Below, one piece after another: positions 1 through 64,000 of a stretch of DNA of 64,000 bases. The notes below the pieces were generated by a model. The model did not search any database, was not told the origin of the DNA, and saw nothing but the letters and a program-made list of their open reading frames with translations. Every line of letters begins with the position of its first letter. Positions within the stretch are counted from its first letter, which is position 1. Both the position numbers and the translations under genes were made by a program. Origin of the DNA: Sphingobacteriia bacterium (lineage in GTDB: Bacteria; Bacteroidota; Bacteroidia; Bacteroidales; UBA7960); the NCBI GenBank assembly GCA_011390575.1, contig JAABSE010000003.1, forward strand, positions 37,922 to 101,921, read 5' to 3'.

Positions 1-1295
1 GAACCTGTCTTCTCCAGACTAAACTCACGATAGAATTCAGGATTATGCTCTGCTTTGGCTGAATACAAAAGTGGGATGTAAATCCTGCTGCCAGCTACAG
101 GATTATCTTCGCTGTCAAATTTGCCCTCATTTAAGGGATGATTCCTGATAAACCAGGAGCACACTCCATACTGAGAATAGATCCTGCTCCAGTTATCTCC
201 GCTCTTTACCGTATAAACAGCATCATCGGGTATTTGGGCACTTGAGGGGTTAGCAACTTCTTCTTCGGGGGTTATCACCTCTGCAGCAGTGCTATCATCT
301 GCTGCCACCACAGTGTCCGCAGTGCGGCGTACAGGAGGCATAGGATCACGGATAAACAAATCGTAAAACATATAGGCAATCAGCAATACTGCAATCGCTA
401 CCAGAACATATTTTACAGGAGAATCCTGGAGCCTTTCCCTATATTCGTTTAGCAGAGAAGGCTTTTGTTCCTCATTGTGTTCTTTATCTTTTGCAGGAAA
501 TTTCTTTTTAGTTGCCCTGCTTTTCTTAAGAATAAGGGGAACAAACTTCCTTTCTGTGTGGTCGAGATTATAAAAAGAAATCAGCTGAAGGCTGATATTC
601 TCATCGCCCGACGCAATGCTTGCCATATCAACAAACCGATACACCTTGGTCTGAACAGGCATGGGATCGGTAAGGATTTTCTGAATACTCTTTTCAACAA
701 CACTTTCATAAAATCCCTTGCTGCACATGAGCAACATATCATCATTAACCGGAACCAAAGGTTCAGCGTTAACCATGGGCTCTATATCCCGGTTTTTCCC
801 AAGCAGAACCAGGTTGCCTGATTTCTCTGATTCACCTCCCGATGGCTGTTGTTCATCATCTGACTCCACCACCTCTCCCCTCGAAACAAGCACGGGTCGT
901 TTACCATTAAAATAAAAAACGGAAAGTTCTCCCAGGGTAGCATAGAAAACTTTGTTATCGCGAATTAAAACACAGGCACAATGCACATAAGCGTGTTCAT
1001 ATCCGGGATTCTTTCTGCCATATTCGAAAATAAAACCATTGGTATATATCAGGGCATTGCGCAGGGCAGCCGTGGGATTCTCAACAAACTCATTTTCAAG
1101 ATAATATTTAAGCCGCTCAGAGGCAAGAGCAGCAGGGCTGACTTCAAGAGTATGATCACTGCTGTCCTGGCAGAGGATAAAAACATTTCCATTGACACAA
1201 TCAAAGTAGGTCAGCTCGTCGGTATTTGTATTTTTCGCGTTGCCTTTTTCACTATGATTTGCAAATTCAAAGTTTTTCAGTTTCCTGTTTGCCAT
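1..1295 (-). CDS. PP2C-like (degenerate) phosphatase domain + transmembrane helix + LysM domain protein; C-terminus truncated by the window edge
   Basis: My own reverse translation from the ATG at 1295 is open to the window edge: MANRKLKNFEFANHSEKGNAKNTNTDELTYFDCVNGNVFILCQDSSDH...DDMLLMCSKGFYESV...YVLVAIAVLLIAYMFYDLF...DDAVYTVKSGDNWSRIYSQYGVCSWFIRNHPLNEG. It has PP2C-like layout, a TM helix and a LysM signature. The ORF is absent from the supplied track because it has no stop in the window. Confidence 0.8.
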   Translation of the reverse strand, partial: MANRKLKNFEFANHSEKGNAKNTNTDELTYFDCVNGNVFILCQDSSDHTLEVSPAALASERLKYYLENEFVENPTAALRNALIYTNGFIFEYGRKNPGYEHAYVHCACVLIRDNKVFYATLGELSVFYFNGKRPVLVSRGEVVESDDEQQPSGGESEKSGNLVLLGKNRDIEPMVNAEPLVPVNDDMLLMCSKGFYESVVEKSIQKILTDPMPVQTKVYRFVDMASIASGDENISLQLISFYNLDHTERKFVPLILKKSRATKKKFPAKDKEHNEEQKPSLLNEYRERLQDSPVKYVLVAIAVLLIAYMFYDLFIRDPMPPVRRTADTVVAADDSTAAEVITPEEEVANPSSAQIPDDAVYTVKSGDNWSRIYSQYGVCSWFIRNHPLNEGKFDSEDNPVAGSRIYIPLLYSAKAEHNPEFYREFSLEKTG

Positions 1296-1409
1296 AAATT
1301 AAATCCTTGAGAACCTTTGTTTGGTCATAAATACTCCGTAAACTGCCCGTATTTTGCACAAAAGTAACAAATTAAAATCGGTGTTACCTATAAAAAAAAG
1401 TAAAAGATG

Positions 1410-2189
1410 CTACAGTTTTGAAGCACGGGTAATGGCAACAAATTCATCAACGCTAAGTTCTTCGGCTCTTTTGCCCGGAAGGGAAGCAACATCAGCCATT
1501 TCCCAGTCGATCTGCATGGGTTTTAAAGAGTTGCGCAAGGTTTTGCGTCGTTGGTTAAAGGCAGTTTTCACCACAGCAAAAAATCTTTTTTCATCGCAAT
1601 CCAATTGCTCTCTCTGATTTCGCTTAAAGCGAATAACGGCTGATTTGACTTTAGGGGGAGGATTAAAAACATGTTCATCAACCTGGAAAAGATACTCCAC
1701 ATCATAAAAGGCCTGGCACAAAATACTCAGAATACCACCTACCTTTCCACCCGGACCTGACACAATGCGCATAGCCACCTCTTTTTGAAACATCCCCACC
1801 ATTTCGGGAACCAGATTCCGGTATTCAAGAATTTTGAATAATATCTGCGAGGATATATTGTAGGGAAAGTTTCCAATGATTCCTACTTTCTGGCCGTTAA
1901 ACAACTCCTGAATATTGGTTTTTAAAAAATCCTGCTCAAGAATCCTGTCCATGGAGTCCGGAAAATACTTATGAAGATAGGCAATGGAATCGGTGTCCAC
2001 ATCCATTCCCCACCATGCAAACTGTGTATTTGGGATAAGGTAGCCGGAAAGCACCCCGGTACCCGGGCCGATTTCAAGAATTATCTCATAATTTCCATGC
2101 CCCTGAAGGCTGTCAACAATACGTTTGGCGATGCCTTCATCGCGCAGAAAGTGTTGACCAAGGTGCTTTTTGGGTTTTACTGTATTCAC
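1410..2189 (-). CDS. rsmA: 16S rRNA (adenine1518-N6/adenine1519-N6)-dimethyltransferase RsmA/KsgA
   Basis: KKHLGQHFLRDEGIAKRIV, EIGPGTGVLSGYL, NFPYNISSQILFKIL, FNPPPKVKSAVIRF motifs. Confidence 0.97.
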   Translation of the reverse strand: MNTVKPKKHLGQHFLRDEGIAKRIVDSLQGHGNYEIILEIGPGTGVLSGYLIPNTQFAWWGMDVDTDSIAYLHKYFPDSMDRILEQDFLKTNIQELFNGQKVGIIGNFPYNISSQILFKILEYRNLVPEMVGMFQKEVAMRIVSGPGGKVGGILSILCQAFYDVEYLFQVDEHVFNPPPKVKSAVIRFKRNQREQLDCDEKRFFAVVKTAFNQRRKTLRNSLKPMQIDWEMADVASLPGKRAEELSVDEFVAITRASKL

Positions 2190-2193
2190 TTCT

Positions 2194-4098
2194 TCAAAGT
2201 CCGTAAAAAAACATTTCTTCTATTGATAAATCTCCCCGCAGGTATCTGAAACGATTTCTGGCATCAGCATTTCTGAGACTTCCGGGGTATTGGGTCATAA
2301 TCTCAGTATACAATTCCATGGCTGTTTCTTTGTCTTCAAACACTCTTTCCTGCAGAAGTGCCCTTTTGAAAAGAGCCTCGGCAGCATGCAATCCGAGGGG
2401 GTAGCCGGACACAACGGAAGCCAGTACCTCGTCAGCCAACTGATATTTTCCGGTTCGAATCAGGATATCAGCGCGCGACATCATAACATCATCAAGAATC
2501 TGATGGGAAGGAAATTGTTGCTCCAGGGTGTCTAATACTGCCAGGGCAAGGTCAAACTGGTTCATAAAGGTATGCATCTCAGCCCGCGCATACATTATCA
2601 GGGGTTTGGAGGTGTCGCCATCCTGCTCAAGATTATCCTGAATGAGCAACGAGAGCGACATAGCATCATTGGCCATCATCCTTGAGGTTGCAGACTTCAA
2701 CACATCGAGCTGAGCCTTGGCCCACTTAAATTCGCCCATATAAAAAGAAAGCCTTGCATTTTTATACCTTGCTTCGTGCGCCAGGGGGTCATCGCGAAAA
2801 GATTTATCTACCCGGGCATACAACAAATGGGCATCCCAGAGTTCACCTTTGAGCAGCAATATATCGGCAAGTTCAACACGGCATTCTCCTCTAACACGGT
2901 TGGACACATTAGGTAAGTCAATAATATTTTGTAACAATTCAGAGGCTTCCTCTGTATTGTCAAGGTAGAAAGCCTTCAAATTGGCCAGATTTCGTACCAG
3001 AGAAACTGTCTGAGGCCTCAGACCTATTTGCTCAATTGTGCTTTCGTACTCTGCTTCCACATCACGCAAGAGCCCGTAATCAATCTCAAAGCCTGAGGTG
3101 GCCTGGTTGTATTTCACATTGAGCAGCCCTACTTTTGCTTCAAGGTAATAGGGGTTCAAATCACCGAGGCTGATTACATATTCATAACTTTGCCTGGCAA
3201 CGGCAAACTGATTGTTGGACGCACTCAAAGCAGCAATATCCATTACAAGTCTCCCTTCCTGATCCAATCTTCGGTCAAGGGCGCGTGCCTGCATGAAGGC
3301 CAGTTCAAAATCTTTTTGCTGGATAGAATGCCAGATAAGAAGTTCGGCATAAAGAGTTTGCGAAGGATTGCGCTGCGAACCCTGAAGAAGAACTCTGCGC
3401 AAGGCATCACTTTTGACCAGGTCCGGATCATCGTTTACCGCATCCTGCAGCAAACCCTGCACCTGTTCCATGTATGATTCGTCGATTATTACCAACTCAA
3501 CATACTCGCTCATCATGTTTGAATAATCGCCTTTTTGTTCGTAAATCGAGGCTATCTGCAGGTTGAAAGGGTAGGCATCTCCCAGCATTTCCCGACCCTT
3601 AAGATAAGTCTCAAGGGCATAATCAGCAAAATCCCTGAACAAAAAAGCATTGGCCAAATCGGTTACAGAAGGAGGATGATTGGGAAGGTCTTTGATGAGT
3701 CCTTCCAGCTGTCTTCGGGCTTTGCGCGAATCCCCGGAGCGGGTATAAACATAACCCAGATCAACTTCGAAGCGGGCCCTCCCGGGATTGTCGCTGATCT
3801 GGCTCCTGACCACCTTTTGGGCATCGCGATATTCTTCCAGTTCAAGAAGACATTGCAGATAATTGTTGTATATAACCGGCCCCTGATCTTTTTCAAATAA
3901 CTCTTCATACAAAATCACAGCCTTCTCGTAGTTGCCTTCACTCATCAACTGAGCTGCAAGCTGTTCATCAGAAGACTGCTGATCCTGAGCATGCAATGAC
4001 AGGGAAAACAGAACAAAAAAAGAAAGAATTATATGATGTATAAACTTCATCTGACATGGGTTTAATAACAAAAGTAAGAACGAAAACCCCGAAGGCAA
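2194..4098 (-). CDS. Tetratricopeptide repeat secreted/periplasmic protein (likely start 4050, MKFIHHIILSFFVLFSLSLHAQ signal peptide)
   Basis: Signal peptide followed by TPR-like helical repeats over ~600 aa. Confidence 0.85.
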   Translation of the reverse strand: MPSGFSFLLLLLNPCQMKFIHHIILSFFVLFSLSLHAQDQQSSDEQLAAQLMSEGNYEKAVILYEELFEKDQGPVIYNNYLQCLLELEEYRDAQKVVRSQISDNPGRARFEVDLGYVYTRSGDSRKARRQLEGLIKDLPNHPPSVTDLANAFLFRDFADYALETYLKGREMLGDAYPFNLQIASIYEQKGDYSNMMSEYVELVIIDESYMEQVQGLLQDAVNDDPDLVKSDALRRVLLQGSQRNPSQTLYAELLIWHSIQQKDFELAFMQARALDRRLDQEGRLVMDIAALSASNNQFAVARQSYEYVISLGDLNPYYLEAKVGLLNVKYNQATSGFEIDYGLLRDVEAEYESTIEQIGLRPQTVSLVRNLANLKAFYLDNTEEASELLQNIIDLPNVSNRVRGECRVELADILLLKGELWDAHLLYARVDKSFRDDPLAHEARYKNARLSFYMGEFKWAKAQLDVLKSATSRMMANDAMSLSLLIQDNLEQDGDTSKPLIMYARAEMHTFMNQFDLALAVLDTLEQQFPSHQILDDVMMSRADILIRTGKYQLADEVLASVVSGYPLGLHAAEALFKRALLQERVFEDKETAMELYTEIMTQYPGSLRNADARNRFRYLRGDLSIEEMFFYGL

Positions 4099-4118
4099 TG
4101 TTTTGCCCCCTTCAGAGT

Positions 4119-5390
4119 TTAACTAATATTGTCAAAGCCGGTATAGGGAATCAGGACTTCAGGAATACGAATACCTCCTTCATGCTGGTTATTCTCCAGC
4201 AAGGCGGCGAGTATACGTGGCAAAGCAAGTGCACTTCCATTAAGCGTGTGTGCCAAAACCGTTTTGCCTTCCTTGTCTTTATACCTGAGTTTCATCCGGT
4301 TCGACTGAAAGGTTTCAAAATTGGAAACGGAGCTGACTTCGAGCCATCTTTTCTGGGCTGCTGAAAATACTTCCATATCATAAGTTAGAGCGCTGGCAAA
4401 GCTAACATCTCCGCCACACAGCCTTAATACTCTGAATGGCAATTCGAGCTTGCGCAAGAGACCTGTAACATAGGAGCGCATTTCCTCAAGCGTTTCATAA
4501 CTTTTATCTGCTTTGGTAACCTGCACAATCTCTACCTTATCGAACTGGTGCAACCTGTTGAGCCCTCTGACATCCTTACCGTATGAACCGGCCTCTCTCC
4601 GGAAGCAGGCAGAATAGGCAGTGCTCTTGATGGGCAATTGTGATTCTTGCAGAATGGTATCTCTGAAAAGATTGGTAACCGGTACTTCTGCGGTGGGGAT
4701 CATGTATAAATTATCTATTGTCATATGATACATTTGCCCGTCCTTGTCTGGCAACTGGCCGGTAGCATATGCAGAGGCCTCATTAACCATTAAAGGCACC
4801 TGGTATTCAGTATAGCCCTCCTTGATGGCTTCATCAAGGAAAAAACTGATGAGGGCACGCTGCAATTTTGCTCCTTTGCCCTTATAAACGGGAAAACCGG
4901 CACCGGCAATTTTGGTTCCCAGTTCGAAGTCAATGATATCGTATTTTGAGCACAAATCCCAATGCGCTGATACCTCTCCTTCCAATTCGGGAATATCGCC
5001 TTCCTGCCCCACTACCTCATTATCTTCAGGTGTTTTTCCGGGGGGTACACTTTCATGCGGCAGGTTGGGTAATAATACCAGCAAACTTTCCTGCTCACTT
5101 TCAAGCTGTGTAAGTTTATCCTGAAGCTCTTTGGTAAGAACTTTATATTTTGCCGTTTCTTCTCTTAACTGGTTGGCCTTATCCTGCTGACCAGACTTAA
5201 ACAACTCCCCTATCTCCCGGGCTTTCGACTTGCTTTCAGCAAGGGTGTCATCCAGCTGCTTCTGGGTAGAACGGCGCTTTACATCGACATCCAATATACG
5301 TTCTACAATACTTTCTGCATCGAAATTCTTCTTTTTAAGTGTTTCGATAACCTTTTGTTTGTCTTCTCGGATTACATGAATCTGTAACAT
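4119..5390 (-). CDS. serS: Seryl-tRNA synthetase
   Basis: N-terminal coiled-coil arm, class II motifs (YMIPTAEVPVTNLF, ACFRREAGSYGKDVRGLNRLHQFDKVE, HTLNGSALALPRILAALLEN). Confidence 0.98.
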   Translation of the reverse strand: MLQIHVIREDKQKVIETLKKKNFDAESIVERILDVDVKRRSTQKQLDDTLAESKSKAREIGELFKSGQQDKANQLREETAKYKVLTKELQDKLTQLESEQESLLVLLPNLPHESVPPGKTPEDNEVVGQEGDIPELEGEVSAHWDLCSKYDIIDFELGTKIAGAGFPVYKGKGAKLQRALISFFLDEAIKEGYTEYQVPLMVNEASAYATGQLPDKDGQMYHMTIDNLYMIPTAEVPVTNLFRDTILQESQLPIKSTAYSACFRREAGSYGKDVRGLNRLHQFDKVEIVQVTKADKSYETLEEMRSYVTGLLRKLELPFRVLRLCGGDVSFASALTYDMEVFSAAQKRWLEVSSVSNFETFQSNRMKLRYKDKEGKTVLAHTLNGSALALPRILAALLENNQHEGGIRIPEVLIPYTGFDNIS

Positions 5391-5495
5391 AAACCATTTT
5401 TTTTAATAGATAACATTCATTAAAAACCTTGCAAAGATACGGAAGGATTGTTGTTTGTGGGATAAAAAATGCTGTATAAACAATGTATAAACCAA

Positions 5496-5518
5496 AAAAC
5501 CCGCTAAAAGCGGGTTTT
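5496..5518 (-). terminator. Intrinsic terminator downstream of rpmA
   Basis: Perfect inverted repeat aaaacccgct-aaa-agcgggtttt, A/T-flanked, 35 bp past the rpmA stop. Confidence 0.8.
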
Positions 5519-5552
5519 ATTTTTTCAGTAGAGAAAACTTTGTTACGCGCTG

Positions 5553-5816
5553 TTATGCCTGAGCAAGCGGCTCAACAGAAACAAAAGATTTTCCTTCAGC
5601 TTTTTTCTTGAATACCACAGTTCCTTCAATCAATGCAAACAGGGTATGATCTTTACCCATTCCTACATTGTTGCCGGGGTTATGCCTGGTACCTCTTTGT
5701 CTTACGATGATATTGCCGGCTTTGGCGTATTGTCCGCCAAAAAGTTTAACGCCAAGTCGTTTGCTTTCCGACTCTCTTCCGTTGCGTGAACTACCGACTC
5801 CTTTCTTATGTGCCAT
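5553..5816 (-). CDS. rpmA: 50S ribosomal protein L27
   Basis: [29 protein letters not shown]...[29 protein letters not shown]. Confidence 0.98.
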
Positions 5817-5851
5817 AATATTTTAAATTTTTGGGATGAGCAAAAAAATTC

Positions 5852-6163
5852 TTATCCAACGAATTCTTCAATCTGGATTTGAGTCATCGGCTGTCTGTGG
5901 CCGTTCATCTTCTGGTATCCTTTTCTTCTTTTCTTTTTAAAAACCAATATTTTATCAGCTTTTACGTGTGCCAGCACTTTAGCTTTTACTTTGGCACCGT
6001 CTACAACAGGAGCGCCTACATCGATTGTGTTACCATCAGCTCTCAGAAGGACCTGGTCGAATTCTACTTCGGCACCTTCTTCTGCAGCCAGACGGTTAAC
6101 ATAAATCTTCTGGTCTTTTTTAATTTTGAATTGCTGTCCTGCTATTTCTACAATTGCGTACAT
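5852..6163 (-). CDS. rplU: 50S ribosomal protein L21
   Basis: MYAIVEIAGQQFKIKKDQKIYVNRL...KKRRKGYQKMNGHRQPMTQIQIEEF; paired with rpmA. Confidence 0.98.
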   Translation of the reverse strand: MYAIVEIAGQQFKIKKDQKIYVNRLAAEEGAEVEFDQVLLRADGNTIDVGAPVVDGAKVKAKVLAHVKADKILVFKKKRRKGYQKMNGHRQPMTQIQIEEFVG

Positions 6164-6341
6164 GTTTACAGCTTGTTTAAATGAATTATACAGAATAAAT
6201 TGGGGTGCAAAGGTAAGAATATTTTATTTACTTCCCAATACCCCTTGAAAAATTTTGCGCGCATCTTCATCATTTTTTCTATTGCATAATATTTGAAACC
6301 GTGTACACCATTTCATAAAATGTCTGCTGACAGAATTCCCG

Positions 6342-7322
6342 CTAAGACCCAACTGAAGAATTGCTGTACTTCCTTCTCAAAGCCCTGTAAAACCTTTTAA
6401 GTTTATCGGGGGGTCTGTTGGCAAGGTAAACGCCCAAAAGTATAATCGCTATCCAGATAAGGAATACCGGCAAGAAAGACTCGCCGTCAATAATCCCCCA
6501 CCCAATGGAAACAATGGGCATAAGATAAGTAACACTGGAGGCAAAAAGGGCCGATGTGCGTTTGATGAGCCAGAAATTGGCAATGATGGCAAGGGCAGTA
6601 CCCAGTATTGATAACAAGGCAATATAGCCCAAACCGGCCCAGCTGCCATCATCATGCTTCATGATATGGTAAAAGTCGGTATGGAAACTCAAAAAGTACA
6701 GGGAAGGAACCCCGATAAAAACAAATGCCAGCGATGCAATGGTGATAGGATCATACCCGGTAAGATAGTTCTTGATAAAGTTCATTTGTACAGCATAACA
6801 AATGGTGGCAAGGATAACGAAAGAGGCAGGCACAATATTCAATTCAAGGCTTCCCCCGCCAGCTACCCAAAGCAGTCCTGCCGCTCCTATCAGCCCGGTA
6901 AAAACCCCGGTCACATTGAGCCAGTGGGTTCTCCTGCCGAAAAACCATACTCCGAGAATCAAAGTAAAAAGGGGTACCAGCGAGTTTAATATACCCGCCA
7001 TAAGGCTATCGAGCTGGGTTTGGGCTTTGGCAAATAAAAAGGCGGGCAGGGCGTTGCCAAACAAACCTGCAATGAGAAACAAATGAAAGTTGCGTATTTT
7101 CAATTTGCGCAGGCGCATAATGGCAAAAGGGAGCAAAGCAATAAAAGAAATGCTTACCCTGAGAGCGCCCACCTGGAGATTATCGAAGGTGCGCAATCCC
7201 TTTTTTATAAGGATGAAAGAACTCCCCCAAATCAGCATCAGTGCCAAAAGCACCAACCAGTCCAGAATCTCGGGTTTCTTTTCTTCCTGCATTGTATATT
7301 TTTTAAACCAAAAATGAAGCAC
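6342..7322 (-). CDS. DMT/EamA family transporter (likely start 7292, MQEEKKPEILDWLVLLALMLIWGSSF)
   Basis: ~10 TM helices, EamA-type WGSSFILIKKGL motif, two-repeat organisation. Confidence 0.9.
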   Translation of the reverse strand: MLHFWFKKYTMQEEKKPEILDWLVLLALMLIWGSSFILIKKGLRTFDNLQVGALRVSISFIALLPFAIMRLRKLKIRNFHLFLIAGLFGNALPAFLFAKAQTQLDSLMAGILNSLVPLFTLILGVWFFGRRTHWLNVTGVFTGLIGAAGLLWVAGGGSLELNIVPASFVILATICYAVQMNFIKNYLTGYDPITIASLAFVFIGVPSLYFLSFHTDFYHIMKHDDGSWAGLGYIALLSILGTALAIIANFWLIKRTSALFASSVTYLMPIVSIGWGIIDGESFLPVFLIWIAIILLGVYLANRPPDKLKRFYRALRRKYSNSSVGS

Positions 7323-7397
7323 AAAGGTAATGACTTATTAATGTGGGCGAACACAGCTCTGCGCTTAATTTAGCCTCAAATAATTTTTCACCCTGAG

Positions 7398-7431
7398 TTG
7401 CAGTCTTTTTAGAATTTTTTATTTACCTTTG
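7398..7431 (+). promoter_or_regulatory. Bacteroidetes-type promoter for the rpsF-rpsR-rplI operon
   Basis: TTG at 7398-7400 and TAccTTTG at 7424-7431 (start-to-start 26 bp) match the known Bacteroidetes -33/-7 elements. Confidence 0.6.
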
Positions 7432-7501
7432 CACTCCGTTTTTATGCGGAAATAATTTTTCACAATTCATTATTTACTAATATTTTATAAATCAAAGTCA
7501 A

Positions 7502-7861
7502 ATGGTAAGACAATACGAAACCGTTTTCATTATGACTCCCGTTTTATCTGAAGAACAGATGAAGGAAGCGGTAAGTAAATTTCAGACGTATCTGAAAGAC
7601 AAAGGAGCTGAGATTGTTTTTGAAGACCAATGGGGCTTGCGCAAGCTGGCCTATCCTATCCAGAAAAAGTCAACAGGTTTTTATCACCTGATTGAGTTTA
7701 AGGCAGAACCCGAACTGGTAGCCCAGATGGAGCTGGAGATGAAAAGGGATGAGCGCATCATCAGGTTCCTGACCGTTTCTCTCGACAAATATGCTATTGC
7801 ATATAACGAGAAAAAACGCAGGGAAAAAGATGCACCCAAGAAAGAAGAAACCCAATCGTAA
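7502..7861 (+). CDS. rpsF: 30S ribosomal protein S6
   Basis: [24 protein letters not shown]...[25 protein letters not shown]. Confidence 0.98.
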
Positions 7862-7881
7862 CACTTCAAAATCAATAAAAA

Positions 7882-8154
7882 ATGGCAAATCAACAAAATT
7901 CTGAAATCCGGTATCTTGCTCCTATAGCAGTAGATATCAAGAAGAAAAAATACTGCCGCTTCAAAAAAGCCGGCATCAAATATATTGATTACAAGGATGC
8001 AAACTTTCTTTTAAAGTTTGTAAACGAGCAGGGAAAAATTTTACCCCGTCGTCTTACCGGTACATCAATGAAATTTCAAAAAAAAGTAGCCCAGGCAGTT
8101 AAGAGAGCAAGGCACCTTGCTTTGATGCCTTATGTAGCAGATCTTTTAAAATAA
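7882..8154 (+). CDS. rpsR: 30S ribosomal protein S18
   Basis: [63 protein letters not shown]. Confidence 0.98.
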
Positions 8155-8166
8155 GGAGGATATATA

Positions 8167-8616
8167 ATGGATATTATTTTAAGGCAAGATGTTCCCAACC
8201 TGGGATTTAAAGACGATATGGTAACCGTTAAAGACGGTTACGCCCGCAACTTCCTCATTCCCCAGGGAATGGCTATCATGGCTATTTCTTCTGAAAAGAA
8301 AAAACTGGCCGAAACACTCAAGCAGAGAGCTTTCAAAGAAGATAAAGTTAAGAAAGAAGCGGAAAAACTGGCTGACCAAATGGCTGATATTCATGTAAAA
8401 ATCGGCGCAAAAGTGGGTACTTCAGGCAAAATCTTCGGTTCTGTTAATGCACTGCAAATTGCTGAAGCCATCAAAAAACAATATGATATTGATATTGACC
8501 GTAAGAAAATTATGGTGGATGGTGATGCAGTAAAAGAAGTAGGTGTTTACAAAGCCAAAGTAAACCTTCACAAAGAAGTTCGCTTTGACATCAAATTTGA
8601 AGTGATTGCTGAATAA
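8167..8616 (+). CDS. rplI: 50S ribosomal protein L9
   Basis: MDIILRQDVPNLGFKDDMVTVKDGYARNFLIPQGMA. Confidence 0.98.
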   Translation: MDIILRQDVPNLGFKDDMVTVKDGYARNFLIPQGMAIMAISSEKKKLAETLKQRAFKEDKVKKEAEKLADQMADIHVKIGAKVGTSGKIFGSVNALQIAEAIKKQYDIDIDRKKIMVDGDAVKEVGVYKAKVNLHKEVRFDIKFEVIAE

Positions 8617-8638
8617 TCATACTTCAGCATGGTAATAT

Positions 8639-8672
8639 AACCTGCTTTCCCACCGGAAAGCAGGTTTCTTTT
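8639..8672 (+). terminator. Intrinsic terminator after rplI
   Basis: 12-bp stem aacctgctttcc-cacc-ggaaagcaggtt followed by a T-rich run. Confidence 0.9.
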
Positions 8673-8685
8673 TATACAGGAAAAA

Positions 8686-9441
8686 ATGCTATCCTTATCA
8701 AAAATCAAATGGCTGAAATCGCTTGGCCAGAAAAAGTACAGAAAGCAGGAAGGTCTCTTTATTGCTGAGGGTGATAAGATTGTAAAGGAATTGCTTACCA
8801 GTAGTATGGAAGTAAAGGGCATTTACGGTACCGCCCCATGGGCCGGCGATGTAAGCTTTCCTGAGGGAATAGTGCCGGAAATTATTACAGACAAGGAGCT
8901 GGAGAGAATTTCTTCCCTTAATTCACCCAATCAGGCCCTGGCAGTAGTGAAAATACCGGCCACTAATACCGATTCCATTGAATTGAAAAACCGCTTCACC
9001 CTGGTACTGGACAATATACAGGATCCCGGAAACCTGGGGACTATAATAAGAACCGCAGACTGGTTTGGAATCTGCAACATTGTATGTTCGCCCGATACTG
9101 CTGAGCTTTACAACCCCAAAGTAATACAGGCCACCATGGGTTCATTTATGCGGGTAAACGTATTCTATACACAGCTTGAGGATTTTTTCGGTGGTATTCC
9201 GAAAGATTTTCCGGTTATGGGGGCATTGCTGGAGGGGGAAAACATTTTCCGGACAAATCTCCCAACAGAAGGTATCATTGTTACCGGAAATGAATCCAGA
9301 GGTATTTCTTCTCCCATCAAAGGATTTATCACAAACAGATTGTTCATCCCAAGGGGTGCAGAAAGCACTGAGCAGCCGGAATCTTTAAATGCTGCTGTTG
9401 CTACAGGGATTATACTTTCTAACCTTACAAATCAAGGCTAA
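8686..9441 (+). CDS. TrmH/SpoU family RNA 2'-O-methyltransferase
   Basis: LVLDNIQDPGNLGTIIRTADWFGI, VTGNESRGISSPI, IPRGAESTEQPESLNAAVATGIILSNL (SPOUT motifs). Confidence 0.95.
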   Translation: MLSLSKIKWLKSLGQKKYRKQEGLFIAEGDKIVKELLTSSMEVKGIYGTAPWAGDVSFPEGIVPEIITDKELERISSLNSPNQALAVVKIPATNTDSIELKNRFTLVLDNIQDPGNLGTIIRTADWFGICNIVCSPDTAELYNPKVIQATMGSFMRVNVFYTQLEDFFGGIPKDFPVMGALLEGENIFRTNLPTEGIIVTGNESRGISSPIKGFITNRLFIPRGAESTEQPESLNAAVATGIILSNLTNQG

Positions 9442-9470
9442 CCATTCTTCCTTTCGAATAAAATCTTTTG

Positions 9471-9478
9471 TATTTTTG
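9471..9478 (+). promoter_or_regulatory. Candidate -7 element (TAttTTTG) for the hemerythrin gene
   Basis: Matches TAnnTTTG, 24 bp upstream of the ATG at 9502. The -33 element is weak. Confidence 0.4.
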
Positions 9479-9501
9479 CAGGCATTAAAATATATACACC
9501 C

Positions 9502-9939
9502 ATGCCACTTATAGAATGGAACAATGCTCAGTACAGCGTTAAAGTAGAACAGTTTGACAATGACCACAAAAAACTTCTGGGATTTATCAACGAGCTCCAC
9601 GAAGCAATGCTTCAGGGAAAAGGTAAGGATATATTAAATCATACCCTTTCCGAACTTCTGGATTATACCCATTATCACTTTGATGCAGAGGAAAACAAAC
9701 TGGCCGAAGCGGGGTATCCTGATCTGGAAGAGCATAAGCAATTGCATCGGGCGCTTATCGGTCAGCTTGAAGAACTCATCACTGACTTTACTGACGGAAA
9801 GCGTGAGATATCAGTGAAGACTTTCAGGTTTTTAAAAGAATGGCTGTTTAATCACATCCAGGTGGCAGATAAAAAATACACCCCCTGGCTCAAAAAACAG
9901 AATTCCGGCACCAATTACAAGCAAACAAATAAGCTTTAA
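9502..9939 (+). CDS. Bacteriohemerythrin
   Basis: FDNDHKKLLGFINELHEAM...HYHFDAEENKL...HKQLHRAL...FLKEWLFNHIQVADKKY: complete His/Glu/Asp diiron ligand pattern. Confidence 0.93.
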   Translation: MPLIEWNNAQYSVKVEQFDNDHKKLLGFINELHEAMLQGKGKDILNHTLSELLDYTHYHFDAEENKLAEAGYPDLEEHKQLHRALIGQLEELITDFTDGKREISVKTFRFLKEWLFNHIQVADKKYTPWLKKQNSGTNYKQTNKL

Positions 9940-9984
9940 AGCTGTTATAAAAGCACGAGTAAATCATAATAAAACCCATATAAA

Positions 9985-10221
9985 ATGCAAGTAATTCTTT
10001 TGGCCATAGCACTGCTGGCCCTGGCTATCGGAGGGATAGCCATCAAAATGTTTTTTATCCCCGGGGGTACATTTACCAAAACCTGTGGCAGCACTTTTGA
10101 TCCCGAGACAGGGAAAGCCAGACCTTGTGCCTGCGCATCAGGCAACCCGGATGATTGTCATAGCTCTGAGGATAAGAAATCTTCAGAATTGATAGTGGAT
10201 TTTAAACAATTGAAGGGCTAA
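9985..10221 (+). CDS. Small single-TM Cys-rich protein, NqrM (DUF539)-like candidate Na+-NQR maturation factor
   Basis: N-terminal TM helix, then CG-x(n)-C-A-C-x(7)-C; located by apbE and the nqr operon. The layout resembles NqrM from memory. Confidence 0.6.
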   Translation: MQVILLAIALLALAIGGIAIKMFFIPGGTFTKTCGSTFDPETGKARPCACASGNPDDCHSSEDKKSSELIVDFKQLKG

Positions 10222-10253
10222 CGGTTCATTGCTTATTTGTGTTCTCCGCCCGC

Positions 10254-11333
10254 TTATCTGGCACTTTCCACCTCTTCACGGCTTAAGACCTTCAATCCGG
10301 GGGTGGTGTATGAGTTAAGACTGTCAACAGACTCCGAATAAATAAAGAAAGCATCCAGATCTTCTCTGGCTTCTGCAAATTGTACTGATTTTTCCAGTCC
10401 CATCACCATAAAAGCGGTAGCAAAAGCATCGGCGGTCATACAGTCATTGGCAAAAACAGAGACGCTGAGCAGATTATGCTGAACCGGTCTTCCTGTTTTG
10501 GGGTCAATGGTATGTGAAAATCTTTGCCCGTCCTGTACATAATACTTGCGGGTACTTCCGGAAGTTGCCAGAGCGCGGTCGTGCATTTCCACCATGTAGG
10601 CCCACTCCTGGGGAGCAAACATATCTTCAGCAGGTTTTTCGATACCTATGCGCCAGGCAGTGCCGTCGGGCTTAAGGCCTCTGGCAACCAAATCTCCACC
10701 CAATTCTACCAGGTAGGTCTCTATTCCCCTTGATTCGAGCAACTGTCCTGCTAAATCTGCCGCATACCCTTTGGCAATGGCATTAAAGTCAAACTGTATT
10801 TCAGGAATCTCTTTTATGACCCTGTTTCCCTCTACCCTTACACGATGATAACCCGTAATACTTTTCAGGCTATCGATAACATCAGGAGTCATGGTCTGCG
10901 GATGGTCGAAACCAAAACCCCAGGCATTGACCAATGGCGATACAGTGGGATCGAAAGCGCCTGAAGTTTCTTTTGCTATATCAATTCCTTGTTCTAAAAC
11001 CGAAAGAAAATATCCATCGGCCTGTTCGGTTTCATTCCTGTTAATCCTTGAAATAACAGAATTAGGAACATAATAGGAAAGAGATTGGTTGACATCATAG
11101 AACAGACTATCCAATGCAGCCTGGTAGTTTCTGTTGTCAGCACTATAATAAGAAACTGAATAATAGGTTCCAAACACCTCACCCCGGAAACTGATCTGGC
11201 GCATTTCCTTTGAGCTGCCACCGCAGGCTGTCAACAAAAGAAGAATTACGATTAAAACATTGACATTTTTCTTCATCACAGATAGAAATTGTTTTAGGTA
11301 ACTAAAAATGTAAACTACAATTTTGATAAGCAC
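10254..11333 (-). CDS. apbE: FAD:protein FMN transferase ApbE (likely start 11276, lipoprotein signal LLLLTACGG)
   Basis: GTYYSVSYYS, FDPTVSPLVNAWGFG, FDFNAIAKGYAADLAGQLLES, ELGGDLVARG, THTIDPKTGRPV-like SHTIDPKTGRP motif. Confidence 0.95.
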   Translation of the reverse strand: MLIKIVVYIFSYLKQFLSVMKKNVNVLIVILLLLTACGGSSKEMRQISFRGEVFGTYYSVSYYSADNRNYQAALDSLFYDVNQSLSYYVPNSVISRINRNETEQADGYFLSVLEQGIDIAKETSGAFDPTVSPLVNAWGFGFDHPQTMTPDVIDSLKSITGYHRVRVEGNRVIKEIPEIQFDFNAIAKGYAADLAGQLLESRGIETYLVELGGDLVARGLKPDGTAWRIGIEKPAEDMFAPQEWAYMVEMHDRALATSGSTRKYYVQDGQRFSHTIDPKTGRPVQHNLLSVSVFANDCMTADAFATAFMVMGLEKSVQFAEAREDLDAFFIYSESVDSLNSYTTPGLKVLSREEVESAR

Positions 11334-11397
11334 AGAATCTCATTAATTTTATTCTGCCTGAAAGCCGGTACTCAAAGGTATTTGCGGGTAATATAAC

Positions 11398-12303
11398 TCA
11401 TTGTTTTACAGGAGGTATCAGCGGCTCTGTATGGATGGAAATAAAGGTTTCTCTGCCATATGCTTTTCTGAGCATTCTTTCCAGATCTACGGTTATTTCA
11501 TGTGCCTGTTCTACATTGAGATCATTCTGAACTTTTATATGAATATCGATAGCTATCTGGTTTCCTATTTTCCTGGTTTTCAACTCATGGGGGTCATGAA
11601 CACCTTCCACTTCAGCAGCAATCTGCAGAATTTCATCCTCATGATCCCTGGGAAGGGAAGTTTCAATGAGTTCTAAAAGTGTTTCACGGGTGATTTTCCA
11701 GGCGATGCGAAAAATAAAAAATGAAACAATTACAGCGGCCAGCGGGTCGAGAATTACCCAGTCGCTTCCCAGGAATATTGCTCCGCTGATACCCAGTAAG
11801 GTGCCAAAAGAGGAATATACGTCACTGCGGTGATGCCAGGCATTGGCAATAACAACCTGGCTCTGGGTTTGCCTACCTACTTGAATGGTATAACGAAATA
11901 AAATTTCCTTGATAATCACTGAGCCGATAGCTGCATAGAGAGCCCCCAAACCTGGCTGGGGCAAAATAACACCCTGTGTTACCCCGTAAATTTTCATGAT
12001 GCCGGAATAGAACAATCCAGCTCCCACCAGAATAAGGACTCCCCCTACAAAAGCAGTGGCAAGGGTTTCTACCTTTCCGTGTCCGTACTTGTGATTATGG
12101 TCGCGGGGTCGCTGGGAAACAGAAAGGCTGCCAACCACCACCAAATCGGTGGCAAAATCACTAACGGAATGAACACCATCAGCGATCATGGCAGAACTTC
12201 TGCCAAATACTCCTGCCATAATTTTGAGAACTGTTAAAACAAGATTGGCAACGAAGCCAATCCATATAACTTTTCGTGCCCTGAGTTTAAGTTCTCTGTC
12301 CAT
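11398..12303 (-). CDS. Cation diffusion facilitator family transporter
   Basis: SSAMIADGVHSVSDFATDLVVV, YGHGKVETLA, ANAWHHRSDVYSS motifs; C-terminal CDF cytoplasmic domain. Confidence 0.95.
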   Translation of the reverse strand: MDRELKLRARKVIWIGFVANLVLTVLKIMAGVFGRSSAMIADGVHSVSDFATDLVVVGSLSVSQRPRDHNHKYGHGKVETLATAFVGGVLILVGAGLFYSGIMKIYGVTQGVILPQPGLGALYAAIGSVIIKEILFRYTIQVGRQTQSQVVIANAWHHRSDVYSSFGTLLGISGAIFLGSDWVILDPLAAVIVSFFIFRIAWKITRETLLELIETSLPRDHEDEILQIAAEVEGVHDPHELKTRKIGNQIAIDIHIKVQNDLNVEQAHEITVDLERMLRKAYGRETFISIHTEPLIPPVKQ

Positions 12304-12315
12304 GGGAATAGTGAT

Positions 12316-12349
12316 AAAAAAAACAGCCCTGAGTTTTTATCAGGGCTGC
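12316..12349 (-). terminator. Intrinsic terminator of the nqr operon
   Basis: cagccctga-gttttta-tcagggctg; on the minus strand followed by TTTTTTT, 5 bp past the nqrF stop. Confidence 0.88.
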
Positions 12350-12353
12350 AAAG

Positions 12354-13619
12354 TTAACCACCAAAATCGTCTAAGTCAATATTTTCTTCAGGTACCCCTA
12401 AATTATCCAGCATGGAGAGTACAGACTCGTTCATAATGGGAGGTCCACAGAGATAATATTCAACTTCCTCGGGCTCTTCGTGCTTGCTCAGATAATTATC
12501 GAGCACTACCTGATGAATAAAGCCCGTATAGCCATCCCAGTTATCTTCCTCTAAGGGTTCTGAAAGGGCAATATTGAATTTGAAATTAGGAAATTCCTCC
12601 TCGATCTTCCTGAATTCGTCCTCGTAAAAAATCTCTCTTTTGGAACGGGCTCCATACCAGTAAGATACTTTCCTGTCGGTCTTCAGGGTATGGAAAAGAT
12701 GGAAGATATGAGAGCGTAAAGGAGCCATACCTGCACCTCCTCCGATGTAAACCATTTCTCTTTCGGTATCCTTAATAAAGAATTCGCCATAAGGGCCGGA
12801 AATAGTAACCTTGTCGCCGGGTTTGCGCGAAAAGACATAAGAGGAACAAATACCGGGATTTACTTTCATAAACTGATTCTTCTCTCTGTCCCATGGCGGG
12901 GTTGCAATCCGGATGTTGAGCTTTACAATATTTCCTTCGGCAGGGTGATTGGCCATTGAGTAGGCCCGGTTAATGGCTTCGGGGTTAGTCATTTTCAAAT
13001 CCCACATTTTCAGGTTATCCCAGTCTTCACGGAATTTATCCTGAACCTTCATATCTTTGAAATCAATTTCGCATGGGGGCACATCTATCTGTATATATCC
13101 TCCTGACTGAAAATCGAGGTCTTCTCCTTCCGGAAGCTTAACAACAAATTCCTTGATGAAGGTCGCCACATTATCATTGGAAATAACTTCACACTCCCAT
13201 TTCTTGATTCCAAAGATTTCTTTGGGAATCTGGATTTTCATATCCTGTTTTACTTTCACCTGGCAGGCCAGTCGCCACTTATCCTGAATTTCTTTCCGGC
13301 TAAAATAGCCCACTTCTGTAGGAAGGATATCCCCTGCCCCATCCAGTACCTGACACCTGCATACGGCACAGGTACCACCTCCACCACAGGCGCTGGGGAG
13401 ATAAATACCCTGTTCGGAAAGGGTATTAAGAAGGGTACCGCCGGCATTGACATCAATTTTTTTGTCTTCGTTGATATTTACGGTTACCGGTCCTGAAGGA
13501 ACCAGTTTATTCCTGGCATAGAGCAATACTCCTACCAGCAAAAGCATGATGGCCAGAAACATTATCACGCTCAGGATAACAACCCATACATTGGTACTTA
13601 TCAAAAATATCATGGTCAA
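12354..13619 (-). CDS. nqrF: Na+-translocating NADH:quinone reductase subunit F
   Basis: 2Fe-2S motif [24 protein letters not shown] domains ([22 protein letters not shown]). Confidence 0.97.
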
Positions 13620-13638
13620 AATTCAATTTGGTTGATAA

Positions 13639-14256
13639 CTATAATTCAATTCCCATGAAGCTCATGAAGGCAATTCCCATAAGCCCGGTAATTATAAATG
13701 TAATACCCAGTCCGCGCAAGGGAGCTGGAACATTGGAGTAGCGGATTTTTTCGCGTATAGCGGCAATTCCAACAATGGCCAGAAACCAGCCTACACCACT
13801 ACCCAGACCAAAAGATATAGCCTCACCGATATTGGCGTAATTTCTTTCCTGCATAAAGAGAGAACCTCCCAGAATGGCACAGTTAACAGCAATCAGGGGA
13901 AGAAAAATCCCCAGGCTACTATACAATGTGGGGCTATATTTTTCAATGAGCATTTCCACCAGTTGCACCATGGCCGCAATAATAGCAATGAACATGATGA
14001 AGGACAAAAAGCTCAAATCAACAGAGGCAAACTGGGGTCCGAGCCAGGCAAGGGCACCACGGCCAATGATATAATTTTCAAGCAGAAAGTTTACAGGAAC
14101 CGTAATCCCCAGCACAAAAATGACTGCAAACCCCAATCCCACAGAAGTCTGAACCGTACGGGACACAGCCAGGTAGGAACACATACCCAGAAAGTATGCA
14201 AATACCATATTGTCAATAAATATAGACCTGACAAATATACTAACTAATTCTTCCAT
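13639..14256 (-). CDS. nqrE: Na+-NQR subunit E
   Basis: MEELVSIFVRSIFIDNMVFAYFLGMCSYLAVSR; operon context. Confidence 0.97.
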   Translation of the reverse strand: MEELVSIFVRSIFIDNMVFAYFLGMCSYLAVSRTVQTSVGLGFAVIFVLGITVPVNFLLENYIIGRGALAWLGPQFASVDLSFLSFIMFIAIIAAMVQLVEMLIEKYSPTLYSSLGIFLPLIAVNCAILGGSLFMQERNYANIGEAISFGLGSGVGWFLAIVGIAAIREKIRYSNVPAPLRGLGITFIITGLMGIAFMSFMGIEL

Positions 14257-14299
14257 TTTTATTTCTTTTACGAGTTAACAAATTTGATTGTGTGAGGGA

Positions 14300-14962
14300 T
14301 TAACTTACATCCACAAGTGCTCTGTCGCGATGACGCTGAATCCAGATAATCACACCAACAGTAATGAGTGCCATAGGAGGCAGGATCATAAGGCCGTTGT
14401 CAACGTATCCAAAATTGTATACAAAATTGGGGATTACCTGATACCCCATGAGAGAGCCTGAGCCCAGCAATTCCCGTATCGCCCCTACCAGCAACAAAAC
14501 ACTTCCATAACCGGCAGCATTACCAATACCATCCAGAAAAGATGGCCATACCTTATTGTGCAGGGCAAATGCTTCCAGTCGACCCATAATGATACAATTG
14601 GTAATAATAAGACCCACAAACACCGACAACTGACGGCTTACATCATACACGAAAGCCTCCAGCACCTGGTCTACCAGAATTACCAGGGAAGCAATAACGG
14701 TCAATTGAACGATAATACGTATCCTTGGAGGTATACCATGTCTGAGAAGTGAAATGATAACATTGGCCAATCCCATTACTGCTACAACAGCTATGGCCAG
14801 TACCAGGGAGGCTTTAAGCTGCACGGTAACAGCAAGCACAGAACAAACGCCCAGCACCTGCACCGTAATAGGGTTATCTTTCCCTATAGGGTCGCTCAGC
14901 AGTCTTTTATTTTTAGGTGAAAACAGCTTTTCTTTTGGGAAATTATTTTTTTCTTCGCTCAT
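14300..14962 (-). CDS. nqrD: Na+-NQR subunit D
   Basis: DNPITVQVLGVCSVLAVT, ITNCIIMGRLEAFA; operon context. Confidence 0.97.
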   Translation of the reverse strand: MSEEKNNFPKEKLFSPKNKRLLSDPIGKDNPITVQVLGVCSVLAVTVQLKASLVLAIAVVAVMGLANVIISLLRHGIPPRIRIIVQLTVIASLVILVDQVLEAFVYDVSRQLSVFVGLIITNCIIMGRLEAFALHNKVWPSFLDGIGNAAGYGSVLLLVGAIRELLGSGSLMGYQVIPNFVYNFGYVDNGLMILPPMALITVGVIIWIQRHRDRALVDVS

Positions 14963-15651
14963 GATGTTTTCTGTTTTTTAAAGTAAGGTAAATAAACTTC
15001 GAGCCCGTTTCGGATCATGGCTGTAACTCCGTTGGAAGTAATGGTACCGCCACTGATAGCATCAACAGCATGCTCATCATCGCTGGGAGCACCTCCTTTT
15101 ACAACCACTACAGGTTCAAACTCACCACTTTCGTCAAATATTTTCTTTCCTACAAACTGGTTTTCAAAGGGAGCGTCAGAAATTTCGGCACCCAATCCGG
15201 GAGTTTCGCTGGCATGATCAAAGTTTGCGCCGGCAATGGTGGTCAAATCACCTCTGAAGCTAAGATAGCCCCAGATAGCCCCCCACAACCCGTTGCCCCG
15301 AACAGGTACCACGTAAAACAATTCTCCATCTACATCTGCGATATACAGGGGAAGTTGCCTTTCTTCAACAGGTTTGCGGTTTTCATCCTGTAAATCCACT
15401 TCAAAGGCATCGCCTTCTATTTCTTCACCCACATGGTTGAGGACTTTGGTTTGGGTTATATACTGTTCAAAAAGCTCAATGGCTTCCCCTTTGGAGGCAG
15501 AAATTTCTATGGTAGATAAGATATTCTGCATTTTTTCAATACGCATATTCTTCTCCTGCAAAGGTCTGAGCAAAGTGGCAGCGGTAGACAAGACCAATGC
15601 CACAACAATCACCATTACGGAGGCATACATAAAAACATATCGATTACTCAT
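14959..15651 (-). CDS. nqrC: Na+-NQR subunit C
   Basis: TPGLGAEI, DAISGGTITSNGVTAM flavinylation site; operon context. Confidence 0.96.
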   Translation of the reverse strand: MSNRYVFMYASVMVIVVALVLSTAATLLRPLQEKNMRIEKMQNILSTIEISASKGEAIELFEQYITQTKVLNHVGEEIEGDAFEVDLQDENRKPVEERQLPLYIADVDGELFYVVPVRGNGLWGAIWGYLSFRGDLTTIAGANFDHASETPGLGAEISDAPFENQFVGKKIFDESGEFEPVVVVKGGAPSDDEHAVDAISGGTITSNGVTAMIRNGLEVYLPYFKKQKTS

Positions 15652-15673
15652 TGTTTATTCTTTTAATGGTTTG

Positions 15674-16840
15674 TTAAGCCTGTGTTTGTACCCGGACTTT
15701 TTTCATGCGTTTGATACGCTTTTTGATATTGGCTTCCACTATATAATGGTCAATAAGGGGAGCAAATACATTCATAAATAGTATGGCAAGCATCATTCCT
15801 TCAGGATAAGCCGGATTTACCACCCGGATAAGAACTGTAATGATACCGATTAACAGGCCATAAATATACTTTCCCACACCTGTTTGTGAGGCAGACACCG
15901 GGTCAGTAGCCATATAAACAGCTCCAAAAGCAAAACCTCCCAGGATAAGATGTCTGTAGGCCGGCATCGCCATAAACTCATTTACTGCAAACAAATTAAA
16001 GATGGCACCCATTAGTAAACCACCCAGGAATACTGAAGCCATAATCCGAAAGCTGCCAATACCGGTAGCCACCAAAACTATTGCCCCCAGCAGGATGGCA
16101 AACGTGGAAGTCTCTCCGATAGAACCCGGGATAAAACCAAAGAACAGATCGAAATCCGAAGGCATGGTACCTTCCCCTGCAGCCATTACAGCAAGGCCGG
16201 TGGCCCCGGAGAATCCATCAATAAATTGTTCTGCGCCTTCATACACCCATACTTCTCCGGACAAATAGGAAGGATAGGCAAAAAACAGAAATGCCCGTGC
16301 CAGCAAAGCAGGATTCAGAATGTTCATACCTGTGCCCCCAAAAACCTCTTTCCCGATAATAACGGCAAAAATAGTTGCCAGGGCCACCATCCAAAGGGGA
16401 GTGGTAACAGGTATCACAAGAGGTATCAGCATACCCGACACCAGAAAACCCTCATTTACCTCATGATCCCGGGATGTGGCAAATATAAATTCAACGGCTA
16501 GTCCCGACACATAGCTTACCACAATGATGGGCAATACTTTTATCAGACCAAAAAGAACCTGATCGATAAACGCTACTTCTTCCCCGGTAGCTTTAAAGTG
16601 CTGAAAACCTACATTCCAGATTCCAAATAACAACGGGGGAATAAGAGCTATAATCACATAAACCATCGTTCTTTTCATGTCAATGGCATCGCGTATATGA
16701 CTTCCTCTATGGGTAACATCACCCTTTACATAAAGAAAGGTTTCAAATGCTTCAAAAGTCCTGTGAAACTTTTCAAACCTGCCTCCCTTCTCAAAATTGG
16801 GCTTCACCTTGGTTTCTACAAAATTTATTAATGCCTTCAA
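15674..16840 (-). CDS. nqrB: Na+-NQR subunit B
   Basis: GFSGATGLAVMA flavinylation motif, multi-TM, operon context. Confidence 0.97.
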   Translation of the reverse strand: MKALINFVETKVKPNFEKGGRFEKFHRTFEAFETFLYVKGDVTHRGSHIRDAIDMKRTMVYVIIALIPPLLFGIWNVGFQHFKATGEEVAFIDQVLFGLIKVLPIIVVSYVSGLAVEFIFATSRDHEVNEGFLVSGMLIPLVIPVTTPLWMVALATIFAVIIGKEVFGGTGMNILNPALLARAFLFFAYPSYLSGEVWVYEGAEQFIDGFSGATGLAVMAAGEGTMPSDFDLFFGFIPGSIGETSTFAILLGAIVLVATGIGSFRIMASVFLGGLLMGAIFNLFAVNEFMAMPAYRHLILGGFAFGAVYMATDPVSASQTGVGKYIYGLLIGIITVLIRVVNPAYPEGMMLAILFMNVFAPLIDHYIVEANIKKRIKRMKKVRVQTQA

Positions 16841-16894
16841 TTTTATATCCTTTTTGGGTTAATAAAATCTTATATGTAACTTACACTAAATTTA

Positions 16895-18256
16895 TTAAGA
16901 GAACTCTCTGCGCACTAAGTCCAGTCCTTCCCTGATGGTTTCCTGAATTTCAATTTTGGAAGGACAAACATATTCACACAAAGCAAAATCCTCAGGGGCA
17001 ATTTCATAAATGCCTAATTTCTCCATCATATCTATGTCGTTGATCATAATAGACTTGAGCAATTGCATGGGCATGATCTCCATTGGCAACACTTTTTCAT
17101 ACACCCCTGTTACTACGAAAGGTCTTTCTCCACCTCGGATGTTGGTGTTAAGCCGGAATTTTTTGCCTGGCATCAGGAAAGCGGGAAAAGAGCGTGAGAG
17201 GCTGAATTTGTCAAAATTGGGCATTATCCATCCAAACATCTCGGGCTTGTCTCCCTCGGGAATAACGGTAATTTGATTGCTGTAAAACCTGAGGAAGTCA
17301 TTTGTGTTAACCTGGCAACCCGTCAAAACATCCCCACTAATATATCTGGGTTGCACGTCTTCTTCTAATCTCACATTTTTTTGAACAATATCAGAAACCT
17401 TTGCTCCGTCAGTTGCCCTGTAATACCTTGGATTGAGCACCTCTGAACCTGTAAGGGCAACGATTTTGGAAGCATCGTAGATTCCTTTTTCAAAAAGACG
17501 CCCTATCATGATTATGTGCTGCACACCCACATACCATACAATATCTCCTTTATCAACAGGGTCGATATGATGAATCTGGATACCTACGTTACCGGCAGGG
17601 TGTGGCCCTTCAAAATGATGAATCTTCACATTTTTGGCATTCAGAAAGCCTGGGTTAGCGGTTGTTTTACTGTGCACACTCAGGTGTACATCACCATCGG
17701 TTAATCTGGAGAGTGCATTAAGACCTGTCTGGAATTCATTTTCCTGACCTTTGATAATGAAATCAAGATCAGCAGCCAGGGGAGCACTGTCAAATGCTGA
17801 AACAAAAATTGCTTTCGGTTTATCTTCAGGATTGGCTATCACTGAATAAGGCCTTTGCCTGATGGCTGGCCACAGCCCGCTTTCCAGTATCTTACCTGCC
17901 ACTTTTTCACGCGACAGAGATAGAGGGTCGGCTGCACCAAAATCAACATATTCATCGGCAGCATCGGCATCTATTGTTACCCGCAGGATACGCCGCTTCT
18001 CTCCGCGAACCAGATCAGAAAAAGTTCCGCTTACCGGTGCTGTGAATATAATTTTTTCGTTATATTTATCGAAAAACAATGGCGTCCCCGCTTTTACTTT
18101 TTCTCCTTCTTTCACAAGCATTTTAGGAGTCAAACCATGAAAATCCGGTGGGCATACACTATACTTTGCAGACCGTGGAGACGAGTTCAGAATTTTTTCT
18201 GCCGCTCCCTGCATGGGGATGTCTAATCCTTTTTTTAATTTTATAGCCTTTGACAT
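16895..18256 (-). CDS. nqrA: Na+-NQR subunit A
   Basis: IKLKKGLDIPMQGAAE..., CEYVCPSKIEIQETIREGLD C-terminus. Confidence 0.97.
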   Translation of the reverse strand: MSKAIKLKKGLDIPMQGAAEKILNSSPRSAKYSVCPPDFHGLTPKMLVKEGEKVKAGTPLFFDKYNEKIIFTAPVSGTFSDLVRGEKRRILRVTIDADAADEYVDFGAADPLSLSREKVAGKILESGLWPAIRQRPYSVIANPEDKPKAIFVSAFDSAPLAADLDFIIKGQENEFQTGLNALSRLTDGDVHLSVHSKTTANPGFLNAKNVKIHHFEGPHPAGNVGIQIHHIDPVDKGDIVWYVGVQHIIMIGRLFEKGIYDASKIVALTGSEVLNPRYYRATDGAKVSDIVQKNVRLEEDVQPRYISGDVLTGCQVNTNDFLRFYSNQITVIPEGDKPEMFGWIMPNFDKFSLSRSFPAFLMPGKKFRLNTNIRGGERPFVVTGVYEKVLPMEIMPMQLLKSIMINDIDMMEKLGIYEIAPEDFALCEYVCPSKIEIQETIREGLDLVRREFS

Positions 18257-18399
18257 TTTGTTGGTTCTATTTTTGCACTATATTAAACAACAAATTTAGA
18301 GATATTTTTAAACCTGAAAAACTTTTTTGTTGACCACTACTCTTAAAATAAATAAATATTCAAATAATTAAATATACTGTTTATCATATAAATTACAGG

Positions 18400-19806
18400 A
18401 TGATGCAATCTCAAAATTCATTTTTACGCATTTTTACACCGAAATCAGTATTTTTCTTCTCCGCGGTTTTGTTCTTCAGCCTCTGCCTTTTTCCATCTCT
18501 GCATGCCAATGACAGAAATATTTCTTTATTGAAAGAAGGAGAAGTAAAGATAATGGAAATGACTGAATTTCAACCTCCTGACGATGATTATTTTGACGGT
18601 GACTTCCTAAGATTCAGCGATTTCGTTTATGTTAACAACATTAAATCTATTTTGTTTAACAGAAAAGGATGGGAATTAACGCCTCCTATTATAGAATTAA
18701 ATAGTGCAGAACAACTGATTCTTCGTTTTGACGATCTGGACGCAGATTTCAAAAATTATGCATACACTATTGTGCATTGCGATGCCATGTGGCAGCCGTC
18801 CGATCTCATGGAGTATGAATATATTGAGGGGTTTTCTGAAGACAGAATCAATGAATATTCCTTTTCAAGAAACACCAGGGTTCCTTTCACTCACTATTAT
18901 CTGGAATTCCCCAACGCTAATATGAAACCCAAACTGTCAGGCAATTATATACTGAAAATTTTCCTTGATGGCAATCGGGAGGATGTGGTTTTAACCCGGC
19001 GATTTATGGTATTTGAACAAAAGGTTACGATTGAACCTACCGTAAAACAAGCCACCAACCTCAATTACCGTGATACCAAACAAGAAATTGATTTTTCAAT
19101 AAATACAAGTCTTTTCCCCATATCCAATCCTTACCGGGATTTGAAAGTGCTTATTACCCAAAATGGAAGATGGGACAATGCCATATACGGATTACAACCC
19201 AGGCTGGTGCAAGGCAACATGCTTATTTATGATTACGAAGACGAAAACCTTTTTCAGGGAGGAAATGAGTTCCGCAATTTTGACATCAAAAGCTTAAGAC
19301 ACAGAAGTTTAAATGTAGAGGGAATCAATTCTATTACCAATGGTTGGGAAGTGTACCTGCGACCTGACAAAAACCGGCGGTTTCTCAGATACACCACCAA
19401 AGACGATATCAACGGGAAGTTTTTGATAAAAACCGAAGATTATCCGGATGATTTTCTGGAAAGTGATTATGCCTGGGTACATTTTGTTTTGCCGCACAAT
19501 ACCCCTTTGACAGATGGCAATGTTTATGTAATGGGAGAATTGACAGACTGGAATCTTTCCAACCGCAACAAAATGGAATACAACTACAGGGACTCACGGT
19601 ATGAGTTGCGGATATTACTCAAACAGGGATTTTATGATTACCAGTATGTTTTCCTGGAAGATGGAACCGATGTGGGTGATGAGTCTCTATTCGAGGGTAC
19701 TCATTCCATTACTGAAAACGACTATACTATATATGTTTACTACCGCAAGCCCGGAGACATTTTCGACAGCCTGATTGGAATTCAGCATATCAACTCGGGC
19801 ATCTGA
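18400..19806 (+). CDS. DUF5103 / type IX secretion system plug protein
   Basis: Signal peptide, FNRKGWELTPPIIELNSAEQLILRFDDLDADFKNYAYTIVHCDAMWQPSDLMEYEYIEGF: DUF5103-like. T9SS cargo proteins occur in the same window. Confidence 0.85.
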   Translation: MMQSQNSFLRIFTPKSVFFFSAVLFFSLCLFPSLHANDRNISLLKEGEVKIMEMTEFQPPDDDYFDGDFLRFSDFVYVNNIKSILFNRKGWELTPPIIELNSAEQLILRFDDLDADFKNYAYTIVHCDAMWQPSDLMEYEYIEGFSEDRINEYSFSRNTRVPFTHYYLEFPNANMKPKLSGNYILKIFLDGNREDVVLTRRFMVFEQKVTIEPTVKQATNLNYRDTKQEIDFSINTSLFPISNPYRDLKVLITQNGRWDNAIYGLQPRLVQGNMLIYDYEDENLFQGGNEFRNFDIKSLRHRSLNVEGINSITNGWEVYLRPDKNRRFLRYTTKDDINGKFLIKTEDYPDDFLESDYAWVHFVLPHNTPLTDGNVYVMGELTDWNLSNRNKMEYNYRDSRYELRILLKQGFYDYQYVFLEDGTDVGDESLFEGTHSITENDYTIYVYYRKPGDIFDSLIGIQHINSGI

Positions 19807-19853
19807 GAAGGCCCTGCTTTTAGCCCTCCAATAAAACCGCCTTTGAAAAGGAC

Positions 19854-20060
19854 TCACCCCCCTGTCATCAGGTGAATTACAGCAACTTTATCTCCATCTT
19901 TGATAACTGTTGTGTCATAATCTTCCCGTTTGACTGTGGTATCGTTGATGCGAACCAGCAACATTTTGTAAGAGAAATTTTTCACTTCCAGCAATTGCTG
20001 AATGGTTAACTGATCATACTCAGGAAAGGTTTCATTGCGGTTGTTTAACGTAATGGTCAT
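19854..20060 (-). CDS. thiS: ThiS-family ubiquitin-like sulfur carrier
   Basis: 68 aa, beta-grasp pattern, DGDKVAVIHLMTGG with C-terminal GG. Confidence 0.85.
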   Translation of the reverse strand: MTITLNNRNETFPEYDQLTIQQLLEVKNFSYKMLLVRINDTTVKREDYDTTVIKDGDKVAVIHLMTGG

Positions 20061-20255
20061 GGATTATTTATCTGTTTATTTTTTTAATTGCCTGTTATTA
20101 TACTGACTATGCTTTATCATGCAAACCCAATAATGTCAGCGCTACGCGCCTTTAATTACTGATTTTGTTTTCGTTTGGTTTTTATAAGCTGAAACCTGTC
20201 GAACCTTACAGCTTTAATATATTCATAGGGTCACAAATTGTTTATTAAGGAATTG

Positions 20256-20849
20256 TTACCTTATTTTTTTCACCCAGAATTCCAGGTTTTTCTCTGTTTC
20301 TTCTTCCTGATCCACATCCGTCCACGACATAACGGCAGACAGCCCGGGTTGCAGGCTGTATCCCATTTTCGTCCAGAATTCTTCAAGAGACTTGTAATTA
20401 TCGGGTTTCATGGGATGATCCTTGCTGCGATTGACTGCACAAAATGTAGTATAATTTATTTGCGGATGCTTCAGGGCCTCCTCTTCCCTGTATTGAAAAA
20501 ATAATTTTCCAAAACCTTTCCCGCGGTAAATTCTCTCCAGCAGGGATTCGCCAAAATAGAAGTAGCTGTTTACATCAATCCCCTTCTCCTCAAAAGGCTT
20601 GCGGATATTATCAGCTTCTTCGCTTAGGGGAAGACATGTGGCTACACCGGTAATCCGGGTACCATAAAACAACACAAAAATCCTCGCATTGGGGGCATTG
20701 AAATACCGGCTCAGATAATCCTTTTCATTTTCGATAGTTCCTTTGTAGAGGTAAGGATAATCTCTGAATACCCTCATCCGCAAATCAGCTATTGCAGCAA
20801 GATAAGCTTCTGCCTCCTTACCCGAAAAAGATTTAACTTCAAATTCCAT
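20256..20849 (-). CDS. GNAT family N-acetyltransferase
   Basis: IFVLFYGTRITGVATCLP...LLERIYRGKGFGKLFF acetyl-CoA binding pattern. Confidence 0.75.
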   Translation of the reverse strand: MEFEVKSFSGKEAEAYLAAIADLRMRVFRDYPYLYKGTIENEKDYLSRYFNAPNARIFVLFYGTRITGVATCLPLSEEADNIRKPFEEKGIDVNSYFYFGESLLERIYRGKGFGKLFFQYREEEALKHPQINYTTFCAVNRSKDHPMKPDNYKSLEEFWTKMGYSLQPGLSAVMSWTDVDQEEETEKNLEFWVKKIR

Positions 20850-20951
20850 AATATCGTTTTTTAACCTTACAACAATTGACTGAATAAAAAGTAACTACTC
20901 AGCTTATTTAACCTGCAGGCCGAAGTATAAGTATAATCTCCAAAGTGAAGA

Positions 20952-21467
20952 TTACAATATTTTTCTTGCTTCCGTTTTGACAAAGTCAAGTGCTTTGCGA
21001 GTTGCCGATTTATCAATACTCATTTCCAGTATTTTCCGGCTCAAATCGGCACTGCTGGAATCTTCGGGTAGCCTGGCTGCTGAGGTGTTTATCTGGCGAA
21101 TCATTTCTTCTTTTGCCCCTTTTACCTTTTCCCACGCTTCAATGGAAACATACAGCTGCTGGGAAAGATTATGATCATACTCTTCCCGGATATTCTGAAT
21201 AAGCATCTGCTGAAATTGCTTTACATTAAGGTTGGGCTTATGGGTTCTCATGACCAGGTTTCCCGGTGATATGCGTTCCAGTAGCAAAACAAGCCTTTCA
21301 TAAGCCTGAAGACGAACCGGTAAAGAAAGCTTTTGCTTTTCTTCCATCATGCGCAATTGCCTGTTTAGATTCTCCTGTTTGAAAAACTCTTTGAGAATAA
21401 ACCAGGCGGTAAGAAAAACCACTACTGCAGGCAGTATGTATCGTATCGAAAGCAATAATTCCGTCAT
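20952..21467 (-). CDS. Conserved Bacteroidetes membrane-anchored protein of unknown function
   Basis: N-terminal TM helix then a helical domain LPVRLQAYERLVLLLERISPGNLVMR. Resembles a conserved uncharacterised family. Confidence 0.75.
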   Translation of the reverse strand: MTELLLSIRYILPAVVVFLTAWFILKEFFKQENLNRQLRMMEEKQKLSLPVRLQAYERLVLLLERISPGNLVMRTHKPNLNVKQFQQMLIQNIREEYDHNLSQQLYVSIEAWEKVKGAKEEMIRQINTSAARLPEDSSSADLSRKILEMSIDKSATRKALDFVKTEARKIL

Positions 21468-21667
21468 ATATCAGCTATTTTTCACAAAGATATAATGTAA
21501 TTTCTACATATCCATTATCAGCAGCATCCTTGTTTCTATGTTTATTACAAAAAACTAAACCAAAAGCAGAAATATTTGTTAAATTCTTTTCAATACGTCA
21601 AAAACATTTAGGTTTCATTCAAATGTGAACCTTCAATTTATCCTGTGACTATCAGACCATCTTTAAA

Positions 21668-22603
21668 TTGCCAATTATGAAAAGATTTATCTTACCCGTT
21701 TTTTTATTTCTGCTGTCCAATTTTTTACAGCATGTCAGCCGATACATTTCAAAATTACCGGAAGAGCTGCTTCCCACCATACAAAAAAGTGGGGAAGTCC
21801 TGTTTGTCGTAAGTATTGCATGGGGGTTGATAGCATTTATCCGGATGTCGAAACTCCAGCTGCTGAAAAAGTATGACATCTCTTTGGCTGATAACCTGAA
21901 AAGCAGAAAGGTCTATACCCAATACAACATTCTTGAAAAAATATTGATCATTATTATTGGTGTAATAGCTACTGCCGTTACCCTGATGTTGTTTGAAGGG
22001 GTGCGCAATGTAGGGGTAAGTCTTTTTGCTTCAGCGGGCCTTGCCGGTTTGATTATAGGTTTATCGGCACAAAAAGCCCTGGGAACCATTCTGGCAGGAT
22101 TGCAGATTGCTGTAACCCAACCCATCCGGATGGATGATGTAGTAATAGTAGAAAATGAATGGGGATGGATTGAAGAAATTAACCTGACCTATGTAGTAGT
22201 TCGCATATGGGACAAACGAAGACTGGTGGTTCCTTCCACTTATTTTCTCGAACGACCCTTCCAAAACTGGACGCGCACCTCTGCCGATATTCTGGGTACG
22301 GTTTTCATTTATACCGATTATACCATCCCCTTTGAACCTCTTCGCCAGGAGCTCACCCGCCTGCTGAAAGCCAGCCCCCATTGGGATGGCAAAGTAAACG
22401 TGCTGCAGGTAACTGATGCCAAAGAACACACCCTGGAAATCCGCGCCCTGATGAGTGCCGAAACCAGCCCTAAGGCATGGGATCTGCGGGTTTTCGTGCG
22501 TGAAAAACTCATTGAGTTTATCCAGAAAGAATATCCTCAGTGTTTGCCACGGACAAGGGTAGTGATGGAAGAAAATGCCAAAGCCATTCAACAGGGAGCA
22601 TAG
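21668..22603 (+). CDS. Mechanosensitive ion channel (MscS) family protein
   Basis: LFASAGLAGLIIGLSAQKALGTILAGLQIAVTQPIRMDDVV pore/beta-domain signature. Confidence 0.95.
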   Translation: MPIMKRFILPVFLFLLSNFLQHVSRYISKLPEELLPTIQKSGEVLFVVSIAWGLIAFIRMSKLQLLKKYDISLADNLKSRKVYTQYNILEKILIIIIGVIATAVTLMLFEGVRNVGVSLFASAGLAGLIIGLSAQKALGTILAGLQIAVTQPIRMDDVVIVENEWGWIEEINLTYVVVRIWDKRRLVVPSTYFLERPFQNWTRTSADILGTVFIYTDYTIPFEPLRQELTRLLKASPHWDGKVNVLQVTDAKEHTLEIRALMSAETSPKAWDLRVFVREKLIEFIQKEYPQCLPRTRVVMEENAKAIQQGA

Positions 22604-22977
22604 CAATCAGAAAACCTGCCCCGGTATGGTGAAGGTAAGCCCCATTTCTGTTTTGTGGAAAAACTACAAGCGAAAACTACCAATGCCTTAATTGGGTTGT
22701 TGAGTGCCATAAATCCCCCTTCGAATCAAATCTGCCCAAACATGTAATCAACTGTATATCAAAAGATAAGTGCGGTCAGCACTTACAACAAAGACAGTAA
22801 AAATGCCTGAACAAGATCGGTATAATTCAGAGAATAAATCCTGCGACAATTTTTACCTTTGATTTATACTATTTCTCAATTCGTGTAAACCCCCGCTGCA
22901 GACATATTTGCATCAGGATTTTTCAGGAGTAGAAAAACCTTTATAAATCCAGTTATCTGGCTATTATTTTTCCCAAA

Positions 22978-25900
22978 TTGATGCGACATACATCCAACCA
23001 CAATACATCTGAAATCAACGCAAATTCTCAGCACTCAGATAGCGATCTTTCAGAATTTTCTATAAGCACCCAACAGAAAAATTTATGCGATCAGATCTGT
23101 ATGAGCCTGACCAATACCGATTCTACAGATCAGGTTTACTATCTGTCGCCGGAAGGATATCTCGTTTTGCGAAGCAGAAAAAGCAACCGGTTTTACCAAC
23201 ATCCCGGCAATCTTCACCTGCTGGATTTATTACATTACGAAAACAAGGAACAATCATGGAATGCATTTATCAAGGCTGCATCAGAAGGTAAAATATCCCA
23301 AACCACCCACAGGCTTGCCACGAAGAAAACCGATTACCGCTGGTACGATGTCTTATTCACTCCCGTAGTTATTGACGGCAAAGTTTTAAGAATCATAGCG
23401 TTTGTCACCGATATTCATGACGAGAAGATAAAAAACGATGAAAACCGATATATGGCCGAACTGTTAAACCTTGTTGGCCAGGCAATTATCGTAACAGATT
23501 TGCAGGGTAAAATAGCGTTTGCCAATCAAACCTCCCGTACCCTATACGGTTGGTCACCCGAAGAAATGGCCGGAAAAGATTATTCAATTCTGTTTCCGGA
23601 AAATCATTCTATCAATACACAGGAAATATCTGATGCACTTAACCGTGCCAGGAGCTGGCAGGGAGAGCTGTTTTTAAAGCATCGCACCGGAAAGATCGTT
23701 CCTGTGTTATCAAGCAGTTCACCTTTGCATGATTCAGAAGGAGAAGTTAATGGTATTGTGAGTATTTCCGGCGATATAAGCCATACAAAGCGAATAGAAA
23801 ATGCACTGAGCTTAAGCGAGAAAAAATACAGGAGAATGTTTTTGCTCAGCCCGCAACCCATGATGATATACGACAGGGATACATTCCGATTTCTGGAAGT
23901 AAATGAGGCTGCACTGGAGAAATACGGATACACCAAAGAAGAATTTCTTGAGATGAGACTTAAGGATATTTGTTTGGAGGGGGAACATCCATGCTCAGAA
24001 GCAAAATCGGTTAAAGATTCTAACTCCAGGGTGTTCTCATCCTATCGTCACATCAAAAAAAATGGTGAATTGATGCACGTAGAGATAATTTCACAAAATA
24101 TCATTCACCAGGGTCGCAGTGCAAATCACATACTCATCAACGACATAACAGAGCAGAAAGAGGCAGCCCAGGCCATTGCAGAATGGAAACAAAGATATGA
24201 AAAGGTAACGGCAGCTTCCGGTCAGGTAGCTTATGAATATAACATAACCCAAAATCAGCTTATCTGGGGAGGAAGTGTTCGCTCGGTGCTCGGCTATTCA
24301 GACCAGGAACTCAATGGCAATACATCTGTATGGAGATCGCTGATACATCCTGAGGATTTGCCTATGGCATTAAAACTACAGAAAGAGGCTCTGAAAAATA
24401 AATCCCGTAAAATTGCCCAGTACAGGATAAAACACAAAGACGGTCATTTCATTTTCCTGCAGGAAACCGGGATACTGATGGAACACGCCAGAGAGGAAGA
24501 TCAGATAATGATTGGGATGATACAGGATGTAACAGAAAGTAAAAAATCTGCCGAAGCCCTGCGCGAAAGCATGGCCCGTTTCAATGCAACCTTTAACAGC
24601 GCTTTCCAGTTTATAGGATTATTAGACACTACCGGCAACATCCACGAAGCCAACAATACATTTAAAAAATTCCTTAACAAATCCACTGAAGAAGTCATTG
24701 GAAAATACATTTGCCAGGTATTGGGTGACAATGAAAGGCCTCAACTGACAAAAATCATCCGTAAGGCCGTGAGGGCAGCTGCCCGTGGGGAGTTTACCAG
24801 GCATGAACTAAATTTAAAACACTTTTCTGATAAGAATACCTTTATCGATTTCTCTTTAAGCCCCATAAAACATGATGATGGAACTATCGGGATGCTGGTA
24901 TTTGAAGGAAGGGACATTACCCAGCTTCGTGAAAAAGAGGAAATGGCCCGGATCATGGAAAGGGCTTTTAACAAATCTACCAATGGGGTTGCCATTGCAG
25001 ATGCACGACTTCCGGATTTGCCTCTGATTATGGTCAATGAAGCATTCGAAAAAATTACAGGATACAAATCAGCGGAAATTTTGGGACAGAACGCCAGGTT
25101 CATGCATGGGGGCAAATCTGACCAACCCAATCTGGAAATCGTCCGAAATGCCGTGCGAAAAGGAATTGAATGCAGAACCGAAGTGATCAATTACACCAAA
25201 ACCGGGAAAAAATACTGGAATGAACTGTATCTTGCCCCCGTAAAAGATGACATGGGCAAAGTAACCCATTTTTTGGGCATCCATAACGACATTACCCAAA
25301 GGAAAAAGGCGCAGGAGGAACTGGAAAGCTACCGTGCAAGCCTGGAAGAAATGGTAAAAGACCGCACAGAAGAGCTGAAAGGAGCTTATGAAAAGGCGGA
25401 AGCAGCGAATAAGGCCAAGAGTACATTCCTGGCCAACATGAGCCATGAAATACGCACCCCCCTCAATGCTATAATCGGATTTTCAGAAATTCTCATGACT
25501 TCGGTGGAGGATAAAAAGCAAAACTCGCAATTAAGGTCCATCCGCAACAGCGGTCGCAACCTGCTCAATATCATCAACGAAATACTTGATCTTTCCAAAA
25601 TTGAAGCAGGCAAAATGGCCATAAAGAAAGAGCCTGTAAACCTGAAAACCATTATCGCCGATTTGGAAAACATCTATTCAGAAAAGGCCGGAGAAAAAAA
25701 CATTGTATTCTTTACCGAAAAACAGAAAAACATCCCCCCTTCACTCCTGCTTGACCCCGTAAGATTACAACAGGTGCTGGTCAACCTTGTGAGTAACGCC
25801 ATAAAATTCACCCATAAAGGTCACATTATTTTATCTATCGACACAAAGAACAGGAAAAAAGATACGCTGGATCTTGTATTCAGGGTGGAAGATAGCGGCA

Positions 25901-26868
25901 TCGGAATTCCTGATAAAGACCTTGCCTGCATATTTCAACCTTTTTTCCAACCGGAGACCCAGCAGGAGAGTATTTATGGTGGAACGGGACTGGGGCTTCC
26001 CATCAGCAAAAGCATTACCGAAGCCATGGGAGGAATCTTGTCTGTAACCAGCAAGCAAGGCGAAGGTACCATATTTGAAGTTTGCATCAAGAATGTGGCC
26101 ATATCACAGGATGAATTATGGATAGAAGAAGACACAAAAGCTTTTCATTCCTCTGTTTCTTTTGGACCGGCCAGTGTGCTTATTGCCGATGATAACAAGG
26201 AAAACCGACAACTGCTCATCGACCTGATAAATAATCCTTCCATCAGCATTCACCAGGCCGGCAGTGGTAAAGAAGCCGTAAAACTGGCAACAGAAATATT
26301 ACCGGATTTGATATTGATGGATCTGCGCATGCCGGAAATCAACGGTTATGAAGCCACCAAAATCATCAGAAACAACATCACCAGGAAAGACATAAAAATC
26401 ATTGGAATCTCTGCTTCTGTCAAGGTGCTGCCGCAGTATGAATCTCCCCTGGATATATTTGACGATTTTATCCCCAAGCCTCTTAACATACCTGAGTTCA
26501 TTGAACTTCTGAAAAAGTATCTTCCTTTTTCAGTGAGTGAAAACCAGGAAAACAAAGAAGTATTACTGGAAGAAAATCCGGAGTATTCCGATTATGACCG
26601 GAAAAAACTTGCAAAATTAGCTACCATATTGTCAAAAAAATATGTTACTTTACAGAAAGAAATTATCCGAAAGAATTTAATGGATGAGATTCAGGATTTT
26701 GGTTGTCAACTTTTGCAGGAGAGTAAAATATATCAATTTGACCCTTTGAGCAAATATGCCAATACCATTATTTCGCTGGCCGATCAGTTTGAGATTGAAA
26801 AACTTCGAAATACGCTGAGTCTTTTCCCGGATATTGTAAAAAAACTGAACATATACCTGGAGAACTGA
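22978..26868 (+). CDS. Multi-PAS hybrid histidine kinase (several PAS incl. LOV-like, HisKA, HATPase_c, REC)
   Basis: Repeated PAS modules, NMSHEIRTPLNAIIGFSEILM H-box, GGTGLGLPISK, REC VLIADDNKENRQLL...LILMDLRMPEINGYEA. Confidence 0.96.
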   Translation: MMRHTSNHNTSEINANSQHSDSDLSEFSISTQQKNLCDQICMSLTNTDSTDQVYYLSPEGYLVLRSRKSNRFYQHPGNLHLLDLLHYENKEQSWNAFIKAASEGKISQTTHRLATKKTDYRWYDVLFTPVVIDGKVLRIIAFVTDIHDEKIKNDENRYMAELLNLVGQAIIVTDLQGKIAFANQTSRTLYGWSPEEMAGKDYSILFPENHSINTQEISDALNRARSWQGELFLKHRTGKIVPVLSSSSPLHDSEGEVNGIVSISGDISHTKRIENALSLSEKKYRRMFLLSPQPMMIYDRDTFRFLEVNEAALEKYGYTKEEFLEMRLKDICLEGEHPCSEAKSVKDSNSRVFSSYRHIKKNGELMHVEIISQNIIHQGRSANHILINDITEQKEAAQAIAEWKQRYEKVTAASGQVAYEYNITQNQLIWGGSVRSVLGYSDQELNGNTSVWRSLIHPEDLPMALKLQKEALKNKSRKIAQYRIKHKDGHFIFLQETGILMEHAREEDQIMIGMIQDVTESKKSAEALRESMARFNATFNSAFQFIGLLDTTGNIHEANNTFKKFLNKSTEEVIGKYICQVLGDNERPQLTKIIRKAVRAAARGEFTRHELNLKHFSDKNTFIDFSLSPIKHDDGTIGMLVFEGRDITQLREKEEMARIMERAFNKSTNGVAIADARLPDLPLIMVNEAFEKITGYKSAEILGQNARFMHGGKSDQPNLEIVRNAVRKGIECRTEVINYTKTGKKYWNELYLAPVKDDMGKVTHFLGIHNDITQRKKAQEELESYRASLEEMVKDRTEELKGAYEKAEAANKAKSTFLANMSHEIRTPLNAIIGFSEILMTSVEDKKQNSQLRSIRNSGRNLLNIINEILDLSKIEAGKMAIKKEPVNLKTIIADLENIYSEKAGEKNIVFFTEKQKNIPPSLLLDPVRLQQVLVNLVSNAIKFTHKGHIILSIDTKNRKKDTLDLVFRVEDSGIGIPDKDLACIFQPFFQPETQQESIYGGTGLGLPISKSITEAMGGILSVTSKQGEGTIFEVCIKNVAISQDELWIEEDTKAFHSSVSFGPASVLIADDNKENRQLLIDLINNPSISIHQAGSGKEAVKLATEILPDLILMDLRMPEINGYEATKIIRNNITRKDIKIIGISASVKVLPQYESPLDIFDDFIPKPLNIPEFIELLKKYLPFSVSENQENKEVLLEENPEYSDYDRKKLAKLATILSKKYVTLQKEIIRKNLMDEIQDFGCQLLQESKIYQFDPLSKYANTIISLADQFEIEKLRNTLSLFPDIVKKLNIYLEN

Positions 26869-26872
26869 CCCC

Positions 26873-28012
26873 ATGCCTGATAAGACTGAACCATTCAAAA
26901 TATTGGCAGTTGATGATAACCCCACAAATATTAAGGTAATAGGTAGCATTTTGCGTGATGCGGGATACCGGATTGGGTTTGCCATGAACGGACGTGAAGC
27001 CCTGGAAATATTAATGGAAAACGCAGATTATGATCTGGTACTCATGGATATCAACATGCCGGAGATTGATGGTTTTGAAGCATTGGAGCTCCTGCAGCAA
27101 TGTGATGAATGCAGGCTAATCCCGGTAATAATGCTTACTGCTTTCAACAACGTGGAAAATATAGTGCGGTGTTTTGACCTGGGTGCTGTGGATTATATAA
27201 CCAAACCATTTCATTCAAAGGAATTGCTGAGCAGAGTCAATACACAGCTGCAATTAAAACACAAAACCGACCAGTTGCAACAATATGCTAGAGAGCTTGA
27301 AGCGACCAACGCTACCAAGGATAAGTTTTTCTCTATAATATCTCATGATCTGCGCAATCCTATTGGCTCACTGCAGATAATCAGCAAAATGCTCAGAGCC
27401 AGCATTGAGAAAGATGACAAAACACAAATCAATGAACTGCTGGAGGTGCTGGAAACAACCATCGGAATGGGTTCTAAACTTCTCGAAAATCTGCTGCAAT
27501 GGGCACGTTCTCAAACAGGCAGGTTAAATGTCAGACTTATGGAATTGCAGCTTGCAGCCCTGGCAGAGGAAGTACTGGAACTAATCGAAGCGCAGGCAAT
27601 GGGGAAAAATATCAGTTTTTCTAATTTAGTACCTGAAGAACAGGTTGTTTATGCCGACAGAGACCTGTTGAAAACCATATTAAGAAACCTGCTGAGCAAC
27701 GCTGTAAAATACTGCAACCCCAACGAAGGCAAGATAATCATCACAACCGAAAAAGATCAGGAAAACGTCCGTATCAATGTTAGTGACAACGGCATTGGAA
27801 TGGACTTGCCAACCCAGTCAAAATTATTCCAAATTGAGGGTAACATCACTTCCATGCCTGGAACACAGGGTGAAGAGGGAACAGGTCTGGGACTCATACT
27901 TTGCAAGGAGTTTGCGGAAAAAATGGGAGGAACCGTTTCTGTTTTAAGCAAACCGGGAAAAGGAAGCACATTTACGCTCAGCCTGCCCGAAACAGATGAA
28001 GCATCCCGGTAA
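26873..28012 (+). CDS. REC-HisKA-HATPase hybrid response regulator/histidine kinase
   Basis: ILAVDDNPTNIKVIGS...LVLMDINMPEIDGFEAL; SIISHDLRNPIGSL; GTGLGLILCKEF. Starts 4 bp after the upstream kinase stop. Confidence 0.95.
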   Translation: MPDKTEPFKILAVDDNPTNIKVIGSILRDAGYRIGFAMNGREALEILMENADYDLVLMDINMPEIDGFEALELLQQCDECRLIPVIMLTAFNNVENIVRCFDLGAVDYITKPFHSKELLSRVNTQLQLKHKTDQLQQYARELEATNATKDKFFSIISHDLRNPIGSLQIISKMLRASIEKDDKTQINELLEVLETTIGMGSKLLENLLQWARSQTGRLNVRLMELQLAALAEEVLELIEAQAMGKNISFSNLVPEEQVVYADRDLLKTILRNLLSNAVKYCNPNEGKIIITTEKDQENVRINVSDNGIGMDLPTQSKLFQIEGNITSMPGTQGEEGTGLGLILCKEFAEKMGGTVSVLSKPGKGSTFTLSLPETDEASR

Positions 28013-28093
28013 TCTCATTTCAACTTTACCTAATCGTTTAACAATGTCTGAGGTTTTGCAGATACAGAACTACTGCTTTCCATCATCTGTATG

Positions 28094-29122
28094 TCAGATA
28101 TAACCGTTTTCCCTGAACCAATTCATTGCTTTTTTAATGGTTTTTTCGGTATTCGCCGGCTGCAGATTTAATTCTTTAACCGCTTTGGTATTGTCGAAGT
28201 AGTTATCGAGGCAAAGCAGGCGTTGTTGCGTGCTGTTAAAGGGCATGGATTTTCCTGCAATCTTTTCAATGAGGTCAAAGAAAAATGCTGTACTTCTGAG
28301 CAGCAACTCAGGCAACGGGATAATGAATTTTCTTTTTCCTGCAATCTGCGAAAGGATTTTAAAAAACTGCCTGTAGGTCATATTCTCTCCTGTAAGCAAC
28401 CAAACATCTCCCTTTTTTCCAGCTGTAAGAGCACTCACCACTGCCTGTGCCGCCAGTTCTGCATCTACAAAGCTCTTTCCGCCGGGCGGGCAAAAAACAA
28501 TCCGGTTCTTCAATACATACAGCATCAACTGCCCGCTGGAGGGCTTGGCATCGCGGGGCCCGATAAGAAAGCCGGGAGCTACCACAACGGCAGGAAAATC
28601 ATACTTTTTCACGTAACCCAATACTTCCTGCTGAGCAAGGTATTTGCTGTAAGCATACCCCGATTTTTTGAGCCAGGGCATGAATCCACTATCTTCTGTG
28701 CCGGGATTTTCGAGCGTTCCATTGGTGAAACTATTGGGAGTACTTACAAATACAAATCGCCTGATTCCCTTTGCTCTTGCAACCTGAAGCAACAAACGCG
28801 TACTTTTGATATTGGCAGCTTCATAGTGCTTCAGTTCTGACGGATACTGCGCCGTACGACCAGCACAATGAATGACATATTCTGCACCCTCCAGGGCTTG
28901 TTCCAAATCAGGCTTTCGTGTAATCTCTCCTTCGAAAAGCTCATAATCCAATCCTTCCAGCGATCGCAACAATGCTCCTTTTCGAACCATCGCCCGGGCC
29001 CGGTAGCGGCCATCCTGCCCGATAGCACAAATAACACTGGCCCCAAAAAGGCCATTAGCGCCGGTAACCAACACTATGGACTTTTTTTGCATATTTGCGT
29101 CAGGGTCCTGCATTTTCTTCAT
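28094..29122 (-). CDS. NAD-dependent epimerase/dehydratase (3-beta-HSD/dihydroflavonol reductase-like; likely start 29092)
   Basis: IVLVTGANGLFGASVICA Rossmann motif, YAYSKYLAQQEVLGY catalytic YxxxK. Confidence 0.9.
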   Translation of the reverse strand: MKKMQDPDANMQKKSIVLVTGANGLFGASVICAIGQDGRYRARAMVRKGALLRSLEGLDYELFEGEITRKPDLEQALEGAEYVIHCAGRTAQYPSELKHYEAANIKSTRLLLQVARAKGIRRFVFVSTPNSFTNGTLENPGTEDSGFMPWLKKSGYAYSKYLAQQEVLGYVKKYDFPAVVVAPGFLIGPRDAKPSSGQLMLYVLKNRIVFCPPGGKSFVDAELAAQAVVSALTAGKKGDVWLLTGENMTYRQFFKILSQIAGKRKFIIPLPELLLRSTAFFFDLIEKIAGKSMPFNSTQQRLLCLDNYFDNTKAVKELNLQPANTEKTIKKAMNWFRENGYI

Positions 29123-29957
29123 CCACTACATCCTTTCCAATGGTTTCTCTGGCAGCAAAAAAAGTTTTGCCATCTGCCATCTTCATATCTTTACGCAAAT
29201 AAGCCAATATCCAGCCATCCGGAACAATTCGGGTAATCAACCAAACCAACTTATTCATCAACCCGGGTATGATCATGGGATGCTGTTTCAGCAATCGCCT
29301 GATGCAGATTTCAGCCGTATGTTCGACCGATAAAATGGTGGCTTTTGTAATACCGTCGGCTTTCCGGATTCTTTGGCTAACCTCCGGATTGGTAACCATA
29401 CCCCCCGGATGAACCACACCTACAAACACATTGCTTCCTTTTAATTCGGCATACAACCCCCTGGAAAAAGAATAGATAAAAGATTTGGAGGCTGGATACA
29501 CACTCTTGTAAGGCATGGGCAAAAAGGCAGCAAGGCTGGATATATTCAGCACGTATGCCTGTTTTTGTTTTTGCAAAAGGGGTAAAAGCGCATGAGTCAG
29601 CAATACCACACTACGGATATTCAACGAAAGGATTTGGTCTGTTTGGTCCACCGTAAGTTCATCGAAAGCTTTGGTACAGCCCATGCCCGCATTGTTAATA
29701 AGAATCTGCAGAGAAAAATTCTGTTTTACCCAAAACACCAGTCGTTCCAGTTCTTTTTTTTGGGTCAGGTCACATTCATAATACCGGGCATCTATATTTG
29801 TTTCGGCTTGAATCTCGCGGGCTTTTTGCTCCAGATTCTCTCCCGGCAATGATACCATAATCAAATGATAACCGCGTCTGGCAAGTGATTGTGCCAACAT
29901 ATATCCTAAACCCTTACTAGCCCCGGTTATCAGTGCATAATTGGGATGGCTGTTCAT
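29100..29957 (-). CDS. SDR family NAD(P)-dependent oxidoreductase
   Basis: ALITGASKGLGYMLA, LINNAGMG, YPASKSFIYSFSRGL. Confidence 0.94.
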   Translation of the reverse strand: MNSHPNYALITGASKGLGYMLAQSLARRGYHLIMVSLPGENLEQKAREIQAETNIDARYYECDLTQKKELERLVFWVKQNFSLQILINNAGMGCTKAFDELTVDQTDQILSLNIRSVVLLTHALLPLLQKQKQAYVLNISSLAAFLPMPYKSVYPASKSFIYSFSRGLYAELKGSNVFVGVVHPGGMVTNPEVSQRIRKADGITKATILSVEHTAEICIRRLLKQHPMIIPGLMNKLVWLITRIVPDGWILAYLRKDMKMADGKTFFAARETIGKDVVDEENAGP

Positions 29958-30029
29958 CTGTTCGGTTCTGGTTGTGTTTGTCTGCTTTTTTTACTGTGCA
30001 AAATATACATAAAACCCACCCGGTATGCC

Positions 30030-32285
30030 TTAACGCTGACTAAGGCTTTCCAGCAATTTCAAAGCATCTTCCTGATTTTTGATTACGAATCGTGCGGCTG
30101 TTTTCAACATACCTACTTTAAGGGTCCATGCATGCTCAGGCAAAGCATAAAAAAGCATCTCATCAGACCATCCTGCACCCATTGCCATCACAAAATCATA
30201 CTTTTTGCGCGACACCCAGTGCATCGCCAGCTCCCCTTTGTTGATTCCCGAGTTGCTGACTTCAATCACCTTCTTACCCGGCATTACCTGTACCCCAATG
30301 TTGGTAGTCATAGAAAGAAGGTGGTCGCTTACTTCCCTGGAGAGAACAGAAGATTGCTCAATATCGGCTTTGTGGTAGTGCCAGGAAATGGAGTAATCTC
30401 TTTCCACAATGAATGAGCCGGGCAGTCGGTCGGTATACAGTTCCAAAACAGGCAACACTTCTTCTTTCCAGCTGTTGGACAGAGGCTTAAAAAGTTTCCA
30501 GTTGCGGGCCGAGGATTCACGAATCCAGGTACCATGCTCGGCAGTGAGATTCACCGGAGTATCTCCCAGCCAGGCATCCAGATCGTCGCGACCACGACCA
30601 CTGATAATAACAATATCTGTGTCGTCTGTTTTGTTGAGATTTTCAAGAAGTTTTAACAATGCTTTGCCGGGTTTTGCTTTGTCGGGATTGCTGGTGGCAG
30701 GCACCAGGGTACCGTCATAATTTACAATAACAATACGGTTTTTCGATGTTTTATAGTTGTCCAGCAGTTCATTGGTGCGCTCCTCGTTCAGACGCTTAGT
30801 CTGTGAAGTAAAACTGGAGGCCCTGCTGATATCCAGCAAACTATCCACATAGTCATTGGCCCAGCGGGTTACATTGTACCTTTTGAGCCTCTTCTGCATC
30901 AGCTTATTGCGCCTAATCTGCTCCTCTTCGGGAATACTGAGTGCTTCTGCGATACCATCTGCAATCTCTTCAATATTGTTAGGATTAATAATGATGGTTT
31001 CACTCAATTCTTTGGCAGCACCCGTAAACTCACTCAATATCAAGACTCCCTTCTGGTCGGTGAGGGACGCAATATACTCCTTGGCGACAAGGTTCATCCC
31101 GTCGCGCAGGGGCGTAATGAGAGAGACGGCACTCATCCTGTACTGAGCAATGAGCTCTTTGTGGGGCAATGAGGTGTATTGGTAAATAATGGGAGTCCAG
31201 TTTACTTTTCCGTAATCACCATTGATTTTCCCCACCAGTTCATCCAGTCTTCTTTTTATTTTCTGGTAAGAAGTTACGCCCGTCCTTGACGGGACAACTA
31301 TCATATTCAGAAATACTTTTCCATGCCACTCGGGATGTTTTTTCAGAAACAACTCAAACCCCTCCAGGCGGTTGACAATCCCTTTGGAGTAATCGAGCCG
31401 GTCAACAGAAAGGACGATTTTGGGCTCATCGGGACCGGGTTTTTCGGAAGGGAATGGAGAAACATCCATCTGATTGAATTTGTTGTACTCAATACCCATG
31501 GGAAAGGAACCTACTTTCACCATCCGGTCGGGCAGGTCAATGGTTCCCATATGGTTCTCCTTTCCAAGTATACGCAGCACCGAACGAAGGAAATACTGAG
31601 CATAATCATAGGTATGAAAGCCGATAAGATCTGAACCCAATAACCCTTCCAGGATAGCATTGCGGCTTTCTTTGGGAAACATGCGGTACATCTCAAAAGA
31701 AGGGAACGGGATATGCAGGAAGAACCCAATGGGGTTTTTTACTTTTTCGCGCAACATGCCTGGCAACAAAAACAGGTGATAATCGTGCACCCAGATGATA
31801 TCGTTGGGCTGGAGTACTTTCAGGATCTCGTCACAGAAGATCCGGTTCACCTTCTGGTATTCAGACCAAAATTCATTGTCAAAACTGGCATAATTGGGAA
31901 AATAATGAAACAGCGGCCAGATGGTTTTATTGCAAAAACCAAGGTAGACTTTATCCATGAGCTTTTGAGAGAGGAAAACCGGTGAAGCATTGTAATCTTT
32001 TTGTACGGTATCTCTAACATAATCCTCATCCTCTTTCTCAATGGTCATCCCGGGCCAGCCCATCCAGATATATTCATCAACTTCTTCTTCTGATTTTCCT
32101 AATCCTTCCAGAAAATCAGAAAGTCCGGACACCAGGCCTCCGGCACTCTTCTCAAAAACAAATTTCCCACCCTCTTTTTTCAGGGATACGGGTAAACGAT
32201 TGGATACTATCAGCAGTCTCATCTTTTTCCTCGGTTTATAGTTTAAATACTTTTTTATCGTTGGTTTCAAAATGGTGGGTTTCAC
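30030..32285 (-). CDS. otsA: Trehalose-6-phosphate synthase (GT20/OtsA) fused to a degenerate trehalose-phosphatase domain (likely start 32222, MRLLIVSNRLPVS)
   Basis: RLLIVSNRLPVS, SAGGLVSGL, WVHDYHLFLLPGMLR, DRLDYSKGIVNRLEGF, DGMNLVAKEY for OtsA. C-terminal HAD/TPP-like domain with altered motifs NYDGTLVP and GAGWSDEM. Confidence 0.95.
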   Translation of the reverse strand: MKPTILKPTIKKYLNYKPRKKMRLLIVSNRLPVSLKKEGGKFVFEKSAGGLVSGLSDFLEGLGKSEEEVDEYIWMGWPGMTIEKEDEDYVRDTVQKDYNASPVFLSQKLMDKVYLGFCNKTIWPLFHYFPNYASFDNEFWSEYQKVNRIFCDEILKVLQPNDIIWVHDYHLFLLPGMLREKVKNPIGFFLHIPFPSFEMYRMFPKESRNAILEGLLGSDLIGFHTYDYAQYFLRSVLRILGKENHMGTIDLPDRMVKVGSFPMGIEYNKFNQMDVSPFPSEKPGPDEPKIVLSVDRLDYSKGIVNRLEGFELFLKKHPEWHGKVFLNMIVVPSRTGVTSYQKIKRRLDELVGKINGDYGKVNWTPIIYQYTSLPHKELIAQYRMSAVSLITPLRDGMNLVAKEYIASLTDQKGVLILSEFTGAAKELSETIIINPNNIEEIADGIAEALSIPEEEQIRRNKLMQKRLKRYNVTRWANDYVDSLLDISRASSFTSQTKRLNEERTNELLDNYKTSKNRIVIVNYDGTLVPATSNPDKAKPGKALLKLLENLNKTDDTDIVIISGRGRDDLDAWLGDTPVNLTAEHGTWIRESSARNWKLFKPLSNSWKEEVLPVLELYTDRLPGSFIVERDYSISWHYHKADIEQSSVLSREVSDHLLSMTTNIGVQVMPGKKVIEVSNSGINKGELAMHWVSRKKYDFVMAMGAGWSDEMLFYALPEHAWTLKVGMLKTAARFVIKNQEDALKLLESLSQR

Positions 32286-34659
32286 CTTTCACCCCAATGG
32301 TAACAGGGTTTGCCCAACCTTTGTCAAAGGTAATGGTCAGTTTCTCATGATTAATTTCCAGCTTCATCCAGTGCCCCCGGTATCGCAGGTGAAAATTCAT
32401 TTGCTCAATATCGTCAGGCAATCTGGGATTGAACCATAACACATCATCTCTTATTTCCAGGCCTGTATAGCATCTTTGAATGATATCAAGGGTGCCTGCC
32501 ATCGCCCCCAGGTGAATACCTTCATGGGTTGTGCCTCCCTGAACATCTTTAAAGTCGCTCATGAGCGCTTTCCTGAATCGTTTCCAGGATTCGTCGCGTC
32601 GCGAACGGGCATAAACCCATGCATGAATAACCTGGCTGAGGGTGGAGCCATGTGCCGTGCGCTTGCGATAATATTCGATATTGTCAGGAATATCGTTTGC
32701 CTCAAAAGCATATCCCAGCCTTGTAAAAATTGCCTGTAGTTCTTCACTGGAAAACAGGTAAAACAGCATCAATACATCAGCTTGTTTGCTGGCTTTATAA
32801 TCATTGCATGATTTGCCTTCTGCTTCAAGGATGCGGTCAAGGCGTAAAGAATGCCCGTGTTTCTCATGATAATACTCCCAGTCAAGCTCCTTCAGTTTTT
32901 CATATCCCTCGAATTGCATGATGATATTATCCTTGAACGGGACATACATTTTAGTTGCTATATCTTCCCATCTTTCCAAATCCTTCCGGGTGTACCCAAT
33001 TGTTTTTTCCAGGTTTTCGCAGCAATTATCATCCAGCAACTGCAACAATTCAAGTGCATGCTTTATAACCCACACCACCATAACATTGGTATAGGCGTTA
33101 TTGTTGAGACCCGGTTCATCTTCTGCAGCATCAGGATAATGGGTGTGATACTCATCAGGCCCCATTACTTTGCGGATTTCATACCGTTGGGTACTTTCAT
33201 TGTATTCTGCTTTGCTTGACCAGAACAGGGCTGTGGAAAGAATGATTTCTGCGCCATGAGAAAGCAGAAAGTCCATATCGCCGGTACTCTGGTAGTAATG
33301 CCAAACGTTGAAAGCCACCGCAACATTGATATGATACTGAAGGTGCGAAACATCGGGTAGCCAGCGACCTGATTTGGGGTTGAGATGAATTTTCTGGGTT
33401 TCCTCCCTGCCGTTGCTTCCGCTTTGCCATGGAAACATTGCACCCCTGTAACCGGCTTCTGCAGATGCCTGCCGGGCTTCGGGCAAACGACGGTAACGAT
33501 ACATGAGCAGAGAGCGCGATAACTGGGGATGATGCAAATCAATAAAAGGCTGAATGTAAAGCTCGTCCCAGAAAATATGACCCCGGTAAGCTTCGCCATG
33601 CCAGCCCCGGGCGGGAATGCCAATATCAACATCAATACTGTTATTGGAAACCGTCTGATACAAATGCATGATGTGCAAGCGGGTCACCAGCTGATCTGTT
33701 TTCTCAGGGGTTACAAGCTCAATGTCGTTATACTGCCAGATTTGCTCCCATACGGTACGGTGCTTTTCTTCCAGAACCGCAAATCTTCCCACCCGATCAA
33801 TTAGGGTTTTGGCTTCCGTTAAGGGATCAGCAATGGCCATATCGCGGGAAGTGAAAAAGGCAGTGATTTTTTCCACGGTAATACTTTTCCCTTTTTCACA
33901 AGAAACGGTATAATCTCCTGCCACCAGGTTATCTTCTTCAAACCTGGATTGGGATAATTCAAGGCTCTCTTCTTTTTCATCAAAGAAGTGGGTGCGGGCA
34001 GCCTGAGCCACCAGCACATTGGATTGCTTGCTGTGGCTTAGTAAAAACACGCTGTTATCGTTAAAATGACCGGCTGTCAGCACCTCAATGTGATCCTGGT
34101 TCAAATCGCTGTACCTTTCCACATTGTTGTTGATAATATGGCCATCAATACCTGAACGTATGTGCAATTTCCCGGACCAGTTTTCCGGTGTTATTTTCCA
34201 CTGGATGGCTGCAGCATGTTTATTATCCATGCTTACCAGCCGCCGGCTGACAATGGAGGTTTCCCTGCCCTGCTTGTCCCTGAAAGTCATCCGGCGCTCC
34301 AGAATGGCTTCCTGCATTTTCAGGTAAGTTTCAAAGTTCAATACCTCCACGCTGTCCATATCAAACCAGTCTCCATCTTCAATCTTATAAGTGAGATACA
34401 GCCAGTTTGGCCAGTTAACCAGGTCTTCATTTTCAATCATCTTATCCTGCACCTTCGATTCCATACGGTTGTAACCGCCGGCAAGGTAGGTGCCCGGATA
34501 ATTCCAGTCTTTCCCTGTGCCATTTCCCTTGAATTTATTTCGTTCCATTTCAAGGGCAGCACGGGTGGCAAAATATCCATTGCCCAGGGTGCACAAGGCT
34601 TCCTGCAATGGATGTTCTTTGGAATCAAATTCTTTATAGTGTACAGTCCAGCTCGACAT
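32236..34659 (-). CDS. Glycoside hydrolase family 65 (trehalose/maltose phosphorylase-type)
   Basis: GNGYFATRAA, PARGWHGEAYRGHIFWDELYIQPF, RKVMGPDEYH (general acid Glu), NNNAYTNVM, KQADVLMLFYLF. Confidence 0.94.
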   Translation of the reverse strand: MSSWTVHYKEFDSKEHPLQEALCTLGNGYFATRAALEMERNKFKGNGTGKDWNYPGTYLAGGYNRMESKVQDKMIENEDLVNWPNWLYLTYKIEDGDWFDMDSVEVLNFETYLKMQEAILERRMTFRDKQGRETSIVSRRLVSMDNKHAAAIQWKITPENWSGKLHIRSGIDGHIINNNVERYSDLNQDHIEVLTAGHFNDNSVFLLSHSKQSNVLVAQAARTHFFDEKEESLELSQSRFEEDNLVAGDYTVSCEKGKSITVEKITAFFTSRDMAIADPLTEAKTLIDRVGRFAVLEEKHRTVWEQIWQYNDIELVTPEKTDQLVTRLHIMHLYQTVSNNSIDVDIGIPARGWHGEAYRGHIFWDELYIQPFIDLHHPQLSRSLLMYRYRRLPEARQASAEAGYRGAMFPWQSGSNGREETQKIHLNPKSGRWLPDVSHLQYHINVAVAFNVWHYYQSTGDMDFLLSHGAEIILSTALFWSSKAEYNESTQRYEIRKVMGPDEYHTHYPDAAEDEPGLNNNAYTNVMVVWVIKHALELLQLLDDNCCENLEKTIGYTRKDLERWEDIATKMYVPFKDNIIMQFEGYEKLKELDWEYYHEKHGHSLRLDRILEAEGKSCNDYKASKQADVLMLFYLFSSEELQAIFTRLGYAFEANDIPDNIEYYRKRTAHGSTLSQVIHAWVYARSRRDESWKRFRKALMSDFKDVQGGTTHEGIHLGAMAGTLDIIQRCYTGLEIRDDVLWFNPRLPDDIEQMNFHLRYRGHWMKLEINHEKLTITFDKGWANPVTIGVKGETHHFETNDKKVFKL

Positions 34660-34690
34660 ATTTTCTTACATTAGGATTTACGGTTCAACA

Positions 34691-36259
34691 TTATTTTTTC
34701 TCATACAACTTCAGCAACCTGTTAAAGAACTCCCGCACCTGGTAAACATTTTTCAGGGCATATTGCGCATGGGTTTTCTGACCATGCCCCCCTACCAGAA
34801 TTCCGATGCCTTTATCCTTTAATACCTCAAACCCGTCCTCATCGGTAATATCGTCGCCAATAAACATGGGGATAATATCATCCCTTCCGGTCAATTCAAG
34901 CGCATCCATGATCCAGTTTACCGCTTTGCCCTTGTGCCAGTCTATGTCCGGTTTGATTTCCACGATCTTCTTTCCTTCCCCTTTTTTGTGGCCCGGGTAT
35001 TTTTTCAGGATGTCATCCACTATTTTAAGCACTACCTCCTCATCTTCAGGCCGGGCATTGCGGTAATGAATGCCGATGGCATAACGTTTCCGATCCAACT
35101 GGGTTCCTTCTGTCTTTTCTTTGAGCAACTCCTTCAGTTCTTCTTCAATTTTATCGAGTCGGGGAATGATTTTCTCTGAATCGGGGTGCTCCATGTGCAG
35201 TCCGTCAGGCCCGGTAATGATATACCCATGGCTACCGGCATATACCAGTTCATCAAGCCCCACCAGGTTTTCCACATCTTCCTTATCGCGACCAGTTACC
35301 ACGGCTACGGTAAAGGTTTGAGCCAGTTTCCGCAGGGTCTGCTTCATCTCTTCAGAAATCACTGCATCTTCAGGCTTGGGAACAATGGGGCTGAGGGTGC
35401 CATCATAATCCAGGAAAATGGCTGGTTTTTTTTGTGAAAGAAGGGTAAATATTTCGCTGTTATCAGGAAAAATTGGTTTACCCTGCCGGGAGAAATATTC
35501 TTCCATGATTTCTTCATTATGCAAATCCATCTCATCAAAATTGTCGATGGTGATATCGGCACCGTTCTCCAGCAATGCCTCTTTGTTGTTAAAACGGTTC
35601 ACTCCTACCACCAGGCCAAAGTAGCCTCTTTGTCCGGCCTTAACGCCAGAGGTGGCATCTTCAAATACCACGGAGTTTTCGGCGCGTGCATCAAGGCGGC
35701 GGGCTGCTTCGGTAAAGATATCAGGATCAGGTTTGCCGTTGAGACCTATTTCTTCTGAAACCAGGCCATCAACCCGCGAGTCGAACAAATCATCGATACC
35801 TGCTACTTCAATGATTTTTTTGCAGTTTTTGCTGGAGGATACAATAGCTGTTTTAATGCCTTTATTCCGCCACTCTCTGAGCTTCTGCAAAGCATCCTCA
35901 TAAATCTCTACCCCTTCTTTCTCCAGAATCTCATTAAAAACACCATTTTTTATATTTCCCAGTGCACATACGGTGTCGAAGCCCGGTTCATCGGAAGGTG
36001 TTCCGAAAGGGAGTTCAATTTTGCGCGACTGCAGGAAACTCTGTACCCCCTGGTATCGGGGCTTCCCGTCAATGTACACCTGGTAATCCTCCTCGGTCAT
36101 GGAACTTTGATCCTGGTGTTGCTTTTCAAAAAAACGATCAAACATTGCTTTCCATGCTTTCTTGTGTGTTTTGCGGGTCTGGGTAATTACCCCGTCAAGG
36201 TCAAAAATCAATGCATCAATATGCTTATAGTCACCGTCACTCCCGGATGAATTCTTCAT
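34691..36259 (-). CDS. Fusion protein: beta-phosphoglucomutase-like HAD domain + trehalose-6-phosphate phosphatase domain
   Basis: N-terminal LIFDLDGVITQTRKTHKKAWKAMF...YIDGKPRYQGVQSFLQSRKIELPFG; C-terminal AIFLDYDGTLSPIVPKPEDAVI, VTGRDKEDVENLV, FIGDDITDEDGFEVL. Confidence 0.94.
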   Translation of the reverse strand: MKNSSGSDGDYKHIDALIFDLDGVITQTRKTHKKAWKAMFDRFFEKQHQDQSSMTEEDYQVYIDGKPRYQGVQSFLQSRKIELPFGTPSDEPGFDTVCALGNIKNGVFNEILEKEGVEIYEDALQKLREWRNKGIKTAIVSSSKNCKKIIEVAGIDDLFDSRVDGLVSEEIGLNGKPDPDIFTEAARRLDARAENSVVFEDATSGVKAGQRGYFGLVVGVNRFNNKEALLENGADITIDNFDEMDLHNEEIMEEYFSRQGKPIFPDNSEIFTLLSQKKPAIFLDYDGTLSPIVPKPEDAVISEEMKQTLRKLAQTFTVAVVTGRDKEDVENLVGLDELVYAGSHGYIITGPDGLHMEHPDSEKIIPRLDKIEEELKELLKEKTEGTQLDRKRYAIGIHYRNARPEDEEVVLKIVDDILKKYPGHKKGEGKKIVEIKPDIDWHKGKAVNWIMDALELTGRDDIIPMFIGDDITDEDGFEVLKDKGIGILVGGHGQKTHAQYALKNVYQVREFFNRLLKLYEKK

Positions 36260-36481
36260 AGCTTTTTTAAAATATGAATGAATGGTTTTGCCAAAAAAAC
36301 ATCTTATTCAGACAGAAGTATTTGCTGTCTTTATCATAAGAATCACGAATATACGAAATTTTGGGAAGGCTGCCAAACAGGATTTACCCCGGATTTATAC
36401 CAAAAAAGAGGGTTGATTATCAATTCTGATGGACTTTTGGTAATTCTTGCGACCCCTTTAAACGATGCCTGCCAGGTAATC

Positions 36482-36518
36482 AAAAAAACGGGAGCCGATG
36501 TAAAACCCGGCCCCCGTT
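36482..36518 (-). terminator. Intrinsic terminator downstream of the T9SS cargo gene 36588..39509
   Basis: acgggagccg...cggcccccgt near-perfect stem; on the minus strand followed by TTTTTTT. Confidence 0.8.
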
Positions 36519-36587
36519 GAGGAATGAAGAGAATAATAATTAAACAGGAGTACTTAAAGGATCTTCAGCTGCAGTTTCTTATGATTA

Positions 36588-39509
36588 CTATCTGCTGATA
36601 ACAATCCTTGTATGGTGAACTTCACCTTCTGTACTGGTTAATCTCAGCAGGTAAAAACCCTGTGAAACAGCAGAAACATTCAGAGTAATGTTTTGTCCGG
36701 TTACTTTGGCTTGATAAACCACCTGGCCGGTCATATCCATTATGCTCACCTGTTGCAGATGAATATCACCATTTAACTGCAACAGGTCATTGGCAGGATT
36801 GGGAAATATGCTGAGGCGGTTTTCCCACACATCATGAACGGAAACTTCATCTTCCACGAAATGGGCAACCAAAGTAAGGTCAGAAGTAAGCGTTATCTCA
36901 TTTTGTTCCAAATCCGATATAGCATTGCCCTCTTCATCGGTCCAGTTAACGAAGACAAAACCGGCATTGGGTTCTGCGTTTACCGTTACATCGGTACCGT
37001 TCTCATAATCACCGGCTCCTGTAACAGTACCTGCCTCTTCGGGAAAAACCAGAAGTGTAAGGGTATGCATAGGCGCCGTTACTTCCAGGATTACGGGCAC
37101 AATTACCAAAGAATTTCCCTCATCGTTACTGGAAATTCTGATATTTGCTGTATAAGTACCAGCCTCAAGTTCTGCACTATTAAAGGATAACACAATTTCG
37201 TCTGATTGTTCTTCTTCTAAAACTCCAGATGAAGGACTGATACTTAGCCAGTTTAATCCATTAAAAGAGAGATTAGCACGGATATTCCAATTGCTGTTCC
37301 ACCCATAATCGATAAGGCGTCCCCATTGCAAAGCGTCAAGACTTATCCAGCCACCATTTAAGTTGACAGGTCCTCCATCATGACCAAGTATGAACGAACC
37401 AGCATTATGGGTTGTTTCAAAGCCAATCCAAATATCCGATCCGCTAATCGTAACCGGGTTTTCCAGACTTACAGTGTTCCAGCTATCTTGGGTAGGTGTA
37501 AAGCTTTGTTCGTACAATAAGCTCCCTGCTGATGTTGTTGTTCCTGCATCCCAAACCATTAGCTTAATGGCAGTGGGTACATTTTTTATGTAAACATCCA
37601 CTGATTCGAGTTGATAATTTTCAAATACCGAAGTCATGCCGGAAGGAAAACGTGTTGCGCCATAAAAGGTACCTCCTTCTTCTAAACCTATGGCATTAAC
37701 ATTATCACCATCATAGTTAAGTGTATTGTTCTTTATTGATTTTGGTCCTGAATTACTTTCATTACCAATGGCTTGCATCAAATCAACAGGTAACTCTTCT
37801 GATTTAAACGATTTTCCCTCAGGCACTTGTTGTACCTTAGAATCATCTGCGGTGTACAGAACCAATGTATTGTAATCCAGGGTTCCGGCACCCACGTTCT
37901 TAATTTCAATGGTTCTGTTTGATTCCTCGTTCGTGTTTAAGGTCTCAGAAATTTCCAATGGATCAACTTCAATGATAGGATCGCCCAGATTGTAGTCATT
38001 GGGGTTCTTTGTAATGACGAGGGTGTAATAGAACACTCCATACATATCTGCAATGAATTGAAAGGCTCCGGTGTTTAAATCATAGGTACCAAATGCACTA
38101 AAAGTTAAACCACTTGCAATGGTATACAACAGGCCTGTTTCTGCGTCATAGGAGACATCCTGGGGATAAACTATGTCTATACCAATTGGCCCTACTACGT
38201 TGAACTCTGCAGTGACCGGGTCAATCTTAAGCAATTCGTTTTGTATGGTAACAGCATACAAATAACCATTATTGGCAAAATCCATTCCTACAATCAGTTG
38301 GGTACTAATACCGATCTCAGTGAGGGCATAAGTTTCCATATCCAGAGTACACAAATGCGAGTAATCGGTATCTATATTTTGAACCACCACATACATAATT
38401 CCTGTATCCCAGTTGTAAGCCAGAGCCGCAGTATAACCGGGCACACCGGTCATATAACCCAAATGGTGATACGAGCCATCCGGGTTGACTGTACCTATAG
38501 AGGCATCAGCGTTAACCCTGTATATATAATTTCCATCATATTCCTCTGCTAACTGCCATTGGGTATAATCAGTTGATCCCACACTAACCATTTCGCCTGT
38601 TGACAGATCTACTTCATCGTAAGAATGAGTTATGCCATTTATAGCATATGCATCAGCCAAAAGGCCTACTGCTCCACTTACAATAAACATATCATTTGAC
38701 TCATCTTCTCCACCCCCTTCGGTAATTGTAGCCTGCGCCACATATTCCATGCTTTCTACAGGTGTAAATGATGGCAAAACGACATTTACGGTTTCATTGG
38801 GACCAATGGGTTCTGTAATGGTCATTTCTTCGTAATATCCAAAACCAGAAACTTCCAAACTTACTTTATAAAAGGTCGTCTCCTCAATCCCGACATTCCT
38901 TACTGAAACAACAGGAACAAAATCGGTTCCCAACACCACGAATGTTGGCTTGAAATTAACAATAGCTAAATCAAAATCAAGGGCTTGAGGAAGATCAATT
39001 GTTCCAGAATTAAAATTTGGTGGAGCCCCATAACCATCTCCGGCGATGTACCAATCCACTGTCAATGGGCCTGAAAAATCTTCACTAATGCTTACATTAA
39101 CCGAAAACTCACCACTGGATTTAAGTCCTCCTAATCCGGAACCCCCTTCAATATTCCCCCATGTTACAAGGGCTCCATCGCCAGTTTCTCCATTGTAAGG
39201 AAGCTGCTGATAACCTGTAGTTGTACACACAGAAGCGGAATTCACAAATACTCCTTCAGGAAAATCTAAAGACACTCCATCATCCCATTCGCCATCGGGG
39301 GTGGAATAGTTGTAGTAAAACAGTAAATCAATTGTTGTTCCGGGGTTGTAAAATTCTGTTATATATGAGATTGAACCATCCACTTCCTTGCCATTCGAAT
39401 TGGTTTCTGCCTTTAATATCATCTGTTGTGCGAATCTATTTTCTGCATTCGCTAAACCATTTATCATCAAAGCAATCACTGCAATGATAGCTATTCCATT
39501 TACTTTCAT
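36588..39509 (-). CDS. T9SS type A sorting domain protein with propeller-like N-terminus and InlB B-repeat-like module
   Basis: C-terminal LSIFPNPANDLLQLNGD...GFYLLRLTSTEGEVHHTRIVISR; HTLTLLVFPEEAGTVTGAGDYENGTDVTVNAEPNAGFVFVNWTDEEG InlB_B repeat. Confidence 0.9.
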   Translation of the reverse strand: MKVNGIAIIAVIALMINGLANAENRFAQQMILKAETNSNGKEVDGSISYITEFYNPGTTIDLLFYYNYSTPDGEWDDGVSLDFPEGVFVNSASVCTTTGYQQLPYNGETGDGALVTWGNIEGGSGLGGLKSSGEFSVNVSISEDFSGPLTVDWYIAGDGYGAPPNFNSGTIDLPQALDFDLAIVNFKPTFVVLGTDFVPVVSVRNVGIEETTFYKVSLEVSGFGYYEEMTITEPIGPNETVNVVLPSFTPVESMEYVAQATITEGGGEDESNDMFIVSGAVGLLADAYAINGITHSYDEVDLSTGEMVSVGSTDYTQWQLAEEYDGNYIYRVNADASIGTVNPDGSYHHLGYMTGVPGYTAALAYNWDTGIMYVVVQNIDTDYSHLCTLDMETYALTEIGISTQLIVGMDFANNGYLYAVTIQNELLKIDPVTAEFNVVGPIGIDIVYPQDVSYDAETGLLYTIASGLTFSAFGTYDLNTGAFQFIADMYGVFYYTLVITKNPNDYNLGDPIIEVDPLEISETLNTNEESNRTIEIKNVGAGTLDYNTLVLYTADDSKVQQVPEGKSFKSEELPVDLMQAIGNESNSGPKSIKNNTLNYDGDNVNAIGLEEGGTFYGATRFPSGMTSVFENYQLESVDVYIKNVPTAIKLMVWDAGTTTSAGSLLYEQSFTPTQDSWNTVSLENPVTISGSDIWIGFETTHNAGSFILGHDGGPVNLNGGWISLDALQWGRLIDYGWNSNWNIRANLSFNGLNWLSISPSSGVLEEEQSDEIVLSFNSAELEAGTYTANIRISSNDEGNSLVIVPVILEVTAPMHTLTLLVFPEEAGTVTGAGDYENGTDVTVNAEPNAGFVFVNWTDEEGNAISDLEQNEITLTSDLTLVAHFVEDEVSVHDVWENRLSIFPNPANDLLQLNGDIHLQQVSIMDMTGQVVYQAKVTGQNITLNVSAVSQGFYLLRLTSTEGEVHHTRIVISR

Positions 39510-39568
39510 TATTCAGAGTTTGAGATCTTTTATTAAGAATTTTGGTATCTGTCAAAAAGCTTTTAATG

Positions 39569-39603
39569 AAAAAGGAGGCTGCCATGTATTGGCAGCCCTC
39601 CCC
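39569..39603 (-). terminator. Intrinsic terminator downstream of the T9SS cargo gene 39625..43683
   Basis: ggaggctgcc-atgtatt-ggcagccctcc stem with one bulge; T-run on the minus strand. Confidence 0.75.
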
Positions 39604-39624
39604 AAAAAAACTCATTATATTTAT

Positions 39625-42600
39625 CTATCTGGTTATCAGTATGCGTGTGGTATGGATATCTCCTGCCATATTGGTTAGTTTTACCAGGTAAAACCCTTGC
39701 AGCAAAGTTGATACGTCAAGTTTGTAGTTATTTACATTTACTTCGGCACCGTATACCTCTTGACCGGTAAGGTTATATAATTCAATATTCCTGATATTAT
39801 CATCGCTCATGAAGTTGATGAAATCAGATGCAGGATTAGGATAAATAGTTAATTGACTTTCCCAAACATCATGAACACTGCTAATTAAAAGAAATTTAGC
39901 AATCAATGTTATATCACCGGAAATGGTGATCTCATTCTCTGCCACTTCTGAAACAATATTTTCATCGGCATCTTGCCAGTTTACGAATTCGTAACCTTGG
40001 TTGGCAATGGCGTTTACTGTTACAACCGTTCCTGAATGATAAGAGCCTGATCCGGTAACTGTACCTGCCTCCTCGGGGTTAACCAGCAGCGTAAGGGTAT
40101 GCATAGGAGAACCGGTAACTTCCAGGGTAACGGGTACAACAACCAGTTCTTCATTAATGGCATTGCTGCTGATCCTGATGTTTGCAGTGTATGCGCCGGG
40201 TTGAAGCCCTAAAGCATCAAAGTTAATGGTAACAGCCTGGCTTTGATCATCTGCAATAGTGCCTGAAGCAGGATCGATGTTGAGCCATTGTACTCCGCTA
40301 TATTGCAATCTGGCGCGAATATTCCAGTTTCCATTCAGTCCATAATCTGATAGGTGCTCCCAGTCAATTGCATCTATACTTAGCAGGTTGCCATTCATAT
40401 TGGCCGGACCATTATCAAGACCTAAAACAAAAACACCAGCATCATGGGTTATCTCAAAACCAACCCAAAGATCTGCTCCGCTTACAGCCAGGGCCTCATC
40501 AAGTACGACTGTATTCCAGCTTGAGGCGTCAGGGGTAAACACCTGTTCATGTAGCAGGGCTCCAGGAGTTGTTGATGTTCCTGCATCCCAGATCATAAGC
40601 TTTACTTCAGTTGGTATGTCGTTGATATAAACATCAACCGATTCAAGTAAATAACCACCAAAAGGAGCTACCATTTGCGAAGGATATCTTGCTGCACCAT
40701 AAAAAGTTCCGCCGGCATTAAGTCCAATTGCATCTATATTGGCACCATCATAATTCAAAATTATGTCATTTTTATCATTCAATTTGGTGGCAGGATGGAA
40801 ACCATTGATATTTTCTTTCTTTCCAAGCTCAATTGAACGACTAAACGATGAAGTTCCTTCAGGAACCTCCTGAACTTTTGCATCTTCTATAACATACTGA
40901 ACAACTGCACTGTAGACAAGGTCTCCTTCACCAGAATTGGATATTTCAAGGGTTTGCTCAGAAGAAACATCGATTTCAAGTGATTCAGATATGCTAGTGG
41001 GGTTAATCTCAATTTCCGGCTGAGCAGGTGCAAAGTCCACCAAAAAACTTATCCACTCTCCGCCAGGCAGTTCGGCTGCACCCACAAACTTGTTACCATC
41101 GGGAGTAACATCGTTTACGCTGAAGAAAGTCCAGTCTGATGCATCAAACCATCCTCTGCCTGCAACGAACTCATTGAATGTTTCCATTGTTCCATTGGGA
41201 TGTCTTACAAATGCACGGCGAGTATCTGGAGTTGGAGGAAAGCCTTCAGCAGTATAGCCAAATACAGTTCCATCTTCTAAAACAGCCGTTGGGCTCAAAG
41301 TCCCTGCATTAAGTGTATTTTCAAATTGGACTACACCCTCAGTTGGCGACCAGATGAAACCATAGGCTCCAAAATAACCTGCAACGTAGTTTCCATTGGC
41401 AGAAGCTGCGGTAGATTCACCAAAATTTGATTGCGTTTCGTCCATGAATATCATTTCTTCATTATGCCAAATTACAGGCGACCAAGTCCAATTTGGTGCT
41501 GCCCATCCGTAAATGACACTGCCGTCTGCACTGACCCCATTTGCTCTTGAATCGTATCCGTCGGGACCAATCATCTCATAACCATTTTCCTCTGTCCATT
41601 TAAATGCTTTTGCACTCCAGTCTTCAGTGTATTGCAAGCCCACAATAGTAAATCCATCGGCTGAAATGCCCCAGGCTGAATTATAAGATGTTCCAGTAAT
41701 TTCAGGAACTTCAGGATTCATACCCAGAAAAGCCCATTCTTGTGTTGTCCTATCCCATATTCCGGCAGTCTGCACTTCTAAACCGTCAAATTCAAACTCA
41801 GTATCATAGGTTCCAGCCACTAAACCATTGTCTGTAACGCCACTAACATCGCCGGTAATTTCAAAGGTACCCTCAAATTGTGTCCACAGGTAACCCGCCT
41901 GTCCGCCAAACTGGCTTCCCGACACATACATTCCATCAGTAGAGATTCTGGTTGGAACAGTGTACTCGGGATAAATTTCTGTAAGACTGATGGGTTGAGC
42001 CTCCATTACATTGAGGGTTACATCTACTGCAGCGCTTGGATTCTCTGTATCATTACTGGTAATGATAACATTTGCCTGGTATATTCCTATATCAAGCCCT
42101 GCTGCATCGAATGCCAATGATATGGTTTGGCTTGATTTTGCCGGGATACTACCTGATAGAGGGTCAGCGGTTAACCAACCATCTCCATCCGTAAATTCAA
42201 CTTCAATATTGAAGGTGAGATTTTGGATTCCATCATTCATAATCGTAAAACTTTTTGAACCAGCTCCCTCCTGTCCGACGGTCTGATTTATCTCAGTTGT
42301 TTCCACTATCATGAAGGGAGCATCATCAATTTCTTCACCTAAGGAGATATCATCAATGGCCCAAAAATGAGCGAACTCTCCTTCATATCTGAATGCTATG
42401 TAAATATCCTGCCCAGCATACTCTTCAAGATTAATAAAGCGCTGTGTCCAATTGTCTGAAACATTTTCCTCAGTCCACACTTCTACAAAATCTTCATCAG
42501 CGGGGTTACCGCTTCCGGTAGAAACCCATACACTATTTTTGTCATAATAGGCAGCATCACCAACCTGGCTCCAAAATGATAAATAGAAAAATCCTTCAAG

Positions 42601-43683
42601 GGGAACCGATATTTGTGGTGTTACCAGCCAACCATCCTGATAATTCGCTGCATAATTATGCAATGCAGAATATTGCCCTTCAGGAGTATGGTTATACCAA
42701 CTTAGTGCCCATTCTGTTTCATCGCCATCCTGGTTATAATTTGTCCAGCCTACGGGTGGAAAAGTTTCGCTTTCGAAATCTTCAGTGAACGGATATACAT
42801 TAACGTCTATTACTTCAAGTGTAACCAACACGGTGTCAGCCGGATTCTCAGAATCGTTACTGTTTATAATAAGATTGGCCTGAAAGATACCGATATCAAG
42901 GGTATTGGCATCAAAAGCAAGAGAAATCTCAACAGCAGATTGACTGGCAACACTTCCATTAAGCGGATCAACTGTAAGCCAACCCTCAGAATTAAGGTAT
43001 TCAAATTCAATGTTAAAAGTAAGATCCTGTATTCCTTTATTATTTATCTCTATGGTTTGGATTCCCGAGCCATTCAAACCTACTGTTTGACTCACTTCCA
43101 ACTCGCTGACATTAAAAATGGGTGAGTCATCAACCAATGATACATCATCTACATTCCATGTATGCCCCCATTGATCTCCTTCATATCTAAAGGCTATATA
43201 TATATCCTGCCCAATATAGTCCTCAAGATCAATAAAGTAATTCATCCAAAGCCATGCGTTATCAAGATCTGACGCATTGTCCCAAACTAAAACATACTCG
43301 TTATCAGCAGGATCGGGGCTGCCTGTGCTGATCAACACAGTATTTGACTTGTAAACCCAACTATTGGCCAGATAGCTCCAGATAGACAGATAGTGAAACC
43401 CATCAGCAGCAATGCTTAATTGTGGGGTCACCAGCCAGTTGTCAACCGATTCTTCTTCGGAAGTACTATTGTGATATGCCGATTGTGTTCCTTCGGGAGT
43501 AATGTTTTGCCACTCGTTAAGTGTCCAATTCTGGGTTGTGTCCAGCAAGCTGTATACAGTCCAGTTGTCGGGCGGGAAGTTTTCGCCTTCAAAATTCTCA
43601 TAAAAAGGATTATCGGCCATGGCAGGTAATGTCATTAGCAAGATAATTGCACTTAAAATTCTTAGTAATTTAGTCTTCATCAT
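39625..43683 (-). CDS. T9SS type A sorting domain protein with two choice-of-anchor J-like modules, HAF-like repeats and an InlB B-repeat-like module
   Basis: Duplicated FEGENFPPDNW.../FESETFPPVGW... modules ending in DIYIAFRYEG...W.VDDVSL; SADGSVIYGW-type repeats; CTD LTIYPNPASDFINF...GFYLVKLTNMAGDIHTTRILITR. Confidence 0.9.
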   Translation of the reverse strand: MMKTKLLRILSAIILLMTLPAMADNPFYENFEGENFPPDNWTVYSLLDTTQNWTLNEWQNITPEGTQSAYHNSTSEEESVDNWLVTPQLSIAADGFHYLSIWSYLANSWVYKSNTVLISTGSPDPADNEYVLVWDNASDLDNAWLWMNYFIDLEDYIGQDIYIAFRYEGDQWGHTWNVDDVSLVDDSPIFNVSELEVSQTVGLNGSGIQTIEINNKGIQDLTFNIEFEYLNSEGWLTVDPLNGSVASQSAVEISLAFDANTLDIGIFQANLIINSNDSENPADTVLVTLEVIDVNVYPFTEDFESETFPPVGWTNYNQDGDETEWALSWYNHTPEGQYSALHNYAANYQDGWLVTPQISVPLEGFFYLSFWSQVGDAAYYDKNSVWVSTGSGNPADEDFVEVWTEENVSDNWTQRFINLEEYAGQDIYIAFRYEGEFAHFWAIDDISLGEEIDDAPFMIVETTEINQTVGQEGAGSKSFTIMNDGIQNLTFNIEVEFTDGDGWLTADPLSGSIPAKSSQTISLAFDAAGLDIGIYQANVIITSNDTENPSAAVDVTLNVMEAQPISLTEIYPEYTVPTRISTDGMYVSGSQFGGQAGYLWTQFEGTFEITGDVSGVTDNGLVAGTYDTEFEFDGLEVQTAGIWDRTTQEWAFLGMNPEVPEITGTSYNSAWGISADGFTIVGLQYTEDWSAKAFKWTEENGYEMIGPDGYDSRANGVSADGSVIYGWAAPNWTWSPVIWHNEEMIFMDETQSNFGESTAASANGNYVAGYFGAYGFIWSPTEGVVQFENTLNAGTLSPTAVLEDGTVFGYTAEGFPPTPDTRRAFVRHPNGTMETFNEFVAGRGWFDASDWTFFSVNDVTPDGNKFVGAAELPGGEWISFLVDFAPAQPEIEINPTSISESLEIDVSSEQTLEISNSGEGDLVYSAVVQYVIEDAKVQEVPEGTSSFSRSIELGKKENINGFHPATKLNDKNDIILNYDGANIDAIGLNAGGTFYGAARYPSQMVAPFGGYLLESVDVYINDIPTEVKLMIWDAGTSTTPGALLHEQVFTPDASSWNTVVLDEALAVSGADLWVGFEITHDAGVFVLGLDNGPANMNGNLLSIDAIDWEHLSDYGLNGNWNIRARLQYSGVQWLNIDPASGTIADDQSQAVTINFDALGLQPGAYTANIRISSNAINEELVVVPVTLEVTGSPMHTLTLLVNPEEAGTVTGSGSYHSGTVVTVNAIANQGYEFVNWQDADENIVSEVAENEITISGDITLIAKFLLISSVHDVWESQLTIYPNPASDFINFMSDDNIRNIELYNLTGQEVYGAEVNVNNYKLDVSTLLQGFYLVKLTNMAGDIHTTRILITR

Positions 43684-43778
43684 AAATTTGGTTTTAGTGA
43701 ACTTAATAAATCCTTTAGGATCGTAAATAATTGATAATAAAAATTCGTTCTGATATATAGTAAGGTTTGTAAATTGAT

Positions 43779-44048
43779 TTACTTACTACCCTTGTCAACA
43801 TCTTGTGATGGTTGCTTATGATTAAAATAGTCATAGATTTTTTTCAACGCCTCGTTCTTCAGCCTCATTTGCTCCATCAAAACATTGATTTCCCCTTCAG
43901 AAAAAATGGTTGATTTTTTCCTTCCGGATGGCTTGTTTTGATTTCTATCTGAGGATGAGGATTCGGGCATTTTGTTTTTTTTGGCAATAATACACCTTCG
44001 AAGAGGCTGAATGCAAATAATTGCCCTGCACAATGCTGCCACAGGCAA
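43779..44048 (-). CDS. Small charged helical hypothetical protein (likely start 43970, MPESSSSDRNQ)
   Basis: Short ORF in an intergenic slot, IFSEGEINVLMEQMRLKNEALKKIYDYFNHKQP; no recognised family. Confidence 0.4.
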   Translation of the reverse strand: MPVAALCRAIICIQPLRRCIIAKKNKMPESSSSDRNQNKPSGRKKSTIFSEGEINVLMEQMRLKNEALKKIYDYFNHKQPSQDVDKGSK

Positions 44049-44106
44049 TGAAAAACACTGCTACAAAACTGCTACACAAAAATTTAAAAAGCTATATAAC
44101 AGCTTT

Positions 44107-45825
44107 TTAAACGTTTAACAAGAAGTCGCTAAGATTGATGTCAGAATTGGTAAGATGGAGTTTTTTCCGCAGCCGTGTTCGGGCAACCTCGATGCTGCGG
44201 AGTGATTGACCAGTGATCGAGGAGATCTCCTTTGAGGTCATGTTCAGACGAAGAAAGGCACAAAGACGCCTCTCATTCAAACTTAAATCCGGGTTGATTT
44301 CATGGAGTTTATCATAGAAATCATTGTGCACCTGGTGAAAACGTACTTCAAATTCATTCCAGATAGACTCATCCTGTGTGCTTTCCAGATCTTTTACAAT
44401 GCTCTGAATCAGGTATTGTTTTTCTTTATTAAGCTCGTGACTGTACCTGATAAGTTTCTGAGAAATATCATTGATAAGCTCATTTTTCCTGATCTGATAC
44501 ATTACATTGGTGGTCAATTCTTTGTTCTTGACCTCCAGCTCTTTTTCAAGGTTTTGTTTTTCCAGGGAGGTATTGAGCGCTTCCAGCTGGATGTTGTCAT
44601 TAAGAAGCCTCAACCTTTTGGCCCGGCTGCTGGCCAGGTACCAGAGTAAAAAAGCGATAACTGCAACCAAAAGCAACAACCCACCCACCAGAGTGTATTG
44701 CTGGTCTTTTCTTTTTTGTTCCATTTGTCTTACAAGCTCCATTTCCTGGTAATGGGCAGTAAGCTCCAGGCGTGTTAATTCCCTTAGGGTTTCCTCCCGG
44801 TTTACCTGGTCTGTATACTCCTTCAACAGTTTGTGGTATTTTAGTGCAGAATCGGGCTGGTTATACAGGTCATAATACTCAAACAACTGCTCCACAAAGT
44901 TTACTTTAAGATTCAAAGCCCCCACTTCTTCGGCAATAGCCAGCCCTTCATATAAATAACCCAATGCTTGTCCATATTGCCTGCGCGTCATATGATATAT
45001 TGCCAGGTTGCGGTAAGAGGAGCCTATACCCTGCTTATCCCCTTGTTGCAAGCGAATGTCCAACGCCTGGTTGATAGCCTCAAGAGCTTCATCATCCATT
45101 CCCATTTGGTCGTAAGTTCGTCCCAGGTTGTTGAGCAGATTGGCCATGTCGCGTTGTGGATTTTCTATACGCCGCGCAATAAGAATTCCCTTGTTATAGT
45201 AATCCAGTGCTTTGTTATACTCCTGAAGATTGTGATAGATGACTCCCAGATTATTGTAAATCACAGGATATTGTGCGGGAGGGACAGAATCCACATCTCC
45301 GGCAGCCATTGTTTCATTGAGATAATCCAAAACCTCCAGAAAAATTTCCCTGGCATCTTCAAACTCCATCATCTGTAGCTTAATAGACCCCACATTGATC
45401 AATGCACTGGTGATACCATCAGGGTTATCCAGAGATCTCTGGATCTCCAGATACCTGTAGTAATTACGGGCAGCCAAATCAAGTAATCCATTGTAAAAGC
45501 ATATCAAACCCATGGTAAACAAGGATTGGGAAATCAGATCATTGTCTTTGGTTGTCTCAGCCAAATCCAATGCCTGCTGCGCATAATCCAGCGAAACAGG
45601 TAACTCCCCCACAGCATACTCTCTGGCCAGCTCAATGAGCGTCATAACTTTGACAGAGTCAATGCGTGCCATTTCCAGGTCATAGCGCAGCGAGTCTACC
45701 CTGGCCTGGTTTTGCGAAAGCAGAACCGCAGGAAATACTACAAAAGTCAATATAGTGGTAACAAAGCCTTTGAAAAGGGAGCTCATTACATATAAATTTG
45801 TCCATAAACGGATGGCGGGCAACAA
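44107..45825 (-). CDS. TPR-TM-HTH (LuxR/GerE-like) transcriptional regulator
   Basis: Signal peptide, TPRs, TM YTLVGGLLLLVAVIAFLLWYLA, coiled coil, C-terminal LSLNERRLCAFLRLNMTSKEISSITGQSLRSIEVARTRLRKKLHL. Confidence 0.9.
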   Translation of the reverse strand: MLPAIRLWTNLYVMSSLFKGFVTTILTFVVFPAVLLSQNQARVDSLRYDLEMARIDSVKVMTLIELAREYAVGELPVSLDYAQQALDLAETTKDNDLISQSLFTMGLICFYNGLLDLAARNYYRYLEIQRSLDNPDGITSALINVGSIKLQMMEFEDAREIFLEVLDYLNETMAAGDVDSVPPAQYPVIYNNLGVIYHNLQEYNKALDYYNKGILIARRIENPQRDMANLLNNLGRTYDQMGMDDEALEAINQALDIRLQQGDKQGIGSSYRNLAIYHMTRRQYGQALGYLYEGLAIAEEVGALNLKVNFVEQLFEYYDLYNQPDSALKYHKLLKEYTDQVNREETLRELTRLELTAHYQEMELVRQMEQKRKDQQYTLVGGLLLLVAVIAFLLWYLASSRAKRLRLLNDNIQLEALNTSLEKQNLEKELEVKNKELTTNVMYQIRKNELINDISQKLIRYSHELNKEKQYLIQSIVKDLESTQDESIWNEFEVRFHQVHNDFYDKLHEINPDLSLNERRLCAFLRLNMTSKEISSITGQSLRSIEVARTRLRKKLHLTNSDINLSDFLLNV

Positions 45826-45956
45826 TGCAAAAATAAGAAAAAAACAACGGGGATTTCTCTCTTTATTTATGCACGTTTCGCAAGACCACAGTTTTTAAAG
45901 GAGCATTGCTGTGTGCTTTGCTTCTCCATTTTATGCAATTTTGTTCTTAATTATAC

Positions 45957-45995
45957 AAAAAACGGATATCAAAATTACAATGATACCCGTTTTTT
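45957..45995 (-). terminator. Intrinsic terminator downstream of 46024..47223
   Basis: aaaaaacggatatc...gatacccgtttttt inverted repeat (one mismatch). Confidence 0.75.
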
Positions 45996-46023
45996 ATCTT
46001 TGAATGAGTTGTCTTTTTGGCGA

Positions 46024-47223
46024 TTAATCCGGCATGAGCCTGACAAACAGCCCCGGAGACTCCGTCAAAATATAAATATACCCATCAGGTCCTTGCCTTA
46101 TGGCTCTGAAGCGGGCAAAGTCCTGCATGAGTTTTTCAGTTTCCACTACTTCGCGCCCTTCTAAAGCTACCCTGTGAATATGCTGACCAGCCAGTGCTCC
46201 CACCAGGAGACTGCCCTGCCACTGAGGGTATTTATCACTGGTTACGATATCCAGTCCGCAGGGAGCAATAGAGGGTGTCCAGTGCAGAATAGGGTCTACT
46301 TTTCCGGGCAAAGTGGTATCGGGAGTAATGATGGTACCATTGTAGTTAATCCCATGGGTAGCCAGGGGCCATCCGTAGTTTTCACCTTTCATGATGACAT
46401 TGATTTCATCGCCTCCTTTGGCGCCATGTTCATGTGTCCATAAATCGCCCGTTTCAGGGTGAAAGACCATCCCCTGAATATTGCGGTGACCATAGGACCA
46501 TATTTCGGGCATGGCCCCGGGTTCATTGACAAAAGGATTATCATCAGGCACACTGCCATCATCGTGCAGGCGCATCACAGTGCCGTGATGATTGCTGAGC
46601 TCCTGGGCAGTATTTTGCCGGCCACGATCACCAATGGTGGTAAAAAGGTAGTTCTCCTCATCAAAAACTATCCGGCTACCAAAGTGAGCTCCTCCGGAAG
46701 TATAAGGCTGCCCATGAAAAAGCTGTTCAAAATCTATCAGTGCATTGTTTTGCAGACGGGCCCGCCCTATAGCAGTATTCCCTCCACCGGAGCCGGGAGC
46801 CGCATAAGCAAAATACAACCAGCCGTTTTGATCATAATCAGGATGCATCACTACATCAAGTAAACCACCCTGTCCGTGGGCCCAGATTTCGGGCAGTCCA
46901 CTTACGGGTTCATCATGCAAAGAGCCATCTTCCCAAACCCTCAGTCGTCCGGCTCTTTCTACAATAAGAATTCTTCCATCGGGCAGAAACTCCATCCCCC
47001 AGGGGTTTTCCAACCCTGTGGCAAGTGTATCAACTGTGAATGAGAAATCTCCATTTTCAGGGGATTCATTCTTTTCTGCCGAACTGCAGGAAACTACGGA
47101 AAAGCTTATCAGCAATGCCGCTATAATTGATTTGTATCTCATAATAAAAGGTTTTGTTTTATGAATCTGGCACACTGCCAGGGTTTTTCTGCACAATTTA
47201 GTTTGATTTATAAAATTAAACAA
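46024..47223 (-). CDS. PQQ-dependent aldose sugar dehydrogenase-like protein (likely start 47142, lipoprotein)
   Basis: LENPWGMEFLPDGRILIVERAGRL, HGQGGLLDVVMHPDY, GDRGRQNTAQ, SYGHRNIQGM, THEHGAKGGDEINVI. Confidence 0.94.
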   Translation of the reverse strand: MFNFINQTKLCRKTLAVCQIHKTKPFIMRYKSIIAALLISFSVVSCSSAEKNESPENGDFSFTVDTLATGLENPWGMEFLPDGRILIVERAGRLRVWEDGSLHDEPVSGLPEIWAHGQGGLLDVVMHPDYDQNGWLYFAYAAPGSGGGNTAIGRARLQNNALIDFEQLFHGQPYTSGGAHFGSRIVFDEENYLFTTIGDRGRQNTAQELSNHHGTVMRLHDDGSVPDDNPFVNEPGAMPEIWSYGHRNIQGMVFHPETGDLWTHEHGAKGGDEINVIMKGENYGWPLATHGINYNGTIITPDTTLPGKVDPILHWTPSIAPCGLDIVTSDKYPQWQGSLLVGALAGQHIHRVALEGREVVETEKLMQDFARFRAIRQGPDGYIYILTESPGLFVRLMPD

Positions 47224-47438
47224 GCAAACCCATAAAATGATTGAACGGTGCTAAAAAACCTCACAACAACCTAACATACTGCAATATAACACGGCATAAC
47301 AAACACCAGAATTAAACAATTTTATTCTTTTCTGACCTGCAAGTCTGTTTGGATTTGCTTTGCACTGCATTTAGCTGAATTGCTTTTCTTTATTATTTTC
47401 ATTTTACCCGGCAACAAACAATTTAATTTCTCTTTTTG

Positions 47439-47501
47439 TTATCAGTTAAGATCTGATGCCACAAACCCTCCGAGGCAGATAAAGCATCAGCGAGTTGATA
47501 A
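47439..47501 (+). ncRNA. Candidate structured 5' leader of msrB
   Basis: Nested inverted repeats TTATCA/TGATAA (47439-47444 / 47496-47501) and CTGATGC/GCATCAG (inside), ending 18 nt before the ATG. Confidence 0.35.
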
Positions 47502-47519
47502 TTTTTAAGAATTTAAACC

Positions 47520-48122
47520 ATGCGAAAAATACTATCGATGCTAATCCTGTTGTTCAGTATTAGCTGTATTTACACACAAAATCCCACAGATATGCAATCA
47601 CGAAAAACATCGGCACAACACAACGATACCGGAGAATATCCTTTAGAACGTTCAGAAAAGGAATGGAAGCAAAACCTTCAGCCCCTGCAATACCAGGTGC
47701 TTCGTGAGGCGGCTACCGAGCGTCCTTTTACCGGGCAATATTACCAGAACAAAGATGCGGGCATCTATTATTCTGCAGCCACAGGTCAGCCTCTGTTTGT
47801 ATCCGATACGAAATATGATTCGGGTTGCGGATGGCCCAGCTTTTTCGAGCCCATTACTGAAGGGGTAATACTTTACAGGAAAGACACCTCAGGAGGAATG
47901 ATACGTACTGAAATCATCGACTCCTCCAGTGGATCACACCTGGGGCATGTATTTGATGATGGTCCGCCTCCTACCGGATTGCGTTATTGCATGAACAGCG
48001 CCGCGATGATTTTTGTGGGGGTTGGAGATCAGGCTCCGCCCATGGTGAGAGACTACATGGAAAGACATGCATCGCAGGCAGAAAAAGATGCTGTTGCTTC
48101 TTTCTTGCGCGAAAACAGATGA
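47520..48122 (+). CDS. msrB: Peptide-methionine (R)-S-oxide reductase MsrB, exported, lacking the zinc CxxC
   Basis: SEKEWKQNLQPLQYQVLREAATERPFTGQYY, YDSGCGWPSFFEPI, GSHLGHVFDDGPPPTGLRYCMNSAAMIF; N-terminal signal peptide. Confidence 0.95.
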   Translation: MRKILSMLILLFSISCIYTQNPTDMQSRKTSAQHNDTGEYPLERSEKEWKQNLQPLQYQVLREAATERPFTGQYYQNKDAGIYYSAATGQPLFVSDTKYDSGCGWPSFFEPITEGVILYRKDTSGGMIRTEIIDSSSGSHLGHVFDDGPPPTGLRYCMNSAAMIFVGVGDQAPPMVRDYMERHASQAEKDAVASFLRENR

Positions 48123-48238
48123 TTTGCCGATCCATGGTCAAATTATTTTCAGAATTTTCTGTTTTTTTACCCAAAAAACCCTTAGGTTTGGGGCATAAAA
48201 ACAATCTATAAAAACAACAAGTTAAATCAACAAAACTC

Positions 48239-48742
48239 ATGGAAAACCAGGTAACCGATATTTTAAAACAAGCCATTATAATGGAAAACCGGGGCAAAAG
48301 CCTGTACCAGATGGTAGCAGCCCAAACCCCCAGTGAAGAGGTGAAAAACATTTTTCAAACCATGGCTGACGAAGAGCAGATTCATATTGAGTTTCTCAGC
48401 AAGCAATTTGCCTTTTACCAGAAAAACAAGACTTTTGATGTGAACCAGCTGGAAACCGCAGCAGAAGAAGATGCTATTGCCAACACCATTCTGACCGAAA
48501 AAATAAAACAGGATATTTCGGGAGCCGGTTTTGAATCAGCGGCCATTTCCGCGGCCATCGACATGGAAAATAAATCTATTGAAGTGTATGAAAAGCGCGC
48601 CAAAGAATCAACTGATGCCAACGAAAAAGAGCTGTATCAGTTTCTGGCCGATTGGGAAAAGGGACACCATAAGTTATTGCTTGATCTCAACAAGCAACTG
48701 ACCGAAAAAGTATGGTACGACAATAATTTCTGGCCGTTCTAA
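48239..48742 (+). CDS. Ferritin-like/rubrerythrin-type diiron protein
   Basis: IIMENRGKSLYQMVA...MADEEQIHIEFL...AIDMENKSIEVYEKRA...WEKGHHKLLLDL diiron ExxH-type pattern. Confidence 0.88.
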   Translation: MENQVTDILKQAIIMENRGKSLYQMVAAQTPSEEVKNIFQTMADEEQIHIEFLSKQFAFYQKNKTFDVNQLETAAEEDAIANTILTEKIKQDISGAGFESAAISAAIDMENKSIEVYEKRAKESTDANEKELYQFLADWEKGHHKLLLDLNKQLTEKVWYDNNFWPF

Positions 48743-48760
48743 ATCCATCAACCGCATTTT

Positions 48761-48803
48761 AGGGGCAGTTCCGGTGTTTAGTACTGGTGCTGCCCTTTTT
48801 TTT
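48761..48803 (+). terminator. Intrinsic terminator after the ferritin-like gene
   Basis: aggggcag...ctgccct stem followed by TTTTTTTT. Confidence 0.8.
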
Positions 48804-48927
48804 GTTACAGCCAAACATAAATTAGACTCACGTGTTTGATTTACTCATGTTTTATGTAGCTTTGCAGGAAAATCAATGTTTTCCGACAGGAACCCCTGAC
48901 AAGCGTTTTACTACATTTTATTAAGCT

Positions 48928-49740
48928 ATGAAGACTTTAAACTTTCCACGCATAACCACTCACGTGCTTCAGGAAATGAAGCTTAAGGGTGAAAAAATTG
49001 CCATGTTAACCGCTTACGATTATTCCATGGCAAATATCATAGACAACTCGGGTATTGACATCATTCTGGTCGGCGATAGTGCCGCCAACGTAATGGCCGG
49101 ACATAAAACCACCCTACCCATCACTCTGAACGAAATGATTTACCATGCCAGTTCTGTAATGCGGGCAGTGGAAAGGGCTCTTGTGGTGGTTGACCTTCCT
49201 TTTGGTACCTACCAGGGCAACAGCCGTGAAGCGCTCAACTCTGCCATCCGCATCATGAAAGAGTCCAATGCCAATGCAGTAAAACTGGAAGGAGGCCGCG
49301 AAATCAAAGAATCTATTGACAGGATACTCTCAGCGGGTATTCCTGTGATGGGCCACCTGGGGCTTACGCCACAGTCCATCAATAAATTCGGCACTTACGT
49401 GGTACGGGCAAAGGAAGAGGAAGAAGCCCAAAGGCTGAGAGAAGATGCCAGGCTCCTGGAGGAGGTGGGTTGTTTTGCGGTGGTGCTGGAAAAAATTCCG
49501 TCAGCCCTTGCTACAGAAGTAACTGAAAGCATTAAAATTCCCACCATCGGCATTGGTGCCGGCAGTGGTGTTGATGGCCAGGTACTGGTTATTCATGATA
49601 TGCTGGGTATCAATCATGATTTCTCACCCAGATTTTTGCGCAGATACCACAACCTGTATGATGAAATGAAAGGAGCTGTGGAAATGTATATCAAAGATGT
49701 AAAAAGCCTGGATTTTCCCAATGAAAGGGAACAATATTAA
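48928..49740 (+). CDS. panB: 3-methyl-2-oxobutanoate hydroxymethyltransferase
   Basis: [63 protein letters not shown]. Confidence 0.98.
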
Positions 49741-49818
49741 ACCGTCAGGGATACAACTCCTGACCTCACTGAAATGTAAAAAGGGTAGAAAAGGGGGAGA
49801 CTGAAATTCACCAAAGAG

Positions 49819-50193
49819 TCAGGAGGATAATTTCGAGGTTATAGAATCGTCAATCTCACGGGTATTGAAGGGTTTTTTGAAGTATTTTATTATCAACCCT
49901 GTTTCAAGGGCTGAGGTTATTTCAGGGGTGATTTCATATCCGGTCAGGATGAAGAAGTGAATTTTGTCATAAACTTTTTTGGCTTTAGATACAAACTCCA
50001 GTCCTGTCATCCCGGGCATATTCATATCGCTTACCACTACTCTAACATCGCTGTTTTCAGCCAAAATATGCATCCCCTCTTCACCAGATGATGCACTTAT
50101 TACCCTGTATTTCTTGCGAAAGAGATTTTCGAAAAGCATGATATTAAAGGGTTCATCATCCACGTAAAGAACTTTTACTTTTTCATCCTTCAT
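49819..50193 (-). CDS. Single-domain response regulator
   Basis: VKVLYVDDEPFNIML...VRVVVSDMNMPGMTGLEFV...FILTGYE...KYFKKPFN. Confidence 0.94.
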   Translation of the reverse strand: MKDEKVKVLYVDDEPFNIMLFENLFRKKYRVISASSGEEGMHILAENSDVRVVVSDMNMPGMTGLEFVSKAKKVYDKIHFFILTGYEITPEITSALETGLIIKYFKKPFNTREIDDSITSKLSS

Positions 50194-52829
50194 GCCTTTT
50201 CTTTGTGTAGGGGTAAATTAATGATAAACCGTGTCCCCTTATTCAACGCAGATTCACAGGAAATAGTTCCGTTATGGTCGCTGATTATGCGCTGCGAAAT
50301 AGAGAGTCCCAGGCCCGTTCCCTTGCCTGGGGCCTTGGTGGTATAAAAAGGATCAAAAATATTGGGCAATCGATCTTCGGGTATTCCCACCCCGTTGTCC
50401 GAAACAATAATTCTGAGCATATCATTGACTTTACGGGTTTCGACATGGACTTCCCCCTCCTGCTCAATGGCCTGGATTGCGTTGGCCAGTACATTCAGGA
50501 ATACCTGGTGCAATTGCCCTTCATTGCCCACTACAATAGCTTTTTCCCTGGCATATTGTCGGGTTACGTTAACCCTGGATTTGTATTGATTATAAAGCAG
50601 CGTAAGACCGTCATCAATAATTTCATGGACATTGCAACCCTCAGAAGGTACTGATTCGCTGCGGTTGTACTTGCTCATGCTACGTACTATACCCGTAATC
50701 CTTTTTACCCCGGCAGAAATGGCTTCGAACAAGGGGGTTAATTCTTCCACAGACTCGCGGTGATGATCAGAGATGTAGCTTTCTACGGCAGCGGTGCCGT
50801 TGGCAATAAAATTGATGGGATTATTAATCTCATGGGCAACACCAGCGGTAAGAATACCCAATGACGCCATTTTTTCCGATTGAATGAGTTTCAGCTGCAA
50901 AGACTTCAGGCTGTCCAGGGTTGCTTCAAGCTCCTCTTTTTGCTTGCCGATAATCTGGTTTTTGTCGGATAGCTCGTCATTGATGGCTCTGAGTTCTTCA
51001 TTGGCAGCTACGAGCTCTTCGGTGCGCTCCTGCACCAGGCTTTCAAGGTGATTCTTGTATTCCTCCAGTTCTTTCTCAATCTTCTTTTTGTCTGTAATTT
51101 CAAGACTGGTACTCAACAAACAGGGTTCACCATGGATGGTAATCTGGTTACCATTGTAATAGGAATAGCTTATTTTCCCCTCTTCATGCCAGCTAATCAC
51201 TTCTTTTCCTTTAACAAAGCCGTTATTTGTCAATTCTTCACGAATGGATTCAAGGGATTTTTGCTCGAAATGCAATCCTACTTCCTCTGAAGTTTTACCA
51301 ATTATATATTCTGCCGGTAACTTAAGCTTATCAGCCACCTGCCTGTTTACCAGCATATACCTCCCCTGTCTGTCCATTACAGAAATGTCAATGGGAGCCG
51401 AATCAAAAAGGGTTTCAAACATTTCCTTGTTTTGTCGCAATTCCTCTTCTGCCAGTTTCTTTTCGGTAGTATTTCTACCAAAAAAACATGATCCAATTAC
51501 CTGTCCGTCCATCACAATGGGATTACCTGACACTTCAATAAAAATATTCTTATCTCCGTAATCTATATTGTCTTCAAAAATAACGTTTTCATCCGCCAGT
51601 ATGCGATCATAGCGCTCTTTCCAAAGTGGCCTTATGCTTTCAGGGAGGGCATCCAGCAGGTTCATCCCTTTTTCCAGTTCCTTTCCAAAGACAATATTAA
51701 ACTCATCGGCAAACACATTGTTGACATACTTTATTTCATAGTTCCTGTTCAGCGACCAGATGCTGTCCAAGGAATTTTCGATGATGGCCTTTAAATCTGT
51801 TTCACTTTCCAGCAATGCATCTTCTGCCTTTTTCCTGTCAGATACATCCCGGCAAATTCCCTCGTGATATAAAACTTTACCGTTTTCATCCCGGATAAAC
51901 CGGGCATTTTCCTCCAGCCAGATAATCCGTCCATCTTTGCGCTTCAGACGAAAAGTAACAAGTTCCTGCGAGAAATCTGAATGGATAGTTATCTCCTCTC
52001 GTTCTGATTCATGCACATACAAATCAGTGGGGATGTATACCTTTTTCAACTCCTCCAGTGAGCAATATCCCAGCATTTTCACAAACGCAGGATTGGCTTC
52101 CACAAAATAGCCTTCGGGTGTGGAACGGTAAAAACCATTTGGCATACTCTCAAACAGGTCTTTGTATTTAGCCTCACTTTCACGCAGCGCTTCTTCAGAT
52201 TTTATTCTCCGCTGCACATCGGATTCTGCTTTGTCGATGGCGGCTTTATTAATGGAGTAGATATTGTAACTCACTATGCCCAGAAATACCAGTGCGACAG
52301 TAGTGTTGATAAGAAAATCGTTAAACTCATAGTCTGTAATAACCAGAGAGTTTTTGACAAGGAACATAAAACCCACCAGAATGGCTACATTGACAAGGGT
52401 ATAAAGCAGGCTTAAACCCTTCTTTTTGTCAATAAGCAGGGGAGCCATGGCCAGGATGGCAAACAACCATACCACAGTATCCAGGCGGGCAATTCCCTGG
52501 TTTTTACTTAATAGTATAATCGTCCAGATCATAACCAGGCTTGACACAAGCAAAAGGTTTGCGGACATCAGGTAATGACCTCTGGTCAGCAGCAAGTAAC
52601 ACAGACCAAATACAATTCCCCCGACAAACATAGGCATTAACACAGGCAGGTAAATTCCATCATGAAAATTACCAGTTACATGCAGGTAAGCTATCACAGG
52701 AAGCATAAATCCCACAACAATCAATGCCGATACTATAAGGTAATACACAAATTTTGCTTTCAGCAGGACAATAAAATCAGCATCTTTATAAACCCGTAAA
52801 GCTTTTGGAATAGTAGATTTTCCCTTCAT
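50190..52829 (-). CDS. Membrane-bound multi-PAS sensor histidine kinase
   Basis: ~6-7 N-terminal TM helices, PAS modules, SEKMASLGILTAGVAHEINNPINFIANG H-box, GKGTGLGLSISQRI. Overlaps the response regulator gene by 4 bp. Confidence 0.95.
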   Translation of the reverse strand: MKGKSTIPKALRVYKDADFIVLLKAKFVYYLIVSALIVVGFMLPVIAYLHVTGNFHDGIYLPVLMPMFVGGIVFGLCYLLLTRGHYLMSANLLLVSSLVMIWTIILLSKNQGIARLDTVVWLFAILAMAPLLIDKKKGLSLLYTLVNVAILVGFMFLVKNSLVITDYEFNDFLINTTVALVFLGIVSYNIYSINKAAIDKAESDVQRRIKSEEALRESEAKYKDLFESMPNGFYRSTPEGYFVEANPAFVKMLGYCSLEELKKVYIPTDLYVHESEREEITIHSDFSQELVTFRLKRKDGRIIWLEENARFIRDENGKVLYHEGICRDVSDRKKAEDALLESETDLKAIIENSLDSIWSLNRNYEIKYVNNVFADEFNIVFGKELEKGMNLLDALPESIRPLWKERYDRILADENVIFEDNIDYGDKNIFIEVSGNPIVMDGQVIGSCFFGRNTTEKKLAEEELRQNKEMFETLFDSAPIDISVMDRQGRYMLVNRQVADKLKLPAEYIIGKTSEEVGLHFEQKSLESIREELTNNGFVKGKEVISWHEEGKISYSYYNGNQITIHGEPCLLSTSLEITDKKKIEKELEEYKNHLESLVQERTEELVAANEELRAINDELSDKNQIIGKQKEELEATLDSLKSLQLKLIQSEKMASLGILTAGVAHEINNPINFIANGTAAVESYISDHHRESVEELTPLFEAISAGVKRITGIVRSMSKYNRSESVPSEGCNVHEIIDDGLTLLYNQYKSRVNVTRQYAREKAIVVGNEGQLHQVFLNVLANAIQAIEQEGEVHVETRKVNDMLRIIVSDNGVGIPEDRLPNIFDPFYTTKAPGKGTGLGLSISQRIISDHNGTISCESALNKGTRFIINLPLHKEKA

Positions 52830-53388
52830 ATTTCTTTCCTGGTATCTTTTAACTCAACATGAATTTTCCCGTACAATGCCATTCATCTGTATACAATCTT
52901 ATGAGTTCGGACAAATGCCTGTCCCGCTCTTGCGTGGCGAGCTCCGGCGAAAAGCTGGATAAATCGCCAGCTGGCAGTTGACACAACTATTGTATCCAGT
53001 TGACTTACTTTGGGATCCCAAAATTACTAAAAATTGAGTCTGTCTGCTAATCAGGGGTTTCAGGGATGCAATGTGAATAAGTTTTTTAAAATATTTCAGG
53101 GATTTGCTCTTTAAAAAAAGTATCTGAGTATTTTTATATTTAAGCATGAAAAACAAAGAATTCACCGCATCAATCATCCTTTGATCCTTTGAAAGGAAAG
53201 CTTTTTCGGTCTTACTCTGAGTTTGAATAGAGACAAAATATTTTCCAGCAATAACAGGTTAAAAAACTTTAATATCTCATTATCTGCCCCTTACTCACTT
53301 TACTTTTCTCCGATAAGTTTTCAACACTCCGGGTTGATAAAGAGAAGAATGATAAAAAGTATTAATTTTACCACAAAGAATAAAACAA

Positions 53389-55323
53389 ATGCACAAACTT
53401 CTATACATAGACGACGAAAAGCACAATTTGACCACTTTGAAGATATCACTCAACAAGTGGTACGAGGTTTTCACCCTTGAAAATCCATTGGAAGCCATTG
53501 ATTTAATTGAGAAAGAGAAGATAGGGGTTGTGATTACGGATCAAAGAATGCCCAGGATGACAGGGTTGGAGCTGGCAGAAAAAATCAAGGAGAAATTTGA
53601 AGATGTAATTGTCATTATCCTTACTGCCTACGATGACAATAACGTTCTGCTTCAGGCCATCAACCAGGGTGGGATTTTCCGTTATATTCTCAAACCCTGG
53701 GACATCAAAGAGCTGAGGCAAACCTTAAAAAATGCATTTGAAACCTACGAGTTAAAAATAAAGAACCGCCGGCTGGTCAATGATCTCATTAACCAAAACC
53801 AGGAACTTAGCATACAGGAGCGAAAATACCGATTGATTTTTGACTACTCACCTCTGGGCATAGCCCATTTCGACCAAAGTGGGATGTCTACCCGGTACAA
53901 TAAACGATTCAGTGAAATTGCAGACACTCCCGAAAAAATCTATAACCTGAGTTTCTTCACCAAAGGACTGAATAGGGAAATCGTTGCAGCCTTCACCAGT
54001 TCACTGGAAGACAACCAACCGGTTACTTTTGAAGGGATGTATCAGCAGGCATCTGGCAGGGAAATCCCTGTAAGGGTTATTCTCACTCCAATTCATGAAG
54101 GGGACACCCATGATGGTGTGGTGATGCTCATTGAAGATCTGAGTGAAATCCTCAAACAGGAAGAATTGAAAAAGCAGGTTACCATTGCAAGAGAAGCAGC
54201 CCGGTTTAAACAGAACTTCCTGGCAGAAATGAGCCACGAGATTCGAACCCCCCTTACCGGTGTAATTGGTATGATCGATATCCTGAAACAATCAGGACTT
54301 ACCACCGAACAACAAAAACATGTTGCCATCCTGAAACAGTCAGGAGATGATTTACGTGAAATCATCAACCAGGTACTGGACTATTCGAAAATTGAAGCAG
54401 GCAAGTTGCCTTTGAAAACCAGCACTTTTCGGTTGAATAGTCTTTTTGAGAAAGCGGAACAATTGTTTCAGAGCATCAACAGCAAACCCATTACTTTTCA
54501 CAAGGAACACCATGCAGCAATACCGGAATATATTATCGGGGATGAATTGCGCATCATGCAAATCATAAACAACCTGATAACCAATGCAGTAAAATTCACC
54601 CAACAAGGGAGAATTTCACTCTCATCCAAGCTATTGCCACCCACAACCGACACTGAGGATTTGAAGATTAAATTTTCGGTCACGGATACGGGAAAAGGAA
54701 TCCCGCAGGAATTGCAAAAAATCCTGTTTACTCCTTTTACCCAGGCAGAGCAGGAGCAATCGGCCGCAATAGAGGGAACAGGACTTGGACTTGCCATCTG
54801 CAGAGAACTCTCCAGGTTGCATGGAGGTGAAATAGGGGTAGAAAGTGAACCAGGTTCAGGAAGCACGTTCTGGTTTACAATTCGGGTAAAAAAGGGGATT
54901 GAACCCGCAGCCGGAAAATCTGAAGAGGAGCAGCTGATTTCTGCTGATTCTCATGAACCACTGAGGATACTCCTTGCAGAAGACAACAAAGTTACCCAAA
55001 ACGTTCTTTCCCTCTTGCTCCAGAATTTTGGCCATCAAATCTCCCTGGCCAATAACGGGGAGGAAGTGCTGAAAAAATATACACCCGAAAATTTTGATTT
55101 GATTCTGATGGATATTCAGATGCCTGTGATGGATGGTGTAGCAGCCACCCGAATGCTGAAACAAATGCACAACAACCTGCCTCCCGTGGTAGGACTAAGT
55201 GCCAATGCCCTGGAAGGAGATCGGGAAAAATACATGGCGCTGGGACTTGATGAATACCTTACCAAGCCTTTCAGCGAGAATGACTTCCTCAGGGTATTGA
55301 AAAAGCTGCAACTTACCGTTTAA
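53389..55323 (+). CDS. REC-PAS-HisKA-HATPase-REC hybrid kinase
   Basis: LLYIDDEKHNLTTL...VVITDQRMPRMTGLELA; AEMSHEIRTPLTGVIGMIDIL; GTGLGLAICRELS; ILLAEDNKVTQNVL...LILMDIQMPVMDGVAA. Confidence 0.95.
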   Translation: MHKLLYIDDEKHNLTTLKISLNKWYEVFTLENPLEAIDLIEKEKIGVVITDQRMPRMTGLELAEKIKEKFEDVIVIILTAYDDNNVLLQAINQGGIFRYILKPWDIKELRQTLKNAFETYELKIKNRRLVNDLINQNQELSIQERKYRLIFDYSPLGIAHFDQSGMSTRYNKRFSEIADTPEKIYNLSFFTKGLNREIVAAFTSSLEDNQPVTFEGMYQQASGREIPVRVILTPIHEGDTHDGVVMLIEDLSEILKQEELKKQVTIAREAARFKQNFLAEMSHEIRTPLTGVIGMIDILKQSGLTTEQQKHVAILKQSGDDLREIINQVLDYSKIEAGKLPLKTSTFRLNSLFEKAEQLFQSINSKPITFHKEHHAAIPEYIIGDELRIMQIINNLITNAVKFTQQGRISLSSKLLPPTTDTEDLKIKFSVTDTGKGIPQELQKILFTPFTQAEQEQSAAIEGTGLGLAICRELSRLHGGEIGVESEPGSGSTFWFTIRVKKGIEPAAGKSEEEQLISADSHEPLRILLAEDNKVTQNVLSLLLQNFGHQISLANNGEEVLKKYTPENFDLILMDIQMPVMDGVAATRMLKQMHNNLPPVVGLSANALEGDREKYMALGLDEYLTKPFSENDFLRVLKKLQLTV

Positions 55324-55472
55324 AAAAATCTGCCCAGTCAGTCAAATAATTCAGACAATCATTAAATACCGCTGATTGTATTACCTTTGTGGCCGGGCTG
55401 ATGCTACTCAACGATTTTACGCAACGAAACCCACGCCCGGTTGAAATATATTTCTCATAACCCAATAACCCT

Positions 55473-56183
55473 ATGCAAACCGCAGAATCTTTTGTATCCC
55501 GCATTCTCTATGAAGACAATCACCTTATTGTTATCAACAAGCTTCCTTCGGAAATCGTGCAAGGTGACAAAACAGGTGACATGCCCATGAGTGACCTGGT
55601 AAAGGCCTACATAGCAAAAAAATACAACAAACCCGGCAATGTTTTCCTGGGTGTTGTACACCGTATCGACCGTCCGGTAAGCGGTGCTGTAGTTTTTGCG
55701 CGCACTTCCAAAGCACTTACCCGCCTCAATGCCATGCTGCAAAGCCGCGAACTAAAGAAAAAATACTGGGCTGTGGTAAAGAATGAACCACCCGCCGAAC
55801 AAGATAGCCTGGTGCACTTTCTGCAAAAAAACGAAAAGCAGAACAAGTCTTATCTCGTTGATGAAGGAGCCAAAAACAGCAAAAGAGCAGAACTGCAATA
55901 CCGGCTCATCAGCCGCAGCAAGGATTACCATTTGCTGGAAATTGAGCTTATTACCGGTCGTCATCACCAGGTACGAGCCCAGCTGGCGGCCATGGGATGC
56001 CCCATTAAAGGAGACCTCAAATATGGTTTTGACCGCTCCAACCCTGATGGAAGCATCCATTTACACGCTCGTGAACTATTCTTTAATCACCCTGTAGGAG
56101 ATAAACCCATCCATATTGTTGCTCCCGTTCCGGAGGATACCTTGTGGAAGTTCTTTGAGAAAGATACTGCTGCTTCGGCATAA
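55473..56183 (+). CDS. RluA-family pseudouridine synthase
   Basis: HLIVINKLPSEIVQGDKTG, VHRIDRPVSGAVVFARTSKAL, LITGRHHQVRAQLAAMGCPIKGDLKYG. Confidence 0.96.
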   Translation: MQTAESFVSRILYEDNHLIVINKLPSEIVQGDKTGDMPMSDLVKAYIAKKYNKPGNVFLGVVHRIDRPVSGAVVFARTSKALTRLNAMLQSRELKKKYWAVVKNEPPAEQDSLVHFLQKNEKQNKSYLVDEGAKNSKRAELQYRLISRSKDYHLLEIELITGRHHQVRAQLAAMGCPIKGDLKYGFDRSNPDGSIHLHARELFFNHPVGDKPIHIVAPVPEDTLWKFFEKDTAASA

Positions 56184-56260
56184 AATATCTTCCTGACAGA
56201 AAATATTTCTTTTCTTATAACGTACTGCTGAGAACATTCATAAGGCAAAGTGTTTTATAT

Positions 56261-59200
56261 TTGATCATCCAAAACCCAACACCCTCGTTTATGAAAGTAA
56301 AGTCTGGCTTCAGCATACTCCTCTTGTCTCTGCTTCTGTTTTTAGCAAAAAGTTCCTATGCGCAGTTTTATTCTGCCGGACAGGACCCGGCTTCTGTGCA
56401 ATGGCTTCAAATTAACACCGAAAACTTTCAGGTCATTTTTCCTGAGGGATATGAAGAACAGGGGCGATACATTGCGGATGTTCTGGAATGGTCGTATGAA
56501 CATGCATCGCAAAGTCTGGAGCACCAGCCGCGAAAGATTTCAGTTATCGTACACAACCAGACTACCGTTTCCAATGGTTTTGTTTCGTGGGCACCACGCC
56601 GGGTTGAATTGTACGGAACGCCTCCTCCGGAAAACGATCATCATGACTGGATGGAACGATTGGTTATACATGAATTCAGGCATGTAGTGCAGATTGACAA
56701 ACTCAACCAGGGGTTGACCCGGCTGCTGGGGATACTTTTCGGAGAAGTGGGCACAGGGGCAGTGGTAGGCCATATCCCGCTTTGGTTTCTGGAAGGAGAT
56801 GCCGTAGCCATAGAAACGGCTCTCACATCAGCAGGAAGGGGCCGCTTACCAAGATTCGAGCAAGGGTTGAGAGCCCAGGTGCTGACCAGGGGAAGACATT
56901 CTTTTGAAAAAGCGGTATTTGGCTCCTACAAAGAATTTGTTCCCAATCATTACGAACTGGGATACCAGCTGGTGGCATCAGCCAGGGCAGAATACGGAGC
57001 CAATGCATGGGCTCCCATGCTGGATAATGTGGCACGGAGACCCTGGGGGCTATTCCCTTTTTCAGCCGAAATGAGAAGGCAGTTCGGCCGGGGAAAAGCA
57101 CGGTTTTACCGGCACTCATTTCAAAACCTGGAACAAAAATGGAAAGAACAAAGAGAAAACCATACTTACAGTCCTGTAAACAGGGTCAACAAGAGCCAGA
57201 AGCTTTATACCAACTACCTTTACCCACGCTGGATAAGTGATTCGTTGCTGGTAGCTTTGAAAACGGGCTTAAGAGATATCCCGACTGTGGTAACCATTGA
57301 CCTGGAAGGAAACGAAGAAGTTCTTTTCCGCCCCGGCTCGGTATTTCCCAACTCTTTTAATTATGCAGCAGGCAAAGTGGTATGGAGTGAGTACAATCCG
57401 GACCCCAGGTGGGAACACCGCAATTATGCCGAAATTGTCATCTACAACATTTACACCGGGGTGAGGGAACGCATTACCCACAAAGGAAAGTTCTTCTCCC
57501 CTGCCCTTTCTCCTGATGGCAACCAGGTTGCTGCAGTGGAGATTTCACCTGAGGGCAACAATTCGCTGGTTGTGCTCAATGCCGTGACGGGAGAAGAAAA
57601 CTGGCGTTTTTCTTACGAAAACAATGAATTTATCATGCAACCCGCCTGGCATCCCCGGGGGACTAAAATCACCCTTATTGCACTGGACAGCAAGGGTAAA
57701 AGGCTGGAGGAGATTATCACAGAACATAAAGTTTCACAAACCTTGCTGCGTGCTGAAGATGCTGATATTTCATCCCCTCAATACATGGGTGAAGATGTAA
57801 TTTTTAACGCCACATGGTCGGGTATTGATAATATTTACATCTACAGAAGGCGGACCGCTCTGGCAGAAAGAATGGTGTCGTCAGAGTTTGGAGCAGTGAA
57901 TGCTGTCCCCAACTCTACAAATACACTGGCCTTTTCCGACTATACAGCCAACGGGTATCAGCTTACCACCATGAAAGCCATTAACTTTGAAAGAAAACCC
58001 TTAAAAGATGTTGAAGACCATTCGGTTGCTTTCCATAAAATACTTGCCGAACAGGAAAACGCAAAAATCAACCCTGAAGATATAACCCCGGGATCGCATG
58101 AAATTGAAACCTACAGCCGACTGAAGAACCTGTTTTACCTGCACAGCTGGGTACCGGCAAACATCAACGTGGACATGATGGAAGTTGAGCCGGGAGCTTC
58201 ATTGCTTTTGCAGAACAAACTAAGCACCTCCTTTGCCCAGCTGGGATACAAATGGGATATGAACGAAGAAGCAGGAAGGTTTGTAGCGCAATACTCCTAT
58301 CATGGATGGTATCCTGTTGTGGGAATCACAGCTGAGAGCGGAGACCGGTATTTTTATTATCCCAACAGTGAAGATGAGCTGGAAAGATCCAGATTCAGAG
58401 AAAACAACTATCAATTATCTATCTCTTTACCTTTGCGCTTTCAGCAAAACGAATTCTTTTACGGAATAACACCTCTTTTCAGGACAGGTATCAGCGATGC
58501 TGCCCGCAGCTCTCTGACTCCTGATACCATTTTTGTGGGCAACAACCAATACTTCCAGTTTGAGCCTTCACGCTTTTTTACGCAGGATTACAGATTGCTG
58601 GCATACAGGCAGAGAAGAAGTGTGGCAAGGGATATTTTCCCCCGCCAGGGTCAGATTGCAGATATCAACTATCGGCATTCACCACTGGGAAAATGGGACA
58701 TGGGTAGTGTACTATCATTGCGGGGGACGGTATTTTTTCCGGGCTTGATCCGACACCACGGAATCAGATTGTCGGCAGCATACCAAAACAGACAGCGGGG
58801 GGTAAATGAACAAAAACCGGGAAAAATGCCCATTATTTACAATTTTGGAAATATTATCGGGTATCCCAGGGGGATCAGCGGCCAAAGTCATCAGCAACTC
58901 AGAACCTTTTCGGCCGATTATGCCTTTCCCCTGCTCTATCCGGATTTCAGAATACCCCACCTGCTGTATCTGAAAAGGTTGCGCACATCCCTGTTTTATG
59001 ACCATGCTATGGCTACTCCCTTTCCGGAGAGGAACAACCCATCGCCTGTGCAAAATGAGACTTTATATTCCTGGGGATTTTCCCTTACCGGCGACATGCA
59101 CTTACTGGGTATTTATGCACCCGTCGCCCTGGGCGTTCAAACAGCCTTCACTTCTAATGAGGATTATACGCTCCAGCTGCTTTTCAATGTTACCTTTTAA
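56261..59200 (+). CDS. Outer-membrane protein with peptidase MA-like (HEFRH...WFLEGDA) domain, TolB/WD40-like propeller and C-terminal beta-barrel (likely start 56291)
   Basis: Signal peptide MKVKSGFSILLLSLLLFLAKSSYAQ; LVIHEFRHVVQID...PLWFLEGDAVAIET; ALSPDGNQVAAVEISPEGNNSLVVL propeller blades; ends LQLLFNVTF. Confidence 0.8.
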   Translation: MIIQNPTPSFMKVKSGFSILLLSLLLFLAKSSYAQFYSAGQDPASVQWLQINTENFQVIFPEGYEEQGRYIADVLEWSYEHASQSLEHQPRKISVIVHNQTTVSNGFVSWAPRRVELYGTPPPENDHHDWMERLVIHEFRHVVQIDKLNQGLTRLLGILFGEVGTGAVVGHIPLWFLEGDAVAIETALTSAGRGRLPRFEQGLRAQVLTRGRHSFEKAVFGSYKEFVPNHYELGYQLVASARAEYGANAWAPMLDNVARRPWGLFPFSAEMRRQFGRGKARFYRHSFQNLEQKWKEQRENHTYSPVNRVNKSQKLYTNYLYPRWISDSLLVALKTGLRDIPTVVTIDLEGNEEVLFRPGSVFPNSFNYAAGKVVWSEYNPDPRWEHRNYAEIVIYNIYTGVRERITHKGKFFSPALSPDGNQVAAVEISPEGNNSLVVLNAVTGEENWRFSYENNEFIMQPAWHPRGTKITLIALDSKGKRLEEIITEHKVSQTLLRAEDADISSPQYMGEDVIFNATWSGIDNIYIYRRRTALAERMVSSEFGAVNAVPNSTNTLAFSDYTANGYQLTTMKAINFERKPLKDVEDHSVAFHKILAEQENAKINPEDITPGSHEIETYSRLKNLFYLHSWVPANINVDMMEVEPGASLLLQNKLSTSFAQLGYKWDMNEEAGRFVAQYSYHGWYPVVGITAESGDRYFYYPNSEDELERSRFRENNYQLSISLPLRFQQNEFFYGITPLFRTGISDAARSSLTPDTIFVGNNQYFQFEPSRFFTQDYRLLAYRQRRSVARDIFPRQGQIADINYRHSPLGKWDMGSVLSLRGTVFFPGLIRHHGIRLSAAYQNRQRGVNEQKPGKMPIIYNFGNIIGYPRGISGQSHQQLRTFSADYAFPLLYPDFRIPHLLYLKRLRTSLFYDHAMATPFPERNNPSPVQNETLYSWGFSLTGDMHLLGIYAPVALGVQTAFTSNEDYTLQLLFNVTF

Positions 59201-59227
59201 CGGGACAAGGAATTCACTCTTTGCAGC

Positions 59228-60301
59228 TTATTGACTGCGAGACTTATTCATATTTCCTACGATGAAAAGAAACCCAAACAAAACCAGGAAGTACGAGCCA
59301 TACAAAACATGATGAATAACCTTCCAGGTATGAATAAAATGGGTCATGGATACAGCCAGGAAAAAGGAAACCAGCGACAAACCTGCAAAAACCAAGGCTA
59401 CTTTGTGATCAGAAAGACCAAGGTAAGACAAGTGATGTGTGGTATGATCCTTCCCACCCACAAAGGGTGACTGACCACGGGCAATCCTTTTATAAAAAAC
59501 CGTGGTGGTATCGATAATGGGGAGGGCAAAAATGATGGCAACCGAAAGAAACCTCATTAATGGAGTACTATCTCCTGAAAACGCTTCACCGTTCCAGAAG
59601 AAACTAATGCCCAGCACTGCCAGCAGGACACCCAGAAACTGACTTCCTGTATCGCCCATATACATGCGGGAAGGGTTCCAGTTGTAATACAAAAAGCCCA
59701 GCAAAACAGCCATCATTCCAAGCACTACTACTATAATTGGGCTCAGAAATTGTTCGCGCAGCAGTATTCCTGCAAAAATTGTGACCACCACAGCCAAAGA
59801 AACAATTGTGGTGATGCCATCCATGTTGTCGAGCATGTTGATGCTGTTCATCATTCCCACCACCCAGAAAAGGGTAATGGCATAGTTGAGCAGCTGATTC
59901 TCAAAGATGGTAATATAAGTACCGGTAGCCACCAGAATAACCCCGCAAAGCAATTGAGAGAAAAACTTGATCCACGGATGGGTATTGTAAGCATCATCAA
60001 ACAATCCGGTAAGAAAGCCCACGGTTACCACTACAAGAACTCCCATGGTTTGCAGATTGAAAAAATCCGTTTCTTCAGGAATAAGGAAAGATATAAAAAT
60101 GATGGAAAACAGGAAGATAATATAAAAAGATATACCACCCAAAGCAGGCTTAGAGGTAGAGCTCCATCTTATAATCGTTTCACTTGCATTTCTGATGCCC
60201 AGGTTGCGGGAAAATTTTAGTAAAAACCGGTTTATCACCAGTGTAAACACCAATGAGGCCACAAAAAATAGACTGTAAACAAGAAGTAAGTTCTCAGTCA
60301 T
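59228..60301 (-). CDS. MraY/WecA-family glycosyl-1-phosphate transferase
   Basis: NMLDNMDGITT, FLTGLFDDAYNTHPWIKFFSQL, YMGDTGSQFLGVLLA, KDHTTHHLSYLGLS. Confidence 0.95.
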   Translation of the reverse strand: MTENLLLVYSLFFVASLVFTLVINRFLLKFSRNLGIRNASETIIRWSSTSKPALGGISFYIIFLFSIIFISFLIPEETDFFNLQTMGVLVVVTVGFLTGLFDDAYNTHPWIKFFSQLLCGVILVATGTYITIFENQLLNYAITLFWVVGMMNSINMLDNMDGITTIVSLAVVVTIFAGILLREQFLSPIIVVVLGMMAVLLGFLYYNWNPSRMYMGDTGSQFLGVLLAVLGISFFWNGEAFSGDSTPLMRFLSVAIIFALPIIDTTTVFYKRIARGQSPFVGGKDHTTHHLSYLGLSDHKVALVFAGLSLVSFFLAVSMTHFIHTWKVIHHVLYGSYFLVLFGFLFIVGNMNKSRSQ

Positions 60302-60353
60302 CTACTATTTATTTTTTTAATTTGACATGTTCCGGGTAATCCCCGGGGTGAAT

Positions 60354-60896
60354 TTAAAAAGGGCTGTTGAAGTCCCTGAACAAGGGTGCAACCTTGTCTT
60401 TTTCAGATACAAGGGGTTCTGTAATGCCCCAGTCGATTTTAAGATCAGGATCAAACCATGCGATAGAGGCTTCCGATTCACGGTTGTAAACCTGTGTACA
60501 TTTGTAAAAGAAAATGGTATTTTCCTCAAGGGTAAGGAATCCATGGGCAAAGCCGGGAGGTATCCACAGCATATTTTTCTTTTCTGCAGTAATTTTATAC
60601 TTGAAATGCTGCCCGTAGGTAGGCTCACCCTTGCGCAGATCAACCACTACATCCACCACAGCACCTGTAATCACTCTTACCAGCTTACCCTGTTCCCAGG
60701 GAGGCAATTGAAAATGCAGGCCTCTCAGAACATGGGTACCCGACATGGACTGGTTGTCCTGCAGAAAATTCTGGTCAAGCCCCGCTTCTTTAAACTTTTC
60801 CTTGTTCCAGGATTCAAAAAAATAACCTCTTTTATCTTCAAAAACCGATGGCTCTATGGCATACAAACCTTTGAATCCCGTTTCAATTACCTGCAT
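60354..60896 (-). CDS. rfbC: dTDP-4-dehydrorhamnose 3,5-epimerase
   Basis: EPSVFEDKRGYFFESWNKEKF, QDNQSMSGTHVLRGLHFQLPPWEQGKLVRVI, IPPGFAHGFLTLEE. Confidence 0.98.
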   Translation of the reverse strand: MQVIETGFKGLYAIEPSVFEDKRGYFFESWNKEKFKEAGLDQNFLQDNQSMSGTHVLRGLHFQLPPWEQGKLVRVITGAVVDVVVDLRKGEPTYGQHFKYKITAEKKNMLWIPPGFAHGFLTLEENTIFFYKCTQVYNRESEASIAWFDPDLKIDWGITEPLVSEKDKVAPLFRDFNSPF

Positions 60897-60917
60897 TGTA
60901 TTAGTTTTTGCTGTTCC

Positions 60918-63353
60918 CTATTGCTGTTTCTTACCCAGTCCCAGCAACCGTTTCCAGAAGCTTCGTTTCACAATATTTATCTGATCGTCGTAATATCCGT
61001 AGCCTGATCCATAACCTCCATAATAATAACCGTAAGAATACCCTTTGTCATATCCGTAACTTGAGTATTCCTTATCAACTGCGTTGAGCACCACCGAAAG
61101 TTTGCTGATATGACTTTCGTTAATCAACCTGTTCACATTCTGGATAAACATCCGTTTGGAATAGTTGGCCTTAAAAATATAAATCGGGTAATCCGACATC
61201 AGGATACTCTTCATACCGTCGGTAACAATCCCTACCGGTGGGTTATCCACAATAACGAAATCATACTTTGATTTCAGATAGTTGATCATTTCATCCATGC
61301 GCGGCGTGAGGATCAACTCTGAAGGATTGGGAGGCACAGGACCGGCTGTAATAAAATCAAGGTTTTTCACCTTTGAAGGCTGAATACAATCGTCAATAGT
61401 GTCAATATTTGAAAGAATGGTACTGACTCCCTTGATGTTTTCCACATTAAAACCCAGGTGGATTTTGGGTTTGCGCATATCAAAGTCAATAACAATTACT
61501 TTTTTATTGCTAAAAGCGAGGATCCCCGCCAGGTTCATGGCAAAAAATGTTTTTCCTTCTCCTGAAATGGTGGAAGTAACCGCTACCAGCTTAGGGCCAT
61601 CGTCGTTGTTGATAAACTGCAGGTTGGTTCGTATGGCCCGCAGGGCTTCCGAGATAAGCGACTTGGGCTTCTTCAGAACCAGCAGTTGGTTGGGCGGAAT
61701 TTCACTCTTGTATTTGGGGATGACACCAATTACGGGCGCCTGGGTATACTTTAGAATGTCGTGCAGTGAAGGAATTTCATTGTAGAACAGGTACTTGAGC
61801 AGGAACACGCCAATGCCCAGGAAAAGGGCCGCCAGCAAACTGCTTGCATAAATACCCCTGGGTTTGGGAGAAATAGGTTGTCCGGGCACCCGTGAGCTTT
61901 CCAGAATCACACTTTGAGAAACATATCCTGCCTTGGAAATAGAATATTCGGCCTTTTTCTCTACCAGCTGATTATAAAATCGCTCATTGATAGAATGTAC
62001 CCTCTGCAGCATGCTGTATTCAATAAGGCTGTAACGGCCTCCCTGGTTGAGCAGGATACTCTCGTAACTATCTATTTTGCTGTGTATTTCGTTGATATGT
62101 GTATCCAGGTTATTTATCAGGGTTGTGATACTTTCCACCACCAGTTTTCGCTGGATATTGATCTGGTGGTTCAAGGCCTGAATCTGACTGCTTTCGGGCG
62201 TAACCTGGTACAACAGCTGTTCTCTTTCGATGAGCAAATCCTGCAGGTTCTGCAACATTCGGGATACCATGCCACTAAATTCACTGCCGGCAAGGATGGC
62301 AATAAGCCGGTAAATATCCACATCATTATCCTGCTCGAGACTTTGGGCTATTTCGTTGAGGATGTTATACTCCATCTGAAGCATCACCAGCTGGTTCTCC
62401 ATATCACCAATTCTTCCCTGAAGGGTAGGAAGCGGAGTAAGCGTTATTTCATCAATGCCATGCTCTTTTTTAAACTCCTCCAGTTCTATTTCTGAGTCTG
62501 ATAATTTATCGAAAAGCAAATCAAGCTGCTGATCAATAAAATCAAGGATATTATTGGCACTTTCAGCTTTCTTTTCCAGATCGTAAATGCTGAATTCTTC
62601 GGCAATGATATTCACAATGTCGGAAGCTTTTTGCGGGTTGGTACCCGTATGGCTTATCTGAATGGTCTTGGCGGCGGCATTGAGCACGTTGATACGTATA
62701 TCCCGGCTGTAAGCCGATGCAACGGTTTCAGGGTTATTCAGCACAAAAAAGTAAGAGTTTCGGCTGAAAAGACTCTGCTGCTCACGGATAATACTAAAGT
62801 TGTGAATATCAATTAAAATATCCATTTCTGGAAGCGAGGTACGTCCATTGATATGAATTTCCCTTTTTTGGAGTTCTCCCCGATAGGTGAAAGTCAGAAC
62901 AATCTGATCCCGACTAACAAAATCAACGTAAATAGGGATACCATAGATGGAAGGATTCTTCACAATGGCATCAACAGTAAAGGGAGAATTGCGGTAAAGC
63001 TCAAAATTCAACACCCTACCTTTGGAAAAATAAGAAACTTCAAGCGGAAGTTTGGAAAGGGCCCTTTGCAGAAAAACCGATGAACGCATCAGCTCAATCT
63101 GCTTGGCCATATCATCATCATAGATATTGGCCGTGGGGAGAATCCTGGTGGCCTCGCTTTGCGATCCCAGCTGCAAAATACTGGAAGTCTGGTAAATGGG
63201 AGGTGTATAGCGCAAGTACAACCAGGCTCCGGTGAGGGCAAGAATTACAAAAATGACAGGAAATAAAATATTCCTCTTTGCGATGTAAAGGAATAGTTTA
63301 ATATCCAGTTCGTCATTGATGGATGATATTTTTTTTGCCGCCGGATTGGTCAT
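60918..63353 (-). CDS. Polysaccharide co-polymerase / BY-kinase (Wzc-like tyrosine autokinase)
   Basis: Wzz domain, coiled coil, VAVTSTISGEGKTFFAMNLAGILAFSNKKVIVIDFDMRKPKIH Walker motifs, Tyr-rich C-terminal tail. Confidence 0.95.
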   Translation of the reverse strand: MTNPAAKKISSINDELDIKLFLYIAKRNILFPVIFVILALTGAWLYLRYTPPIYQTSSILQLGSQSEATRILPTANIYDDDMAKQIELMRSSVFLQRALSKLPLEVSYFSKGRVLNFELYRNSPFTVDAIVKNPSIYGIPIYVDFVSRDQIVLTFTYRGELQKREIHINGRTSLPEMDILIDIHNFSIIREQQSLFSRNSYFFVLNNPETVASAYSRDIRINVLNAAAKTIQISHTGTNPQKASDIVNIIAEEFSIYDLEKKAESANNILDFIDQQLDLLFDKLSDSEIELEEFKKEHGIDEITLTPLPTLQGRIGDMENQLVMLQMEYNILNEIAQSLEQDNDVDIYRLIAILAGSEFSGMVSRMLQNLQDLLIEREQLLYQVTPESSQIQALNHQINIQRKLVVESITTLINNLDTHINEIHSKIDSYESILLNQGGRYSLIEYSMLQRVHSINERFYNQLVEKKAEYSISKAGYVSQSVILESSRVPGQPISPKPRGIYASSLLAALFLGIGVFLLKYLFYNEIPSLHDILKYTQAPVIGVIPKYKSEIPPNQLLVLKKPKSLISEALRAIRTNLQFINNDDGPKLVAVTSTISGEGKTFFAMNLAGILAFSNKKVIVIDFDMRKPKIHLGFNVENIKGVSTILSNIDTIDDCIQPSKVKNLDFITAGPVPPNPSELILTPRMDEMINYLKSKYDFVIVDNPPVGIVTDGMKSILMSDYPIYIFKANYSKRMFIQNVNRLINESHISKLSVVLNAVDKEYSSYGYDKGYSYGYYYGGYGSGYGYYDDQINIVKRSFWKRLLGLGKKQQ

Positions 63354-63357
63354 TTGC

Positions 63358-64000
63358 CTATTTAAACAATGAATAAACGATTAATGCTGTGGACAATAAG
63401 GTAAGATAAGGCCCCACATTCTCCATAATTCGCTGGGGCACTCTTTCACGTGGTTCGACGTAAATAATATCATTGGCCTGGATGATCATATCAGCATTCT
63501 GTACCCCTTCTATTGTAGAGAGGTCAATAAGAAATATTTGCGGGTTCCGTAGATCACCCCTGATAACTTTTACCTTGCTGGCACGTCCGTCGGCAATACC
63601 GCCGGCCAGAGCCAGTGCTTCAAAAATATTGGTATTGGTATTCTCCAGATACACGACAGAGGATGTCCCGCCCCTTCCACCGGGAAAAATGGTGACACGA
63701 TGATTGGTCACCCTGAGTTTTACAAAGGGTTGATTATAAAATTGCGAAAATTCCTCTTCCAGAAATTTTTCTGCTTCCCGCAGGGTCATGCCGCTGAGCT
63801 TTGTCCTTCCCAGCACAGGCAGTTTAACCAATCCGTCAAATTCGATGGTATAGTTTTGCTCCCCTCTCATTTGCTGGGTGAGGGGCGAAATGGGATCAAT
63901 CAATCTCTCCCCTTCGTTGGTATACAACCTGAAATACAACTCATCATTGGGTGCCAGGCGATACTCTTCCACCATGTGCTCATCAGGAAACTCAGCAAAT
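63358..64000 (-). CDS. Polysaccharide export protein (Wza/SLBB), N-terminus beyond the window
   Basis: YRLAPNDELYFRLYTNEG...GLVKLPVLGRTKLSGMTLREAEKFLEEEFSQFYNQPFVKLRV; SLBB GGIADGRASKVKVIRG. The frame is open upstream of the track's M at 63975 (FAEFPDEHMVEEYRL), so the gene is truncated by the window. Confidence 0.92.
   Translation of the reverse strand, partial: FAEFPDEHMVEEYRLAPNDELYFRLYTNEGERLIDPISPLTQQMRGEQNYTIEFDGLVKLPVLGRTKLSGMTLREAEKFLEEEFSQFYNQPFVKLRVTNHRVTIFPGGRGGTSSVVYLENTNTNIFEALALAGGIADGRASKVKVIRGDLRNPQIFLIDLSTIEGVQNADMIIQANDIIYVEPRERVPQRIMENVGPYLTLLSTALIVYSLFK

Follow-up and report, generated by a model that had tools for sequence, protein, structure and literature searches.

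The window, the whole 64,000-nucleotide stretch of DNA analysed here, carries on its minus strand a gene (30030..32222) encoding a 730-aa protein in which a trehalose-6-phosphate (T6P) synthase (TPS) is fused to a degenerate T6P phosphatase (TPP) half. The gene begins at the ATG at 32222 and its stop ends at 30030; we favour this start over the GTG at 32285 because a protein begun there would overlap the neighbouring GH65 gene. Against NF011071, the model of a family in which TPS is followed by TPP in one chain, the protein scores 923 bits (cut-off, 634), and Pfam assigns it 482 bits for Glyco_transf_20 and 124 bits for Trehalose_PPase. Its AF2 model has a mean pLDDT of 89 over the whole protein, and the Foldseek list for the fusion is filled with synthase structures and carries nothing on the TPP half. 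All ten listed active-site residues (R9, W102, D147, H170, R275, K280, R313, D374, N377 and E382) are present in the synthase half (GT20; 30828..32222, minus strand), in agreement with the first-pass annotation of this DNA, according to which the OtsA half keeps its catalytic signatures.

The TPP half (residues 489-730; 30033..30758, minus strand) corresponds to the Pfam match of 124 bits (PF02358), and AF2 predicts a full HAD-type fold for it with high confidence. The interval first proposed for this half, 30090-30760, stopped slightly short of its end at 30033. Motif I (30708..30722, minus strand), IVIVNYDGTLVP, reads NYDGT and has Asn in place of the nucleophile Asp (N501, codon AAT at 30722-30720 on the minus strand), and motif IV (30159..30179, minus strand) reads GAGWSDE (GAGWSDEM in an extended reading) where canonical enzymes have GDDxTDE, with the first two Asp gone and the last, D687, kept. 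Both departures, the second described as GAGWSDEM for GDDxTDED, had been noticed at first reading and are borne out here. The acid/base Asp of motif I (D503), Ser541 of motif II (30600..30602, minus strand) and Lys662 of motif III (30237..30239, minus strand) are retained. HAD phosphatase chemistry combines an Asp nucleophile with bound Mg2+; in the T6PP of Brugia, the Mg2+ ligands are the two Asp of motif I and two Asp of motif IV, and replacing either motif I Asp abolishes all activity (PMC4081830). Judging by its residues, the TPP half is presumably catalytically dead. We regard it as very improbable that a weak or different phosphatase activity persists by way of another residue: D503, K662 and D687 are invariant among relatives and the pocket is conserved, but a HAD enzyme needs its Asp nucleophile and Mg2+, and here the nucleophile and two metal-site Asp are absent.

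Searches at the order, family, phylum and class level, together with fetched regions, yielded 143 distinct near-full-length fusions. When these were aligned, a comparison with bacterial TPS-TPP fusions that had been suggested at first reading, 35 of them, the window protein included, shared NYDGT and G[AS]GW[STA]DE, at 60-100% identity to the window protein; 103 of the remaining 108 are canonical, with identity to the window protein of about 50% or less. In all 35 clade members the catalytic losses are confined to the nucleophile and the first two motif IV Asp, while D503, the motif II Ser, the motif III Lys, E654 and D687 are invariant. The Asn is encoded by AAT in 19 members and by AAC in 16. 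A sequencing or assembly error at one codon, such that correction would restore GAT at 30722-30720, had been named as a way in which the observation might fail, and the window genome, at 198 contigs, is indeed a draft. But the 35 sequences, taken from separate assemblies, agree with one another, use both Asn codons and carry a matching motif IV change; they rule such an error out, and we give it a negligible chance. Clade members belong to one order, in which they represent three families (coded f1, f38 and f48). The phylum is probably Bacteroidota, to judge from the fusion family, the Por secretion tails encoded nearby and PMC3634074. In a maximum-likelihood tree inferred from only the synthase half, the thinned set (29 of the 35) forms a single clade with an SH-aLRT of 100. 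On this tree the TPP loss goes back to the common ancestor of the clade and its three families.

A domain that has lost its active site could simply be decaying and be retained only through its fusion to the synthase. Within the clade, amino-acid distance in the TPP half is 1.33 times that in the TPS half, versus 1.26 times for canonical pairs at comparable synthase distance, and such near-equal ratios indicate that constraint on the dead half is almost as strong as on an active one. We used protein distances for this comparison because codon rates rest on the only four clade pairs with usable dS and have weak support (median dN/dS, 0.067 for the TPP half and 0.032 for the TPS half). In an invariance test on HAD-motif columns, which replaced an earlier pocket test whose columns had been chosen after inspection of the data, 11 of 13 such columns were invariant in the clade, compared with 39 of 229 other domain columns (p = 6e-7), and 14 positions are invariant in the clade yet variable among canonical fusions. 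Between clade and canonical proteins, distances in the TPP half are modestly raised (+0.05, at the top of the canonical range), which fits a burst of change on the clade stem followed by renewed constraint. That increase would also suit a neutral remnant, as would the larger difference between the halves in G901 vs G1043, a recent loss (0.33 vs 0.15). But the clade domains are constrained almost as tightly as active ones, 14 positions have become newly invariant, and no truncated copies were seen among the near-full-length fusions; a neutral remnant is improbable, and a decaying pseudogene is disfavoured by the constraint within the clade.

The pattern of change around the active site bears on what the half might do. 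Four positions on the sugar side of the cap depart from the canonical enzymes: 606, Glu in those enzymes, is mixed in the clade; 608 changes from Lys to mostly Arg; 617 from Arg to (mostly) His; and 656 from Lys or Arg to (mostly) Ser. Positions 606, 608 and 617 align with residues that we take to be T6P contacts in fungal Tps2 structures. The pocket has been kept in altered form, as something other than a simple trap for substrate or a random wreck; the cap changes could also be read as slow decay. The first-pass annotation had proposed that the half is a T6P-sensing or scaffolding domain that controls the synthase. As a sensor it would bind T6P in the manner of engineered Asp-to-Asn phosphatases and feed back on the synthase, and the invariance of the motif II Ser, the motif III Lys, D503 and E654 would suit such a role. 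So would PDB 5DX9, in which the phosphatase domain of a fungal Tps2, alignable with the window domain, also reads NYDGT, presumably as an engineered trap for T6P. Against this, two motif IV Asp needed for Mg2+ are gone and positions 606, 608, 617 and 656 are non-canonical, changes by which affinity for T6P may be low; with the cap changed, T6P binding cannot be assumed. We hold T6P sensing to be possible but rather unlikely, and it is no less likely that the half plays a structural or allosteric part in the synthase.

The genes upstream of the fusion supply a candidate for the missing activity. A GH65 glycoside phosphorylase/hydrolase gene (32236..34659, minus strand) ends 13 bp upstream of the fusion; the solved chains nearest to its product are 9LB6 ("Trehalose-6-phosphate hydrolase") and then kojibiose phosphorylase (3WIQ). 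Two genes upstream of the fusion, and first in the order bPGM-TPP, GH65, TPS-pseudoTPP, lies a gene for a beta-phosphoglucomutase-like (bPGM-like) HAD fused to a TPP domain (34691..36259, minus strand; AF2 pLDDT 91), in which both HAD sites are intact and the TPP motifs are complete (DYDGT, GDDITDED), all of them invariant across 31 sequences. This protein, which joins a bPGM of the breakdown arm and a TPP of the synthesis arm in one chain, had been overlooked at first reading, and to judge from its motifs it is likely the acting T6P phosphatase. The three-gene order is unchanged in the f1 and f48 relatives examined. In f38, GH65 adjoins the fusion in two genomes, on short contigs, and a second, canonical TPS-TPP fusion lies elsewhere in four of five genomes; in these four (G038, L173; G1003, L178; G1064, L175; G150, L182) the canonical gene has a bPGM-GH65 fusion gene nearby on the other strand, and a TPS-pseudoTPP is present besides. 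Before the operon there are a promoter-like site (36348..36376, minus strand; 10/12) and a terminator-like hairpin (36487..36518, minus strand; 12 pairs and a T tail), features whose numbers in the region are near chance.

Other genes flank the operon. Downstream lie two SDR genes (28094-29957) that did not adjoin the operon in any relative checked. Further on, at 22978-28012, a 1296-aa protein, read from its translation as PAS-like repeats with a histidine kinase and a receiver, is followed directly by a 379-aa receiver-kinase protein. Upstream of the operon, 36588-43683 encodes a pair of large secreted proteins that bear Por secretion tails, BACON_2 and InlB-like repeats.

Taken together, these data make it probable, in our judgement, that the dead TPP half is retained in a structural or allosteric role within the synthase and that T6P is dephosphorylated in trans by the bPGM-TPP protein; we infer both the division of labour and the role of the dead half. 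A second TPP with intact motifs in the operon would explain how the cell can do without the activity lost from the fusion. The TPS-TPP fusion would first have shared a cell, and later an operon, with the bPGM-TPP/GH65 cassette, whose enzyme would have taken on T6P dephosphorylation; the old TPP active site would have been lost on the clade stem, and the dead domain would have been retained because the synthase needs it. The dead half probably stabilises the active form or assembly of the synthase, and an anionic ligand may bind, without Mg2+, in the less acidic pocket of this half. A trehalose cycle would then be encoded in the operon in both its arms, with TPS and TPP for synthesis and, for breakdown, bPGM and a GH65 enzyme that acts on trehalose or on T6P. 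A scan with the Pfam TPP model found a second TPP domain in 29 of 30 clade genomes. Some observations count against the explanation: no second TPP was found in the remaining genome (G930, 90% complete), and in the four f38 genomes the second TPP is, or includes, the canonical TPS-TPP and not a bPGM-TPP.

Damaged TPP sites also occur in fusions outside the clade. Of 392 genomes of the class, only four have a strong bPGM-TPP match (the window genome, G664, G702 and G516), and in every one of them the TPP site of a TPS-TPP fusion is damaged. In G664 the fusion (L194) reads NHDNS, DKK and GND (GNDRND), and in G702 (L200) it reads GYDGT and SKA; both have the bPGM-TPP/GH65 cassette elsewhere in the genome. 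In G516, where bPGM, TPP and GH65 are three separate adjacent genes about 36 kb from the fusions, there are two fusion paralogues (L212/L241 and L072), one canonical and one with DYDGA, SKS and GDN. By hand count, two of 65 genomes without the cassette have a damaged fusion (G901 and G763); the divergent fusion of G763 (L204) keeps DYDGT and has motif IV GDAKTDE. The association of cassette with damage gives a Fisher p of 1.7e-5, or 5.6e-4 if any separate TPP is counted as a cassette, both values ignoring relatedness, whereas independent pairs on the tree agree in three cases of three (sign test, 0.25), significance being out of reach with so few. An association across four lineages is therefore suggestive, not proven.

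A single loss shared by all damaged fusions was rejected, since five or more changes are required on the tree and an AU test rejects a grouping of G664 and G702 with the window clade (p = 1e-6); G664 and G702 may share one common loss. G901 (L128/L192) and its relative G1155 (L244), from another family, combine NYDGT with GNDWTDE, which reads as a second, independent Asp-to-Asn loss. A Pfam TPP model scan of the one-contig G901 genome found no other TPP domain, and G160, G910 and G979 have a separate TPP alongside a canonical fusion. Thus, the loss can occur without the cassette, and having a second TPP does not compel it. The proposal made at first reading, that a bacterial fusion lost its phosphatase independently, stands for the motifs, which were probably lost independently of the eukaryotes and, among the sampled bacteria, several times over. 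A further possibility, a bacterial parallel to the trehalose synthase complexes of eukaryotes, is that the dead half docks the bPGM-TPP protein, senses a sugar phosphate (T6P or another) and switches flux between trehalose synthesis and GH65/bPGM breakdown, an arrangement that would have arisen several times, whenever the cassette joined a TPS-TPP genome; we think this unlikely.

The finding is real and conserved, and the function of the dead half is what we infer. We found no paper on a bacterial TPP pseudophosphatase in the open-access literature, although subscription papers may exist. Inactive TPP halves are already known from the trehalose enzymes of plants and fungi, and a bacterial clade with the same arrangement and a probably independent origin offers tractable proteins with which to probe how a dead TPP half serves its synthase, a set to which the other lineages with a broken site beside a second phosphatase add. 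The clade also flags an annotation error, in that the family model gives these proteins high scores as "bifunctional".

In domain order and length the window fusion matches the bifunctional TPS-TPP proteins of NF011071 / PRK14501, and its descent from that family is clear, but it fails the family's functional definition at DxDx(T/V) and motif IV, where it has NYDGT and GAGWSDE. Plant class I TPS enzymes (e.g., Arabidopsis TPS1) combine an active synthase with an inactive TPP-like half and rely on separate phosphatases. Like the window fusion, they keep the TPP fold and intact synthase residues and have lost the nucleophile; unlike it, they have single-domain TPPs as phosphatases, where the window has a bPGM-TPP in the same operon, and the window fusion is without the plant-type N-terminal extension. 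The two cassette genes together resemble a split version of OtsB1 of Mycobacterium tuberculosis, which, as we understand its make-up, has bPGM, TPP and GH65 parts in one chain. OtsB1 (Rv2006) is a 1327-aa TPP homologue without T6P phosphatase activity, OtsB2 being the enzyme that acts (PMC11046441), whereas the cassette TPP has complete motifs and its gene is separate from that for GH65.

Among bifunctional fusions, the TPSP of Cytophaga hutchinsonii complements both yeast tps1 and tps2 mutants (PMC3634074), whereas the window fusion is without the TPP catalytic motifs. The Thermoproteus tenax TPSP, like the window protein, is a prokaryotic fusion encoded in an operon, and its isolated synthase half is inactive, activation relying on the fused TPP domain (PMC3634074); it is thus an earlier example of a synthase dependent on its fused TPP half. 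It differs in that its TPP half has conserved motifs and is highly active, and in that its partner is a glycosyltransferase and not a bPGM-TPP. Losses of TPP motifs in eukaryotic fusions have been described (PMC1769515, PMC3634074). The fungal proteins Tsl1 and Tps3 resemble the window fusion in carrying a dead TPP half on a synthase-like half, and the Tps3 domain (5HUS) aligns with it; the window pseudo-TPP is probably of independent origin, and the synthase-half tree covered bacterial sequences. In Tsl1 and Tps3 the synthase half is inactive as well (PMC1769515, PMC3634074), whereas in the window fusion the synthase residues are intact.
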